A stretch of DNA of 42,623 nucleotides from Candidatus Levyibacteriota bacterium (GTDB lineage Bacteria > Patescibacteriota > Microgenomatia > Levybacterales > UBA12049), in the NCBI GenBank assembly GCA_013816255.1, contig JACDET010000008.1, positions 1 through 42,623 of the forward strand. Reading direction: 5' to 3'. Each line of letters begins with the position of its first letter. Within the stretch, counting starts at the first letter, position 1. The translations under genes and the position numbers were made by a program. The notes below the pieces were generated by a model that saw nothing but the letters and a program-made list of their open reading frames with translations, searched no databases and was not told the origin of the DNA. Of the stretch, positions 1-42,623 are shown piece after piece.

Positions 1-3000
1 GCACTGGCTCGCACACGATCTCTGCCTCAGCCGGTACGCTCGAACTTGGGGCATATACGTTGACCGGTGCAATCACAGGTAATTCCCAAAACATCACTGG
101 CATCAATAATTTATCAGCAGCCGGCGCAATAACATTTGGCGGATTCTCAACCAATAATGGTTTGCTCTACACCAATGGATCAGGCGTCGTCGCGCAAGCA
201 GCAGCCGGAACAACAGGTCAGATCCTGATCGCAAATGGATCAGGCGTCCCAACGTTTACAACGGTTGGAACTGACGCGACAATTGATGCCAATGGTGCTT
301 TGACAATTGCAAATAATGCAGTCGCTTTAGGCACTGATACAACAGGAGATTATGTCGCGACACTGACGTCAGGAAATGGTATATCTGCAACCGCTACAGG
401 TGAAGGTTCGACTCCGACACTTGCTTTGAGTGCACTGACAGCTGATTGGGATCAGACAGGTGCATTTGACATTGTCCTTAACAATGCTGCAAGCGAATTG
501 CAGATCAAAGAATCAGCAGGCAATACATACTTCGGTGCAATTGACGTGGGAGATCTGACAAATAACCGGACATATACATTCCCAGATGCGACAGGTACGA
601 TTTGTTTGGTGGAAGCGGGGAACTGTGCAGGATCAGGATCAGGTGTGACAACTGCTGGTGGGACAACAAACCGATTAGTGAAATTCACTGGAGCACAGGC
701 AGTAGGAAATGCAAGCATTGAAGATTTGTATGCATCAGGCGTTGCTCTCACAATCGACACACTGGGTAGATTGGGTATCGGAACTGCAGTTCCAACAGGT
801 CTTCTGACCGTCAGCGGTGGTAATTTCGGCGGCAATGCTGCAGCAGTCTTCAATCAAACCGGCGGGGCGTCCAATGACATTCTCACTGCGAGCGCTTCAG
901 GAACTACGAAGTTCACTATCAATAATAATGGTAATGTCCAATTTGCAGGCAACACGAGTTTTATCAATACTCTGACATCTGTCGCGACACAGAACAGAAC
1001 ATACACACTGCCAGACAGTGCAGGAACGATTTGTTTGGTTGAAGCAGGGAATTGTGCAGGATCAGGTGGGGGATTGACTGGTGCTGGGACAGCGGGACAA
1101 ATTGCGTTCTTTAATGGTGCGGGGACATTGACTTCTGAAACGTCTGGATTTGCCTGGGACGCGACAAACAATAGACTTGGAATCGGCAATGATACACCTG
1201 TCGGACGACTTGATGTCACTGGCGCAAATCTCGGCAAAGCTTTAGTCATCTTTGACGAAACAGGCGACCAGAATATTTTGGTTGGATCAGCATCCGGGAC
1301 AACACGATTCTCCTTTGATAGATCCGGTAATTTGAATCTCATTGGCGGTGGATATCAAATAGGCGGCGCAAATGTGCTGACCTCCACAGCGCTTGGATCA
1401 AGTGTCGTTGGATCATCGTTGACCAGTGTTGGAGCGTTGGCCGGCGGATCGATTGCCAATGGGTTTGGGACGATCGCAACTGCCAACACCATCACTGGTA
1501 CGACTTTGAACGGAACAACAGGTATCAACACTGGAGCAACAGCTGGTACACAAAGAATTGATGCAAGCGGTAACTTGGTCAATATCGGTGCGATCACGGC
1601 AAGTGGTGCTTTGACATTCTCCAACTACAGCACAAATGGTGGTATCTTGTACACCAACGGATCAGGTGTGGTTGGCCAAACAACAACTGGTACTTCAGGA
1701 CAAGTGCTGCAATCCAATGCCGGAGGTGCACCGACTTGGGTAGATGCTGCAACACTTGGCACCAATTACTTCCAGCGCAATCTCGGTACTCTTTCACCAC
1801 TGAATATAACTGATGATCTTTTGGTCGGCGGCACAGCAACAAGTTCAGCAAAATTCCAAATCTTTGGGAACACAGGGAATGCGACGACATCAGGATCACT
1901 GACATTTAATACTGCAAGTTCCATCCAGACGACTGCGAATCAAACGCTCACCATCGGGGGCAATACTACTGGCAATATCACGTTGTCTCCACTGAACGGT
2001 AATGGCAGTGTGACATCGACCGGGGATTTGAATCTGGTAACTGGGAAGGGCTATCAGATCAATGGAGCAAATGTGTTGACCGCAACAGCACTTGGAACTG
2101 GTGTGACAGGATCATCGCTTACAAGCGTCGGAGCACTTGCATCAGGTTCGATCGCAAATGGTTTCGGTACTATTACTACAGCGAACACAATTACTGGTAC
2201 AACCTTGAACGGTACAACAGGCATCAATACCGGAGCAGGAGCGGGGACAATCAGAATTGATGCAACGGGTAATCTTTCAAATATCGGGACAATTAATGCG
2301 TCCGGGGCTGTTACGTTTACCAACCTTGGAGCTGGTATTGTGAAGTCTTCAGCAGGCGGTTTGCTTTCAAGTTCTGCTTTGAACTTAAGCGGGGCCGAAG
2401 TAACCGGAACACTTGGGGCAGGAAATGGTGGCACAGGTTTTGCGACCTATACAACAGGAGATCTGTTGGTTGGTAACGGATCAAGCACATTGAGTAAATT
2501 GGCAATCGGATCAGACGGGCAAATCCTTTCGATCGCAGGCGGTACACCATCATGGATTTCAAGTTCATCAATCAACTTCTGGCAACGAGCAAATGGTACA
2601 GTCGCCCCACTTAATATCACTGATGATTTGCTCCTTGGAGGGACATCGACATCATCAGCGAAATTTGCCTTCATTAATAACATCGGTTCAGGGACGCCAA
2701 CGGCTAGTATTTCAGCGAATTCAGGGAATAATGCAACGTTCTTGACTGGTGCAGGTATTCTCGGTACCACCAATGCTCAGACATTGACCCTTGGATCTAC
2801 ATCTACAGGGAATGTTTCTCTTGCTCCAGGAGGAACTACAGCTTTGACTGCTTTGGCCAATGGCAAGGTTGGAATCGGGACGACCAATCCAAACGCCGTA
2901 CTTGATATTACGGGTAGCGCTGGTGGAGGCTTGCCTATCTCCGCCCGCATCAATAACACTAATGCTGCAGGCGTGTCACAAGTTGTGTTGGCAAGCAACA

Positions 3001-6000
3001 CTCGAGAGTTCGCATTAGGTACTGGTGGGTCAAGTACGGCTGCTGCGAATGCATTTTACATTCATGATCTGACTGCGAACGTGACTCGATTCGGGATTGA
3101 TTCAGCCGGCAGAGTGGGTATTGGCTCGGACGCTGTTCTCAGTGTCTTGCGCGCCACACTCGATGTCCGGGGCAATTCTGGCACACTCCCTTTTGCCTCC
3201 TTCTCAGGTCAGACAGCAAATACGGGCTTCCTTGTCGATAACAACGGAGTCGGCGATCTTTTCACAGCATCAAAGTCTGGAGCAACGAAATTCACAATCC
3301 TCAACAATGGCAACGTCCGGATCAACAATCTCGCGAGTTGTGACACGATTGATACAGATGCCAATGGTGTGCTTGGATGTGGCACAGATGCTGGAGCGGG
3401 TAGTACTAATTATTGGCAGTTAAATAACGGTGCAGTCTCACCAGCCAATAGCACCAATGATCTTTTACTTGGAGGGACAAGTACCGCCAGTGCGAAGTTC
3501 GCATTCATCAACAATATCGGAGCTGGTACGCCAACAGCTTCAATTTCAGCAGGGACGAATGGCGCAATATATCTCACAGCAACAGGCACATTGCAGACAA
3601 CAGCGAATCAAACCCTTTCTCTTGGTGGTAGTACAACAGGAAACATTCTCCTCAATAGTGACGGCAATAACTTTATCGGCATCGGAACCGCGACTCCAGA
3701 TAGTCCTGTACAGATTAGTACCGACATCGATACTGTAGGCCAGATTCTTAAGATATCAGGGACGATAACAGGCACGAACAGTGATAAATCTGGTATTCTC
3801 GCAAGCCCCACTATCACGCCTTCAGGTGCTTCAAACAAATTCTATTTTGGCATCACTGCTGTGCCGTATTCTACCTCAACCAATCTCGCCAGTGGAGCTC
3901 TTGCTGGGTTATCTGCAGGTGCGTACTTTGATGGTGCAGGGACATTGGGAGCAGCTTATGGAACCTATATTCAAAATATCAAGGCAGGCGCCGGCACAAT
4001 CAGTGATGCCTATGGCAGCATTATCCTTAATCCTAACCGTGTCGCGGGAACGATCACGAGAAATGCTGGTTTGGCAATAGGAAATCAGACTGAGGGCACC
4101 AACAACACCAACCTGCTCCTTGGCACGAGCACTATCCCAACAGGAAACTTCAGCATTTATAACGCCTCAACCTACACGAACTACTTTGCCGGAGTACTTG
4201 GCATAGGTACCACAAATCCACTTGCAACGCTTGATGCCCGGGGCCAATCCGGGACAACTCCTGTTGCCTCGTTCTCAGGCCAGACATCCAATGCAGGCTT
4301 AATCATAGATAACAACGGCGTAGGCGATATCTTTACAGCCTCCAAGTCCGGGGCTACCAAATTGACGCTGACGAATGCAGGCAATTTAAATCTCGCTGCA
4401 GGGAATGCGTACCAAGTTGGTGGGGTTAGTGGCATTACGCAGGGGACAGCAGCTTGTGTTACAACGACAGGTGGTATCGTGACAGGTTTTGGTATATGCG
4501 AAACTGGAGCTGATACATGGACACTTAATGCATCTGCCGGGACAGTCGCGACAAGTATCAGTACTGTTGATGTCCTTATCGGCGGGACGAGTACAGCCAG
4601 TGCCAAGTTCGCGTTCCTCAACAACACAGGCTCAGGTACACCAACCGCATCTGTCTCAGCAGGAACTGCTGGCAATAATGCCTTCTTAACTGGAGCTGGT
4701 AACCTTGGTACTACCAATGCTCAGACGTTGACATTGGGCGGTGCAAGTACAGGTAACATTGTTCTTGACAGCGGCAGTGGCATTATTACTCTTGCTGATA
4801 ATACAACACTTTCTCAGAACCTCACTATTGCAGGATCAACTGGTTTGACATTCTCTTCAACCGGAAGCATCAACCTCGCAGGAGGAACTATATCTGATAG
4901 CACTGATGAGGTAGATATTAATGATGACTTGGCTGTATCAGGCATTCTCCAGGTTGGTGGCACGAGCGCAACAACGTATTCACGACTTGGGACCGGTACG
5001 AAAGGTGGTACAAATATCGATGCAAGTAATGATCTGTTTATCTCCGGCGCTTTGGAAGTTGATGACCTGATCTATGCTGATGGCGGTATCGATACGACAT
5101 TTACCCTAGGCTCAGTTCTTTTCGCCGGAGCAAACGGAGTGCTGACAGAAAACAATGCCAACTACTTCTGGGACAACACCAACGCACGGCTTGGACTCGG
5201 TACAACTTCACCCCTTGCCCGCCTTGATGTCAGGGGACAAAATGCGACAACACCCGCTGCTTCTATCTCAGCAAATTCAAACTTTGCAGGCCTAGTCATT
5301 GATAACTCCGGTACTGGAGATCTCTTCACCGCTTCAAAATCAGGCGCAACCAAATTTGTTATCAATAATGCAGGCGATGTCCAAATCAGTAACTTGACAA
5401 CTGCAGGTGGTATTTTGTACGCCAATGGCATCGGAACAGTCGCCCAAACAACAGCCGGCAGCTCAGGACAGTGTTTGAAATCAAATGGCGGTGCCACACC
5501 TTCATGGAGTGCTTGTGGAGGTGCAGGCGCTGCTGACAACTATTGGCAGATGACCGACGGCACAGTTTCACCATTTAGTAATACGCTTGATCTCTTGGTC
5601 GGGGGTACTTCTACTGCCAGTGCCAAATTTGCTGTCCTCAACGTCAACTCAGGTACACCAACTGCATCTGTTTCAGCCGGACTGAACGGTGCGGCATATC
5701 TCTCAGCAACTGGTGTTCTGGGTACGACAAACAATCAAACCTTGACGCTTGGATCATCAAGTACCGGCAATTTGGCTTTTGCTCCAGGTGGAGTAACTGC
5801 CTTCACAGCATTTGCAAATGGCAGAATTGGTATCGGCACCACCAATCCACTCGCAACACTTGATCTGAGAGGTAATTCTGGCACACTTCCAGCTGCATCA
5901 ATATCAGCACAATCATCATTTGCAGGCTTAGTCGTCGATAACAATGGTGTGGGAGATCTCTTCACTGCTTCCAAATCAGGAGCAACCAAATTTGTGATTG

Positions 6001-9000
6001 ATAATGCAGGCAATGTGGGGATCGGGACAAGTGCACCAGGATCAAAGCTTCAGGTAGCAGGAGATACACGAATCAGCGGACATCTCGCACTTGGCGCAAC
6101 TGGAGCAATTAGTACTGCACAGCTTCTGAGCATTGCCGAGACATTATCCAATCCAGTCTCACCCCGAGGAATTGATCTCAGTTTGGTATCAAATCTCACA
6201 GCAGACAGTACAACAGATGGCATTGGTATTAGGAACGTTTACACAATAACAGGCACAGGAAATCAAACAATAGGAGGAGGCGTACGATCAGTTGGTGCCC
6301 TAAATGCTCTGACATGGAACAGTACAGGAACGGCGAGTAATCTGTTGGGAAGTGAAAATATTATCACGGCTGGTGCAGCATCGGGTGCGGTTACGCTAGC
6401 GAGAGGTGTCTTTGGACGAATTGATAACTCGGGCGCAAATACCATCAGCACAGCCAACGTGTTTGAGGCAGCTGCTACTACGGGAACTGGCACAATATCG
6501 AATTACCGGGGTCTTCTCGTTCCAAATCTTGGCAGCTCATTAATTACCAATAGTGTCGGTGTTGCTATCGTCGATCAATCAGGAGCAGGTAATAATACCA
6601 ATCTTCTGTTGGGAACAAGTACCGCTCCATCAGGTAACTACAGCATTTATAACAGCTCAACCAACAAAAACTATTTTGCAGGCACCATTGGCATAGGTAC
6701 AACAAATCCACTTGCAACGCTTGATGTCAGGGGGCTTTCAGGGACTACTCCTGTTGCATCGTTCTCAGGCCAGACATCCAATGCTGGCTTGATCGTCGAT
6801 AACAATGGTGTTGGAGATCTCTTCACAGCAAGTAAGAGTGGTGCGACGAAGTTTGTGATTGCAAATAACGGTGATATTAAGCTTGCTGGCAACCAAACTA
6901 TTGATACGTTAACTGCAGGAACACTCGGTATCGGCACAAATACACAAAGCGGTTTGACTCTGGGTCGAGCGGGTGCCGCGACAACGATTAATGGATCAAC
7001 AATAACATTGCAGAACTTAACGTTAAGCGGTGTAACCGCAAATAATAGCGTATTGTACGCCAACACCTCAGGAGCAGTTGGCGCCGTCGGTACAACTTCA
7101 ACCGCTAATCTTTGTCTCTTGTCAGGTTCAGGGGCAGCTGCTCCAAATTGGGGAGCGTGTGATACATCTACAGGCGTCAATCTATGGCAGCAGAACAATG
7201 GCGCGTTGTCACCAAAGAACACGACGGTTGATCTCTTGATCGGGGGGACAGCAAGTAACACAGCACAATTCGCAGTGCTTGGGGTCAACGATGGTACCCC
7301 GGTTGCTTCTGTTTCAGCAACCACCAACAAAAATGGTATCTCACTAGATGCTGCAAACAGTACGATTCAAGCAACATTGAACAACAATTTAATCCTTGGC
7401 GGCACGACAACCGGAAAGATCATCCTTGCTGATAATTTGCAGCTCAACACCAACACCATCCTTGATTCGGCTGCGGCAACAAGGATTGCTTTAGGTGCAA
7501 CAACGACATTGACCAACACCACAACAACGTTCTCAGGTACCACAACAATCACAGCATCTGGCTTGACAACGTTCACAACAGCGGCAGCATTAAGTATGGG
7601 AAGCACGACATCATTGACCCTTGGTGGCAGTGCTACTGTCTATGGTGGGACAGGTGCATCATCGACATTGACACTTGCCGGAACTTCAAATGGTACTCCA
7701 AGCAATGCGCATCTATTCCTTAATCCAACCGGTCAGGGATCAGTTGCCATCGGTACCACAAATCCGCTTGCAACACTCGATGTCCGAGGCAATTCTGGTA
7801 CAACCCCTATTGCCTCATTCTCAGGCCAGACCTCTAGTGCAGGATTAATCGTTGATAACAACGGCCTGGGAGATCTCTTCACTGCAAGCAAATCTGGGGC
7901 GACCAAGTTCACTGTTTTGAACAATGGTAATGTGCAAATTGCAAACCTTACAACTGCAGGTGGAGTGCTGTACACAAACGGCACAGGAACCGTTGCTCAG
8001 TCAACACAAGGGACATCAGGACAATGTCTCCAATCACAAGGTGTGACAGGTATTCCTGTATGGGGTTCATGTGACGGAGCGGGAAGTGTCAATTCATTCA
8101 CGCTTGCCAATGGACTCTTGTACAACAGTAATTTGACCACGGACTTTGCAATCGGAGGTAACTCTTCTGCCTCAGCTAAGTTCCAAGTCAGCATCAGCGG
8201 CACGCGACCGACAGCTTCTATCTCAGCCACCACCGCAAATGCAGGTCTCGTTGTTGACAATACAATCGGTGACCTATTCGCAGCGTCAAGCTCAGGGCTA
8301 AACAGGTTTGTGATCAATCAAAATGGTAATGTCGGTATCGGTACGAGCAATCCATCAAGTAAGTTCCAAATTAATACACTCAATACAGCAGCACCGACAT
8401 TTCAGGCTGCTATTTATACAGGTGGTAATAATAATAGTGGTCTAGTCATCCAAGGGGCAGCCGCACAGAGTACCAGTACTAATCTCCTGGAGTTCCAGGA
8501 TTCTGATGGAACTCTCTTTGCAAGTGTCAGTTCAAATGGTAAATGGCGAGTAAATGGAGGTACAGCTGCTTTCCCCGGATATTCCTTTAGCAGTGATACA
8601 AATACCGGTATTTTTAGAGATACTGCTGATGAGCTGGCAGTGAGTACTGCCGGGACTGAACGCTTCCGTGTGATGTCTAACGGAAGTATTGGAGTTGGAA
8701 CAGCTTCACCGCTTGCCACATTTGATATCCGGGGTAATTCCGGCACAACCCCTATTGCCTCATTCTCAGGCCAGACCTCTAGTGCCGGTTTTATCGTCGA
8801 TAACAACGGCGTAGGAGATCTCTTCACGGCAAGTAAGAGTGGTGCGACGAAGTTCACGATTCTTAACAACGGTAATATCAGAATTAATAATCTCGCCAGT
8901 TGTAACACGATTGATACTGATGTCAATGGTATCCTCAGTTGTGGGACAGATGAGGGCGGCGGAGCGACACAGAATTACTGGCAGTTGAATAATGGTGCAG

Positions 9001-10070
9001 TTTCACCGTTCTCTAATACTGCTGATCTTCTTATCGGTGGAACTGCAACTACCAGTGCAAAGTTTGCATTCATCAATAGCCTCACAGGTACACCAACAGC
9101 AAGTATCTCAGCAAGTTCCGGCAACAATGCAACGTTTTTAACTGGTTTGGGTGTTCTCGGCACCACCAATGCACAGACACTGACACTCGGCTCATCTACG
9201 ACGGGTAATGTATCATTTGCACCAGGAGGCGCAACTGCCTTCACAGCATTTGCAAATGGCAGAATCGGTATAGGCACCACCAATCCATTAGCGACATTTG
9301 ATCTGAGGGGTAATTCAGGAACAATCCCAGCTGCTTCTATCTCAGCACAATCTTCATTTGCAGGATTAGTAGTCGATAACAACGGCGTAGGTGATCTCTT
9401 TACTGCTTCTAAGTCCGGTGCGACCAAATTCACTATCCGCAATAGTGGGGTAGTAGTCATCGGTAGCGATACCAATGGTCTGACATTTGATGCTATCAAC
9501 GGCGGTCCGAATTACACCGGTACAGCGAGACCGACAAAGAAGATTACTTTGTCACCTGAATTTGCAGGTGCAGTCCTCACAGCTTCAGGTTCTGCCACTA
9601 CTGTCGGGAGCATGACATCTGACGCCTCCACTTCAGCTGCCTTGTCAAACTTCCAGACATATTACGAATGGTCATCATCATCGACATCATTCCAAGATTA
9701 CACAATTGCCGTGCGTGTGACATTGCCACAAGATTTCTCTGCATGGGCAACCACAAACGCGCTCCAGATTGGCTACAACACAGAACTTGGGGCCAACGGC
9801 AGCAATAAACTTGATGCCACTGTGTACAATACCGATGTTTCATTGTCAGCCACAGAAGCAGTCACCCCAGTGGCCTATTACCAGGCACAAAGCACCGCTT
9901 CCAAGACTTGGACCAATCTCAGCATTGATGATTCTGATCTTGATGATGGCAGTGCAACTGATCTGGACGCGCCAGGGGATACAGCAGTTATTTATCTCAG
10001 AGTCTATTCAAAAGACAGCAATCACGTACAAATTGGTGATATCGTGTTGAATTATCTCAGTAAATTCTAA
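1..10070 (+). CDS. Giant repetitive fibre/adhesin-like surface protein, 5'-truncated by window edge
   Basis: The frame is open from the left edge (codons from base 3 read through), so the true start lies outside; the TTG at 60 is only the first possible start inside the window. About 3,355 codons are visible, ending TAA at 10068-10070. The protein is rich in Gly, Thr, Ser, Ala and Asn, with almost no Lys/Arg-rich stretches. It is built from two alternating modules: one containing GIGTTNPLATLDVRG, NNGVGDLFTASKSGATKF and NNGNV, and one containing NYWQ, GAVSP, DLLxGGTSTxSAKF and GTPTASxSA. Paired Cys occur in modules such as GTICLVEAGNCAGSG. The last ~200 residues are non-repetitive and look like a beta-rich terminal domain. 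Beta-fibre proteins of this style occur in CPR genomes and resemble phage tail fibres. I see no S74-type chaperone domain, catalytic motif or LPXTG. An attachment or surface-fibre role is inference. The next gene overlaps by one base. Confidence 0.85.
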   Translation, partial: TGSHTISASAGTLELGAYTLTGAITGNSQNITGINNLSAAGAITFGGFSTNNGLLYTNGSGVVAQAAAGTTGQILIANGSGVPTFTTVGTDATIDANGALTIANNAVALGTDTTGDYVATLTSGNGISATATGEGSTPTLALSALTADWDQTGAFDIVLNNAASELQIKESAGNTYFGAIDVGDLTNNRTYTFPDATGTICLVEAGNCAGSGSGVTTAGGTTNRLVKFTGAQAVGNASIEDLYASGVALTIDTLGRLGIGTAVPTGLLTVSGGNFGGNAAAVFNQTGGASNDILTASASGTTKFTINNNGNVQFAGNTSFINTLTSVATQNRTYTLPDSAGTICLVEAGNCAGSGGGLTGAGTAGQIAFFNGAGTLTSETSGFAWDATNNRLGIGNDTPVGRLDVTGANLGKALVIFDETGDQNILVGSASGTTRFSFDRSGNLNLIGGGYQIGGANVLTSTALGSSVVGSSLTSVGALAGGSIANGFGTIATANTITGTTLNGTTGINTGATAGTQRIDASGNLVNIGAITASGALTFSNYSTNGGILYTNGSGVVGQTTTGTSGQVLQSNAGGAPTWVDAATLGTNYFQRNLGTLSPLNITDDLLVGGTATSSAKFQIFGNTGNATTSGSLTFNTASSIQTTANQTLTIGGNTTGNITLSPLNGNGSVTSTGDLNLVTGKGYQINGANVLTATALGTGVTGSSLTSVGALASGSIANGFGTITTANTITGTTLNGTTGINTGAGAGTIRIDATGNLSNIGTINASGAVTFTNLGAGIVKSSAGGLLSSSALNLSGAEVTGTLGAGNGGTGFATYTTGDLLVGNGSSTLSKLAIGSDGQILSIAGGTPSWISSSSINFWQRANGTVAPLNITDDLLLGGTSTSSAKFAFINNIGSGTPTASISANSGNNATFLTGAGILGTTNAQTLTLGSTSTGNVSLAPGGTTALTALANGKVGIGTTNPNAVLDITGSAGGGLPISARINNTNAAGVSQVVLASNTREFALGTGGSSTAAANAFYIHDLTANVTRFGIDSAGRVGIGSDAVLSVLRATLDVRGNSGTLPFASFSGQTANTGFLVDNNGVGDLFTASKSGATKFTILNNGNVRINNLASCDTIDTDANGVLGCGTDAGAGSTNYWQLNNGAVSPANSTNDLLLGGTSTASAKFAFINNIGAGTPTASISAGTNGAIYLTATGTLQTTANQTLSLGGSTTGNILLNSDGNNFIGIGTATPDSPVQISTDIDTVGQILKISGTITGTNSDKSGILASPTITPSGASNKFYFGITAVPYSTSTNLASGALAGLSAGAYFDGAGTLGAAYGTYIQNIKAGAGTISDAYGSIILNPNRVAGTITRNAGLAIGNQTEGTNNTNLLLGTSTIPTGNFSIYNASTYTNYFAGVLGIGTTNPLATLDARGQSGTTPVASFSGQTSNAGLIIDNNGVGDIFTASKSGATKLTLTNAGNLNLAAGNAYQVGGVSGITQGTAACVTTTGGIVTGFGICETGADTWTLNASAGTVATSISTVDVLIGGTSTASAKFAFLNNTGSGTPTASVSAGTAGNNAFLTGAGNLGTTNAQTLTLGGASTGNIVLDSGSGIITLADNTTLSQNLTIAGSTGLTFSSTGSINLAGGTISDSTDEVDINDDLAVSGILQVGGTSATTYSRLGTGTKGGTNIDASNDLFISGALEVDDLIYADGGIDTTFTLGSVLFAGANGVLTENNANYFWDNTNARLGLGTTSPLARLDVRGQNATTPAASISANSNFAGLVIDNSGTGDLFTASKSGATKFVINNAGDVQISNLTTAGGILYANGIGTVAQTTAGSSGQCLKSNGGATPSWSACGGAGAADNYWQMTDGTVSPFSNTLDLLVGGTSTASAKFAVLNVNSGTPTASVSAGLNGAAYLSATGVLGTTNNQTLTLGSSSTGNLAFAPGGVTAFTAFANGRIGIGTTNPLATLDLRGNSGTLPAASISAQSSFAGLVVDNNGVGDLFTASKSGATKFVIDNAGNVGIGTSAPGSKLQVAGDTRISGHLALGATGAISTAQLLSIAETLSNPVSPRGIDLSLVSNLTADSTTDGIGIRNVYTITGTGNQTIGGGVRSVGALNALTWNSTGTASNLLGSENIITAGAASGAVTLARGVFGRIDNSGANTISTANVFEAAATTGTGTISNYRGLLVPNLGSSLITNSVGVAIVDQSGAGNNTNLLLGTSTAPSGNYSIYNSSTNKNYFAGTIGIGTTNPLATLDVRGLSGTTPVASFSGQTSNAGLIVDNNGVGDLFTASKSGATKFVIANNGDIKLAGNQTIDTLTAGTLGIGTNTQSGLTLGRAGAATTINGSTITLQNLTLSGVTANNSVLYANTSGAVGAVGTTSTANLCLLSGSGAAAPNWGACDTSTGVNLWQQNNGALSPKNTTVDLLIGGTASNTAQFAVLGVNDGTPVASVSATTNKNGISLDAANSTIQATLNNNLILGGTTTGKIILADNLQLNTNTILDSAAATRIALGATTTLTNTTTTFSGTTTITASGLTTFTTAAALSMGSTTSLTLGGSATVYGGTGASSTLTLAGTSNGTPSNAHLFLNPTGQGSVAIGTTNPLATLDVRGNSGTTPIASFSGQTSSAGLIVDNNGLGDLFTASKSGATKFTVLNNGNVQIANLTTAGGVLYTNGTGTVAQSTQGTSGQCLQSQGVTGIPVWGSCDGAGSVNSFTLANGLLYNSNLTTDFAIGGNSSASAKFQVSISGTRPTASISATTANAGLVVDNTIGDLFAASSSGLNRFVINQNGNVGIGTSNPSSKFQINTLNTAAPTFQAAIYTGGNNNSGLVIQGAAAQSTSTNLLEFQDSDGTLFASVSSNGKWRVNGGTAAFPGYSFSSDTNTGIFRDTADELAVSTAGTERFRVMSNGSIGVGTASPLATFDIRGNSGTTPIASFSGQTSSAGFIVDNNGVGDLFTASKSGATKFTILNNGNIRINNLASCNTIDTDVNGILSCGTDEGGGATQNYWQLNNGAVSPFSNTADLLIGGTATTSAKFAFINSLTGTPTASISASSGNNATFLTGLGVLGTTNAQTLTLGSSTTGNVSFAPGGATAFTAFANGRIGIGTTNPLATFDLRGNSGTIPAASISAQSSFAGLVVDNNGVGDLFTASKSGATKFTIRNSGVVVIGSDTNGLTFDAINGGPNYTGTARPTKKITLSPEFAGAVLTASGSATTVGSMTSDASTSAALSNFQTYYEWSSSSTSFQDYTIAVRVTLPQDFSAWATTNALQIGYNTELGANGSNKLDATVYNTDVSLSATEAVTPVAYYQAQSTASKTWTNLSIDDSDLDDGSATDLDAPGDTAVIYLRVYSKDSNHVQIGDIVLNYLSKF
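860..9465 (+). repeat. Diverged alternating repeat modules within the giant gene
   Basis: About eleven copies of a module ending in SKSGATKF or a variant are visible near 890, 1290, 3270, 4340, 5335, 5970, 6830, 7890, 8290, 8835 and 9410. About eight copies of a second module (NYWQ...DLLxGGTST...SAKF) begin near 1765, 2575, 3410, 4515, 5540, 7180, 8090 and 8975. Copies agree well in protein but differ at many synonymous sites, so they are old duplications under protein-level selection, not recent slippage. Spacing is irregular, with inserts such as the ~6040-6680 stretch between copies. Confidence 0.85.
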
Positions 10071-13000
10071 TGAAAGGCAAAATGAAAAATAAACTATTCG
10101 TATCTCTCTTAATCCTGATTTTACAAATGCCATACCTGGCTCCAGGAGTAGCGTACGCGCAGGAGCCTGCGGCTACTTCTTCGGCAGAGTTTGCAATCCC
10201 TACTGTTTCAAGCCTTGTGGCTGCAGTCACAGCGCTCTTTAAAAAACCTGAACCACCTGAGACGCCTGTTACGATCCGGCACTTGAGTAAAAAAGAATTC
10301 CGTTCAGATGAAGATGCATTGTTCTTTCTTGAAAATGCCGAAGAGCGGCAAAAGCTTGAGACAACCGTTACCGACCCCAAAGGTAATCCAATCGATCTCC
10401 CGGTACAGCTCAGCCAAATCGGAACAAATATCACAATGACTGTTGAGCCGCCAAAAGATTTTATCCCTGGAACATATACGGTGACAGTGAAAGAAAGCGA
10501 TGGGCCGACGGTTGCCAAAACTGAATTTGTCTGGGGCGTGCTTGCGATCAACACACACAAATCTATCTATCTGCCCAACGAAACAGCCGAAATTGCCATC
10601 GCAGTGCTTGATGACAATGGTGCCATGGTTTGTGATGCCGATGTCGAACTGAGAATCAAATCGCCAAACGCATCTACCGCCAGCAGTGAAGCTGTCCTCT
10701 CAACCAAAAACGGCAAAATTATCATCAATGAGGAATGTCAAATCAAAGCAGTCACCGTAAAGCCAGATTACGAAACTTCCTATGTTGTCGGCGGTGTAGG
10801 CACGTATGCAATGAACCTGACTGCCACCACCAAAAACGGTACACATAGCATTACTGACAAATTCCAGGTATGGGAATCCGTTCCGTTTGATGTGGAGCGC
10901 ACGACTGCAACACGTATCTATCCGCCAGAATCATATCCCGTCAATTTTACCATCACAGCCAATCAGGACTTTGTAGGAACAATCGTCGAAACCGTCCCGC
11001 ATAAGTTCACCATTGGTCCTGCCCAATCAGGCACTTCCTATGATCTCGCCCAAAGTGCTACAGGTTCTGCGTCACCCAAAGAAGTTCTCGGGGCAAGCAC
11101 GACTGGAATCAGTATGCCATTCAATGGACCATATCCCATAACCCAAGGATTTGGTGCATTGGTCACTGATGCTGGACTGTTGGGTAAATATCTTACCTAT
11201 GGTCTGGCCGGTCATGATGGATTGGATTTTGGCCTACCGATCGGGACAGAAATCAAGGCAACAGGCGATGGAGAGGTGATACTGGCTGATGAAAAAGGGG
11301 ACTACGGCATTACCATGGTCATACAACACCCATGGGGTCGAAGTTATTATGGGCATTTGAGTAAGATGGTTGTAGAGCAAGGGAAGAAGGTAACCCGTGG
11401 TGAAGTGATCGCACTTTCAGGGAATACCGGTGAATCTACCGGACCGCATTTGCATTTTGGTATAAAGCCGGTTAGCAATGACACACAAAACGGCTACTAC
11501 GGCAAAGTCGACCCGCTACCGTTTCTGACTGCTCTGAGTACACCTTTACCTGTACTGATAGGCCAAGTCCTCTCGGCCAGTGATTCAGGAGCGCAAAACA
11601 CCCCGCAAGGACAGCAGATGAAGATACTTACAGCATTCGACCAACCACAAGAGGTGCCAGACGGCGAGCCAGATACCAAACAACTCTCATGGGATGTTTC
11701 TTTGAAAAAAGGCGAAACCATAGCGCTTGGCTACACCTACAAAGCTCCACTCATAAGCCCGTATCTCTATACCCTCGGCCCCTTGAAGTTTATTAAAAAC
11801 TGTCATGCTGAACTTGTTTCAGCATCTCCTACTTCCGACCCCGAGATCCTGAAACAAGTTCAGGATGACAAAGCATGCCAAAATAATGAAGTTTTTGCCG
11901 AGCAAAGAGAATGGCAAATCGCGGCTGATGTCGTGGTTTCTGGAACTACTGTGGCGAACGCAGAATATAATTCAGCAAACGGATCAAACATTGTGTTTGT
12001 ATCTGATACAACTGGGTATGTGTTTTATGTTGACTCAGGGCACCCATGTAACTATAGAAAAACAACTGATGGCGGTATCACTTGGGGATCTACTGTAGCA
12101 GTTGATAGCCAAACTGATTGTATGCGAGTGCAGGTTTGGTACGACCGGTGGACACCGGGAGACACAGGCAACTCTATTCATATCGTAACAGCAGATGACA
12201 GTGCCGCTGATGATAATCTCTGGTACAACCGCCTCGATACAGCAACAGATACGCTGCTTGTGGCGGCAAACGCGGTACAATCGATTAGTCAAGATAAAGA
12301 TAATACCTTTGCCTTTGCTGACAAGACCAATATTCACACAATCACCAAAGGAACCGATGGAGACTTATATGTCGGCGTACATGACGTTACGTCTACGACT
12401 GAGCTTAGTTTTATCAAAAAATGTACAGCGACGTGTAATACAGGAACGAACTGGACTGATGCCGGAACGAACCCTCTTGATGAAGCAAGCGGTGATATGG
12501 TGCTGTTAGTTCCACTGGCCAGTGCAAATATTATGGCCTTACGACTTGATAATAGTACAAATGATATTCAATCAAAAGTCTATAATGATTCAGCTGGCAC
12601 TTGGGATGCGGGCTGGACTACAATTGACGCGGATGTACCGAATAATGGCCAATATGACCCGCTCATGTCGGCTGTCGTCAATCCGTCGAACTATGAGATC
12701 TATCTTGCCTATACTGCTGATAACGATACCCTTGTAACTGCTGATCACGACATCAGAACTGCCATCTATAATGGTTCAAGTTGGACAGCCAAAACTGACG
12801 CCTTAATCGACAGTAATGATGGCACTGGAAGCAATATGGGACTAACTGGCGTAAAAATAGGACTTGATACCAATACCAACGACCTCTATGTGCTCTACAC
12901 AGCACGATCCAATATTTTAAATGCAGCAACGACCAACGTGTATTTACGGAAATCTACAAATCTTATGACAAACTGGGGAAGTAGATCACAAGTTAATACT

Positions 13001-13198
13001 AGTGCCGCGGCTGATTTTTATTCACCATTTTTTACACCGATATCAAATGAACGGCTTTATGCTGTATGGGGTGATTATGATGCCGCAGTCCGTGATATCT
13101 TTGGAGAAACTGCGGTGGACCTTGTTCCCAAGGAATTTCTCCTGCGTCACGGCAAGAACTTCAATGGCTCAGGCGTCAGACAGCCGTATACGTTCTAG
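10070..13198 (+). CDS. Secreted M23 (LytM-type) peptidase-like protein with Asp-box C-terminal region
   Basis: 1042 residues. An N-terminal signal peptide is visible (hydrophobic stretch ending near AYAQ). Residues ~160-270 resemble an Ig/macroglobulin-like beta domain (KSIYLPNETAEIAI). Residues ~355-480 are an M23 metallopeptidase domain: H382 and D386 in GHDGLDFG, and H460/H462 in GPHLHFG, match the zinc-ligand pattern of LytM/lysostaphin endopeptidases, so it should be catalytically competent. M23 enzymes cut peptidoglycan cross-bridges outside the membrane. Residues ~630-1030 form a beta-rich region with an Asp-box (TTDGGITW near 664), typical of sialidase/BNR-like propellers. ATG 10070 overlaps the previous stop (TAATG), suggesting translational coupling; ATG 10082, preceded by GAAAGG, is an alternative start. 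A palindromic repeat is inserted in frame near residues 577-601. Target (own wall or host wall) cannot be told. Confidence 0.85.
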   Translation: MKGKMKNKLFVSLLILILQMPYLAPGVAYAQEPAATSSAEFAIPTVSSLVAAVTALFKKPEPPETPVTIRHLSKKEFRSDEDALFFLENAEERQKLETTVTDPKGNPIDLPVQLSQIGTNITMTVEPPKDFIPGTYTVTVKESDGPTVAKTEFVWGVLAINTHKSIYLPNETAEIAIAVLDDNGAMVCDADVELRIKSPNASTASSEAVLSTKNGKIIINEECQIKAVTVKPDYETSYVVGGVGTYAMNLTATTKNGTHSITDKFQVWESVPFDVERTTATRIYPPESYPVNFTITANQDFVGTIVETVPHKFTIGPAQSGTSYDLAQSATGSASPKEVLGASTTGISMPFNGPYPITQGFGALVTDAGLLGKYLTYGLAGHDGLDFGLPIGTEIKATGDGEVILADEKGDYGITMVIQHPWGRSYYGHLSKMVVEQGKKVTRGEVIALSGNTGESTGPHLHFGIKPVSNDTQNGYYGKVDPLPFLTALSTPLPVLIGQVLSASDSGAQNTPQGQQMKILTAFDQPQEVPDGEPDTKQLSWDVSLKKGETIALGYTYKAPLISPYLYTLGPLKFIKNCHAELVSASPTSDPEILKQVQDDKACQNNEVFAEQREWQIAADVVVSGTTVANAEYNSANGSNIVFVSDTTGYVFYVDSGHPCNYRKTTDGGITWGSTVAVDSQTDCMRVQVWYDRWTPGDTGNSIHIVTADDSAADDNLWYNRLDTATDTLLVAANAVQSISQDKDNTFAFADKTNIHTITKGTDGDLYVGVHDVTSTTELSFIKKCTATCNTGTNWTDAGTNPLDEASGDMVLLVPLASANIMALRLDNSTNDIQSKVYNDSAGTWDAGWTTIDADVPNNGQYDPLMSAVVNPSNYEIYLAYTADNDTLVTADHDIRTAIYNGSSWTAKTDALIDSNDGTGSNMGLTGVKIGLDTNTNDLYVLYTARSNILNAATTNVYLRKSTNLMTNWGSRSQVNTSAAADFYSPFFTPISNERLYAVWGDYDAAVRDIFGETAVDLVPKEFLLRHGKNFNGSGVRQPYTF
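11801..11870. repeat. Palindromic element inserted in frame in the M23-protein gene
   Basis: Two 27-bp arms (11801-11827 and 11844-11870) are inverted copies with two mismatches. Each arm is itself a hairpin: ATGCTGAA/TTCAGCAT on the left and ATCCTGAA/TTCAGGAT on the right. The two mismatches are compensatory within each hairpin. In frame it encodes HAELVSAS...EILKQVQDD, a peptide I recognise as the translation of a widespread short bacterial palindromic repeat. It falls between the M23 and propeller regions. Confidence 0.85.
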
Positions 13199-13229
13199 TT
13201 GACAAAAAAATGAACATTTGATATATCTT
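13199..13229 (+). promoter_or_regulatory. Promoter of the DUF433/DUF5615 pair
   Basis: A perfect -35 TTGACA (13199-13204) directly follows the TAG stop of the M23 gene. A -10 candidate lies at 13222-13227 (TATATC, 17-bp spacer) or 13224-13229 (TATCTT, 19-bp spacer). Predicted initiation is within a few bases of the ATG at 13238, leaving little or no leader. Confidence 0.6.
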
Positions 13230-13237
13230 ATCTAGTT

Positions 13238-13468
13238 ATGAAAAAATATATTGTTTCAAATCCAGAAATTATGAGTGGAAAGCCTTGTATAACGGGAACA
13301 CGTATTCCTGTGAGTCTTATGTTGATTCGTCTCAAACAAGGATACACACTCAAAAAAATTCAAGAGATATATCACTGGGTACCGCTTACAACGTTTGAGG
13401 GGGCAATGGAAGAATTAGCCAGGCAGGTAAGTGATATATCTTATGAACCACAGCCTTTCCAAGCCTAA
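13238..13468 (+). CDS. DUF433 family antitoxin-like protein
   Basis: 76 residues matching the DUF433 pattern: an N-terminal NPEIMSGKPCITGTRIPV motif followed by a helical region (LKQGYTLKKIQEIYHWV) that resembles a winged-helix DNA-binding fold. DUF433 proteins are usually paired with a PIN-like DUF5615 protein encoded just downstream, and such pairs are regarded as type II toxin-antitoxin modules with DUF433 as the antitoxin. That arrangement is seen here: the next frame starts at 13443, inside this gene. No Shine-Dalgarno is seen upstream. Activity as an antitoxin is inferred from family and neighbour. Confidence 0.85.
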   Translation: MKKYIVSNPEIMSGKPCITGTRIPVSLMLIRLKQGYTLKKIQEIYHWVPLTTFEGAMEELARQVSDISYEPQPFQA

Positions 13469-13805
13469 ACTTTTGCTTGATGAGAATTTCGAGCCACGAA
13501 TCTACTTACCAAAGCTTAATCGGTTATACGATATCAAGCATGTTGCCGAGGATTTACATAAAGGTGGTATTGAAGATCGTAAAGTTTATGAAATAGCTGT
13601 CAAGCAGGAGCGTATAGTTGTGACGTATAACGAGAAGGACTTTCGCTCATTCGCACATGTGAGTGAAAAAAGTGGCGTTATCGGGATTTCAACAAATTTA
13701 ACACCAACGCAAATTGATACTAAACTCGCTGCCCTTCTCAAAAAAACCAGTTCCAAAAGCTTATATGGAGCATTCCATTATATCTCTGGAGAGACAACGT
13801 TCTAA
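13443..13805 (+). CDS. DUF5615 PIN-like toxin candidate
   Basis: 120 residues from ATG 13443; a GTG at 13431 is an alternative. It overlaps the DUF433 gene by 26 bp in another frame. KLLLDENFEP near the N-terminus supplies the first acidic residues of a PIN-like (Mut7-C/DUF5615) fold, and IVVTYNEKDF supplies the second acidic cluster. The usual second-motif sequence is VTxDxDF, so N-E-K-D here is a mild variation. PIN-like proteins of this group are predicted RNases. The C-terminus (SGETTF) is longer than the core. Probably co-transcribed with DUF433 from the promoter at 13199. Confidence 0.8.
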   Translation: MNHSLSKPKLLLDENFEPRIYLPKLNRLYDIKHVAEDLHKGGIEDRKVYEIAVKQERIVVTYNEKDFRSFAHVSEKSGVIGISTNLTPTQIDTKLAALLKKTSSKSLYGAFHYISGETTF

Positions 13806-13831
13806 TATTTCCAGCAACGTATACTCTATGC

Positions 13832-13837
13832 TATAGT
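13832..13837 (+). promoter_or_regulatory. -10 element close to the start of the next gene
   Basis: TATAGT ends ten bases before ATG 13847. An AGGAAAG lies between them, so if this is the promoter the transcript would begin inside or just after that potential ribosome-binding site. Confidence 0.45.
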
Positions 13838-13846
13838 AGGAAAGCA

Positions 13847-14338
13847 ATGCTAAAAAACTTCAAATCCCTTGATACAGTGCTTATCAGTAGGCTCTTGTTT
13901 GGATTTTTTATCCTCACAACCGTTTTCTCAGCGGGCGCAGCGTATTACTTCTATACACAATATAAAAAAGAAGCAGCTCCTCAGAAAGTGCTTTCCGGCC
14001 AAGATAGCAAAACACCAGAAGCTGTTATAAAAACTGCAAGTGAACTCATTGAGCTGCCAAAAGATGAAGAACCGGTTATTGCTACCGTCGATGACAAAAC
14101 ACAATTGGGGGATCAGGAGTTTTTTACAAAAGCCGCAAACGGAGATAAAGTCATTGTATATCCAAAAGCTGGACTCGCAGTTCTGTATAGGCCAAGCACC
14201 AACAAGATCATTGCCTCAGGACCTGCACAATATAATCAACCAACTGCAATCCCTGCAAGTTCGTCGGCCGAAGCCTCAGATTCAGCCTCGACCCCAGCTT
14301 CAAGCGGCATAAGAAAAGTACTCATACCTGAACGTTAA
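13847..14338 (+). CDS. Small single-pass membrane protein, unknown function
   Basis: 163 residues. One strong N-terminal membrane segment (about residues 14-34, LLFGFFILTTVFSAGAAYYF), then an outward-facing region. A central segment, GDKVIVYPKAGLAVLYRPS, looks like a compact conserved domain; I recall similar sequences in other CPR hypothetical proteins but cannot name a family. The C-terminus is a low-complexity Ser/Ala/Pro tail. It stands alone between the toxin-antitoxin pair and the convergent sulfatase genes. No enzymatic motif is visible. Confidence 0.75.
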   Translation: MLKNFKSLDTVLISRLLFGFFILTTVFSAGAAYYFYTQYKKEAAPQKVLSGQDSKTPEAVIKTASELIELPKDEEPVIATVDDKTQLGDQEFFTKAANGDKVIVYPKAGLAVLYRPSTNKIIASGPAQYNQPTAIPASSSAEASDSASTPASSGIRKVLIPER

Positions 14339-14409
14339 GCCGTACAATTACAGAGTACGTCGTGAACTAAGGAACGAAATACGAAAGAAGGAGAGATACA
14401 AGAGGCTCT

Positions 14410-15963
14410 TTACTCATCTGGATTAGAGAGTAATGGATTATACGTTGGTGTCGGAGCACTATTTGGATTGAATGGAACCTGCGTTGCTGTTGGATATATT
14501 TGATTAGTCGGCGCAGGCGCTGTTGCTTTTTGTTTTAACGCTTGTAATCGACTGACTAAGTCATTTTGTATCGTTGCATATGCAGGCTTTCCCGCTTGGT
14601 TATTTACCTCGTACGGATCAATAGCATAGTCATACAATTCCTTCTCTCCAGTAACATATTCAGTATAGAGATATTGTTCCGTACGGACAGAGAAAAAGTT
14701 AGGAGGATTATCCGCACTTACTTTACCACCGCCACCCCATTTTTGTAATAGTTCATTTCGCCATGATTGGGAAGTCCCTTCAATTAATGGAACGAGTGAC
14801 ATACCGTCCTGATATATGCCAGGAGTAACACCGGCAATTTGAGATATAGTAGAAGCTATATCGATATTTTGCACCAGTTGCGGAACATGTTTGGCTTGCT
14901 GTCCAGGATATCTGACCAAAAGAGGTGTACGCATACATACACTGTATGGACATCGCTTTTTTTGCCATCGGTGTTCACCATATGCAAAACCATTATCTGT
15001 CATAAAGATTATGATGGTGTTGTCAGCAACCCCTCGGGCGACAAGTGCGTCATCAATTTTTTTCAATGAGTCGTCGACAGCGAGCATCATTTCCCATGTC
15101 TTTCGGCGATTAGCATCTAAGTTATAAGCATTGGGCTTAACGAGATTTCGTATATACGCTGGTTTATCAGAAACGTCTGCTTCATTAAAGCTTTGGTCAT
15201 GAGGCACTGGCTCATTTAGATACTTTCCTTTATGTCGAGGAGCTGGAGTAAATGGTGAATGAGGTGCGTTAGGAGCAAAATACAAGAAGAACGGACCCTG
15301 CGCTGTGTTTATGAAGTTTACAGCTTTTGTTGCGAGCACATCTGTTGAGTAATCAGCAGCGGTTGATCCGTACGTCCGTGTTGTATTATTCTCATTCAAC
15401 GTGTAATTATAATAAGCAGGTCCTGGTTTGGTAAACGCCTGCCATTCATTCCAACCAGCAGGAATATATTCACCACGGTTCCAAGGATATCCATTAAGAT
15501 ATTTTCCAATCATTGCTGTTTTATATCCGCCTTGTTGCAGCCATATAGGTAAGGTATTTGCTTCATTTAACTTTTGGCCGTCATTTGGTGGAACATTATT
15601 TAAAACACCAGTGTGTGAGTCATATTGACCGGTTAATATAGTTGAACGGGAAGAACAGCAGAGTGATACATTCAAAAATGCATTATCAAACGTAATCCAA
15701 TCTGTTCGGGATGAAAGATACGGCATCTTTGCAACAGAATCAATGTTTTCATCATCTGTCATGATAAAGACAATATTTGGTTTTTCAGTAGAAGCATTTG
15801 CATTGAAATTAGATTTTTCGCTCGAAAGTTTATTAAGAGCAACGAGGGCTACTATACATCCAACCAGAACAATTCCGGAAAATACGATACGTGTTGTTGA
15901 CCATCTTTTTTGGCTACTTTTAGAGGTGCGGTTATTTTTGAGTCCTTTTTTTATTTGTATCAT
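14410..15963 (-). CDS. Membrane-anchored sulfatase, variant active-site motif
   Basis: 517 residues from ATG 15963, chosen because it aligns with the start of the paralogue upstream; ATG 15978 and 15999 are alternatives. A signal-anchor helix (residues ~24-44) precedes an alkaline-phosphatase-superfamily sulfatase domain: IVFIMTDDE (metal Asp 70/71), the formylglycine motif region, and MTDNGFAYGEHRW (second metal site). The formylglycine motif reads C102-C-S-S-R106 instead of C-x-P-x-R, so the conserved proline is Ser. Sulfatases hydrolyse sulfate esters; the substrate is unknown, with extracellular glycans likely given the anchor. A Pro/Thr-rich tail follows. A TTGACA lies at 16012-16007 on the minus strand. 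No formylglycine-generating enzyme is encoded in this window. Confidence 0.85.
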   Translation of the reverse strand: MIQIKKGLKNNRTSKSSQKRWSTTRIVFSGIVLVGCIVALVALNKLSSEKSNFNANASTEKPNIVFIMTDDENIDSVAKMPYLSSRTDWITFDNAFLNVSLCCSSRSTILTGQYDSHTGVLNNVPPNDGQKLNEANTLPIWLQQGGYKTAMIGKYLNGYPWNRGEYIPAGWNEWQAFTKPGPAYYNYTLNENNTTRTYGSTAADYSTDVLATKAVNFINTAQGPFFLYFAPNAPHSPFTPAPRHKGKYLNEPVPHDQSFNEADVSDKPAYIRNLVKPNAYNLDANRRKTWEMMLAVDDSLKKIDDALVARGVADNTIIIFMTDNGFAYGEHRWQKKRCPYSVCMRTPLLVRYPGQQAKHVPQLVQNIDIASTISQIAGVTPGIYQDGMSLVPLIEGTSQSWRNELLQKWGGGGKVSADNPPNFFSVRTEQYLYTEYVTGEKELYDYAIDPYEVNNQAGKPAYATIQNDLVSRLQALKQKATAPAPTNQIYPTATQVPFNPNSAPTPTYNPLLSNPDE

Positions 15964-16021
15964 GCTCTTTGATTTCATTTGAAATGATGCATATAGCATT
16001 ATATTTTGTCAAGTATTCAAG

Positions 16022-17497
16022 TTAAATTGCCGGCGTTGGGCTTGGAATGGGCGCTGCTGCTTTTTGTTTTAATACTGTTAACCGACTAACTAAGTCACTT
16101 TGTATCGTTGCATATTCAGGCTTTCCCGCTTTGTTATTTACCTCGTACGGATCAATAGCATAATCATACAATTCTTTCTCTCCATTTACATACTCAATAT
16201 AGAGATATTGTTCAGTGCGTATAGAAAAAAAGTTCGGTGGATTTCCGACAGTGACACCGCCTCCGCCCCCCCATCTTTGCAACAGTTCCGATCTCCATGA
16301 CGTCGCAGTTCCTTCAATTAATGGAACAAGTGACATTCCGTCCTGCTGTATACCTGGAGTCACACCGGCAAATTGAGCAATGGTAGAGGCCAAATCAATA
16401 TTCTGAACCAATTGCGTAACATGTTTGCCTTGCTGTCCCGGATACCTGACTAAGAGAGGCGTACGCATGCATGTACTGTACGGGCATTTTTTCTGTTTCC
16501 AACGGTGTTCACCAAGCGCATATCCATTATCTGTCATGAATATGACAATTGTATTATCTGCAACCCCCTTCGCAACGAGCGCATCATCAATTTTTTTCAT
16601 TGATTCATCGACTGCCAGCATCATTTCCCATGTACTTCGACGATCTTTATCTAACGAAGCAAGATTAAGCGTAGGTAGTTTACGAATATAGGCTGGCTTA
16701 TCAGAAACATCTGCCTCATTAAAGCTTGGGTCATGAACTACTGGCTCCTTGACATATCGTCCCTTATGACGGGGTGCTGGAGTATACGGGTTGTGCGGTG
16801 CGTTTGGAGTAAAGAATAAGAAGAATGGCCCTTGTGACGAGTTAATAAAGTTTACAGCTTTTGCGGCCAGAACATCTGTTGAGTACTCATCTGCGGTTGA
16901 TCCGTATGTCCGTGTTGTACCATTTTCATTCAATGTATAATTATAATACCCAGGTCCTGGCGCACTAAACGCTTGCCATTCATTCCATCCCGCAGGGATA
17001 TAGTTACCCCGATTCCATGGATAGGCATTAAGATATTTCCCAACTAACGCTGTCTTATATCCTCCCTGTTGTTGGAGCCATACAGGGAGCGTATTTGCTT
17101 CGTTTAACTTTTGGCCGTCATTTGGTGGAACGTTATTTAAAACACCGGTGTGCGAGTCGTACTGGCCGGTTAAGATACTTGAGCGGGAAGGACAACAGAG
17201 TGCATTATTCAAAAATGCATTATCAAAGGTAATCCAATCGGTTCGAGAATTAAGATAGGGCATCTTTGCAACAGAGTCCATCATTTCATCATCCGTCAGG
17301 ATAAATACAATATTTGGCTTTTCAGTAGAAGCATTTGCATAAAGCGCGGATTTTTCGCCGGAGATTTTGTTGAGGGAAACGAGTGTGATGATAAGTCCAA
17401 TGATGGTAATACCAAAGAAGAGGAGATGAGTCTTTGACCATTTTCTTTGAGGACTTTTACTCTTGCGATTATTGATGACTCTTTTTTTTGTTCCCAT
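16022..17497 (-). CDS. Membrane-anchored sulfatase, canonical active-site motif
   Basis: 491 residues from ATG 17497. A longer reading to TTG 17551 would start inside the -35 box, so ATG 17497 is preferred. It has the same plan as the downstream paralogue: Lys/Arg-rich N-terminus, one membrane helix (~22-43), then IVFILTDDE (Asp 69/70), a perfect sulfatase signature with C101-C-P-S-R105, and MTDNGYALGEHRW. C101 is expected to be converted to formylglycine. The two genes are 58 bp apart and highly similar over their whole length, so they are a tandem duplication. The active site should face outside the cell. The substrate is unknown. Confidence 0.88.
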   Translation of the reverse strand: MGTKKRVINNRKSKSPQRKWSKTHLLFFGITIIGLIITLVSLNKISGEKSALYANASTEKPNIVFILTDDEMMDSVAKMPYLNSRTDWITFDNAFLNNALCCPSRSSILTGQYDSHTGVLNNVPPNDGQKLNEANTLPVWLQQQGGYKTALVGKYLNAYPWNRGNYIPAGWNEWQAFSAPGPGYYNYTLNENGTTRTYGSTADEYSTDVLAAKAVNFINSSQGPFFLFFTPNAPHNPYTPAPRHKGRYVKEPVVHDPSFNEADVSDKPAYIRKLPTLNLASLDKDRRSTWEMMLAVDESMKKIDDALVAKGVADNTIVIFMTDNGYALGEHRWKQKKCPYSTCMRTPLLVRYPGQQGKHVTQLVQNIDLASTIAQFAGVTPGIQQDGMSLVPLIEGTATSWRSELLQRWGGGGGVTVGNPPNFFSIRTEQYLYIEYVNGEKELYDYAIDPYEVNNKAGKPEYATIQSDLVSRLTVLKQKAAAPIPSPTPAI

Positions 17498-17522
17498 GGT
17501 TATTATTACTTGCTCGCTTATA

Positions 17523-17551
17523 TTATTACCACTGTAGCACTCTATTGTCAA
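17523..17551 (-). promoter_or_regulatory. Promoter of the sulfatase pair
   Basis: On the minus strand, TTGACA (17551-17546), a 17-bp spacer and TAATAA (17528-17523) precede ATG 17497 by about 25 bases. It probably drives at least the first sulfatase gene. Confidence 0.6.
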
Positions 17552-17648
17552 TATATCTTTTTATAAGTGCTCGATTGTAGTGGTCAGGGTCAGGCATGGT
17601 TTGTGTTAGTGCGACACTTGTATGAGGATTTGGAGATGTTGTAACGGT

Positions 17649-18179
17649 TTATTTTAACCCAGTTACTCCAACTGGTGGATAGGCAGTTGCATTAGCGGTA
17701 CAAAGTACTCCTGTTTTGCCATCTGCTGATGACCAAACAACCCAACTAACCTGTGTACTATTTGGTGTACAACCAGCTTTCGTAAATTCATTGAGTGATT
17801 CTGCTCGAGCATAAATAATTGCGTCAGTGCCATTTGATTCATAGCAGTAACCGTTCTGTGCAACACCAGCTTTGACACAAGGGACTGATGTATTATTTGG
17901 TAGTGCTTTCAAGTCTCCAGATATCTTTAATGGATTCATCCATGTTGTGCTTGAAGCTGGGTATGCATTTGTACCTTGGCTTGCTTGATAAGCCTCGACA
18001 GAACGAGACAATTGGCTAATTGCTGTCTTTTCTCCAGCATCTCTGCCGCGCGCTAATTGCTCCAACGGATTTATAGCTGTTAAAACAACTGCTGCAAGAA
18101 CACCAATTATTCCAATAACAACGAGAAGCTCGATAAGGGTAAATCCTTGTTCTTTTTTAAATGTAGTTTTAGTAGTCAT
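17649..18179 (-). CDS. Type IV pilin-like (pseudopilin) protein
   Basis: 176 residues from ATG 18179; an extension to TTG 18221 runs into the upstream promoter region and is disfavoured. The N-terminus has a class III prepilin signal: KKEQG12|F13TLIELLVV with Glu at position +5 of the mature protein, followed by a ~20-residue hydrophobic helix. After cleavage and methylation by a prepilin peptidase (not in this window) it would assemble into a pilus or pseudopilus. The globular part carries two Cys pairs (CVKAG...GYC; GC...VLC). The motif is definite; whether it is a major pilin, minor pilin or pseudopilin cannot be told. A TTGACA lies at 18228-18223 on the minus strand. No pilus assembly genes are nearby. 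Confidence 0.88.
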   Translation of the reverse strand: MTTKTTFKKEQGFTLIELLVVIGIIGVLAAVVLTAINPLEQLARGRDAGEKTAISQLSRSVEAYQASQGTNAYPASSTTWMNPLKISGDLKALPNNTSVPCVKAGVAQNGYCYESNGTDAIIYARAESLNEFTKAGCTPNSTQVSWVVWSSADGKTGVLCTANATAYPPVGVTGLK

Positions 18180-18324
18180 AGTATTTACGATTAATACAAT
18201 TAAAACATTACAGAAGAGCAACTGTCAATAGGGCAACTTTTTGTAAAACACAGAGCACTTTATATACTATTTTCCGAGAGGCTATACGAGTTCTTTTTGT
18301 AACTATGCAGTACGTATTACTCTC

Positions 18325-18354
18325 TTGACAAGCGCTTGTTTTTTAACTTAGGCT
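18325..18354 (+). promoter_or_regulatory. Promoter of the cohesin/dockerin/esterase gene
   Basis: TTGACA (18325-18330) with an 18-bp spacer to TAGGCT (18349-18354). This predicts initiation at about 18361-18364, essentially at the ATG. TACTAT at 18354-18359 is a second -10-like hexamer but is too far from the -35. Confidence 0.5.
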
Positions 18355-18363
18355 ACTATATAG

Positions 18364-20487
18364 ATGAGAAAAAAAGCAATAGTTATCGGAGGGGGATTTG
18401 CGGTCATGCTGATGGGTGTTATCTTGGCGGTGTCGTTGACACAGCAACAGCAGGAGACAAGAAGTAGAGCTGCAAGCGGAAGCGCTACGTTAGCTATTAC
18501 ACCTGATTCAACAACAGAAAATCCCGTCACAACGCAGGTCGGAAATCCTGTGAGTGTCGATATCATACTGACTCCAGGGCAAACGCAAGTATCACTTGTT
18601 ACCTTTGATATACTCTATGATGCTTCTGTATTGCAGGCAAACATGGGTACCATTGTCTTGAATAATACAGCATTTCCTGTGACAGTAGAAGGTCCAATTG
18701 CTGAATCTGGGAAGCTTGCAGTAACGGTTTCTATCGGATCAGATCCAGTAAATGCAATTAAAGTCCCAACCAAAGTAGGAACCCTAACCTTTACAGCAAT
18801 AGCTCCGACAGCATCAGCTACAAATGTCACTTTTGGACCGTTAACGAAAGTATTATCTGTTGGGGCAAGTGATGATAATGTGAATGTCCTCACAGGAACT
18901 ACTCCTGGTTATATAGTTGTACAAGCAGGTCCAACAAGTACCCCAACCCCAACTCCTGGGATCGATCCATTTCCAACGACAATCGCTACACCAAGTCCAA
19001 CGTTGACCGCTGCACCAACGGTAGATCCACGAGCAACAATCCTTGACCTAACACTCCTGCTCCATGGTATTGGCACAGGTGGCGATAATGCAAAAGCAAC
19101 TGCAGGTGGTAATCCGCAACCAAATCGGACACAGCGTACAGTAACTGTGAATATTATTAATAGTAATAACAAAGTGGTAGGGACAAAGACAGGTACCGTT
19201 ACGTATAATCCACTTGCTGGTACTTTCACAGGAAAGATTGACGCCGGAGTAGGATTAGCGAGCGGTTCATACACAGTCAAAATAAAGACAGATCCATACC
19301 TTAAGACATTGGTTCCTGGTATTCAAAAACTTACAGCAGGACAAGTGAATACCTTGCCAGCAACAACATTAATTTCAGGAGACATTAATAAGGATAATAG
19401 TATTAATATACTGGATTACAATATTCTTTCCGGTTGTTACAGCGACCTCCAGCCTGCAAAGAGTTGTACCGCTGCAAATACTATTCTTGCAGATTTGACT
19501 GATGATGGGAAAATTAATCAGTTTGATTACAACCTCTTTCTTCGGGAGTTAACCAATCGAAGTGGAGAAAGCAATCCGACAACTGCTCCTACCCAGGCTA
19601 CAACTGTTGCGCCGTCACAACAGGTATCACCATCGCCAACACCGGTAACGCAAACAGGAACATCATTACTCCAACCAGTCAGTACGTATACATCATACAA
19701 GAACCTCCGGTACAGTAATGCAAGTACACGCCTGCTCCTTGATCTCTATGTGCCCGACCACAGCGGCGTGAAACCTTTGTTAGTCTATATCCACGGTGGC
19801 TTCTGGAGTAGTGGCAGCAAAGATTCGTGTCCTCCAATCCAGGATTATGGCAGCAAGACGTTTATGCACCGAGGGTTTGCCGTAGCTTGTATCAATTACC
19901 GTTATTCCAGTGAGGCTATTTATCCGGCGCAAATTGAGGACGTGAAAGCAAGTATTCGGTATCTTCGAGCAAATGCTTCACAATATGGATTGTATGACAC
20001 AAAGATTGCTGTCTGGGGTAGCTCAGCAGGGGGGCATCTCGCGGCTCTTGCCGGTACAACGAGTGACATCACTGCATATGACAAGGGGGAAAATTTGCAA
20101 TATTCAAGCAAAGTCGATGCTGTTGTCGACGATTTTGGACCGATTGACTTAGAAGCACTGTTGTCATCGCCTACCACTGATCCGAAAGGCTATGCTAGCG
20201 GCGTAAAGCTACTGGGTGGTGAGGGACCTGATCTTTACCCAAGAGCACGGGCTGCAAGTGCAAGAACCTATATAACCGCAGATGATTCACCGTTCTTCAT
20301 AGTGCACGGCAGTATTGATAGAATTGTCCCATTAAGCCAGAGTCAGCTCCTCGATGAGACGCTGAGAAATCTCAATATACCTTCACAATTAAATATCATA
20401 TCTGGAATGGGTCATGGTGGAGCACAGATGTTTGAGCCGGCTCGGCTCAGTGCAATTGCACTATTCCTCGATACATATATTCGATAA
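18364..20487 (+). CDS. Surface esterase fused to cohesin-like and dockerin-like domains
   Basis: 707 residues. Order: signal/anchor helix (~8-27); cohesin-like beta domain (~37-182, SVDIILTPGQTQVSLVTFDI); Thr/Pro linker; a beta domain (~220-335); dockerin-like pair of calcium loops (GDINKDNSINILDYNIL from ~339 and DLTDDGKINQFDYNLF from ~378); Thr/Pro/Gln linker; and an alpha/beta-hydrolase domain (~440-707). The hydrolase has an oxyanion motif (YIHGGFW), nucleophile S554 in GSSAGG, D652 in HGSIDRIVP and H684 in GMGHGG: a complete triad of the acetyl-esterase/BD-FAE/hormone-sensitive-lipase type. Likely substrates are acyl or acetyl esters, possibly on polysaccharides (inference). Cohesin and dockerin modules normally bind each other; having both in one chain is unusual. 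The promoter gives almost no leader. A tRNA gene follows. Confidence 0.85.
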   Translation: MRKKAIVIGGGFAVMLMGVILAVSLTQQQQETRSRAASGSATLAITPDSTTENPVTTQVGNPVSVDIILTPGQTQVSLVTFDILYDASVLQANMGTIVLNNTAFPVTVEGPIAESGKLAVTVSIGSDPVNAIKVPTKVGTLTFTAIAPTASATNVTFGPLTKVLSVGASDDNVNVLTGTTPGYIVVQAGPTSTPTPTPGIDPFPTTIATPSPTLTAAPTVDPRATILDLTLLLHGIGTGGDNAKATAGGNPQPNRTQRTVTVNIINSNNKVVGTKTGTVTYNPLAGTFTGKIDAGVGLASGSYTVKIKTDPYLKTLVPGIQKLTAGQVNTLPATTLISGDINKDNSINILDYNILSGCYSDLQPAKSCTAANTILADLTDDGKINQFDYNLFLRELTNRSGESNPTTAPTQATTVAPSQQVSPSPTPVTQTGTSLLQPVSTYTSYKNLRYSNASTRLLLDLYVPDHSGVKPLLVYIHGGFWSSGSKDSCPPIQDYGSKTFMHRGFAVACINYRYSSEAIYPAQIEDVKASIRYLRANASQYGLYDTKIAVWGSSAGGHLAALAGTTSDITAYDKGENLQYSSKVDAVVDDFGPIDLEALLSSPTTDPKGYASGVKLLGGEGPDLYPRARAASARTYITADDSPFFIVHGSIDRIVPLSQSQLLDETLRNLNIPSQLNIISGMGHGGAQMFEPARLSAIALFLDTYIR

Positions 20488-20595
20488 GTGTAGGCTATTT
20501 GCCTCTATCAAAAAATACTCATCCTTCGTATCTTTTTCCAGTTTGGAGCGCATGGTTCATACCTAGCACAATCACTTATGGTAAAATTATAGTAT

Positions 20596-20668
20596 ACCGT
20601 CGTAGCTCAAAGGATAGAGCAGTCCCGTCCTAAGGGAAAGGTTGGAGGTTCGATTCCTCTCGACGGTA
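20596..20668 (+). tRNA. tRNA-Arg (anticodon CCU)
   Basis: A full cloverleaf can be drawn: acceptor ACCGTCG/CGACGGT (7 of 7 pairs), D stem GCTC/GAGC, anticodon stem GTCCC/GGGAA with loop GTCCTAA (T33, anticodon CCT), variable loop AGGTT, T stem GGAGG/CCTCT with loop TTCGATT. The outermost anticodon-stem pair is a G-A mismatch. CCA is not encoded after the discriminator A. A -10-like TAAAAT (20582-20587) places transcription start at about the first tRNA base. Confidence 0.93.
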
Positions 20669-20773
20669 CACGGCTTAGGCCTGCAAGCTCTTGTATTCGC
20701 CAACATGGCATCTTTCTCATCCTTGGGGTACATTATAGCGCAACTCTCTGGAATTGGGGTGAGATAGACACAT

Positions 20774-20802
20774 TTGTGTTGCATACTCCTCAGGTATATA
20801 AT
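20774..20802 (+). promoter_or_regulatory. Promoter of the sortase gene
   Basis: A perfect -10 TATAAT (20797-20802) with a weak -35 TTGTGT (20774-20779) at 17 bp. The -10 ends six bases before ATG 20809, so transcription would start at the ATG. This favours ATG 20809 over the upstream GTG at 20776, which overlaps the -35. Confidence 0.6.
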
Positions 20803-20808
20803 CCACCC

Positions 20809-21606
20809 ATGAAGCGCAATGATGCAATTCAATTTGTGGTACTTCGGAGTTTGGGTAACTTTCTTGTACTCTTTAGTCTGTACGGTGTTGGTGCGACTTT
20901 TGGTCCAGCTGCGACAGAACAAGTAAAGTACGCAATCATTCAGATAAGGGGAGTAGAGTTTGCCGTGGCAGATACTACTTCTGTCATCGCGATCGATAGC
21001 TCGGCAATCCCCTCCACGAGTGAAACAGAGCCCGGGATTGCTTCGTCACGTTCAGTTGGCATGAACGTGGCTTCGCCACAAGCTCCTCGCAATGACGCTT
21101 CTAAATCGCTTAGTTTTGCCGAGATCCTTGCAGGAGAGAAAGAACAAATATTGATACCCAAAGACTCATTGTTTAGTATTTTGATACCAAAGATAGGGGC
21201 ATCTTCACAAGTCTTTGCCAATGTCGATGCTGAGAACCGCGAAGAGTTCATTCCAGTCCTACAAAAAGGTGTCGCTCACGCCAAAGGTAGTGTCTTTCCA
21301 GGCCATCCGGGCAATACCTATCTCTTTGCCCATTCCGCTGATAACTTCTGGGATGTAGGCAACTACAACGCCGTATTCTATACGCTAGGTAACCTTTCTG
21401 AGAATGATGAGATAATCATCTTTTTTGAAAGTAGGCGATACACTTATCGAGTGACAAAAACACTGGTTTCAGATCCAAATGATGTGACCTATCTTACAGC
21501 ACCCCAAACAGGCCCAAACCGATTAATTCTCCAAACCTGTTGGCCACCAGGGACGACATGGAAACGGTTATATATTGTGGCAGAACCGAAAGAGATTAAA
21601 GATTAA
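20809..21606 (+). CDS. Sortase (class D/E-like)
   Basis: 265 residues from ATG 20809. An N-terminal membrane helix (~9-30) precedes a sortase beta-barrel (~115-260). The catalytic triad is visible: H175 in LFAHSADN, C244 in LQTCWPPGT and R253 in WKRLYIVA. Sortases cleave a C-terminal sorting signal and join the protein to the wall or to another surface protein. I find no clear LPXTG-type signal among the proteins in this window, so substrates are elsewhere or use another motif. Residues ~76-97, in the stalk between membrane helix and barrel, are encoded by an inserted palindromic repeat. The stop codon overlaps a 15-bp repeat that borders the next gene. Class assignment is tentative. Confidence 0.88.
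   Translation: MKRNDAIQFVVLRSLGNFLVLFSLYGVGATFGPAATEQVKYAIIQIRGVEFAVADTTSVIAIDSSAIPSTSETEPGIASSRSVGMNVASPQAPRNDASKSLSFAEILAGEKEQILIPKDSLFSILIPKIGASSQVFANVDAENREEFIPVLQKGVAHAKGSVFPGHPGNTYLFAHSADNFWDVGNYNAVFYTLGNLSENDEIIIFFESRRYTYRVTKTLVSDPNDVTYLTAPQTGPNRLILQTCWPPGTTWKRLYIVAEPKEIKD
21034..21098. repeat. Palindromic element inserted in frame in the sortase gene
   Basis: Bounded by ATTGC (21037-21041) and GCAAT (21089-21093). Inside are the hairpins CACGTTCA/TGAACGTG (21047-21054 with 21062-21069) and GTGGC-TTC-GCCAC (21067-21079). On the minus strand it begins like the common bacterial repeat GTCATTGCGAGGAGC and ends near GACGAAGCAAT. It encodes GIASSRSVGM...APRNDA in the stalk region, without breaking the frame. 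Confidence 0.8.
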
Positions 21607-22022
21607 AGATTTAGGATTTAAGAGATGTAGGATTTTGTTTTTTGGATTAGGCCTTGAAGAAGTTTGTGGGTGTGATTTGCTTGATCCATTAGATTGTCGG
21701 TTTGATCTTCACTTAAATATCCTACATCTTTTGCTATGAGAAGAAAGTCTTTAAGTTCAGTTAATGAGCCTTGAGATTGATAATAGAATTGTAATTTTTC
21801 TTTGTATGTCTTCCTACCGAATCCCTCTGCAATGTTAGCGGTTACTGATGACGAAGCTCTCCTCATCTGATCAGTCATAGCATATATCTCTTCTCTAGGA
21901 AATATTTTTGTAACTTTGTATATTGAAACAACAAGTTTATGTCCTTCTTGCCAGGTGATTAAATCCATAAATGAATTTATTTTACCATTATTCATTCTTA
22001 AATCTTCAATCCTAAATCTTTA
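21604..22022. mobile_element. S23-type gene bounded by inverted 15-bp repeats (possible cassette)
   Basis: TAAAGATTTAGGATT at 21604-21618 and its exact reverse complement at 22008-22022 bracket the 125-codon S23-like gene. The left copy overlaps the sortase stop; the right copy ends three bases before the stop of the PEGA gene. A third copy lies at 25542-25556. No transposase or target-site duplication was recognised, so mobility is inference. Confidence 0.4.
21618..21995 (-). CDS. Four-helix-bundle protein, 23S rRNA-intervening-sequence (S23) family
   Basis: 125 residues, nearly all helical. The pattern FMDLITWQEGHKLVVSIY, then MTDQMRRASSSVTANIAEGF, then LQFYYQSQGSLTELKDFL is characteristic of the S23/TIGR02436 four-helix-bundle family. 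These proteins were first found inside 23S rRNA intervening sequences, and are related to Avd accessory proteins of diversity-generating retroelements. No reverse transcriptase, variable repeat or rRNA gene is present here, so it is a stand-alone copy. The molecular function of the family is not established; nucleic-acid binding is commonly proposed. The flanking inverted repeats suggest it moved as a unit. Confidence 0.85.
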   Translation of the reverse strand: MNNGKINSFMDLITWQEGHKLVVSIYKVTKIFPREEIYAMTDQMRRASSSVTANIAEGFGRKTYKEKLQFYYQSQGSLTELKDFLLIAKDVGYLSEDQTDNLMDQANHTHKLLQGLIQKTKSYIS

Positions 22023-22024
22023 GT

Positions 22025-23341
22025 CTATTTAAGCCCAATCGAGTAGAGTGTGGGGGCTACACCCAGGTTGTTGAAGTTGGTAAGCATAACAATCTTTGAT
22101 CCATCAGGCCATGGATAGACATAATCTTCGACAAATGGACCAGCGTACAGTGTGGTCAGATTTGACCCATCATCTTCAATGATCTGAATCTGCTTATTGT
22201 TCACATAAAGAATATGGCTTGAATCCGGGAACCATGTGAGTGGTGAGACACATGTAACAAATGGAACACATGTACAATCAGCCGATTTATCAGTACAGAC
22301 TTTATCTTGTGGTTCAACCAGTCTTGTATTGATATCCTCTTTGATGTTGTAGACATACATTGCACCTTCTTCAAGATCACGGCGTTCGTATAAAAGGTTA
22401 TTGCCAATCAAACGCGGTTTGCGGTAAACAGGCATTTCGGCCGATGCCGAGGCTTGATAGAGAATCTTGTTATCATCAGGTGACCAAGAGAGAATTCGCA
22501 TATTACTTTGGAGGAACTTCTGCACGTCAGGTTTAAGAGACTTTAGCTGTGCAAGTTCTTTATCTGCCCGCTGTTCTTCCCAAAGTTCAAGCGTAGAAGT
22601 ATATGTCGCTGTAATATCTTGCGGCGCATCATTCAGGCGTTCTGCCGAAAGAAGATAGTATGTAGGCAAGCCATCAGGAGTAGCTGAAATACTTGCCATA
22701 ATCTGCTCTCCATCAGGTGACCACGCAAGTTGTGCTTGGGAAAAGATATCGACTGTGTCATCAGCAATTTGTGTCGCTGCACTTTGGCCGGCAAGAACAG
22801 GGAAGGTCCGGGACGTCATATCAAAGACATAAATACCGTTTCTTCTGGCAGAGTTTGAAGCTATATTAAAAGCCAATTTGGTACCTGTCGGGTCGATATA
22901 GGTTGATTGAATACCAAGCGTTGAGATGCTTTGCAGCGTCGGCGCTTTTGGAAAGAGTGTGGCGTCGGCATTTGAGACAACTTCCCGTTGGATTTCAAAA
23001 TCTTTTTGCCAATCATGATAGCCGTCTTTGGCAATTTTTATTTTGTACTTGCCTGGATTCAAGTTCAAACTCCCGTTGGTTGCTGTCGTAGGGTTTGGAC
23101 GGTCATTAACAAAAACTTGTGCACCGGTTGGATTACTTGCGAGGTTGAGAATACCTGTTTTGGAAACCTTTGGTTCTCCTTCCTGTACAAATAATCTATA
23201 TCCTTTCCCATAAAGAATGACTGCGGCTGTCGCTGAAATAAGAAAGAGAAGTACCAATCCTGAAACGATAACCTGCCGTTTGGTTGAATGCTGCGGATGA
23301 TCATCCGAAGTAGAAGGTTTTTTAAGCACAGGCTTTTTCAT
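22025..23341 (-). CDS. Membrane-anchored PEGA-domain protein with TolB-like beta-propeller
   Basis: 438 residues. After a basic N-terminus there is one membrane helix (~24-44), then a PEGA domain (~64-125: GILNLASNPTGAQVFVND...GKYKIKIAKDGYHDW). The rest (~135-438) has propeller-like blades with SPDGEQIM, SPDDNKILY, FPDSSHILYV and WPDGSKIVML, typical of TolB/WD40-type repeats. PEGA domains are associated with surface or envelope proteins; the propeller suggests protein or ligand binding. No catalytic residues are apparent. There is a Cys-rich stretch (CTDKSADCTCVPFVTC) between blades. Promoter immediately upstream; divergent from mreB. Confidence 0.82.
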   Translation of the reverse strand: MKKPVLKKPSTSDDHPQHSTKRQVIVSGLVLLFLISATAAVILYGKGYRLFVQEGEPKVSKTGILNLASNPTGAQVFVNDRPNPTTATNGSLNLNPGKYKIKIAKDGYHDWQKDFEIQREVVSNADATLFPKAPTLQSISTLGIQSTYIDPTGTKLAFNIASNSARRNGIYVFDMTSRTFPVLAGQSAATQIADDTVDIFSQAQLAWSPDGEQIMASISATPDGLPTYYLLSAERLNDAPQDITATYTSTLELWEEQRADKELAQLKSLKPDVQKFLQSNMRILSWSPDDNKILYQASASAEMPVYRKPRLIGNNLLYERRDLEEGAMYVYNIKEDINTRLVEPQDKVCTDKSADCTCVPFVTCVSPLTWFPDSSHILYVNNKQIQIIEDDGSNLTTLYAGPFVEDYVYPWPDGSKIVMLTNFNNLGVAPTLYSIGLK

Positions 23342-23350
23342 AGTAGAGTT

Positions 23351-23379
23351 ATTATACGAGTTTCATATAAGGGGTGCAA
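23351..23379 (-). promoter_or_regulatory. Promoter of the PEGA gene
   Basis: On the minus strand, TTGCAC (23379-23374), 17-bp spacer, TATAAT (23356-23351). The -10 ends nine bases before ATG 23341, predicting a leader of only about three bases. Confidence 0.6.
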
Positions 23380-23383
23380 TGGG

Positions 23384-23418
23384 GCACTAGGGTTTAGGGG
23401 CTAGTGTCTAGGGTCTAG
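23384..23418 (+). repeat. Five degenerate 7-bp tandem repeats
   Basis: GCACTAG, GGTTTAG, GGGCTAG, TGTCTAG, GGTCTAG in direct succession, sharing a CTAG-like end. They lie in the 321-bp region between the divergent PEGA and mreB genes, next to the PEGA promoter. The rest of that region (23419-23649) is AT-rich with no gene recognised. Confidence 0.7.
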
Positions 23419-23646
23419 TTTTCGGTTTTACGTTTTACTTTTTGCTTTATATTTCTAGGGGGAAATGTTGTTCAATTTTGGAAATTGCATAAATTAGGGT
23501 TTTAGGTAAAAAACTTTTTGTGTTCATTTTGGTGAAATGAAAGGTTTTAGTGTCCTTTATGAATTAGCACTTGCATCATAATAGCTCATTGTTGTAATCT
23601 AACTATAAGCCAAGATATGATTAAATGATATATTTAGTGAGTATTT

Positions 23647-23655
23647 TGATATAGT
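23647..23655 (+). promoter_or_regulatory. Extended -10 promoter of mreB
   Basis: TG-A-TATAGT, an extended -10, ends seven bases before ATG 23663, so transcription would start at or next to the ATG. No convincing -35 and no Shine-Dalgarno. Confidence 0.55.
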
Positions 23656-23662
23656 AATTTCT

Positions 23663-24694
23663 ATGAATTTCTCTCTTCCCAAAACCAAACGTATTGGTAT
23701 TGACCTCGGCACTGCAAACACCCTTGTTTACGTGGTCGGGGAGGGGATTGTCCTAAACGAGCCCACGGTCGTGGCTGTTACAGCTGAAGAAAATCATGTC
23801 GTGGCTGTCGGGCGTGAAGCCAAAGATATGCTCGGAAGAACTCCAGGAAATGTAACCGCGTTACGTCCACTCAGAGATGGAGTCGTCGCTGACTATACAA
23901 TCACTGAAGCAATGCTTTCATACTTTATTGATAAAGTCTGCGGCCGAACCCGTTTTCTGAAACCTGAAGTTATGGTTTGTATCCCCTCAGGCGTGACGCA
24001 GGTTGAACGGCGTGCAGTGTTGGATGCGACGATGTCGGCCGGTGCCAAGGTCGCGTATCTCATCGACGAACCGCTTGCCGCAGCAATCGGTGCCAAAATT
24101 CCTATTGCGCAGGCTGCAGGCCATATGATTGTCAATATCGGAGGCGGCTCCACAGAGTCTGCAGTTATTTCACTTGGTGGGGTAGTCGTCCATAGCTCAG
24201 TGCGCGTTGCAGGCAACAAAATCGACGAGTCTGTCGCCTCATATATCAAAAAGAAGTTCAATCTCCTTATCGGTGAAACGACTGCCGAAACCATCAAAAT
24301 CCAAATCGGCAATGCAGTACCTGTGGAAAATGCCAAAAAAGAATACAAAACCATGGAAGTCCGCGGGCGTGACACAATAACAGGCTTGCCCCGTACCGTG
24401 ATTCTCGATGAGCTGCAAATTAATGAAGCAATTAAGCCAGCTCTTCTAGAGATAGTTAAAGGTGTCAAAGAGGTTCTCGAACAATGTCCTCCAGAACTTG
24501 CTTCAGACATCATCGATAAAGGAATCGTCATGTCAGGAGGGACATCACTTCTTACCAACTTTGACAAGCTCATGACTCAGATGACAGGAGTTCCGTGTCA
24601 TATTGCCGAAGACGCACTCCTCTGCGTCGCCCGTGGGACAGGGGTTGCTATGGAGAATATTGAATTGTACAAGCGAAGTATTAATAGGAAATAA
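23663..24694 (+). CDS. mreB: Rod shape-determining actin homologue MreB
   Basis: 343 residues, the usual MreB length. Actin-fold motifs are clear: phosphate-1 loop GIDLGTANTLVYV near the N-terminus, PSGVTQVERRAVLDA, phosphate-2 region VNIGGGSTESAVI, and the adenosine motif IVMSGGTSLLTNFD. MreB polymerises under the membrane and directs lateral wall synthesis, giving rod shape. The usual partners mreC, mreD, rodA and pbp2 are not adjacent; instead a palindromic repeat and a WecG-type gene follow. The predicted transcript is leaderless. The identity is secure. Confidence 0.96.
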   Translation: MNFSLPKTKRIGIDLGTANTLVYVVGEGIVLNEPTVVAVTAEENHVVAVGREAKDMLGRTPGNVTALRPLRDGVVADYTITEAMLSYFIDKVCGRTRFLKPEVMVCIPSGVTQVERRAVLDATMSAGAKVAYLIDEPLAAAIGAKIPIAQAAGHMIVNIGGGSTESAVISLGGVVVHSSVRVAGNKIDESVASYIKKKFNLLIGETTAETIKIQIGNAVPVENAKKEYKTMEVRGRDTITGLPRTVILDELQINEAIKPALLEIVKGVKEVLEQCPPELASDIIDKGIVMSGGTSLLTNFDKLMTQMTGVPCHIAEDALLCVARGTGVAMENIELYKRSINRK

Positions 24695-24704
24695 GTCCAT
24701 AATT

Positions 24705-24811
24705 CGTCATTCCGGCCCAGACCTGTCGGGATCTCGATTCGATCGGGGCTTATCCGGAATCTGTCTATTGGACGCACCACGAATCACTGATCCTGGATAA
24801 TCCAGGATGAT
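24705..24811. repeat. Intergenic palindromic (REP/MITE-like) element after mreB
   Basis: ATTCCGG (24709-24715) pairs with CCGGAAT (24754-24760). A perfect hairpin, ATCCTGGA-TAA-TCCAGGAT, lies at 24790-24808. The element opens with CGTCATTCC, as in common bacterial short palindromic repeats, and closes with a similar inverted sequence (GGATGATG). The hairpin could also stop transcription, but no T-run follows. Confidence 0.65.
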
Positions 24812-25040
24812 GAATATAGTGTCCTGTAAGGCAAACAATGTCGTTTGAAGATTGCAATGCATAGTGTGTTATATAGATGAGTTTTTCACAAAATATAAAG
24901 TAATATAATAAAAAATAAAATTTTATGCAGTAATATATGGTGAATAAAGCTAAATCCCAAATTTATCGAAGCTATTAAAAGAATACTTTTTATATTCATT
25001 AATAGATAAGTGTGAACATTTGCTTTTTAAATATTAGATT
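24812..25040. other. AT-rich intergenic region without recognised gene
   Basis: Very AT-rich sequence between the palindromic element and the promoter of the WecG-type gene. I see no ORF of interest, tRNA or strong hairpin. Confidence 0.6.
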
Positions 25041-25046
25041 TATAGT
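25041..25046 (+). promoter_or_regulatory. -10 element of the WecG-type gene
   Basis: TATAGT ends 12 bases before ATG 25059. A GTGAAG sits in between and could act as a weak ribosome-binding site. No strong -35. Confidence 0.45.
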
Positions 25047-25058
25047 AAGCTGTGAAGT

Positions 25059-25844
25059 ATGTTAAATAAACAAAATATCCTTGGTGTTGGTATAACCTCA
25101 GATAAATCCTCGACAATCCTGGAGTATGTGATAGATCAAATCCATGGTGGCACGAAAAAGCTTTTTATTGTGACTCCAAACCCCGAAATACTTTTCTATG
25201 CAAAGAGCCATTTAGCCTATAAAGACAAGCTAAACTCTGCTGATATTGCTCTGGCTGATGGGATCGGAGTTATCTTGGCAAGCCGTCTTCTTGGGCTTCC
25301 AATACAAGAGCGGACAACAGGTGTGGACTTCATTGAACAGCTCTGTGAAATGTCTCGTGAAAAGCCCATATCCATGGGCTTTCTTGGTGGTAGAAGTAAT
25401 GTAGCAGAGCTTGCGGCTGAGTGCTTGAAGCAGAAGTACCCTTGGATAGATGTTGTTTTCACAGGAGAAGAGTGGGATAGTAGGGGATTTAAGATTAAGG
25501 ATTTACGATTAAAGAATGACAATAAAGATGAAAAAATCCTAAATCCTAAATCTTTAATCGTAAATCAACCACAAATTGACATCTTATTTGTGGCATATGG
25601 TTTTCCGAAGCAAGAGGAGTGGATCTATGACAATTTAGCAACACTTCCTGTTAAGGCTGCAATGGGAGTGGGAGGAGCTTTCGATTATCTTAGTGGGTCA
25701 GTTCCTCGGGCACCGAAGTTTATGCGTAGGTTGGGGTTTGAATGGTTGTACCGTCTCACTATTCAACCTTGGAGGCTCAAAAGACAAGTGGCTTTGCTCA
25801 AATTTATAGTCCTTATACTAAAAGAACGCTTTACTCATTCGTGA
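25059..25844 (+). CDS. WecG/TagA/CpsF-family glycosyltransferase
   Basis: 261 residues. Family motifs: VTPNPEILFYAKSH, the acidic IALADGIGVILASRLLG, RTTGVDFIEQL, and AYGFPKQEEWIYDN near the C-terminus. The family (GT26) transfers N-acetylmannosamine or a related sugar to an undecaprenyl-linked acceptor in wall teichoic acid, enterobacterial common antigen or exopolysaccharide synthesis, at the inner face of the membrane. The normal link between the two halves (about residues 145-169) is replaced by an inserted AT-rich palindromic repeat that reads through in frame. It lies just before the GT4 genes, consistent with a surface-glycan role. The acceptor and sugar are not predictable. Confidence 0.9.
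   Translation: MLNKQNILGVGITSDKSSTILEYVIDQIHGGTKKLFIVTPNPEILFYAKSHLAYKDKLNSADIALADGIGVILASRLLGLPIQERTTGVDFIEQLCEMSREKPISMGFLGGRSNVAELAAECLKQKYPWIDVVFTGEEWDSRGFKIKDLRLKNDNKDEKILNPKSLIVNQPQIDILFVAYGFPKQEEWIYDNLATLPVKAAMGVGGAFDYLSGSVPRAPKFMRRLGFEWLYRLTIQPWRLKRQVALLKFIVLILKERFTHS
25500..25566. repeat. AT-rich palindromic element inserted in frame in the WecG-type gene
   Basis: Perfect 16-bp inverted arms, GATTTACGATTAAAGA (25500-25515) and its reverse complement (25551-25566). It contains the reverse complement of TAAAGATTTAGGATT (25542-25556), the same 15-mer that borders the S23-type gene. The encoded peptide is Lys/Asp/Leu-rich (IKDLRLKND...ILNPKSLIVN) and falls in a family-variable loop. Confidence 0.8.
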
Positions 25845-26002
25845 AGGGTAAATGTCATGTATAATACCAATTCACATCCTCTGTAATCCAGCTATTGAGG
25901 CGTGTAAACTCATCTATACTCTTACTTTATACTTACTGAAAATCTATTAAAAAGTTTACACTGTGAAACGATAATGGATTTTACATTACTCGACAATATC
26001 CT

Positions 26003-27229
26003 ATGAAAATCCTTTACCTTTTTAACTTTCCTCTTTATGGCAATGGTAGCGCTAGTTTTCTTCGTGAACTCACGACCCAGCTTAAAGATAAACACGAGAT
26101 TGCAATTCTTTCACCAGATACTCGCAGACTCCCTGGAGTTAAACATTATGTGGTTAAAGCACCGCAAGATGGAGTCCTTGTCGGACACCCTGAAATGCCA
26201 GGAGCCAAAAAATTCCAAGACATGGATGGTCGGGAGATAGGTGAGATATACACTACCTATCTGTGGTCAACTATTCAAGCGGTCAATGATTTCAAGCCTG
26301 ATGTCGTTCATGCTTTCCATACGACATATCTTCCAAGTATTGCGCGTTTGATCAAATCATTTTATGGTACAAAATATATTATCACGACACATGGGAGTGA
26401 TTTGAGTTACTTTGACCAAGACAAGCGTTTTGCAGGATTGATGCGTGACGCAAACCGTGAAGCAAGATTTATTACAGCCTGCAGTGACTTTACCAAGAAA
26501 TGGTATATACGCATGTTTGGTGAGGCTCTGAAGCGTAAAACTTCAACAATCGTCGGTGGAGTGAATCTGGATCACTACAAAAAAGATCCTGTACAGATTG
26601 CCAAGATTAACAAAATGTACGATCTTGAAGGAAAGAAGGTTGTACTGTTTACAGGAAGATTGACCAAGCACAAAGGAGTCGCGTACTTAATCCGCGCAGC
26701 TAAAAGTATCAAAGGAACAGTTTTGGTTATTGGTGACGGACCTGAGCGAAGTGTCCTTGAAGAAGAGATCAGAAAGCACAAAATTACCAATGTCATCATG
26801 ACTGGATACATTGAGAATAAAGAGCCAATCTACCACGCGTTTTATGAGCGGGCTGATGTCTACGTGGCTCCAAGTACATGGGATGAGCCTCTTGGTTTGA
26901 CGATCATAGAAGCTATGGCTGCACGCACACCAGTTGTGGCTACCAAAAAAGGTGGTATTCTCTCGATCATCAATGATAAAGTGAATGGCTTCTTGATCCC
27001 ATCACGAAACGCTTCAGCAATTGCTGAAAACGTAAACATGCTACTGGAAAACGATCATCTACGTGAACAGATAGGGAATCAAGCCTACAATACGGTCGTT
27101 GATAAGTTCAGTTGGAAAAAGATTGCCAAGAAATTTGAGAAACAATACGAAGAGTTGGTCGGGAAGAACTGGAAGAGAGAAATCCTCCCAATCGAAAAAT
27201 TCTTCAACTGGGTCTTTGCCAAAGCCTAA
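26003..27229 (+). CDS. GT4-family glycosyltransferase
   Basis: 408 residues with a GT-B fold. The N-terminal domain begins MKILYLFNFPLYGNGSASF and has a TTHGSDLSYF motif. The C-terminal nucleotide-sugar domain has LFTGRLTKHKGVAYLI, VIGDGPERSVLEEEI and the retaining E-x7-E motif EPLGLTIIE followed by AMAARTPVVATKKGG. Such enzymes transfer a sugar from a nucleotide donor with retention of configuration. The donor and acceptor are unknown: lipid-linked glycans (WecG-type neighbour) or a soluble glucoside (downstream cluster) are both possible. It ends with an extra ~35-residue basic tail. Separated by 158 bp from the gene upstream; no clear Shine-Dalgarno. Confidence 0.88.
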   Translation: MKILYLFNFPLYGNGSASFLRELTTQLKDKHEIAILSPDTRRLPGVKHYVVKAPQDGVLVGHPEMPGAKKFQDMDGREIGEIYTTYLWSTIQAVNDFKPDVVHAFHTTYLPSIARLIKSFYGTKYIITTHGSDLSYFDQDKRFAGLMRDANREARFITACSDFTKKWYIRMFGEALKRKTSTIVGGVNLDHYKKDPVQIAKINKMYDLEGKKVVLFTGRLTKHKGVAYLIRAAKSIKGTVLVIGDGPERSVLEEEIRKHKITNVIMTGYIENKEPIYHAFYERADVYVAPSTWDEPLGLTIIEAMAARTPVVATKKGGILSIINDKVNGFLIPSRNASAIAENVNMLLENDHLREQIGNQAYNTVVDKFSWKKIAKKFEKQYEELVGKNWKREILPIEKFFNWVFAKA

Positions 27230-27264
27230 ATAATTGATATCCATATACCCCTTAATTAGTACTA

Positions 27265-27273
27265 TGATATAAT
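27265..27273 (+). promoter_or_regulatory. Extended -10 promoter of the first DUF218-like gene
   Basis: TG-A-TATAAT, a perfect extended -10, ends six bases before ATG 27280. Transcription is predicted to begin at the A of the start codon. No Shine-Dalgarno. Confidence 0.6.
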
Positions 27274-27279
27274 AAGATC

Positions 27280-28350
27280 ATGATTGAAAGACCTCCTATG
27301 CTTGTTTTTGGCCAAGGCCCTGTAGTTGCCCCAGAGCATGCTCAAAATATTAAAGCCACTGATATTCCCTTAAATGAACCTAAAACAAAAGCGGGGAAAT
27401 GGCTTCGAAGTGCATTCGTTAACGCAAGAAATCGACATTGGATTGCTACTAATCACTCTCACATTCAGCCACTAGAAGGTTCAATGAATCGTTGGGGGAC
27501 AGAGGTTATATCTGCTGGACGTGAATTATTCAAAAGAGGTACGACAAGAAACTTTATAATAATGGGTGGGAAAACTGATGAGACAAAAAAACTAGGAGCA
27601 GAATCTGAACTCATTGAACGTGGAATAGTCGCACCATTTGCAAATGAAATGCATCTCCCCATAACTGAAGCCGAAAAGGATTCAAGTAATACATTTGAGA
27701 ATCTCGTAAATATATGTAATCAAGTACTAGATCTTCCTGGTGGACCGGAAGAAGTTGATAGTATGGGGGCGACTTTTCATCTTACTCGCATGAAAATACT
27801 AATGAAGCTATTTGATATTAAATATAGACACGTTATTGGTGCTAGTGATGTTATGTTATACGCCGCACAAACTGCAGATCAAGTCGATCATGCAACGATT
27901 AATGATATAAATGCAAGGCATGATGGCAATATCGTATTTAATGATACCGGATTAACGAGAGCTGTTGGTGACTTTCATGATGAAAAAAGTAGCGCCCAAA
28001 AGCGTGCAGAAGAGGATCTATGGACTCGGGTCTTACTAACTGTGCCTGAATACTCCTTGCCTTATTTTGCTAAAATTCAAAATGATGATCGCTTAATGGG
28101 AATTATGCGTAACTTTGATACAAATTTCTTCCCCGCATCTGATACAGAGCCTTCAGCTCTTATGGCCCATGACATTGATATTAAAATAGATACACCTGAT
28201 GCAATAAGGCTAAAATTAGCACGTATACAGAGAAAATTACCGGACGAGGCAGAAAGAGACAAATGGATTACAGAGCAAAAGCAGGGAATAGGGTGGCCAG
28301 AAAAAGTTGAGCAGAAGTTTCAAAACATTTTATATCTTCAAGCAGCTTAG
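27280..28350 (+). CDS. DUF218-like (YdcF/SanA/ElyC-type fold) protein, copy 1
   Basis: 356 residues. It begins with a hydrophobic strand ending FGQGPV, then has FIIMGGKTD, a GAESELIERGIV helix, DSSNTFENLVN and ATFHLTRMKILMKLF. This order (initial strand, sGG, SEA-type helix, S-N-T-x-E-N, then a strand with a basic residue) is that of DUF218 proteins. Known DUF218 members include YdcF and ElyC, the latter linked to envelope and undecaprenyl-carrier metabolism. The protein is much longer than a typical ~200-residue DUF218 domain because of a C-terminal ~130-residue extension. No membrane helix is seen, so it is probably cytoplasmic. A related gene lies at 35335, also inside the sugar cluster. 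Function unknown; assignment rests on motifs. Confidence 0.65.
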   Translation: MIERPPMLVFGQGPVVAPEHAQNIKATDIPLNEPKTKAGKWLRSAFVNARNRHWIATNHSHIQPLEGSMNRWGTEVISAGRELFKRGTTRNFIIMGGKTDETKKLGAESELIERGIVAPFANEMHLPITEAEKDSSNTFENLVNICNQVLDLPGGPEEVDSMGATFHLTRMKILMKLFDIKYRHVIGASDVMLYAAQTADQVDHATINDINARHDGNIVFNDTGLTRAVGDFHDEKSSAQKRAEEDLWTRVLLTVPEYSLPYFAKIQNDDRLMGIMRNFDTNFFPASDTEPSALMAHDIDIKIDTPDAIRLKLARIQRKLPDEAERDKWITEQKQGIGWPEKVEQKFQNILYLQAA

Positions 28351-28423
28351 TTTAGCAGCCTATATGCATTTAGCGATAAGTCAAATCAAGTGCTCCTCTT
28401 ATTCAATTCTTACTTTACTTGTA

Positions 28424-28429
28424 TATAAT
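28424..28429 (+). promoter_or_regulatory. -10 element of the second GT4 gene
   Basis: TATAAT ends 29 bases before ATG 28459 and five bases before an in-frame TTG at 28435. Whether the TTG is used as a leaderless start is open. Confidence 0.45.
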
Positions 28430-28458
28430 TCTTATTGCTGAGTTTTAAAATCAACATT

Positions 28459-29553
28459 ATGAAAATCTTACAACTATCTCGGTTGAAATTTAATCTTACT
28501 CCTACGCAAACAGCCTCGCGTCCAAGGATGATTTATGATCTTAGCCAAGGATTGATTGTAAACGGCCACGAAATAACTGTTTTGGGGACAGGAGATAGTC
28601 ACCTTCCTGGGGGAAACATTATTGGTGTTATACCAAAAGCATTTACGCAGTTACCTCCATTTGAGAATCCAATATATGCTGAGACGAGTTATTTGCTGCA
28701 AATGGTGAAGAAAATTGAGGAATTAGCTCCGCAGTACGACATCATTCATAATCACACAGACCCAGAATTTATAAATTTATTAGCCACAAATACTATAAAA
28801 ACACCAATGCTTACCACATTACACGCACAGGCAACAAAAGAATTTGACGATGCTTTGAGCCTGTTTCCGAATGCAAATTTTGTGTCAATCTCACAAGCGC
28901 ATAGAAAAGGTTTTACCAAAACTGCCATTAAAAATATTGTTTATAACGGTGTAGATACCGGACTATATGCATATTCAGAAAAGAAGGAAGACTATATGTT
29001 GTGGATTGGGAGACTCGGAAAAGCCAAAAATGATGACGGAACTTTCATGGATGCCAAAGGTGTCCGCTCTGCAATTCAATTGGCAGAAGCTACAAACCGA
29101 CGACTAATTCTTTCAGGAAATGTAGAAGATAAAGGCTTTTATGAACAAGATATTAAACCTCATTTGAGTAATAAAATTGAATGGGTTGGTGAAGTTTCAT
29201 CTGAGCAACCATTACCAAAAGAAGAAGTTGTAAAACTCATGCAAAAGGCAAAAGTCTTTTTGATGACGATTAATTGGAATGAGCCATTTGGTCTTGTAAT
29301 GGCTGAATCGATGAGCTGCGGGACTCCAGTTATAGGATTTGATCGAGGTGCTGTATCAGAAGTTATTTCTGATGGCAAAACCGGATTCGTTGTTGACCCA
29401 AATCATGGAATTGATGGTTTAATGACGGCACTTGATAAAATTGATGCCATTGATTCCAAAGTTTGCCGGATGCATGTTGAAAAAAACTTTAGTATTGATT
29501 CAATGGTCACAAATTACGAATCGGTCTACAAAAAAATTCTACAACAACAATAA
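28459..29553 (+). CDS. GT4-family glycosyltransferase
   Basis: 364 residues from ATG 28459, chosen because MKILQLSRL is the usual first strand of the fold; a TTG at 28435 would add eight residues. GT-B fold: DIIHNHTDPEF and TTLHAQAT in the N-domain, IVYNGVDTGLY at the hinge, MLWIGRLGKAK at the start of the C-domain, and E-x7-E as EPFGLVMAE followed by SMSCGTPVIGFDRGA. Retaining nucleotide-sugar-dependent transferase, probably cytoplasmic. It resembles the GT4 protein at 30097 much more than the one at 26003, so these two are likely paralogues. Substrate unknown. Confidence 0.87.
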   Translation: MKILQLSRLKFNLTPTQTASRPRMIYDLSQGLIVNGHEITVLGTGDSHLPGGNIIGVIPKAFTQLPPFENPIYAETSYLLQMVKKIEELAPQYDIIHNHTDPEFINLLATNTIKTPMLTTLHAQATKEFDDALSLFPNANFVSISQAHRKGFTKTAIKNIVYNGVDTGLYAYSEKKEDYMLWIGRLGKAKNDDGTFMDAKGVRSAIQLAEATNRRLILSGNVEDKGFYEQDIKPHLSNKIEWVGEVSSEQPLPKEEVVKLMQKAKVFLMTINWNEPFGLVMAESMSCGTPVIGFDRGAVSEVISDGKTGFVVDPNHGIDGLMTALDKIDAIDSKVCRMHVEKNFSIDSMVTNYESVYKKILQQQ

Positions 29554-30096
29554 ATTTTTCAAATAATATTTTTTATTTCCAGCAAGTTTATAAAATTTGT
29601 TATCAATTTTGGCGACTTAAAAAACTTTCATAATTCATATGAGCAAATTGTTTGCGTGATTAACTCGTCATCTTTAATGATGAGCTGTTTATGGAAACAT
29701 TTATTGCTCAGAAGTTTACTGTGTAAAATTTTGGCTTGAAAGTGGATATAAAAACGATTTATCCCTATATAAAAATACTATAATAAATGAGTTTAAAAGA
29801 ATCAAAATATGCTTTGTTATAATAATTTTCAGGCTTGATATGTCTATCAAAATTCAGTACGATTTTAGTACCATATACAATTTACCGTTGTTGCTTTCTC
29901 CGGAGGGATCAACGTATCTTAAAAATATTTATGATCGTATTTGATATAAAAAGTGGAAAAAATTTAATGTATGAGTAAGTGATAAAATAGTCATTACATT
30001 GATTTAACCTGCCTTGTACGCAATTGTATGGCGATTGAGGCTAGATTTGCCTATTTGTAAATGATAGAATCCAGTTGTTAAGCATTTAGTTAAAAT
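29554..30096. other. 543-bp AT-rich intergenic region
   Basis: No substantial gene is visible. It holds a hairpin, CTCGTCAT/ATGATGAG, at about 29665-29685, not followed by a T-run; a TATAAT at 29818-29823; and one short candidate ORF, listed separately. A small RNA cannot be excluded. Confidence 0.5.
29840..29944 (+). CDS. Possible 34-residue small protein (doubtful)
   Basis: ATG 29840 to TGA 29942-29944 encodes a 34-residue peptide beginning MSIKIQYDFSTIYNL. A perfect TATAAT lies at 29818-29823 and a CAGG just before. No family is recognised and the length is compatible with chance. It could be a remnant of a lost gene or lie in a non-coding transcript. Confidence 0.15.
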   Translation: MSIKIQYDFSTIYNLPLLLSPEGSTYLKNIYDRI

Positions 30097-31215
30097 ATGA
30101 AGATAGCAATACTTGCAAAGTTAACAAAAAAGATTTCTCCTTTAACACATAGTGGTACAGAAGCATTTACTTATGAACTCACGCAACATTTAGTAAAAAG
30201 AGGTCATGATGTTACCTTGTACGCTTCATCAGATAGTCAAACTGATGCAAAGTTAGTGAGCGTTGTCGATACTGAAACGGCAAAAAAAGTAGTGGGTGAA
30301 GATAATATGGCTCGTGTATATACGATGCTCTTGGCTCGAGATTTAGCACAGGATTCTGATACGTACGATATCATTCATAATAATCTCGTTCATTATTATT
30401 TCCTTCTGCCTTTTGTCCCATTTATCAAAACTCCAATACTGCACACAATTCACAATGCATTTTTCCAAGATCCAGATTGGACACAAGCAATAAATGCATT
30501 TGGTGCAAGCAAACGTGAACAAAAAGCATTTGTATCAAAAAGTGCACAAGCATTTGCACGTAGCACGCAGAATTCTTCAGTTATATATAATGGAATTGAT
30601 ACTGACATGTACGCTTTCCAAAAAAGTGCTTCTGACTATGTCTTATGGCTAAGCCGAATGTCTCCAGATAAGGGTGTTGAAGAGGTGCTCGCTGTTGCTG
30701 AAAAAACCAAAAAACCCTTTATTCTCAATACAGTTCTTAGTACACAGAAAGAAAAAGCGTATAAAGAATCATTAAAGAGTCGCATAAAAGACAATGTAAC
30801 GCTTAAGCAAGAATATTTGCAAGAAAGTAAAATAAATCTTTATCAAAATGCGAAAGCATTTCTTTTTCCAATTATGTGGGAAGAGCCATTTGGTCTTGTG
30901 ATGCTTGAAGCAATGAGTTGCGGGGCACCGGTTATTGCGTATGCAAAAGGATCTGTACCTGAAATTATTGAAGATGGTAAAACAGGATTTATTGTGAATA
31001 GCTCAGATGATGATATCCGTGGGGATTTCATTATCAAACAAACTGGTGTAGCAGGTTTGTGTGAAGCTGTGAATAAGATATACGCTCTTTCAGATACCGA
31101 ATACCAAGTGATGCGTCAGGCAGCTCGTTTGCGTGTAGAAAAGAAATTCACTATTACGAAAATGATTGATTCTTACGAAGATCTTTATACGGAAATGATA
31201 AAAAGTAATACATAG
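30097..31215 (+). CDS. GT4-family glycosyltransferase
   Basis: 372 residues. GT-B fold with GTEAFTYELTQHLVKRGHDV (glycine-rich acceptor-side loop), DIIHNNLVHYYF, ILHTIHNAFF, VIYNGIDTDMY, VLWLSRMSPDKGVEEVL and the E-x7-E motif EPFGLVMLE followed by AMSCGAPVIAYAKGS. Retaining transferase of family GT4. Its stop is only four bases before the ATG of the GH13 gene, so the two are almost certainly co-transcribed, pointing to a shared glucoside pathway. No Shine-Dalgarno is seen before ATG 30097; TAAAAT lies directly next to it. Paralogue of the protein at 28459. Donor and acceptor unknown. Confidence 0.88.
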   Translation: MKIAILAKLTKKISPLTHSGTEAFTYELTQHLVKRGHDVTLYASSDSQTDAKLVSVVDTETAKKVVGEDNMARVYTMLLARDLAQDSDTYDIIHNNLVHYYFLLPFVPFIKTPILHTIHNAFFQDPDWTQAINAFGASKREQKAFVSKSAQAFARSTQNSSVIYNGIDTDMYAFQKSASDYVLWLSRMSPDKGVEEVLAVAEKTKKPFILNTVLSTQKEKAYKESLKSRIKDNVTLKQEYLQESKINLYQNAKAFLFPIMWEEPFGLVMLEAMSCGAPVIAYAKGSVPEIIEDGKTGFIVNSSDDDIRGDFIIKQTGVAGLCEAVNKIYALSDTEYQVMRQAARLRVEKKFTITKMIDSYEDLYTEMIKSNT

Positions 31216-31219
31216 ATGT

Positions 31220-32812
31220 ATGAAGACTAATTGGCATCAGTCTGTAATTTATCATATATATCCTCGGAGTTTTAAAGATAGCAACAAAGATGGTATTGGT
31301 GATCTTAATGGCATTATCCAAAAGCTTGATTATGTCGTAGAATTGGGAGCCGATACTATATGGATTTCTCCAACGTATCCTTCTCCCATGCGGGATTTTG
31401 GTTATGATATTTCTGATTTTTGTAATGTTGATCCTCTCTTTGGCACACTTGAAGACTTTGATAATTTAATACAAGAAGCCCACAATCGCAATATAAAAGT
31501 TATTATTGATTATATTCCTGGTCATACTGCATGGGAGCATCCATGGTTTGTTGCATCAGCGTCTTCTCGTATCAACCCAAAGCGCGATTGGTATATATGG
31601 AGAGACCCAAAGCCAGATGGTTCAGTTCCCAATAATTGGCTCAGTGTTTTTGGTGGCTCTCGATGGGAATATGACGCGCGAACTGGCCAGTATTACATGC
31701 ATTCATTTTTGAAAGAAATGCCCGACTTAAATTGGCGTAATCCTGAAGTAGTAGATGCGATGCTTGAAGTTTTGCGATTTTGGTTAAAGCGGGGCATTGA
31801 CGGTATTCGGATAGATTCATTTAATGTTATCTATAAGCACATGGATTATTTGGATGAGCCGTTGAATCCTGCCTATATTCATGGCGAGAACGATCCCTTT
31901 AGAGAACATGATCATATCTATACTCTCAGTCAACCAGAACTTTTGCCACTGCTTAAAACATTCCGTAAAGTATTATCTGAATTTGGAGATAAATTTATGG
32001 TGACAGAATCATATGTTGAGATGCCGCAATTACTGAAGTTATATAGAGCAGGGGACAGTCTCCATGCACCATTTAACTTTAATATTTTTAAATTACCATG
32101 GAACCTGAATGAGTATAAATCTTTCATTGATGTTTTTGATAAGGAAGTTGGTCATGAATACATTCCAACATACGTTTTGGGAAATCATGATAATCACAGA
32201 ATTGCTACAAAGATTGGTAGCAATCAAGCACGAATTGCGGCGATGTTACAATTGACACTTCGAGGTATGCCAACCGTCTATTATGGTGAAGAAATCGGTA
32301 TGATAGATGGAGAGATTTCATTGGACGAGATGCAAGATCCTTGGGCAAAGAATGTAGGAGATGTACGTTTGGGTCGAGATCCCCAGCGAACTCCTATGCA
32401 ATGGAACACTGAAAAATATGCGGGTTTTTCAACAAAAAAACCTTGGCTCCCAATAGGTAAACAATATATGTATAGTAACGTAGAAATACAACAATCAGAT
32501 ACACAATCAATGCTGAATCTCTACAAAACTATATTACATTTTAGAAAACAGTCTCCTGCATTATTGTATGGTACATATGAGTCACTTAAAATAAAAAATA
32601 AGAATGTGTATGCGTATATGAGAACGTATAAAACAGAAAAGCTTCTTATTCTGCTTAATTTTTCTGAAGAAGAGCAAAAAATTTCTTTAAACATTCCTAC
32701 GTCTCAAGTGATCTGTAATAGTTACCTAACAAAAGAAAAAGGAAGTTTAATGGATTTGAAGAATAGTACGCTTGCTCCATTTGAAGGATATATCTTGCAA
32801 CTATCTCAATAA
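31220..32812 (+). CDS. GH13 alpha-glucosidase-type enzyme
   Basis: 530 residues, the size of oligo-1,6-glucosidases and related GH13 enzymes. N-terminal VIYHIYPRSFKDSNKDGIGD and MPDLNWRNPEV are hallmarks of this group. Catalytic residues: nucleophile D199 in GIRIDSF, acid/base E263 in VTESY, and the third carboxylate D324 in GNHDNHR. All three are present, so it should be active. Region I reads DYIPGHT where most members have N before H. A C-terminal beta domain (~450-530) follows. Likely a cytoplasmic hydrolase or transglucosylase of short alpha-glucosides such as isomaltose, sucrose or trehalose; the exact substrate cannot be read from sequence. No signal peptide. Four bases after the GT4 gene. 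Confidence 0.9.
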   Translation: MKTNWHQSVIYHIYPRSFKDSNKDGIGDLNGIIQKLDYVVELGADTIWISPTYPSPMRDFGYDISDFCNVDPLFGTLEDFDNLIQEAHNRNIKVIIDYIPGHTAWEHPWFVASASSRINPKRDWYIWRDPKPDGSVPNNWLSVFGGSRWEYDARTGQYYMHSFLKEMPDLNWRNPEVVDAMLEVLRFWLKRGIDGIRIDSFNVIYKHMDYLDEPLNPAYIHGENDPFREHDHIYTLSQPELLPLLKTFRKVLSEFGDKFMVTESYVEMPQLLKLYRAGDSLHAPFNFNIFKLPWNLNEYKSFIDVFDKEVGHEYIPTYVLGNHDNHRIATKIGSNQARIAAMLQLTLRGMPTVYYGEEIGMIDGEISLDEMQDPWAKNVGDVRLGRDPQRTPMQWNTEKYAGFSTKKPWLPIGKQYMYSNVEIQQSDTQSMLNLYKTILHFRKQSPALLYGTYESLKIKNKNVYAYMRTYKTEKLLILLNFSEEEQKISLNIPTSQVICNSYLTKEKGSLMDLKNSTLAPFEGYILQLSQ

Positions 32813-32886
32813 CAAAGCATATATCTATCGTCATTTATTTTGTAAAGTTGCTAAGGAAAAATGAACGACGAGGTATACTACACTAT

Positions 32887-32916
32887 TTGTAAAATGATTT
32901 AAAGGGAGTATATAAT
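32887..32916 (+). promoter_or_regulatory. Promoter of the phosphatase/phosphorylase operon
   Basis: TTGTAA (32887-32892), 18-bp spacer, TATAAT (32911-32916). The -10 ends 16 bases before ATG 32933, giving a leader of roughly ten bases. Confidence 0.55.
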
Positions 32917-32932
32917 ACGAGTACAACAACTT

Positions 32933-33523
32933 ATGACAACGCAAAGAAAACCCTTTACTACAACTGTTTATGCAATGCGTCATGGACCAACCACATGGAA
33001 TTTGCAGAAAAGAATTCAAGGAAATGTCGAAACAGATATTGTTATAGATGAAATTGATTCCTACTTTGATCGAATACACGCGGAGGCCTTACCGGAGCCT
33101 GATCTAGTTGTCATTTCCGATTTGAAAAGAACTGAACAGACTGCAAAAGCATTGTATCGTTATAGAAATTGGAGGAACCTTGTGTTACAAAAGCGAAAAA
33201 AATTAAATGAAAGAAGGTGGGGAATCTTAGAAGGTGCAAAAATTGAAGATGCAAAACAACAGTTATTTGATAATGCTGCTATTCGCTTAGAGTATCCAGC
33301 AATACAAACTGTAGAGGATGTTGGAAAAGTTTGGGATAGTGATAATTTTGTTGTCGATGGAGGAGAATCAATTAGGGATGTACGTCAGCGGGTAAAGGTC
33401 GTGGTTAATGAAATTGTCAAAGAATATAATGGTAAAACAATACTTTTTATAGTTCACGCAGGCGTTCTTGTTTCACTCGGTCTTGATTATCAAAAGATCT
33501 CAAGGATTACTGTAAATAAATAA
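32933..33523 (+). CDS. Histidine phosphatase (phosphoglycerate-mutase-like)
   Basis: 196 residues. The phosphohistidine motif is YAMRHGPT with H17; ISDLKRTEQTA supplies the second Arg; NERRWGILEG supplies the Glu; the second His is in FIVHAGV near the C-terminus. All residues of the branch-1 histidine phosphatase site are present. Members include phosphoglycerate mutases and sugar-phosphate phosphatases, among them mycobacterial glucosyl-3-phosphoglycerate phosphatase. Its stop overlaps the start of the phosphorylase-like gene by one base (TAATG), so the two are likely translationally coupled. That makes a phosphatase acting on a phosphorylated glucoside an attractive but unproven role. Confidence 0.88.
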   Translation: MTTQRKPFTTTVYAMRHGPTTWNLQKRIQGNVETDIVIDEIDSYFDRIHAEALPEPDLVVISDLKRTEQTAKALYRYRNWRNLVLQKRKKLNERRWGILEGAKIEDAKQQLFDNAAIRLEYPAIQTVEDVGKVWDSDNFVVDGGESIRDVRQRVKVVVNEIVKEYNGKTILFIVHAGVLVSLGLDYQKISRITVNK

Positions 33524-35202
33524 TGAAAAATAACTATATAGTAGAAAAACTGATTTCACTTTATGGAACAGATAAAGGAGAAGATACTTACAAAAAGCTA
33601 CAAGCGATTATTGAAAAAGAAAAAAAGAATATTGGGAAGACTGCTGGTGCTTCGCCGCTTATAAGTCAAAAAGATATAGTGCTCATCACTTATCCTGACT
33701 CGTTTACTGAAGATGGCACGCCACGTTTAAAAACACTTCATAAGTTTCTCAACACACACATCAAAGAGTATATAAATACTGTCCACATATTGCCATTTAA
33801 TAGTACTTCATCGGACCGCGGATTCTCAGTCATTAATTATTATGAAGTAAAAAAAGATTTTGGAAGTTGGGAAGATATAGAATTAATTGGAAAGGAATAT
33901 AAGCTTATGGCAGATATAGTTCTTAACCATATTTCCTCAAAAAGTATTTGGTTCCGAAAGTTTCTCCAGGGTGATCCTAAATATCAAGATTTCTTTATCA
34001 ATTTTACAGAAGAGCAAATAACGGCTGATTTAGTGAAAAATTTGCAGAAAGTTACTCGTCCGCGTGCTACGTCGATTCTCGCAGAATTCAATACGAGAAA
34101 AGGGAAAAGGTTTGTATGGACGACCTTTAGTGTTGGAGACAAAACAGATCAAATAGATCTTAATTACAAAAATCCTGAAGTGTTATTAGCCCTTATGGAG
34201 CTAATGGGTTTTTTACTTAAGAAAAGGGTACGAATGTTCCGTCTTGATGCGGCAACATATATTTGGAAAGAGCTTGGAACAAACTGCGCAAACCTCTCAC
34301 AAGTTCACATTATAGTGCAACTTTTCCGTGCTGTACTTGATGAAATCTGTCCTGAAGCAGTTATCGTTACAGAAACAAATGTACCACATAAAGAAAATAT
34401 TGCCTATTTCGGTAATGGGAAAGATGAATCGCAAATGATTTACAACTTTGCTTTGCCTCCTTTAGTATTACATGCTTTTTATTCTGCTAATGCAAATTAT
34501 CTTACAGAATGGGCAAAACATCTTTTTACCCCGTCTGAACAGACGAAGTTTTTTAATTTTCTCGCGTGTCACGACGGTATAGGTATGAACGGAGCAAGAG
34601 GGATACTTCCTGAAAAGGAGATTGAACTATTAAGTGCAAACCTCGCCAATAATGGTGCAAAGATTAATTACAAAACTTTGCCAAATGGTAGAGAAGGCAT
34701 CTATGAAGTATGTGCAACATGGTGGTCTGCTCTCTCTCTTCCAAAGAAGAATTTTGAAATTAATTATAAAAGGTTCTTAACATCCCATGCAATTGCGTTT
34801 GCGTTAGCTGGAATTCCTGGAATTTATTATGTGTCACTTTTTGGAAAAGAAAATGATTTGCAAATTTTGGAAAAAACGAAACATAATCGTGATATTCTCA
34901 GACAATGTATCGACTATAACCTTTTACTTTCTACGCTAAAAGTGTCTTCCAAAGAAAGACGCATTTTTGATGGTATGATTGGACTTATTTCTGAAAGAGT
35001 ATCACATCCTGCGTTTGGACCAAAGGCTGCTCAAAAGATTCTGTCATTGGACCAGCGTATTTTTGCTGTCTTGCGATCTTGTGAAGATGAAGAACTATTA
35101 GCACTCCATAATATTACGAAAGATAGTGTAAAGATAACATACCGTAAAAAAGAGTACATTGTTCACCCGTATGATTTTTTATGGGAAACTCTGAAGAGAT
35201 AA
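33523..35202 (+). CDS. GH13_18-type sugar phosphorylase (sucrose/glucosylglycerate phosphorylase-like)
   Basis: 559 residues. Features of the sucrose-phosphorylase subgroup of GH13: ITYPDSFTEDG near residue 55, ADIVLNHIS (region I), nucleophile D242 in FRLDAATYIWKE, acid/base E284 in TETNVPHKENIAYFG, QMIYNFALPPLVLHAF, and third carboxylate D351 in ACHDGIGMNGARG. This subgroup reversibly phosphorolyses an alpha-glucoside to alpha-glucose-1-phosphate. The length and the NVPHKENI-YFG motif resemble glucosylglycerate phosphorylase (E. coli YcjM type) at least as well as sucrose phosphorylase. Glucosylglycerate, sucrose-6-phosphate and glucosylglycerol are all possible partners. Cytoplasmic; coupled with the phosphatase gene upstream. 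Confidence 0.85.
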   Translation: MKNNYIVEKLISLYGTDKGEDTYKKLQAIIEKEKKNIGKTAGASPLISQKDIVLITYPDSFTEDGTPRLKTLHKFLNTHIKEYINTVHILPFNSTSSDRGFSVINYYEVKKDFGSWEDIELIGKEYKLMADIVLNHISSKSIWFRKFLQGDPKYQDFFINFTEEQITADLVKNLQKVTRPRATSILAEFNTRKGKRFVWTTFSVGDKTDQIDLNYKNPEVLLALMELMGFLLKKRVRMFRLDAATYIWKELGTNCANLSQVHIIVQLFRAVLDEICPEAVIVTETNVPHKENIAYFGNGKDESQMIYNFALPPLVLHAFYSANANYLTEWAKHLFTPSEQTKFFNFLACHDGIGMNGARGILPEKEIELLSANLANNGAKINYKTLPNGREGIYEVCATWWSALSLPKKNFEINYKRFLTSHAIAFALAGIPGIYYVSLFGKENDLQILEKTKHNRDILRQCIDYNLLLSTLKVSSKERRIFDGMIGLISERVSHPAFGPKAAQKILSLDQRIFAVLRSCEDEELLALHNITKDSVKITYRKKEYIVHPYDFLWETLKR

Positions 35203-35227
35203 TTCCATACTATATTTACTGCTGACC

Positions 35228-35255
35228 TTGACAAATCTCTCAATAGGTATATAAA
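35228..35255 (+). promoter_or_regulatory. Promoter of the second DUF218-like gene
   Basis: TTGACA (35228-35233), 16-bp spacer, TATAAA (35250-35255). Unlike its neighbours this gene has a leader of about 70 bases, with AGAAAGG at about 35317-35323 as a possible, distant ribosome-binding site. Confidence 0.55.
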
Positions 35256-35334
35256 TAATAGTGTAATAGATTTGTAAGCCGTTTGGTCAAATGATGTATT
35301 ACAAGTTTATTTTAAGAAAGGTTTTATCTCTATT

Positions 35335-36492
35335 ATGTTATCTGTCCCGACAACTGAATCAGGTGAGGATTCACATACGTACTCACAATCATCGCAATTT
35401 TCTTACGACACAGTCATCGTTTTTGGTCAAGGACCGGTCAAACCAGTTCTTCTTGAGAACGAAATAACTCCAAAACAACTCCACCTTTGGCAAGCATATA
35501 AAAATGATCCAACACATTCTCCAGAACCAGGATTTTGGCTTATGCAGCAACCAAGACATCTCGCAGAACTTGAAAAAATACGGACTAATTCTGAAATGAC
35601 AGCCAAAGAGAAATTTCAAAACGAAGAACTGATCAGGCAGAAATGGCAAAAAATGGGATGGTTTGCAATGAAGCATTGGTGTCGTCAAAATGCATTGGCT
35701 GCTGGACTCGCTCTCTACAAAGGCCTTACAAAAAAAATTATTTTGTCAGGAGGAAGAACGATTCGAAGTGACGTAAAAAAGCTTTTGCCCCAAGAACGGT
35801 TTGAGAATTGGCCTTCGGAAGCAGAACTTATGGCAGATGTGATCAGGTCTACATATGGTGATTTATATCTGAAAAAATACGGTCACAGTATTGATGAGAA
35901 AATTTGTATTGAGGATTCATCAAATAATACGCTTGAGAATTTCGCTTGCACCGTTAACAAATATCCAGAACTCTTACGTGATGATGTCCATGTAGGATTT
36001 TTGGCTGTAGAACATCATCTTGACCGTGTTGTCATGTTTGGCAAATTATTTTCAATTAAAGGCAGCAAGCTTTGCGCGCAACAGATGTTAAAAACTATGC
36101 GGACAGAATTACAAGGGAACCAAAATCAAGAATATATTGAAGCAACAGATAAATTTGTCGAAGACCAAACAATTGTGACACAGGAAAAGCGTTGGCGCAG
36201 AGGAGTTATGGAACCTGAATATCTCGCGTATTGGCTCGGATATGTCGCAATGGTAAAGCACCCCCGGGTCCTCAATAATATTATGCAGAAATTTGATGAT
36301 CCTACGTGGGGTATTAGTGGAGAAAGGACATTTGCAAAGATTGGACTTAAATTGAGTGATTATCAAGGTCGGGATATGTTACAGCTCGCTGCAAATGATG
36401 CTACAACGTTTAATTATTTGACCACTAAATTACAAGAGTTGCGAAAGCCTGAGAATCGTACATTTCCTCCTAACGCTGCTGAGATAGATTAA
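35335..36492 (+). CDS. DUF218-like (YdcF/SanA/ElyC-type fold) protein, copy 2
   Basis: 385 residues. After a ~25-residue polar N-terminus it has VIVFGQGPV, KKIILSGGRT, PSEAELMADVI, EDSSNNTLENFAC and AVEHHLDRVVMFGKLF. These match, in the same order, the motifs of the DUF218-like protein at 27280, and both share the unusual FGQGPV start and a long C-terminal extension. It has an insert of about 75 residues between FGQGPV and the sGG motif that copy 1 has in a different form. It lies between the phosphorylase-like gene and the trehalose-phosphate-synthase-like gene. Function unknown; a role with phosphorylated sugars or lipid carriers is guesswork from context. No membrane segment seen. Confidence 0.65.
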   Translation: MLSVPTTESGEDSHTYSQSSQFSYDTVIVFGQGPVKPVLLENEITPKQLHLWQAYKNDPTHSPEPGFWLMQQPRHLAELEKIRTNSEMTAKEKFQNEELIRQKWQKMGWFAMKHWCRQNALAAGLALYKGLTKKIILSGGRTIRSDVKKLLPQERFENWPSEAELMADVIRSTYGDLYLKKYGHSIDEKICIEDSSNNTLENFACTVNKYPELLRDDVHVGFLAVEHHLDRVVMFGKLFSIKGSKLCAQQMLKTMRTELQGNQNQEYIEATDKFVEDQTIVTQEKRWRRGVMEPEYLAYWLGYVAMVKHPRVLNNIMQKFDDPTWGISGERTFAKIGLKLSDYQGRDMLQLAANDATTFNYLTTKLQELRKPENRTFPPNAAEID

Positions 36493-36542
36493 GAGCTAAA
36501 ATCAATTATTACTTAGTTCTTATGGAAAAATATGCTCATGCG

Positions 36543-36551
36543 TGATAAGAT
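36543..36551 (+). promoter_or_regulatory. Extended -10 promoter of the GT20 gene
   Basis: TG-A-TAAGAT, an extended -10, ends eight bases before ATG 36560, so the transcript would start within one or two bases of the ATG. No Shine-Dalgarno. Confidence 0.5.
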
Positions 36552-36559
36552 AGCTTCTT

Positions 36560-38101
36560 ATGGTATCCTTTTATGATTTAAAAAATTATTTCCATGATTT
36601 GGATTATAGAATAATCATTGTTGGTGACGGAGAACCGCGTGCTCATACCAAAGTTGATGGGGAACTTGTCATGAAATCTCCGGCTGGGGGAGTATCTGTT
36701 GCTTTTGATGCCGTAGCGCGTGCTTCACAAGCAGTCTATATTGCAAATGGTAAAACAGAAGCTGATAAGGAAGCAATGGCTGGTAAGAGTAAAATCGCTA
36801 TAGAAACAAATGATGGCACGTATCAACTCAAACGGATCTTTTTAACCCCTGAGCAACAAGATTCCTATTATTCAGGGTTTTCTAATCAGACACTTTGGCC
36901 TCTTTCGCATGCTGCTTTTGAAAAACCAGTATTTAATCCCGCATGGTATCACGATTATATTGAAGTAAATAAAATGTTTGCTAAATCAATTAAAGAAGAA
37001 ATCAAAGGCAAAACATTTGTTTGGATAAATGATTATCAACTTTCATTGGTACCGACTTTTCTTGGAAAAAATAAAGATACAGTCGTTGGATTCTTTTGGC
37101 ATATCCCATGGCCGACATGGGAAATTTTCAGAGTTTTACCACAGAAAAAAGATATCTTATGGAGCTTGTTGTCCTGTGATTATTTAGCGTTTCATAGACG
37201 GTACCAAGCACAGAATTTTATGACAACAGTAAGTCGCGAACTTGAAGTGAGAATTGACACTGAAACCAACAGTATATTTTTTGACAAGAACATTTTGACG
37301 GTTGGAAATTTACCGATGGGAATTGATGCCGACACAATCGAAACACTTGCAAAACCACAAGAGAAAGAAACGTTTTTGGGAGGCGTTATACGACAAGCAC
37401 TGGGTATACCAAAAGAAGAAGTCGGATCAAAAAAAACAAAAGCAATGGATGCGTTCTTTGAGAAATACCAAGTAATGCTTGGAGTAGACCGATTAGATTA
37501 TACAAAAGGATTGGTATACCGTTTGGAAGCAATAGATCGGTTTTATGAGAAATACCCTCAATATATCGGTAAAGTTATTTATCTAGGAATTATGTCCCCA
37601 TCGCGTGAAGGTGTACCATCATACAAAGCGCTTCGACGTGAAGTTGAAAGTAAAGTAAAAGATATTAACAAGAAGTACGCAACAGATGATTGGAAACCGC
37701 TCAGAATGATTTACGAGTCCTACACACGTGAGGATGTTATACGGTTTTATGAAAAAGCTGATATTTCTCTTGTAACTCCTTTGGATGACGGAATGAATTT
37801 AGTTTCGAAAGAGTTTGTCGTCGCAGCAGCAGTGTCGCATAACCCAGGCGTTTTGATTTTATCTCAATTTGCGGGTTCTGCAATTGATTTAACATCAGCA
37901 TTAATTGTGAATCCATATAATATTGAAGAAGTCGCAGATGCCATCGCGAGGGGACTGCAGATGCCGGATGCTGAGAAAGATGAAAGGATGCAAACAATGT
38001 TTGCGTCTTTACAGGAGCGTAATATTTATTCTTGGACAGAAAGTTTTGTTAAAAAAGCAATTGCTGCTTCAAATGAAAATAAGGACCGGCAGAAAAGTTA
38101 A
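36560..38101 (+). CDS. otsA: Trehalose-6-phosphate synthase-like GT20 enzyme
   Basis: 513 residues, close to the usual OtsA length. GT20 motifs: PAGGVSVAFD (glycine-rich loop), YYSGFSNQTLWPLSH, FFWHIPWPTWEIFRVLP, the nucleotide-sugar Arg/Lys in GVDRLDYTKGLVYRLEA, and TPLDDGMNLVSKEFV. GT20 enzymes join glucose from a nucleotide sugar to glucose-6-phosphate (trehalose-6-phosphate) or glycerol-3-phosphate (glucosylglycerol-phosphate). The normally conserved HDYHL is N157-D-Y-Q160-L here, so specificity may differ from textbook OtsA. The product would be dephosphorylated; a convergent HAD phosphatase gene overlaps the 3' end by four bases. The gene symbol is by family; glucosylglycerol-phosphate synthase is the alternative. 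Confidence 0.85.
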   Translation: MVSFYDLKNYFHDLDYRIIIVGDGEPRAHTKVDGELVMKSPAGGVSVAFDAVARASQAVYIANGKTEADKEAMAGKSKIAIETNDGTYQLKRIFLTPEQQDSYYSGFSNQTLWPLSHAAFEKPVFNPAWYHDYIEVNKMFAKSIKEEIKGKTFVWINDYQLSLVPTFLGKNKDTVVGFFWHIPWPTWEIFRVLPQKKDILWSLLSCDYLAFHRRYQAQNFMTTVSRELEVRIDTETNSIFFDKNILTVGNLPMGIDADTIETLAKPQEKETFLGGVIRQALGIPKEEVGSKKTKAMDAFFEKYQVMLGVDRLDYTKGLVYRLEAIDRFYEKYPQYIGKVIYLGIMSPSREGVPSYKALRREVESKVKDINKKYATDDWKPLRMIYESYTREDVIRFYEKADISLVTPLDDGMNLVSKEFVVAAAVSHNPGVLILSQFAGSAIDLTSALIVNPYNIEEVADAIARGLQMPDAEKDERMQTMFASLQERNIYSWTESFVKKAIAASNENKDRQKS

Positions 38102-39234
38102 ACGTTTTCTTCAAAGTGCTTTTGCAAATATGCATAGAGCGATGCAACTTCGGTATGTTTATTTGAAAATGCATCACAAATAATAATCTCCCGTGAATCC
38201 TCCTCCGTTATAAAACGAAAACGGCCAGGTGAAATCTCTTGCAAGTTTTGTTTTATCTCCGCGAGATCGACTCCTGCAAAAGTATGTTCTGTTTTACTAC
38301 GGATAATATCTGTTAATCGTGATCCGCCAACTAAAATAAATGTTGCCTTCGTTCCTTTCCCCCCATGTAATCCCATATCTAGATCTGGCAAACTGTCACC
38401 GGCTAAGAGTATCTCAAACGCACTTGGTTCGACGCCTAAACTCTCACAGAGTTTTTGGATTATATGTTCAACTGCTTTTTCTTTGCTTGTATCTTTAGGT
38501 ACCAAATATAATTTATAGCGGCTATGGATTGGATGACTATCGTTAATTACGGTTATCGCATTTGCGTGATCTTTGAGATCTTGTGCTATTGCATCTTGTG
38601 TTCTTATTACCGAAAGTTCTTTAAGGAATGCAACTTTGTCTCGTAACTTTTTGAAGTGCAATCCAAGACGGTAATGTGGGGGCGCGACATCGGCAAAACT
38701 TTTTTCAAATTGATCAAGACGGTCGATCATCGGTAGTTCATACAACTGCGCTTGTGGATCAATGATACGTAATAATTGCATCGTCATTTTTTTCCAGTGA
38801 CTTTTTTCATGTATGAATGATTTTTCATATGCACTATCGACCATATAGTCCTTATCTTTATGACGGATAAGAATTTGCGTCCCTGTTGATCCGACAATAA
38901 TTTCCGGATCCAAAATCGCTGCTGGTTCATATTCTTCAGGTTGAATATAGTTGAACATCCCATTAACCGATTGAAGATTTGGTCTCGGTCGGTGGAATGT
39001 TTTATTGGTAATACTTTTTGTATACGCACTATGTGACATCAACATTTCTTCGGTCCTTGTTGTTACAAAAACAATTGCATAATCATTTGCTTCGAGTAAT
39101 GTACGTGTCTTACCCGCGATTACTGGATCTCCGGTCATCGTGGAGTCAATATCAAGAAATGCTATCCGTTTTTTGGGAGCTTTTTTTAACTTATGAAAAA
39201 TATCACTATTTATATATTCATTTACAGTATGCAT
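38098..39234 (-). CDS. HAD-superfamily sugar-phosphate phosphatase candidate
   Basis: 378 residues. HAD motif I is AFLDIDSTMTGD (nucleophile D28, acid D30), motif II FVTTRTEE, and motif IV LAGDSLPDLDMGL near residue 280. The large cap between motifs II and III, with KLYLVPKDTSKEKAVEHI, is like Cof-type and sucrose-phosphate-phosphatase-like members. The most economical role is removing phosphate from the GT20 product (trehalose-6-phosphate or glucosylglycerol-phosphate), because the genes are convergent with stops sharing TTAA at 38098-38101 and no OtsB homologue is seen nearby. That is inference. Unlike most genes here it has a good Shine-Dalgarno (GAGGTG, eight bases before the ATG). Confidence 0.8.
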   Translation of the reverse strand: MHTVNEYINSDIFHKLKKAPKKRIAFLDIDSTMTGDPVIAGKTRTLLEANDYAIVFVTTRTEEMLMSHSAYTKSITNKTFHRPRPNLQSVNGMFNYIQPEEYEPAAILDPEIIVGSTGTQILIRHKDKDYMVDSAYEKSFIHEKSHWKKMTMQLLRIIDPQAQLYELPMIDRLDQFEKSFADVAPPHYRLGLHFKKLRDKVAFLKELSVIRTQDAIAQDLKDHANAITVINDSHPIHSRYKLYLVPKDTSKEKAVEHIIQKLCESLGVEPSAFEILLAGDSLPDLDMGLHGGKGTKATFILVGGSRLTDIIRSKTEHTFAGVDLAEIKQNLQEISPGRFRFITEEDSREIIICDAFSNKHTEVASLYAYLQKHFEENV

Positions 39235-39260
39235 ATTTTATTCACCTCATGTATTAAAGT

Positions 39261-39289
39261 ACATTAGTAGTATGACAGACAGAAGTCAA
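39261..39289 (-). promoter_or_regulatory. Promoter of the HAD phosphatase gene
   Basis: On the minus strand, TTGACT (39289-39284), 17-bp spacer, TAATGT (39266-39261). The ~20-base leader includes GAGGTG (39248-39243), the clearest ribosome-binding site in the window. Confidence 0.6.
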
Positions 39290-39312
39290 GTTTTATGTAA
39301 AAAAAAATCTCA

Positions 39313-39341
39313 TTGACAGAGGCCATGATCTCATCTAAACT
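39313..39341 (+). promoter_or_regulatory. Promoter of the multi-pass membrane protein gene
   Basis: TTGACA (39313-39318), 17-bp spacer, TAAACT (39336-39341). The -10 ends six bases before ATG 39348, so the transcript is predicted to be leaderless. Confidence 0.6.
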
Positions 39342-39347
39342 CGTGCT

Positions 39348-40337
39348 ATGACTGAGAAGAAAAAAAGAATTACCACAACATCCGCAAAACCTAAAAGAGT
39401 GCTACAAGCAAAAACAAAAGTTTTGGTTGAAACAAAAGATAGCAGCGTATTAGCACTGACGTTGGGAAACCATTTTAAAGAATCCTGGCAGCTTTTTAAG
39501 CAAACATTTCTTTCGTATTTGAAACTTATTGGGATTGGAATCGTTCTCTTAATTGGATTAATAATCCTTGGTTTAATCATCGTAACTCCTTTGACTATTA
39601 GTTTGGGTGGCGCAATGCCTGGGTTTTTCTCTAATCCTTCACCACTCCAGATCATAGGGCTTATTCTGATGGTCGTTTTAGGGATTGGATCTGCGGCAGT
39701 TTTTATTATCTTCTTTCTTTTCCTTTCAATAGGTGGGATTTTTATAATTGCTAATCAAAAGCGTTTATCCGTCGGTGAACTTTTTACAAGGGCCAAGCCT
39801 TTAATCGTACCGTACCTTTTTGCTAGCGTTACTGTAGGCTTTGTCACAACAGGCGGATGGTTTGTTCTCATTATCCCAGGACTGCTTTTCTCATTGTTCT
39901 TTATTTTTGTTTCATACATAGTTGTATTGGAAAAGAAACGTGGTATAGCAGCTCTGAAAAGAAGTTATGCGCTGGTAAAAGCAAACTTTTGGAAAGTTGT
40001 AGGGCGTATCCTTATCATACAAGTCATTATTTTTGCTGGCTCATATTTGTTTGAAACACTTGCTGAACAGAATGATATTTTTGGACTTTTCTCATTCATC
40101 TTTTCAATAGTTGCTGGATGGTTCACACAAGTGTATATGTATTTGCTTTATAAACAGTTAGCGGCAGATGCATATCCTGCACAAGTGAATTTACGGTGGA
40201 TATGGATTACTGCAGTTATTGGTTGGTTATTGGCTATTGGTTTGATTATGGCATTAGGAACTACGCAACTGCCTGCATTATTTAACTCCTTAGATATTAT
40301 GGATAGTGATGCTTTATCCGCATCAAAGACCATCTGA
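39348..40337 (+). CDS. Multi-pass integral membrane protein, unknown function
   Basis: 329 residues. A Lys/Thr-rich cytoplasmic N-terminus (~40 residues) is followed by about six membrane segments (near 60-85, 105-135, 160-190, 220-240, 245-265 and 285-305). Between segments 3 and 4 is YIVVLEKKRGIAALKRSYALVKANFWKVVGR, shortened here as KKRGIAALKRSYALVK, a pattern typical of DUF975/GPDPase-membrane-domain and YciC-like proteins. Such proteins are widespread in small-genome bacteria and have no firm function. TGA stop at 40335-40337 confirms TGA as a stop codon. Not obviously linked to the sugar cluster. Confidence 0.78.
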   Translation: MTEKKKRITTTSAKPKRVLQAKTKVLVETKDSSVLALTLGNHFKESWQLFKQTFLSYLKLIGIGIVLLIGLIILGLIIVTPLTISLGGAMPGFFSNPSPLQIIGLILMVVLGIGSAAVFIIFFLFLSIGGIFIIANQKRLSVGELFTRAKPLIVPYLFASVTVGFVTTGGWFVLIIPGLLFSLFFIFVSYIVVLEKKRGIAALKRSYALVKANFWKVVGRILIIQVIIFAGSYLFETLAEQNDIFGLFSFIFSIVAGWFTQVYMYLLYKQLAADAYPAQVNLRWIWITAVIGWLLAIGLIMALGTTQLPALFNSLDIMDSDALSASKTI

Positions 40338-40470
40338 AGCCCTGCAGTGTATAACTCTTCGCAATGGGGGAACGTGTATTAACGTAGCTATGAAGATCTA
40401 TATATGCCTTTGGTGTGACAAGAATTTGGTAAGAATGCAAGAGGTACTGACGAACTTATTATGCTTAATA

Positions 40471-40680
40471 CTATTCGGTTTTTTGCTGAATGCCTAGAAG
40501 CCAGAGTACTGCTTCTTTTTTGTAGCGGCGGTCACCACGGGAATTGATTCGGATGGCCGGTAATTTACCGCGTTTGCCCCAACGTTTGATAGTAAGTGGG
40601 GAAACTCTGAGTACTTCGGCAACTTCACGAACAGTTAGCAAATCAGGGAGGGTATCAATAGTTAATTTTTGATTAGTCAT
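40471..40680 (-). CDS. Small excisionase/MerR-type helix-turn-helix protein
   Basis: 69 residues. LLTVREVAEVLRVSPLTIKRWGKRGKLPAIRI is summarised by its parts: VREVAEVLRVS (helix one), PLTIKRWGKRGKLP (recognition helix and wing start), then GDRRYKKEAVLWLL. This is the HTH_17/excisionase-like DNA-binding domain. With no partner integrase nearby it is more likely a small transcriptional regulator than a true excisionase. On the minus strand TACACT (40691-40686) ends five bases before the ATG, another nearly leaderless arrangement. Target genes unknown. Confidence 0.85.
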   Translation of the reverse strand: MTNQKLTIDTLPDLLTVREVAEVLRVSPLTIKRWGKRGKLPAIRINSRGDRRYKKEAVLWLLGIQQKTE

Positions 40681-40799
40681 GATTCAGTGTACTCTATTGA
40701 TATGATCTATCTCTTTATGATCGGGATCAATTTAGTATCTAACTATATATACTGTAACAATCTATAACATGGTTGTCAATGGGGAAATAGGGTAGGACG

Positions 40800-41324
40800 T
40801 TAGTTTAGTAAGACGGTGTCGATACTATGAATGACACTATCACTTGAAGGGACGTCCAGTGTTGTAATTTCTGCAGTGTCATTAAGGTACCATTTGTTGT
40901 CTCTTTTGGTAACTCGCAATTCTTTACCTGTAATCGTTACCAACTTCATCCCATCTGATAGGTCAGCGGAAGTATATATACCGGCGATAACATGGTAGGA
41001 GAGCGTTTTTATAAGTAGCTCGTCATTGGTTACTATAGCTTCCAGCGTTGCGTCTGGTAACTTTGCAAACGCTTCATCTGTTGGCGCAAATAATGTATAA
41101 GAACTGTTACTTCGCAACGTGTCAATCATCCCCGTAGATTCTAATGCATCCAAAAAGAGATTATGCTCAGAAGATTGCGTAAGGTTTGTCACTGCGTCCT
41201 GGTCAGATGTCATAATTGCACCACCCATCTCTACGGTACGTGCGGTTTGCGTGGTATACAGGTAGTATCCTGCTATACCAAGAGTAATAATAAGCAACAA
41301 TATAAATAGTATTCTTTTATTCAT
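40800..41324 (-). CDS. Membrane-anchored fasciclin (FAS1) domain protein
   Basis: 174 residues from ATG 41324; a longer frame to 41399 would overlap the upstream gene's coding sequence and lacks a signal, so it is rejected. An N-terminal membrane helix (ILFILLLIITLGIAGYYLY) anchors one FAS1 domain: NLFLDALESTGMIDTL, H1 box YTLFAPTDEAFAKLP, LSYHVIAGIYTSADL, and H2 box DSVIHSIDTVLL. FAS1 domains mediate adhesion through protein or glycan contacts at the cell surface. It follows the Pro/Cys-rich protein gene by four bases on the same strand, so it is the last gene of a surface-protein operon. Confidence 0.9.
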   Translation of the reverse strand: MNKRILFILLLIITLGIAGYYLYTTQTARTVEMGGAIMTSDQDAVTNLTQSSEHNLFLDALESTGMIDTLRSNSSYTLFAPTDEAFAKLPDATLEAIVTNDELLIKTLSYHVIAGIYTSADLSDGMKLVTITGKELRVTKRDNKWYLNDTAEITTLDVPSSDSVIHSIDTVLLN

Positions 41325-41328
41325 GATT

Positions 41329-42012
41329 TTATTTACAATAGCCAAATCCAGGTTGTCCGCCTGGTACATATGTTTTACCATTTCCGCATTTGCCTGCACA
41401 ACTTGCGTGATTTGGATTTAATGTGCAGAAGTCTAAGTTTGGTTCACGCAAAATGGATTTTCGCGTTGAGTCACACTTTGGCCCTCCAGGGTTGGACAAA
41501 TTACAGAAACCAGAAGTGCACTGACTATTTACGGAACAACGACTTGCTGATCCTATGGTAGGTTTTGTGCCAGGTGATTTAACTTTGCCAACTGGTGTCC
41601 TCGCACCAGTACCACCTATTGGTCTAGCATTTCCCGGCTGCTTGACAACTGGTGGTGGAGGAGGTGGTGGTGGCGGTGGTGGACCAAAAGGACCTCCTAC
41701 TGCGCAGTCAGACTCTGGGCGTTCGGTTCTTTTACAGAAGTCTTTACAAGCATCTGTTGCATAATCTATTTTACAGACTTCCTCCAAAATCGCTCGTTGT
41801 TCAGGGGGTAGTACTGTATTGGCATCACAAACAGGACCTGGCGCTGTAGGATCGTCACCTATCGTTGGTGCTGCAAATTGTCTCATGGTTTGTGGCTGTT
41901 GCAATAAAGAAACGGTGAAAAAGAGTACAGGGATAAGGACAAGCATTGTAATGCCCGCTTTCATCATCGGTTTGTTTATTCTTACTTCACGTTTTTGTTG
42001 TTTTTTTGGCAT
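41329..42012 (-). CDS. Membrane-anchored proline- and cysteine-rich surface protein
   Basis: 227 residues. Basic N-terminus, one membrane helix (~18-37, AGITMLVLIPVLFFTVSLL), then an exported region with 14 or so Cys, a run of eleven Pro, a Gly/Lys/Pro spacer, and a C-terminal Cys-rich part (SRCSVNSQCTSGFC, CGNGKTYVPGG). The spaced Cys suggest disulfide-stabilised small folds outside the cell; the Pro run would act as a stiff spacer. No family is recognised. Lies between the six-Cys repeat gene (11 bases upstream) and the fasciclin gene (four bases downstream), apparently one operon. Confidence 0.75.
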   Translation of the reverse strand: MPKKQQKREVRINKPMMKAGITMLVLIPVLFFTVSLLQQPQTMRQFAAPTIGDDPTAPGPVCDANTVLPPEQRAILEEVCKIDYATDACKDFCKRTERPESDCAVGGPFGPPPPPPPPPPPVVKQPGNARPIGGTGARTPVGKVKSPGTKPTIGSASRCSVNSQCTSGFCNLSNPGGPKCDSTRKSILREPNLDFCTLNPNHASCAGKCGNGKTYVPGGQPGFGYCK

Positions 42013-42023
42013 AGAGCTTTTTG

Positions 42024-42623
42024 CTAATCACAATAGAGAATATTAGTAATACCTCTTGTTGAACACCTTCCACTTGCGCAGTTTGCTGCACAACACGATG
42101 CTTTACTATCAGTTTGTTCTCTTCCAAGTTGTGGAGTATTGCCGCATCGAGCGTTTGCTTCGGGAGGAGATTTAGCAGGTTGAGGAGCTGCAGCACCTGC
42201 TCTGGTAGCCGCACATTTTCCTGCAGAACAGATTCTAAGAAAGCATTGCGAATCGGTTGAGCAACCGCATCCATTTGGTTTGGTTGTACTGACATTACAC
42301 TTTGCACCAGCACGATCAGCCGCACATTTACCTGCGGAACAGATTTTAAGAAAGCATTGTGCGTCGGTTGAGCAACCGCATCCATTTGGTTTGGTTGTAC
42401 TGACATTACATTGAGTCCCAGCACGGTCTGCGGCACATTTACCTGCAGTACAGATTTTAAGAAAGCATTGGGAGTCGCTTGTACAACTGCATCCGTTTGG
42501 CTTTGTAGATGTAACATCACATTTTGTGCTAGCACCCGGGTTTGTTCCTCCCGTAGCAGGAGGGGGTACAACTATAGGAGCTGTTTTGCAGCTTGCTTCT
42601 CCATCGACTTCACAGAATTGCTT
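42024..42623 (-). CDS. Six-cysteine tandem-repeat secreted protein, 5'-truncated by window edge
   Basis: The frame is open from the right edge to TAG at 42026-42024 (199 codons plus stop). It was chosen over an overlapping open frame (41987-42571) because only this frame gives repeats with conserved Cys. After a Pro/Gly/Thr linker come three 37-residue repeats of the form C-N-V-S-T-T-K-P-N-G-C-G-C..., each with six Cys (positions 1, 11, 13, 19, 24 and 29 of the unit), then a Pro/Ala spacer and a C-terminal stretch with CC, C and C. Probably an exported, disulfide-bonded protein; the signal or anchor lies outside the window. Function unknown. Upstream member of the operon with the Pro/Cys-rich and fasciclin genes. 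Confidence 0.8.
   Translation of the reverse strand, partial: KQFCEVDGEASCKTAPIVVPPPATGGTNPGASTKCDVTSTKPNGCSCTSDSQCFLKICTAGKCAADRAGTQCNVSTTKPNGCGCSTDAQCFLKICSAGKCAADRAGAKCNVSTTKPNGCGCSTDSQCFLRICSAGKCAATRAGAAAPQPAKSPPEANARCGNTPQLGREQTDSKASCCAANCASGRCSTRGITNILYCD
42189..42521 (-). repeat. Three 111-bp tandem repeats encoding six-Cys units
   Basis: Units at 42521-42411, 42410-42300 and 42299-42189 on the minus strand. Identical segments such as CGGTTGAGCAACCGCA (plus strand, 42254 and 42365) recur exactly 111 bp apart. The two C-terminal units are nearly identical in DNA, implying recent duplication; the first has more differences. Confidence 0.9.

Follow-up and report, generated by a model that had tools for sequence, protein, structure and literature searches.

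Cohesins and dockerins often share a chain in cellulosomes. Acetivibrio cellulolyticus provides two cases, ScaA and ScaK, the latter with two dockerins and two cohesins (PMC3413522). In Ruminococcus flavefaciens the adaptor ScaC recruits enzymes through its own cohesin and plugs into other scaffoldins through its own dockerin (PMC5934362). ANME archaea encode proteins with one dockerin and many cohesins (PMC9012536). For Microgenomates, the part of a report that we draw on here finds cohesin and dockerin genes to be expressed in Ca. Shapirobacterales, refers also to Ca. Roizmanbacterium, and presents the genes as cellulosome components (PMC9123182).

Here we analyze a 42,623-nucleotide stretch (the window) from the genome of a Candidatus Levyibacteriota bacterium, in which one gene joins a cohesin-like domain, an X-module, a dockerin and an esterase. 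The original prediction for this gene started from the premise that cellulosomal cohesin and dockerin lie on different proteins, which ScaA, ScaK and ScaC contradict. Judging from sequence comparisons, we give a probability of roughly 0.6 to the following reading: the protein would be a carbohydrate-esterase-like enzyme that is exported and takes part in a cohesin/X-dockerin surface display, in which its dockerin docks on a small membrane cohesin and its own cohesin acts as an adaptor socket.

Domain architecture of the esterase protein

The gene is a single open frame and a real one (Table 1). X-module and dockerin together span aa 225-401, and a second linker separates the dockerin from the esterase. 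That one chain holds a cohesin-type domain together with a dockerin and an esterase with its triad intact, as predicted, is borne out by Pfam families, calcium loops and triad residues, the cohesin by way of its homologues and family profile.

Table 1 Features of the esterase protein and its gene; nucleotide positions are those of the window.
Feature	Position	Strand	Basis
Whole protein, 707 aa: cohesin, X-module, dockerin, BD-FAE esterase	18364..20487	+	ORF call and Pfam
Hydrophobic N-terminal segment (putative export), then conserved QQQQETRSRA	18364..18471	+	Sequence; 39/39 scored class A relatives
Class A domain, very likely of cohesin fold, aa ~41-186	18484..18921	+	Homologue and profile comparisons, tree
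Thr/Pro-rich linker, aa 190-222	18931..19029	+	Sequence
X-module, Ig-like, aa 225-335	19036..19368	+	Weak FlgD_ig match (4.6e-4); profile match into CipA X-module, 2b59_B
Dockerin with two F-hand Ca loops, aa 339-394	19378..19545	+	Pfam, family profile, loop residues
Ca-binding loop 1, D340-D351	19381..19416	+	Positions 1 and 12 Asp in 41/41 aligned X-dockerin relatives
Ca-binding loop 2, D377-D388	19492..19527	+	Positions 1 and 12 Asp in 41/41 aligned X-dockerin relatives
BD-FAE esterase domain, aa 459-707; S554, D652, H684	19738..20484	+	Pfam, triad residues

BD-FAE (PF20434) matches aa 459-667 with an E-value of 1.9e-58 and 197.9 bits over model positions 1-215 of 215. This full-length match and the intact Ser-Asp-His triad, with its serine in a GSSAG motif, place the enzyme in the family; an oxyanion HGG is found at 477-479. 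Of the esterases with a solved structure, Lip_vut4 (6nkf), a GH43-CE protein (6mly) and an acetyl xylan esterase (6xyc) are the nearest. Among the 73 genomes (0.3-1.6 Mb) of the bacterial family, close relatives of the esterase are confined to the window's genome, which holds three paralogues with 57-60% identity to the window's. They come with a cohesin and an X-dockerin (window), with a CBM and an X-dockerin (C16), or with neither (C22). A scan of genome contigs returned distant esterases only, and viral contigs contained no relatives. Since the paralogues occur in this genome only and in mixed set-ups, the enzyme fusion is a local rearrangement of a widespread framework.

Dockerin_1 (PF00404) is matched at aa 339-394 with 29.7 bits, above the cut-off of 22.9, which makes the domain a member of that family. 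Calcium-ligand positions are kept in loop 1 (D340, N342, D344, D351) and in loop 2 (D377, D381, D388). The profile of 41 X-dockerins has its best match in the X-module/type II dockerin of CipA (2b59_B, E 1.3e-9). As this match runs from the last part of the X-module into the dockerin, across the boundary between them, the window module can be described as a type II-like X-dockerin dyad, with an Ig-like module directly before the dockerin. X-modules are thought to stabilize type II dockerins (PMC5141474). Between the two loops, a Cys at aa 358 (19435-19437) is invariant in 41/41 X-dockerins and is often followed by a second Cys, which suggests a disulfide.

The cohesin domain itself (aa 41-186) matched no Pfam family, including Cohesin (PF00963), and family profiles were therefore used instead. 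Among 37 of its homologues, a group here called class A, 23 match PF00963 (best 5.8e-12), and no other family is matched. In hhalign, the class A profile aligns with that of the small cohesins discussed below at 98.9% and E 2e-17. Alone against the PDB, its top matches are cohesins, yet weak ones (0.049). As for the nine-stranded jelly roll of cohesins, the single-sequence AlphaFold model of the domain was poor (pLDDT 44.7), and Foldseek with this model gave a list of mostly cohesins, none significant (best E 0.013). Taken together, the window domain very likely has a cohesin fold.

At the N-terminus, the hydrophobic stretch could be a signal peptide or an anchor, and the QQQQETRSRA-like segment behind it could mark a candidate signal-peptidase site.

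Elsewhere in the window, a repetitive ORF of 3336 aa (60-10070, +) with recurring GIGTTNPLATLDVRG-like units, matched by no Pfam or NCBIfam family, is followed by an M23 peptidase/MG2 protein (10070-13198). Two tandem, near-alike sulfatases with SGSH C-terminal domains and hydrophobic N-terminal segments lie at 14410-17551 (-), and a prepilin-type pseudopilin gene (17649-18221, -) is divergent from the esterase gene. Directly after the latter comes a sortase gene (20776-21606, +). Further downstream, two alpha-amylase-family genes (31220-35202, +) sit inside a glycosyltransferase cluster. PADLOC gave no match.

Cohesins and dockerins in the genome and the bacterial family

The prediction had asked for further dockerins and cohesins in the genome, and many more of both modules were found. 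There are about a dozen X-dockerin matches, several class A cohesins, two small membrane cohesins (contigs C33 and C46) and three paralogous chains that carry both cohesin and X-dockerin. Other X-dockerin proteins include a second BD-FAE esterase with CBM4_9, another CBM4_9 protein, a galactose-oxidase-like Kelch protein, vWA/SdrD_B proteins and a CAP protein. On C33, three successive genes code for an SdrD_B-like protein with an X-dockerin, a chain with both cohesin and X-dockerin, and a membrane cohesin; the window gene has no adjoining small cohesin gene. A multi-cohesin scaffoldin, as expected of a cellulosome, was not found in this genome of 1.55 Mb in 78 contigs, about 80% complete, in which all cohesin proteins detected have a single cohesin.

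How are these modules distributed in the family? X-dockerins are present in 51/73 genomes, and many of the proteins that bear them (vWA, subtilase) are not carbohydrate enzymes. The small cohesins are proteins of ~205 aa with a single cohesin and a predicted membrane anchor. They match Pfam Cohesin more strongly than the class A domains do, and all 27 PDB matches of their profile are cohesins or scaffoldins by name (best 3l8q, 1.2e-9). Directly downstream of an X-dockerin gene we find 41 of the 62 small cohesin ORFs, in 40 of the 49 X-dockerin genomes listed. Chance pairing was considered and rejected, given this number in genomes of about a thousand genes that mostly hold 1-5 X-dockerin genes each.

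Presence of an X-dockerin goes along with that of a small cohesin (44/51 genomes with it vs 10/22 without, p 8e-4) and of a class A domain (47/51 vs 14/22, p 0.005), and the 15/73 genomes that encode cohesin-X-dockerin chains, 21 in total, hold more other X-dockerin proteins (mean 3.8 vs 1.75, p 0.0016), all p values being optimistic since related genomes are not independent samples.

In a tree built by a quick method, with support given as SH-aLRT, a branch of 100% separates the small cohesins from class A, the window cohesin included. Small cohesins begin with a plain membrane helix and lack the TRSRA segment, for which a loose pattern matches 39/39 class A proteins and also fires on 10/29 small cohesins. 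From these features we infer that the small cohesins are anchors and that class A proteins are exported, perhaps cleaved.

Two class A domains are fused to a vWA domain (L023:3-1142 and L083:1-2073), and the fusion in L023 adjoins a vWA-SdrD_B-X-dockerin protein. Such fusions are possibly an adhesin module on the same sockets.

Which partners for dockerin and cohesin?

The gene pairs offer a starting point for a mechanism. Because a membrane cohesin is often encoded beside an X-dockerin gene in relatives, the enzyme probably sits on the cell surface and not on itself. In the presence of calcium, the X-dockerin of the esterase protein would plug into one of the small single-cohesin proteins anchored in the membrane (C33 or C46), and this docking would hold the esterase at the surface. 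Its class A cohesin would provide a second socket, most likely for a different protein, be it one of the surface or one with an X-dockerin, and not for the dockerin of its own chain. The 21 cohesin-X-dockerin chains, the X-dockerin-rich genomes that encode them and gene rows such as that on C33 count in favor of the adaptor role. Points that weigh against the overall reading are that the window gene does not adjoin a small cohesin gene, that the genome is incomplete, and that many X-dockerin proteins are no carbohydrate enzymes. Tentatively, one may go further and imagine a scaffoldin-free system of X-dockerin proteins with neighbor-encoded membrane cohesins, in which adaptors, here combined with an esterase, chain further clients to the surface via a second cohesin specificity; we hold this wider picture to be less likely than not.

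The class A domain might also bind no dockerin at all and be a surface or cell-wall module for another ligand, with the X-dockerin alone responsible for docking. We consider this unlikely, if to be taken seriously. Class A domains occur in 61/73 genomes, usually in proteins of ~400 aa with a hydrophobic C-terminal tail and without a dockerin, and an LPxTG-like motif precedes the tail at the end of 9/30 of them; they also form a clade apart from the small cohesins. Thirteen genomes (G001, G002, G016 and ten others) have class A cohesins and no detected dockerin. That nine of these are >=90% complete makes another ligand possible, and the thirteen, together with eight genomes that have small cohesins and no detected dockerin, indicate that cohesin-fold domains can have other partners. 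Against a ligand other than dockerin speak the Pfam Cohesin matches within class A, its association with X-dockerins across genomes, and its fusion to them in genomes rich in other X-dockerin proteins.

Could cohesin and dockerin of this protein bind each other? The original prediction had suggested self-association of neighboring molecules into chains or sheets, or intramolecular locking, and our results lend support to neither. A head-to-tail polymer, in which the cohesin of each molecule engages the dockerin of a following copy or of a paralogue and chains form on the surface, would draw on both modules being in one chain, and the cohesin-X-dockerin paralogues here and in the family have the right geometry. 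It is nonetheless improbable: the cohesins that gene order pairs with X-dockerins belong to the other, fully supported clade, and some near-complete genomes hold class A cohesins and no detected dockerin. Both points also weigh on locking, where the two modules of the same molecule would bind to regulate or protect the esterase. The linker between them is long and probably flexible and poses no steric bar, but the majority of the family members have just one of the two modules and no model supports the closed form, a single-sequence AlphaFold model of cohesin and X-dockerin (pLDDT 41) being too poor to judge docking. We regard locking as very improbable. Docking of the X-dockerin on a membrane cohesin, with the class A domain as adaptor socket, stays our preferred reading.

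Candidate-phyla bacteria whose genomes are reduced are believed to rely on other cells, and little is known of how their surface is made up. If true, the conserved pairing of an X-dockerin protein with a membrane cohesin would give such cells a simple means of mounting enzymes and adhesins, and would amount to a minimal, scaffoldin-free relative of cellulosomes.

Comparison with known systems

In its adaptor role the window protein would resemble ScaC of R. flavefaciens, likewise a combination of cohesin and dockerin. Unlike the window protein, ScaC is not known to have a catalytic domain, and its dockerin is of group 1, while that of the window is a type II-like X-dockerin. The closest likeness for the latter is Clostridium thermocellum CipA, whose X-module and dockerin are homologous in sequence (2b59_B) and, in loop 1, are likewise hydrophobic at positions 10-11. 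Anchoring differs: the CipA/SdbA type relies on larger SLH proteins, the system here on ~205 aa with one membrane helix. The order of dockerin and then carbohydrate esterase is known from C. thermocellum XynY-type enzymes (CBM22-GH10-CBM22-Doc-CE1; PMC3413522), in which, unlike here, the chain has no cohesin.

Similar in composition is A. cellulolyticus ScaA (CipV), in which a GH9 enzyme, cohesins and an X-dockerin form one chain as in the window protein (PMC3413522). ScaA has seven cohesins and a terminal X-dockerin, whereas the window protein has an esterase, one cohesin and an X-dockerin before the enzyme; ScaA also uses S-layer-type anchors, unlike the window system. The Microgenomates report has its domains, and probably also the type of organism, in common with the present case, and the part of it used here does not describe the gene pair of X-dockerin and membrane cohesin, the two cohesin clades or the esterase fusion (PMC9123182). 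Already known, then, are cohesin and dockerin genes in Microgenomates and, from ScaA, a single protein that unites cohesins and an X-dockerin with an enzyme; new, as far as we found, are the conserved pairing of X-dockerin and membrane cohesin, the division of the cohesins into two clades and the putative esterase adaptor.
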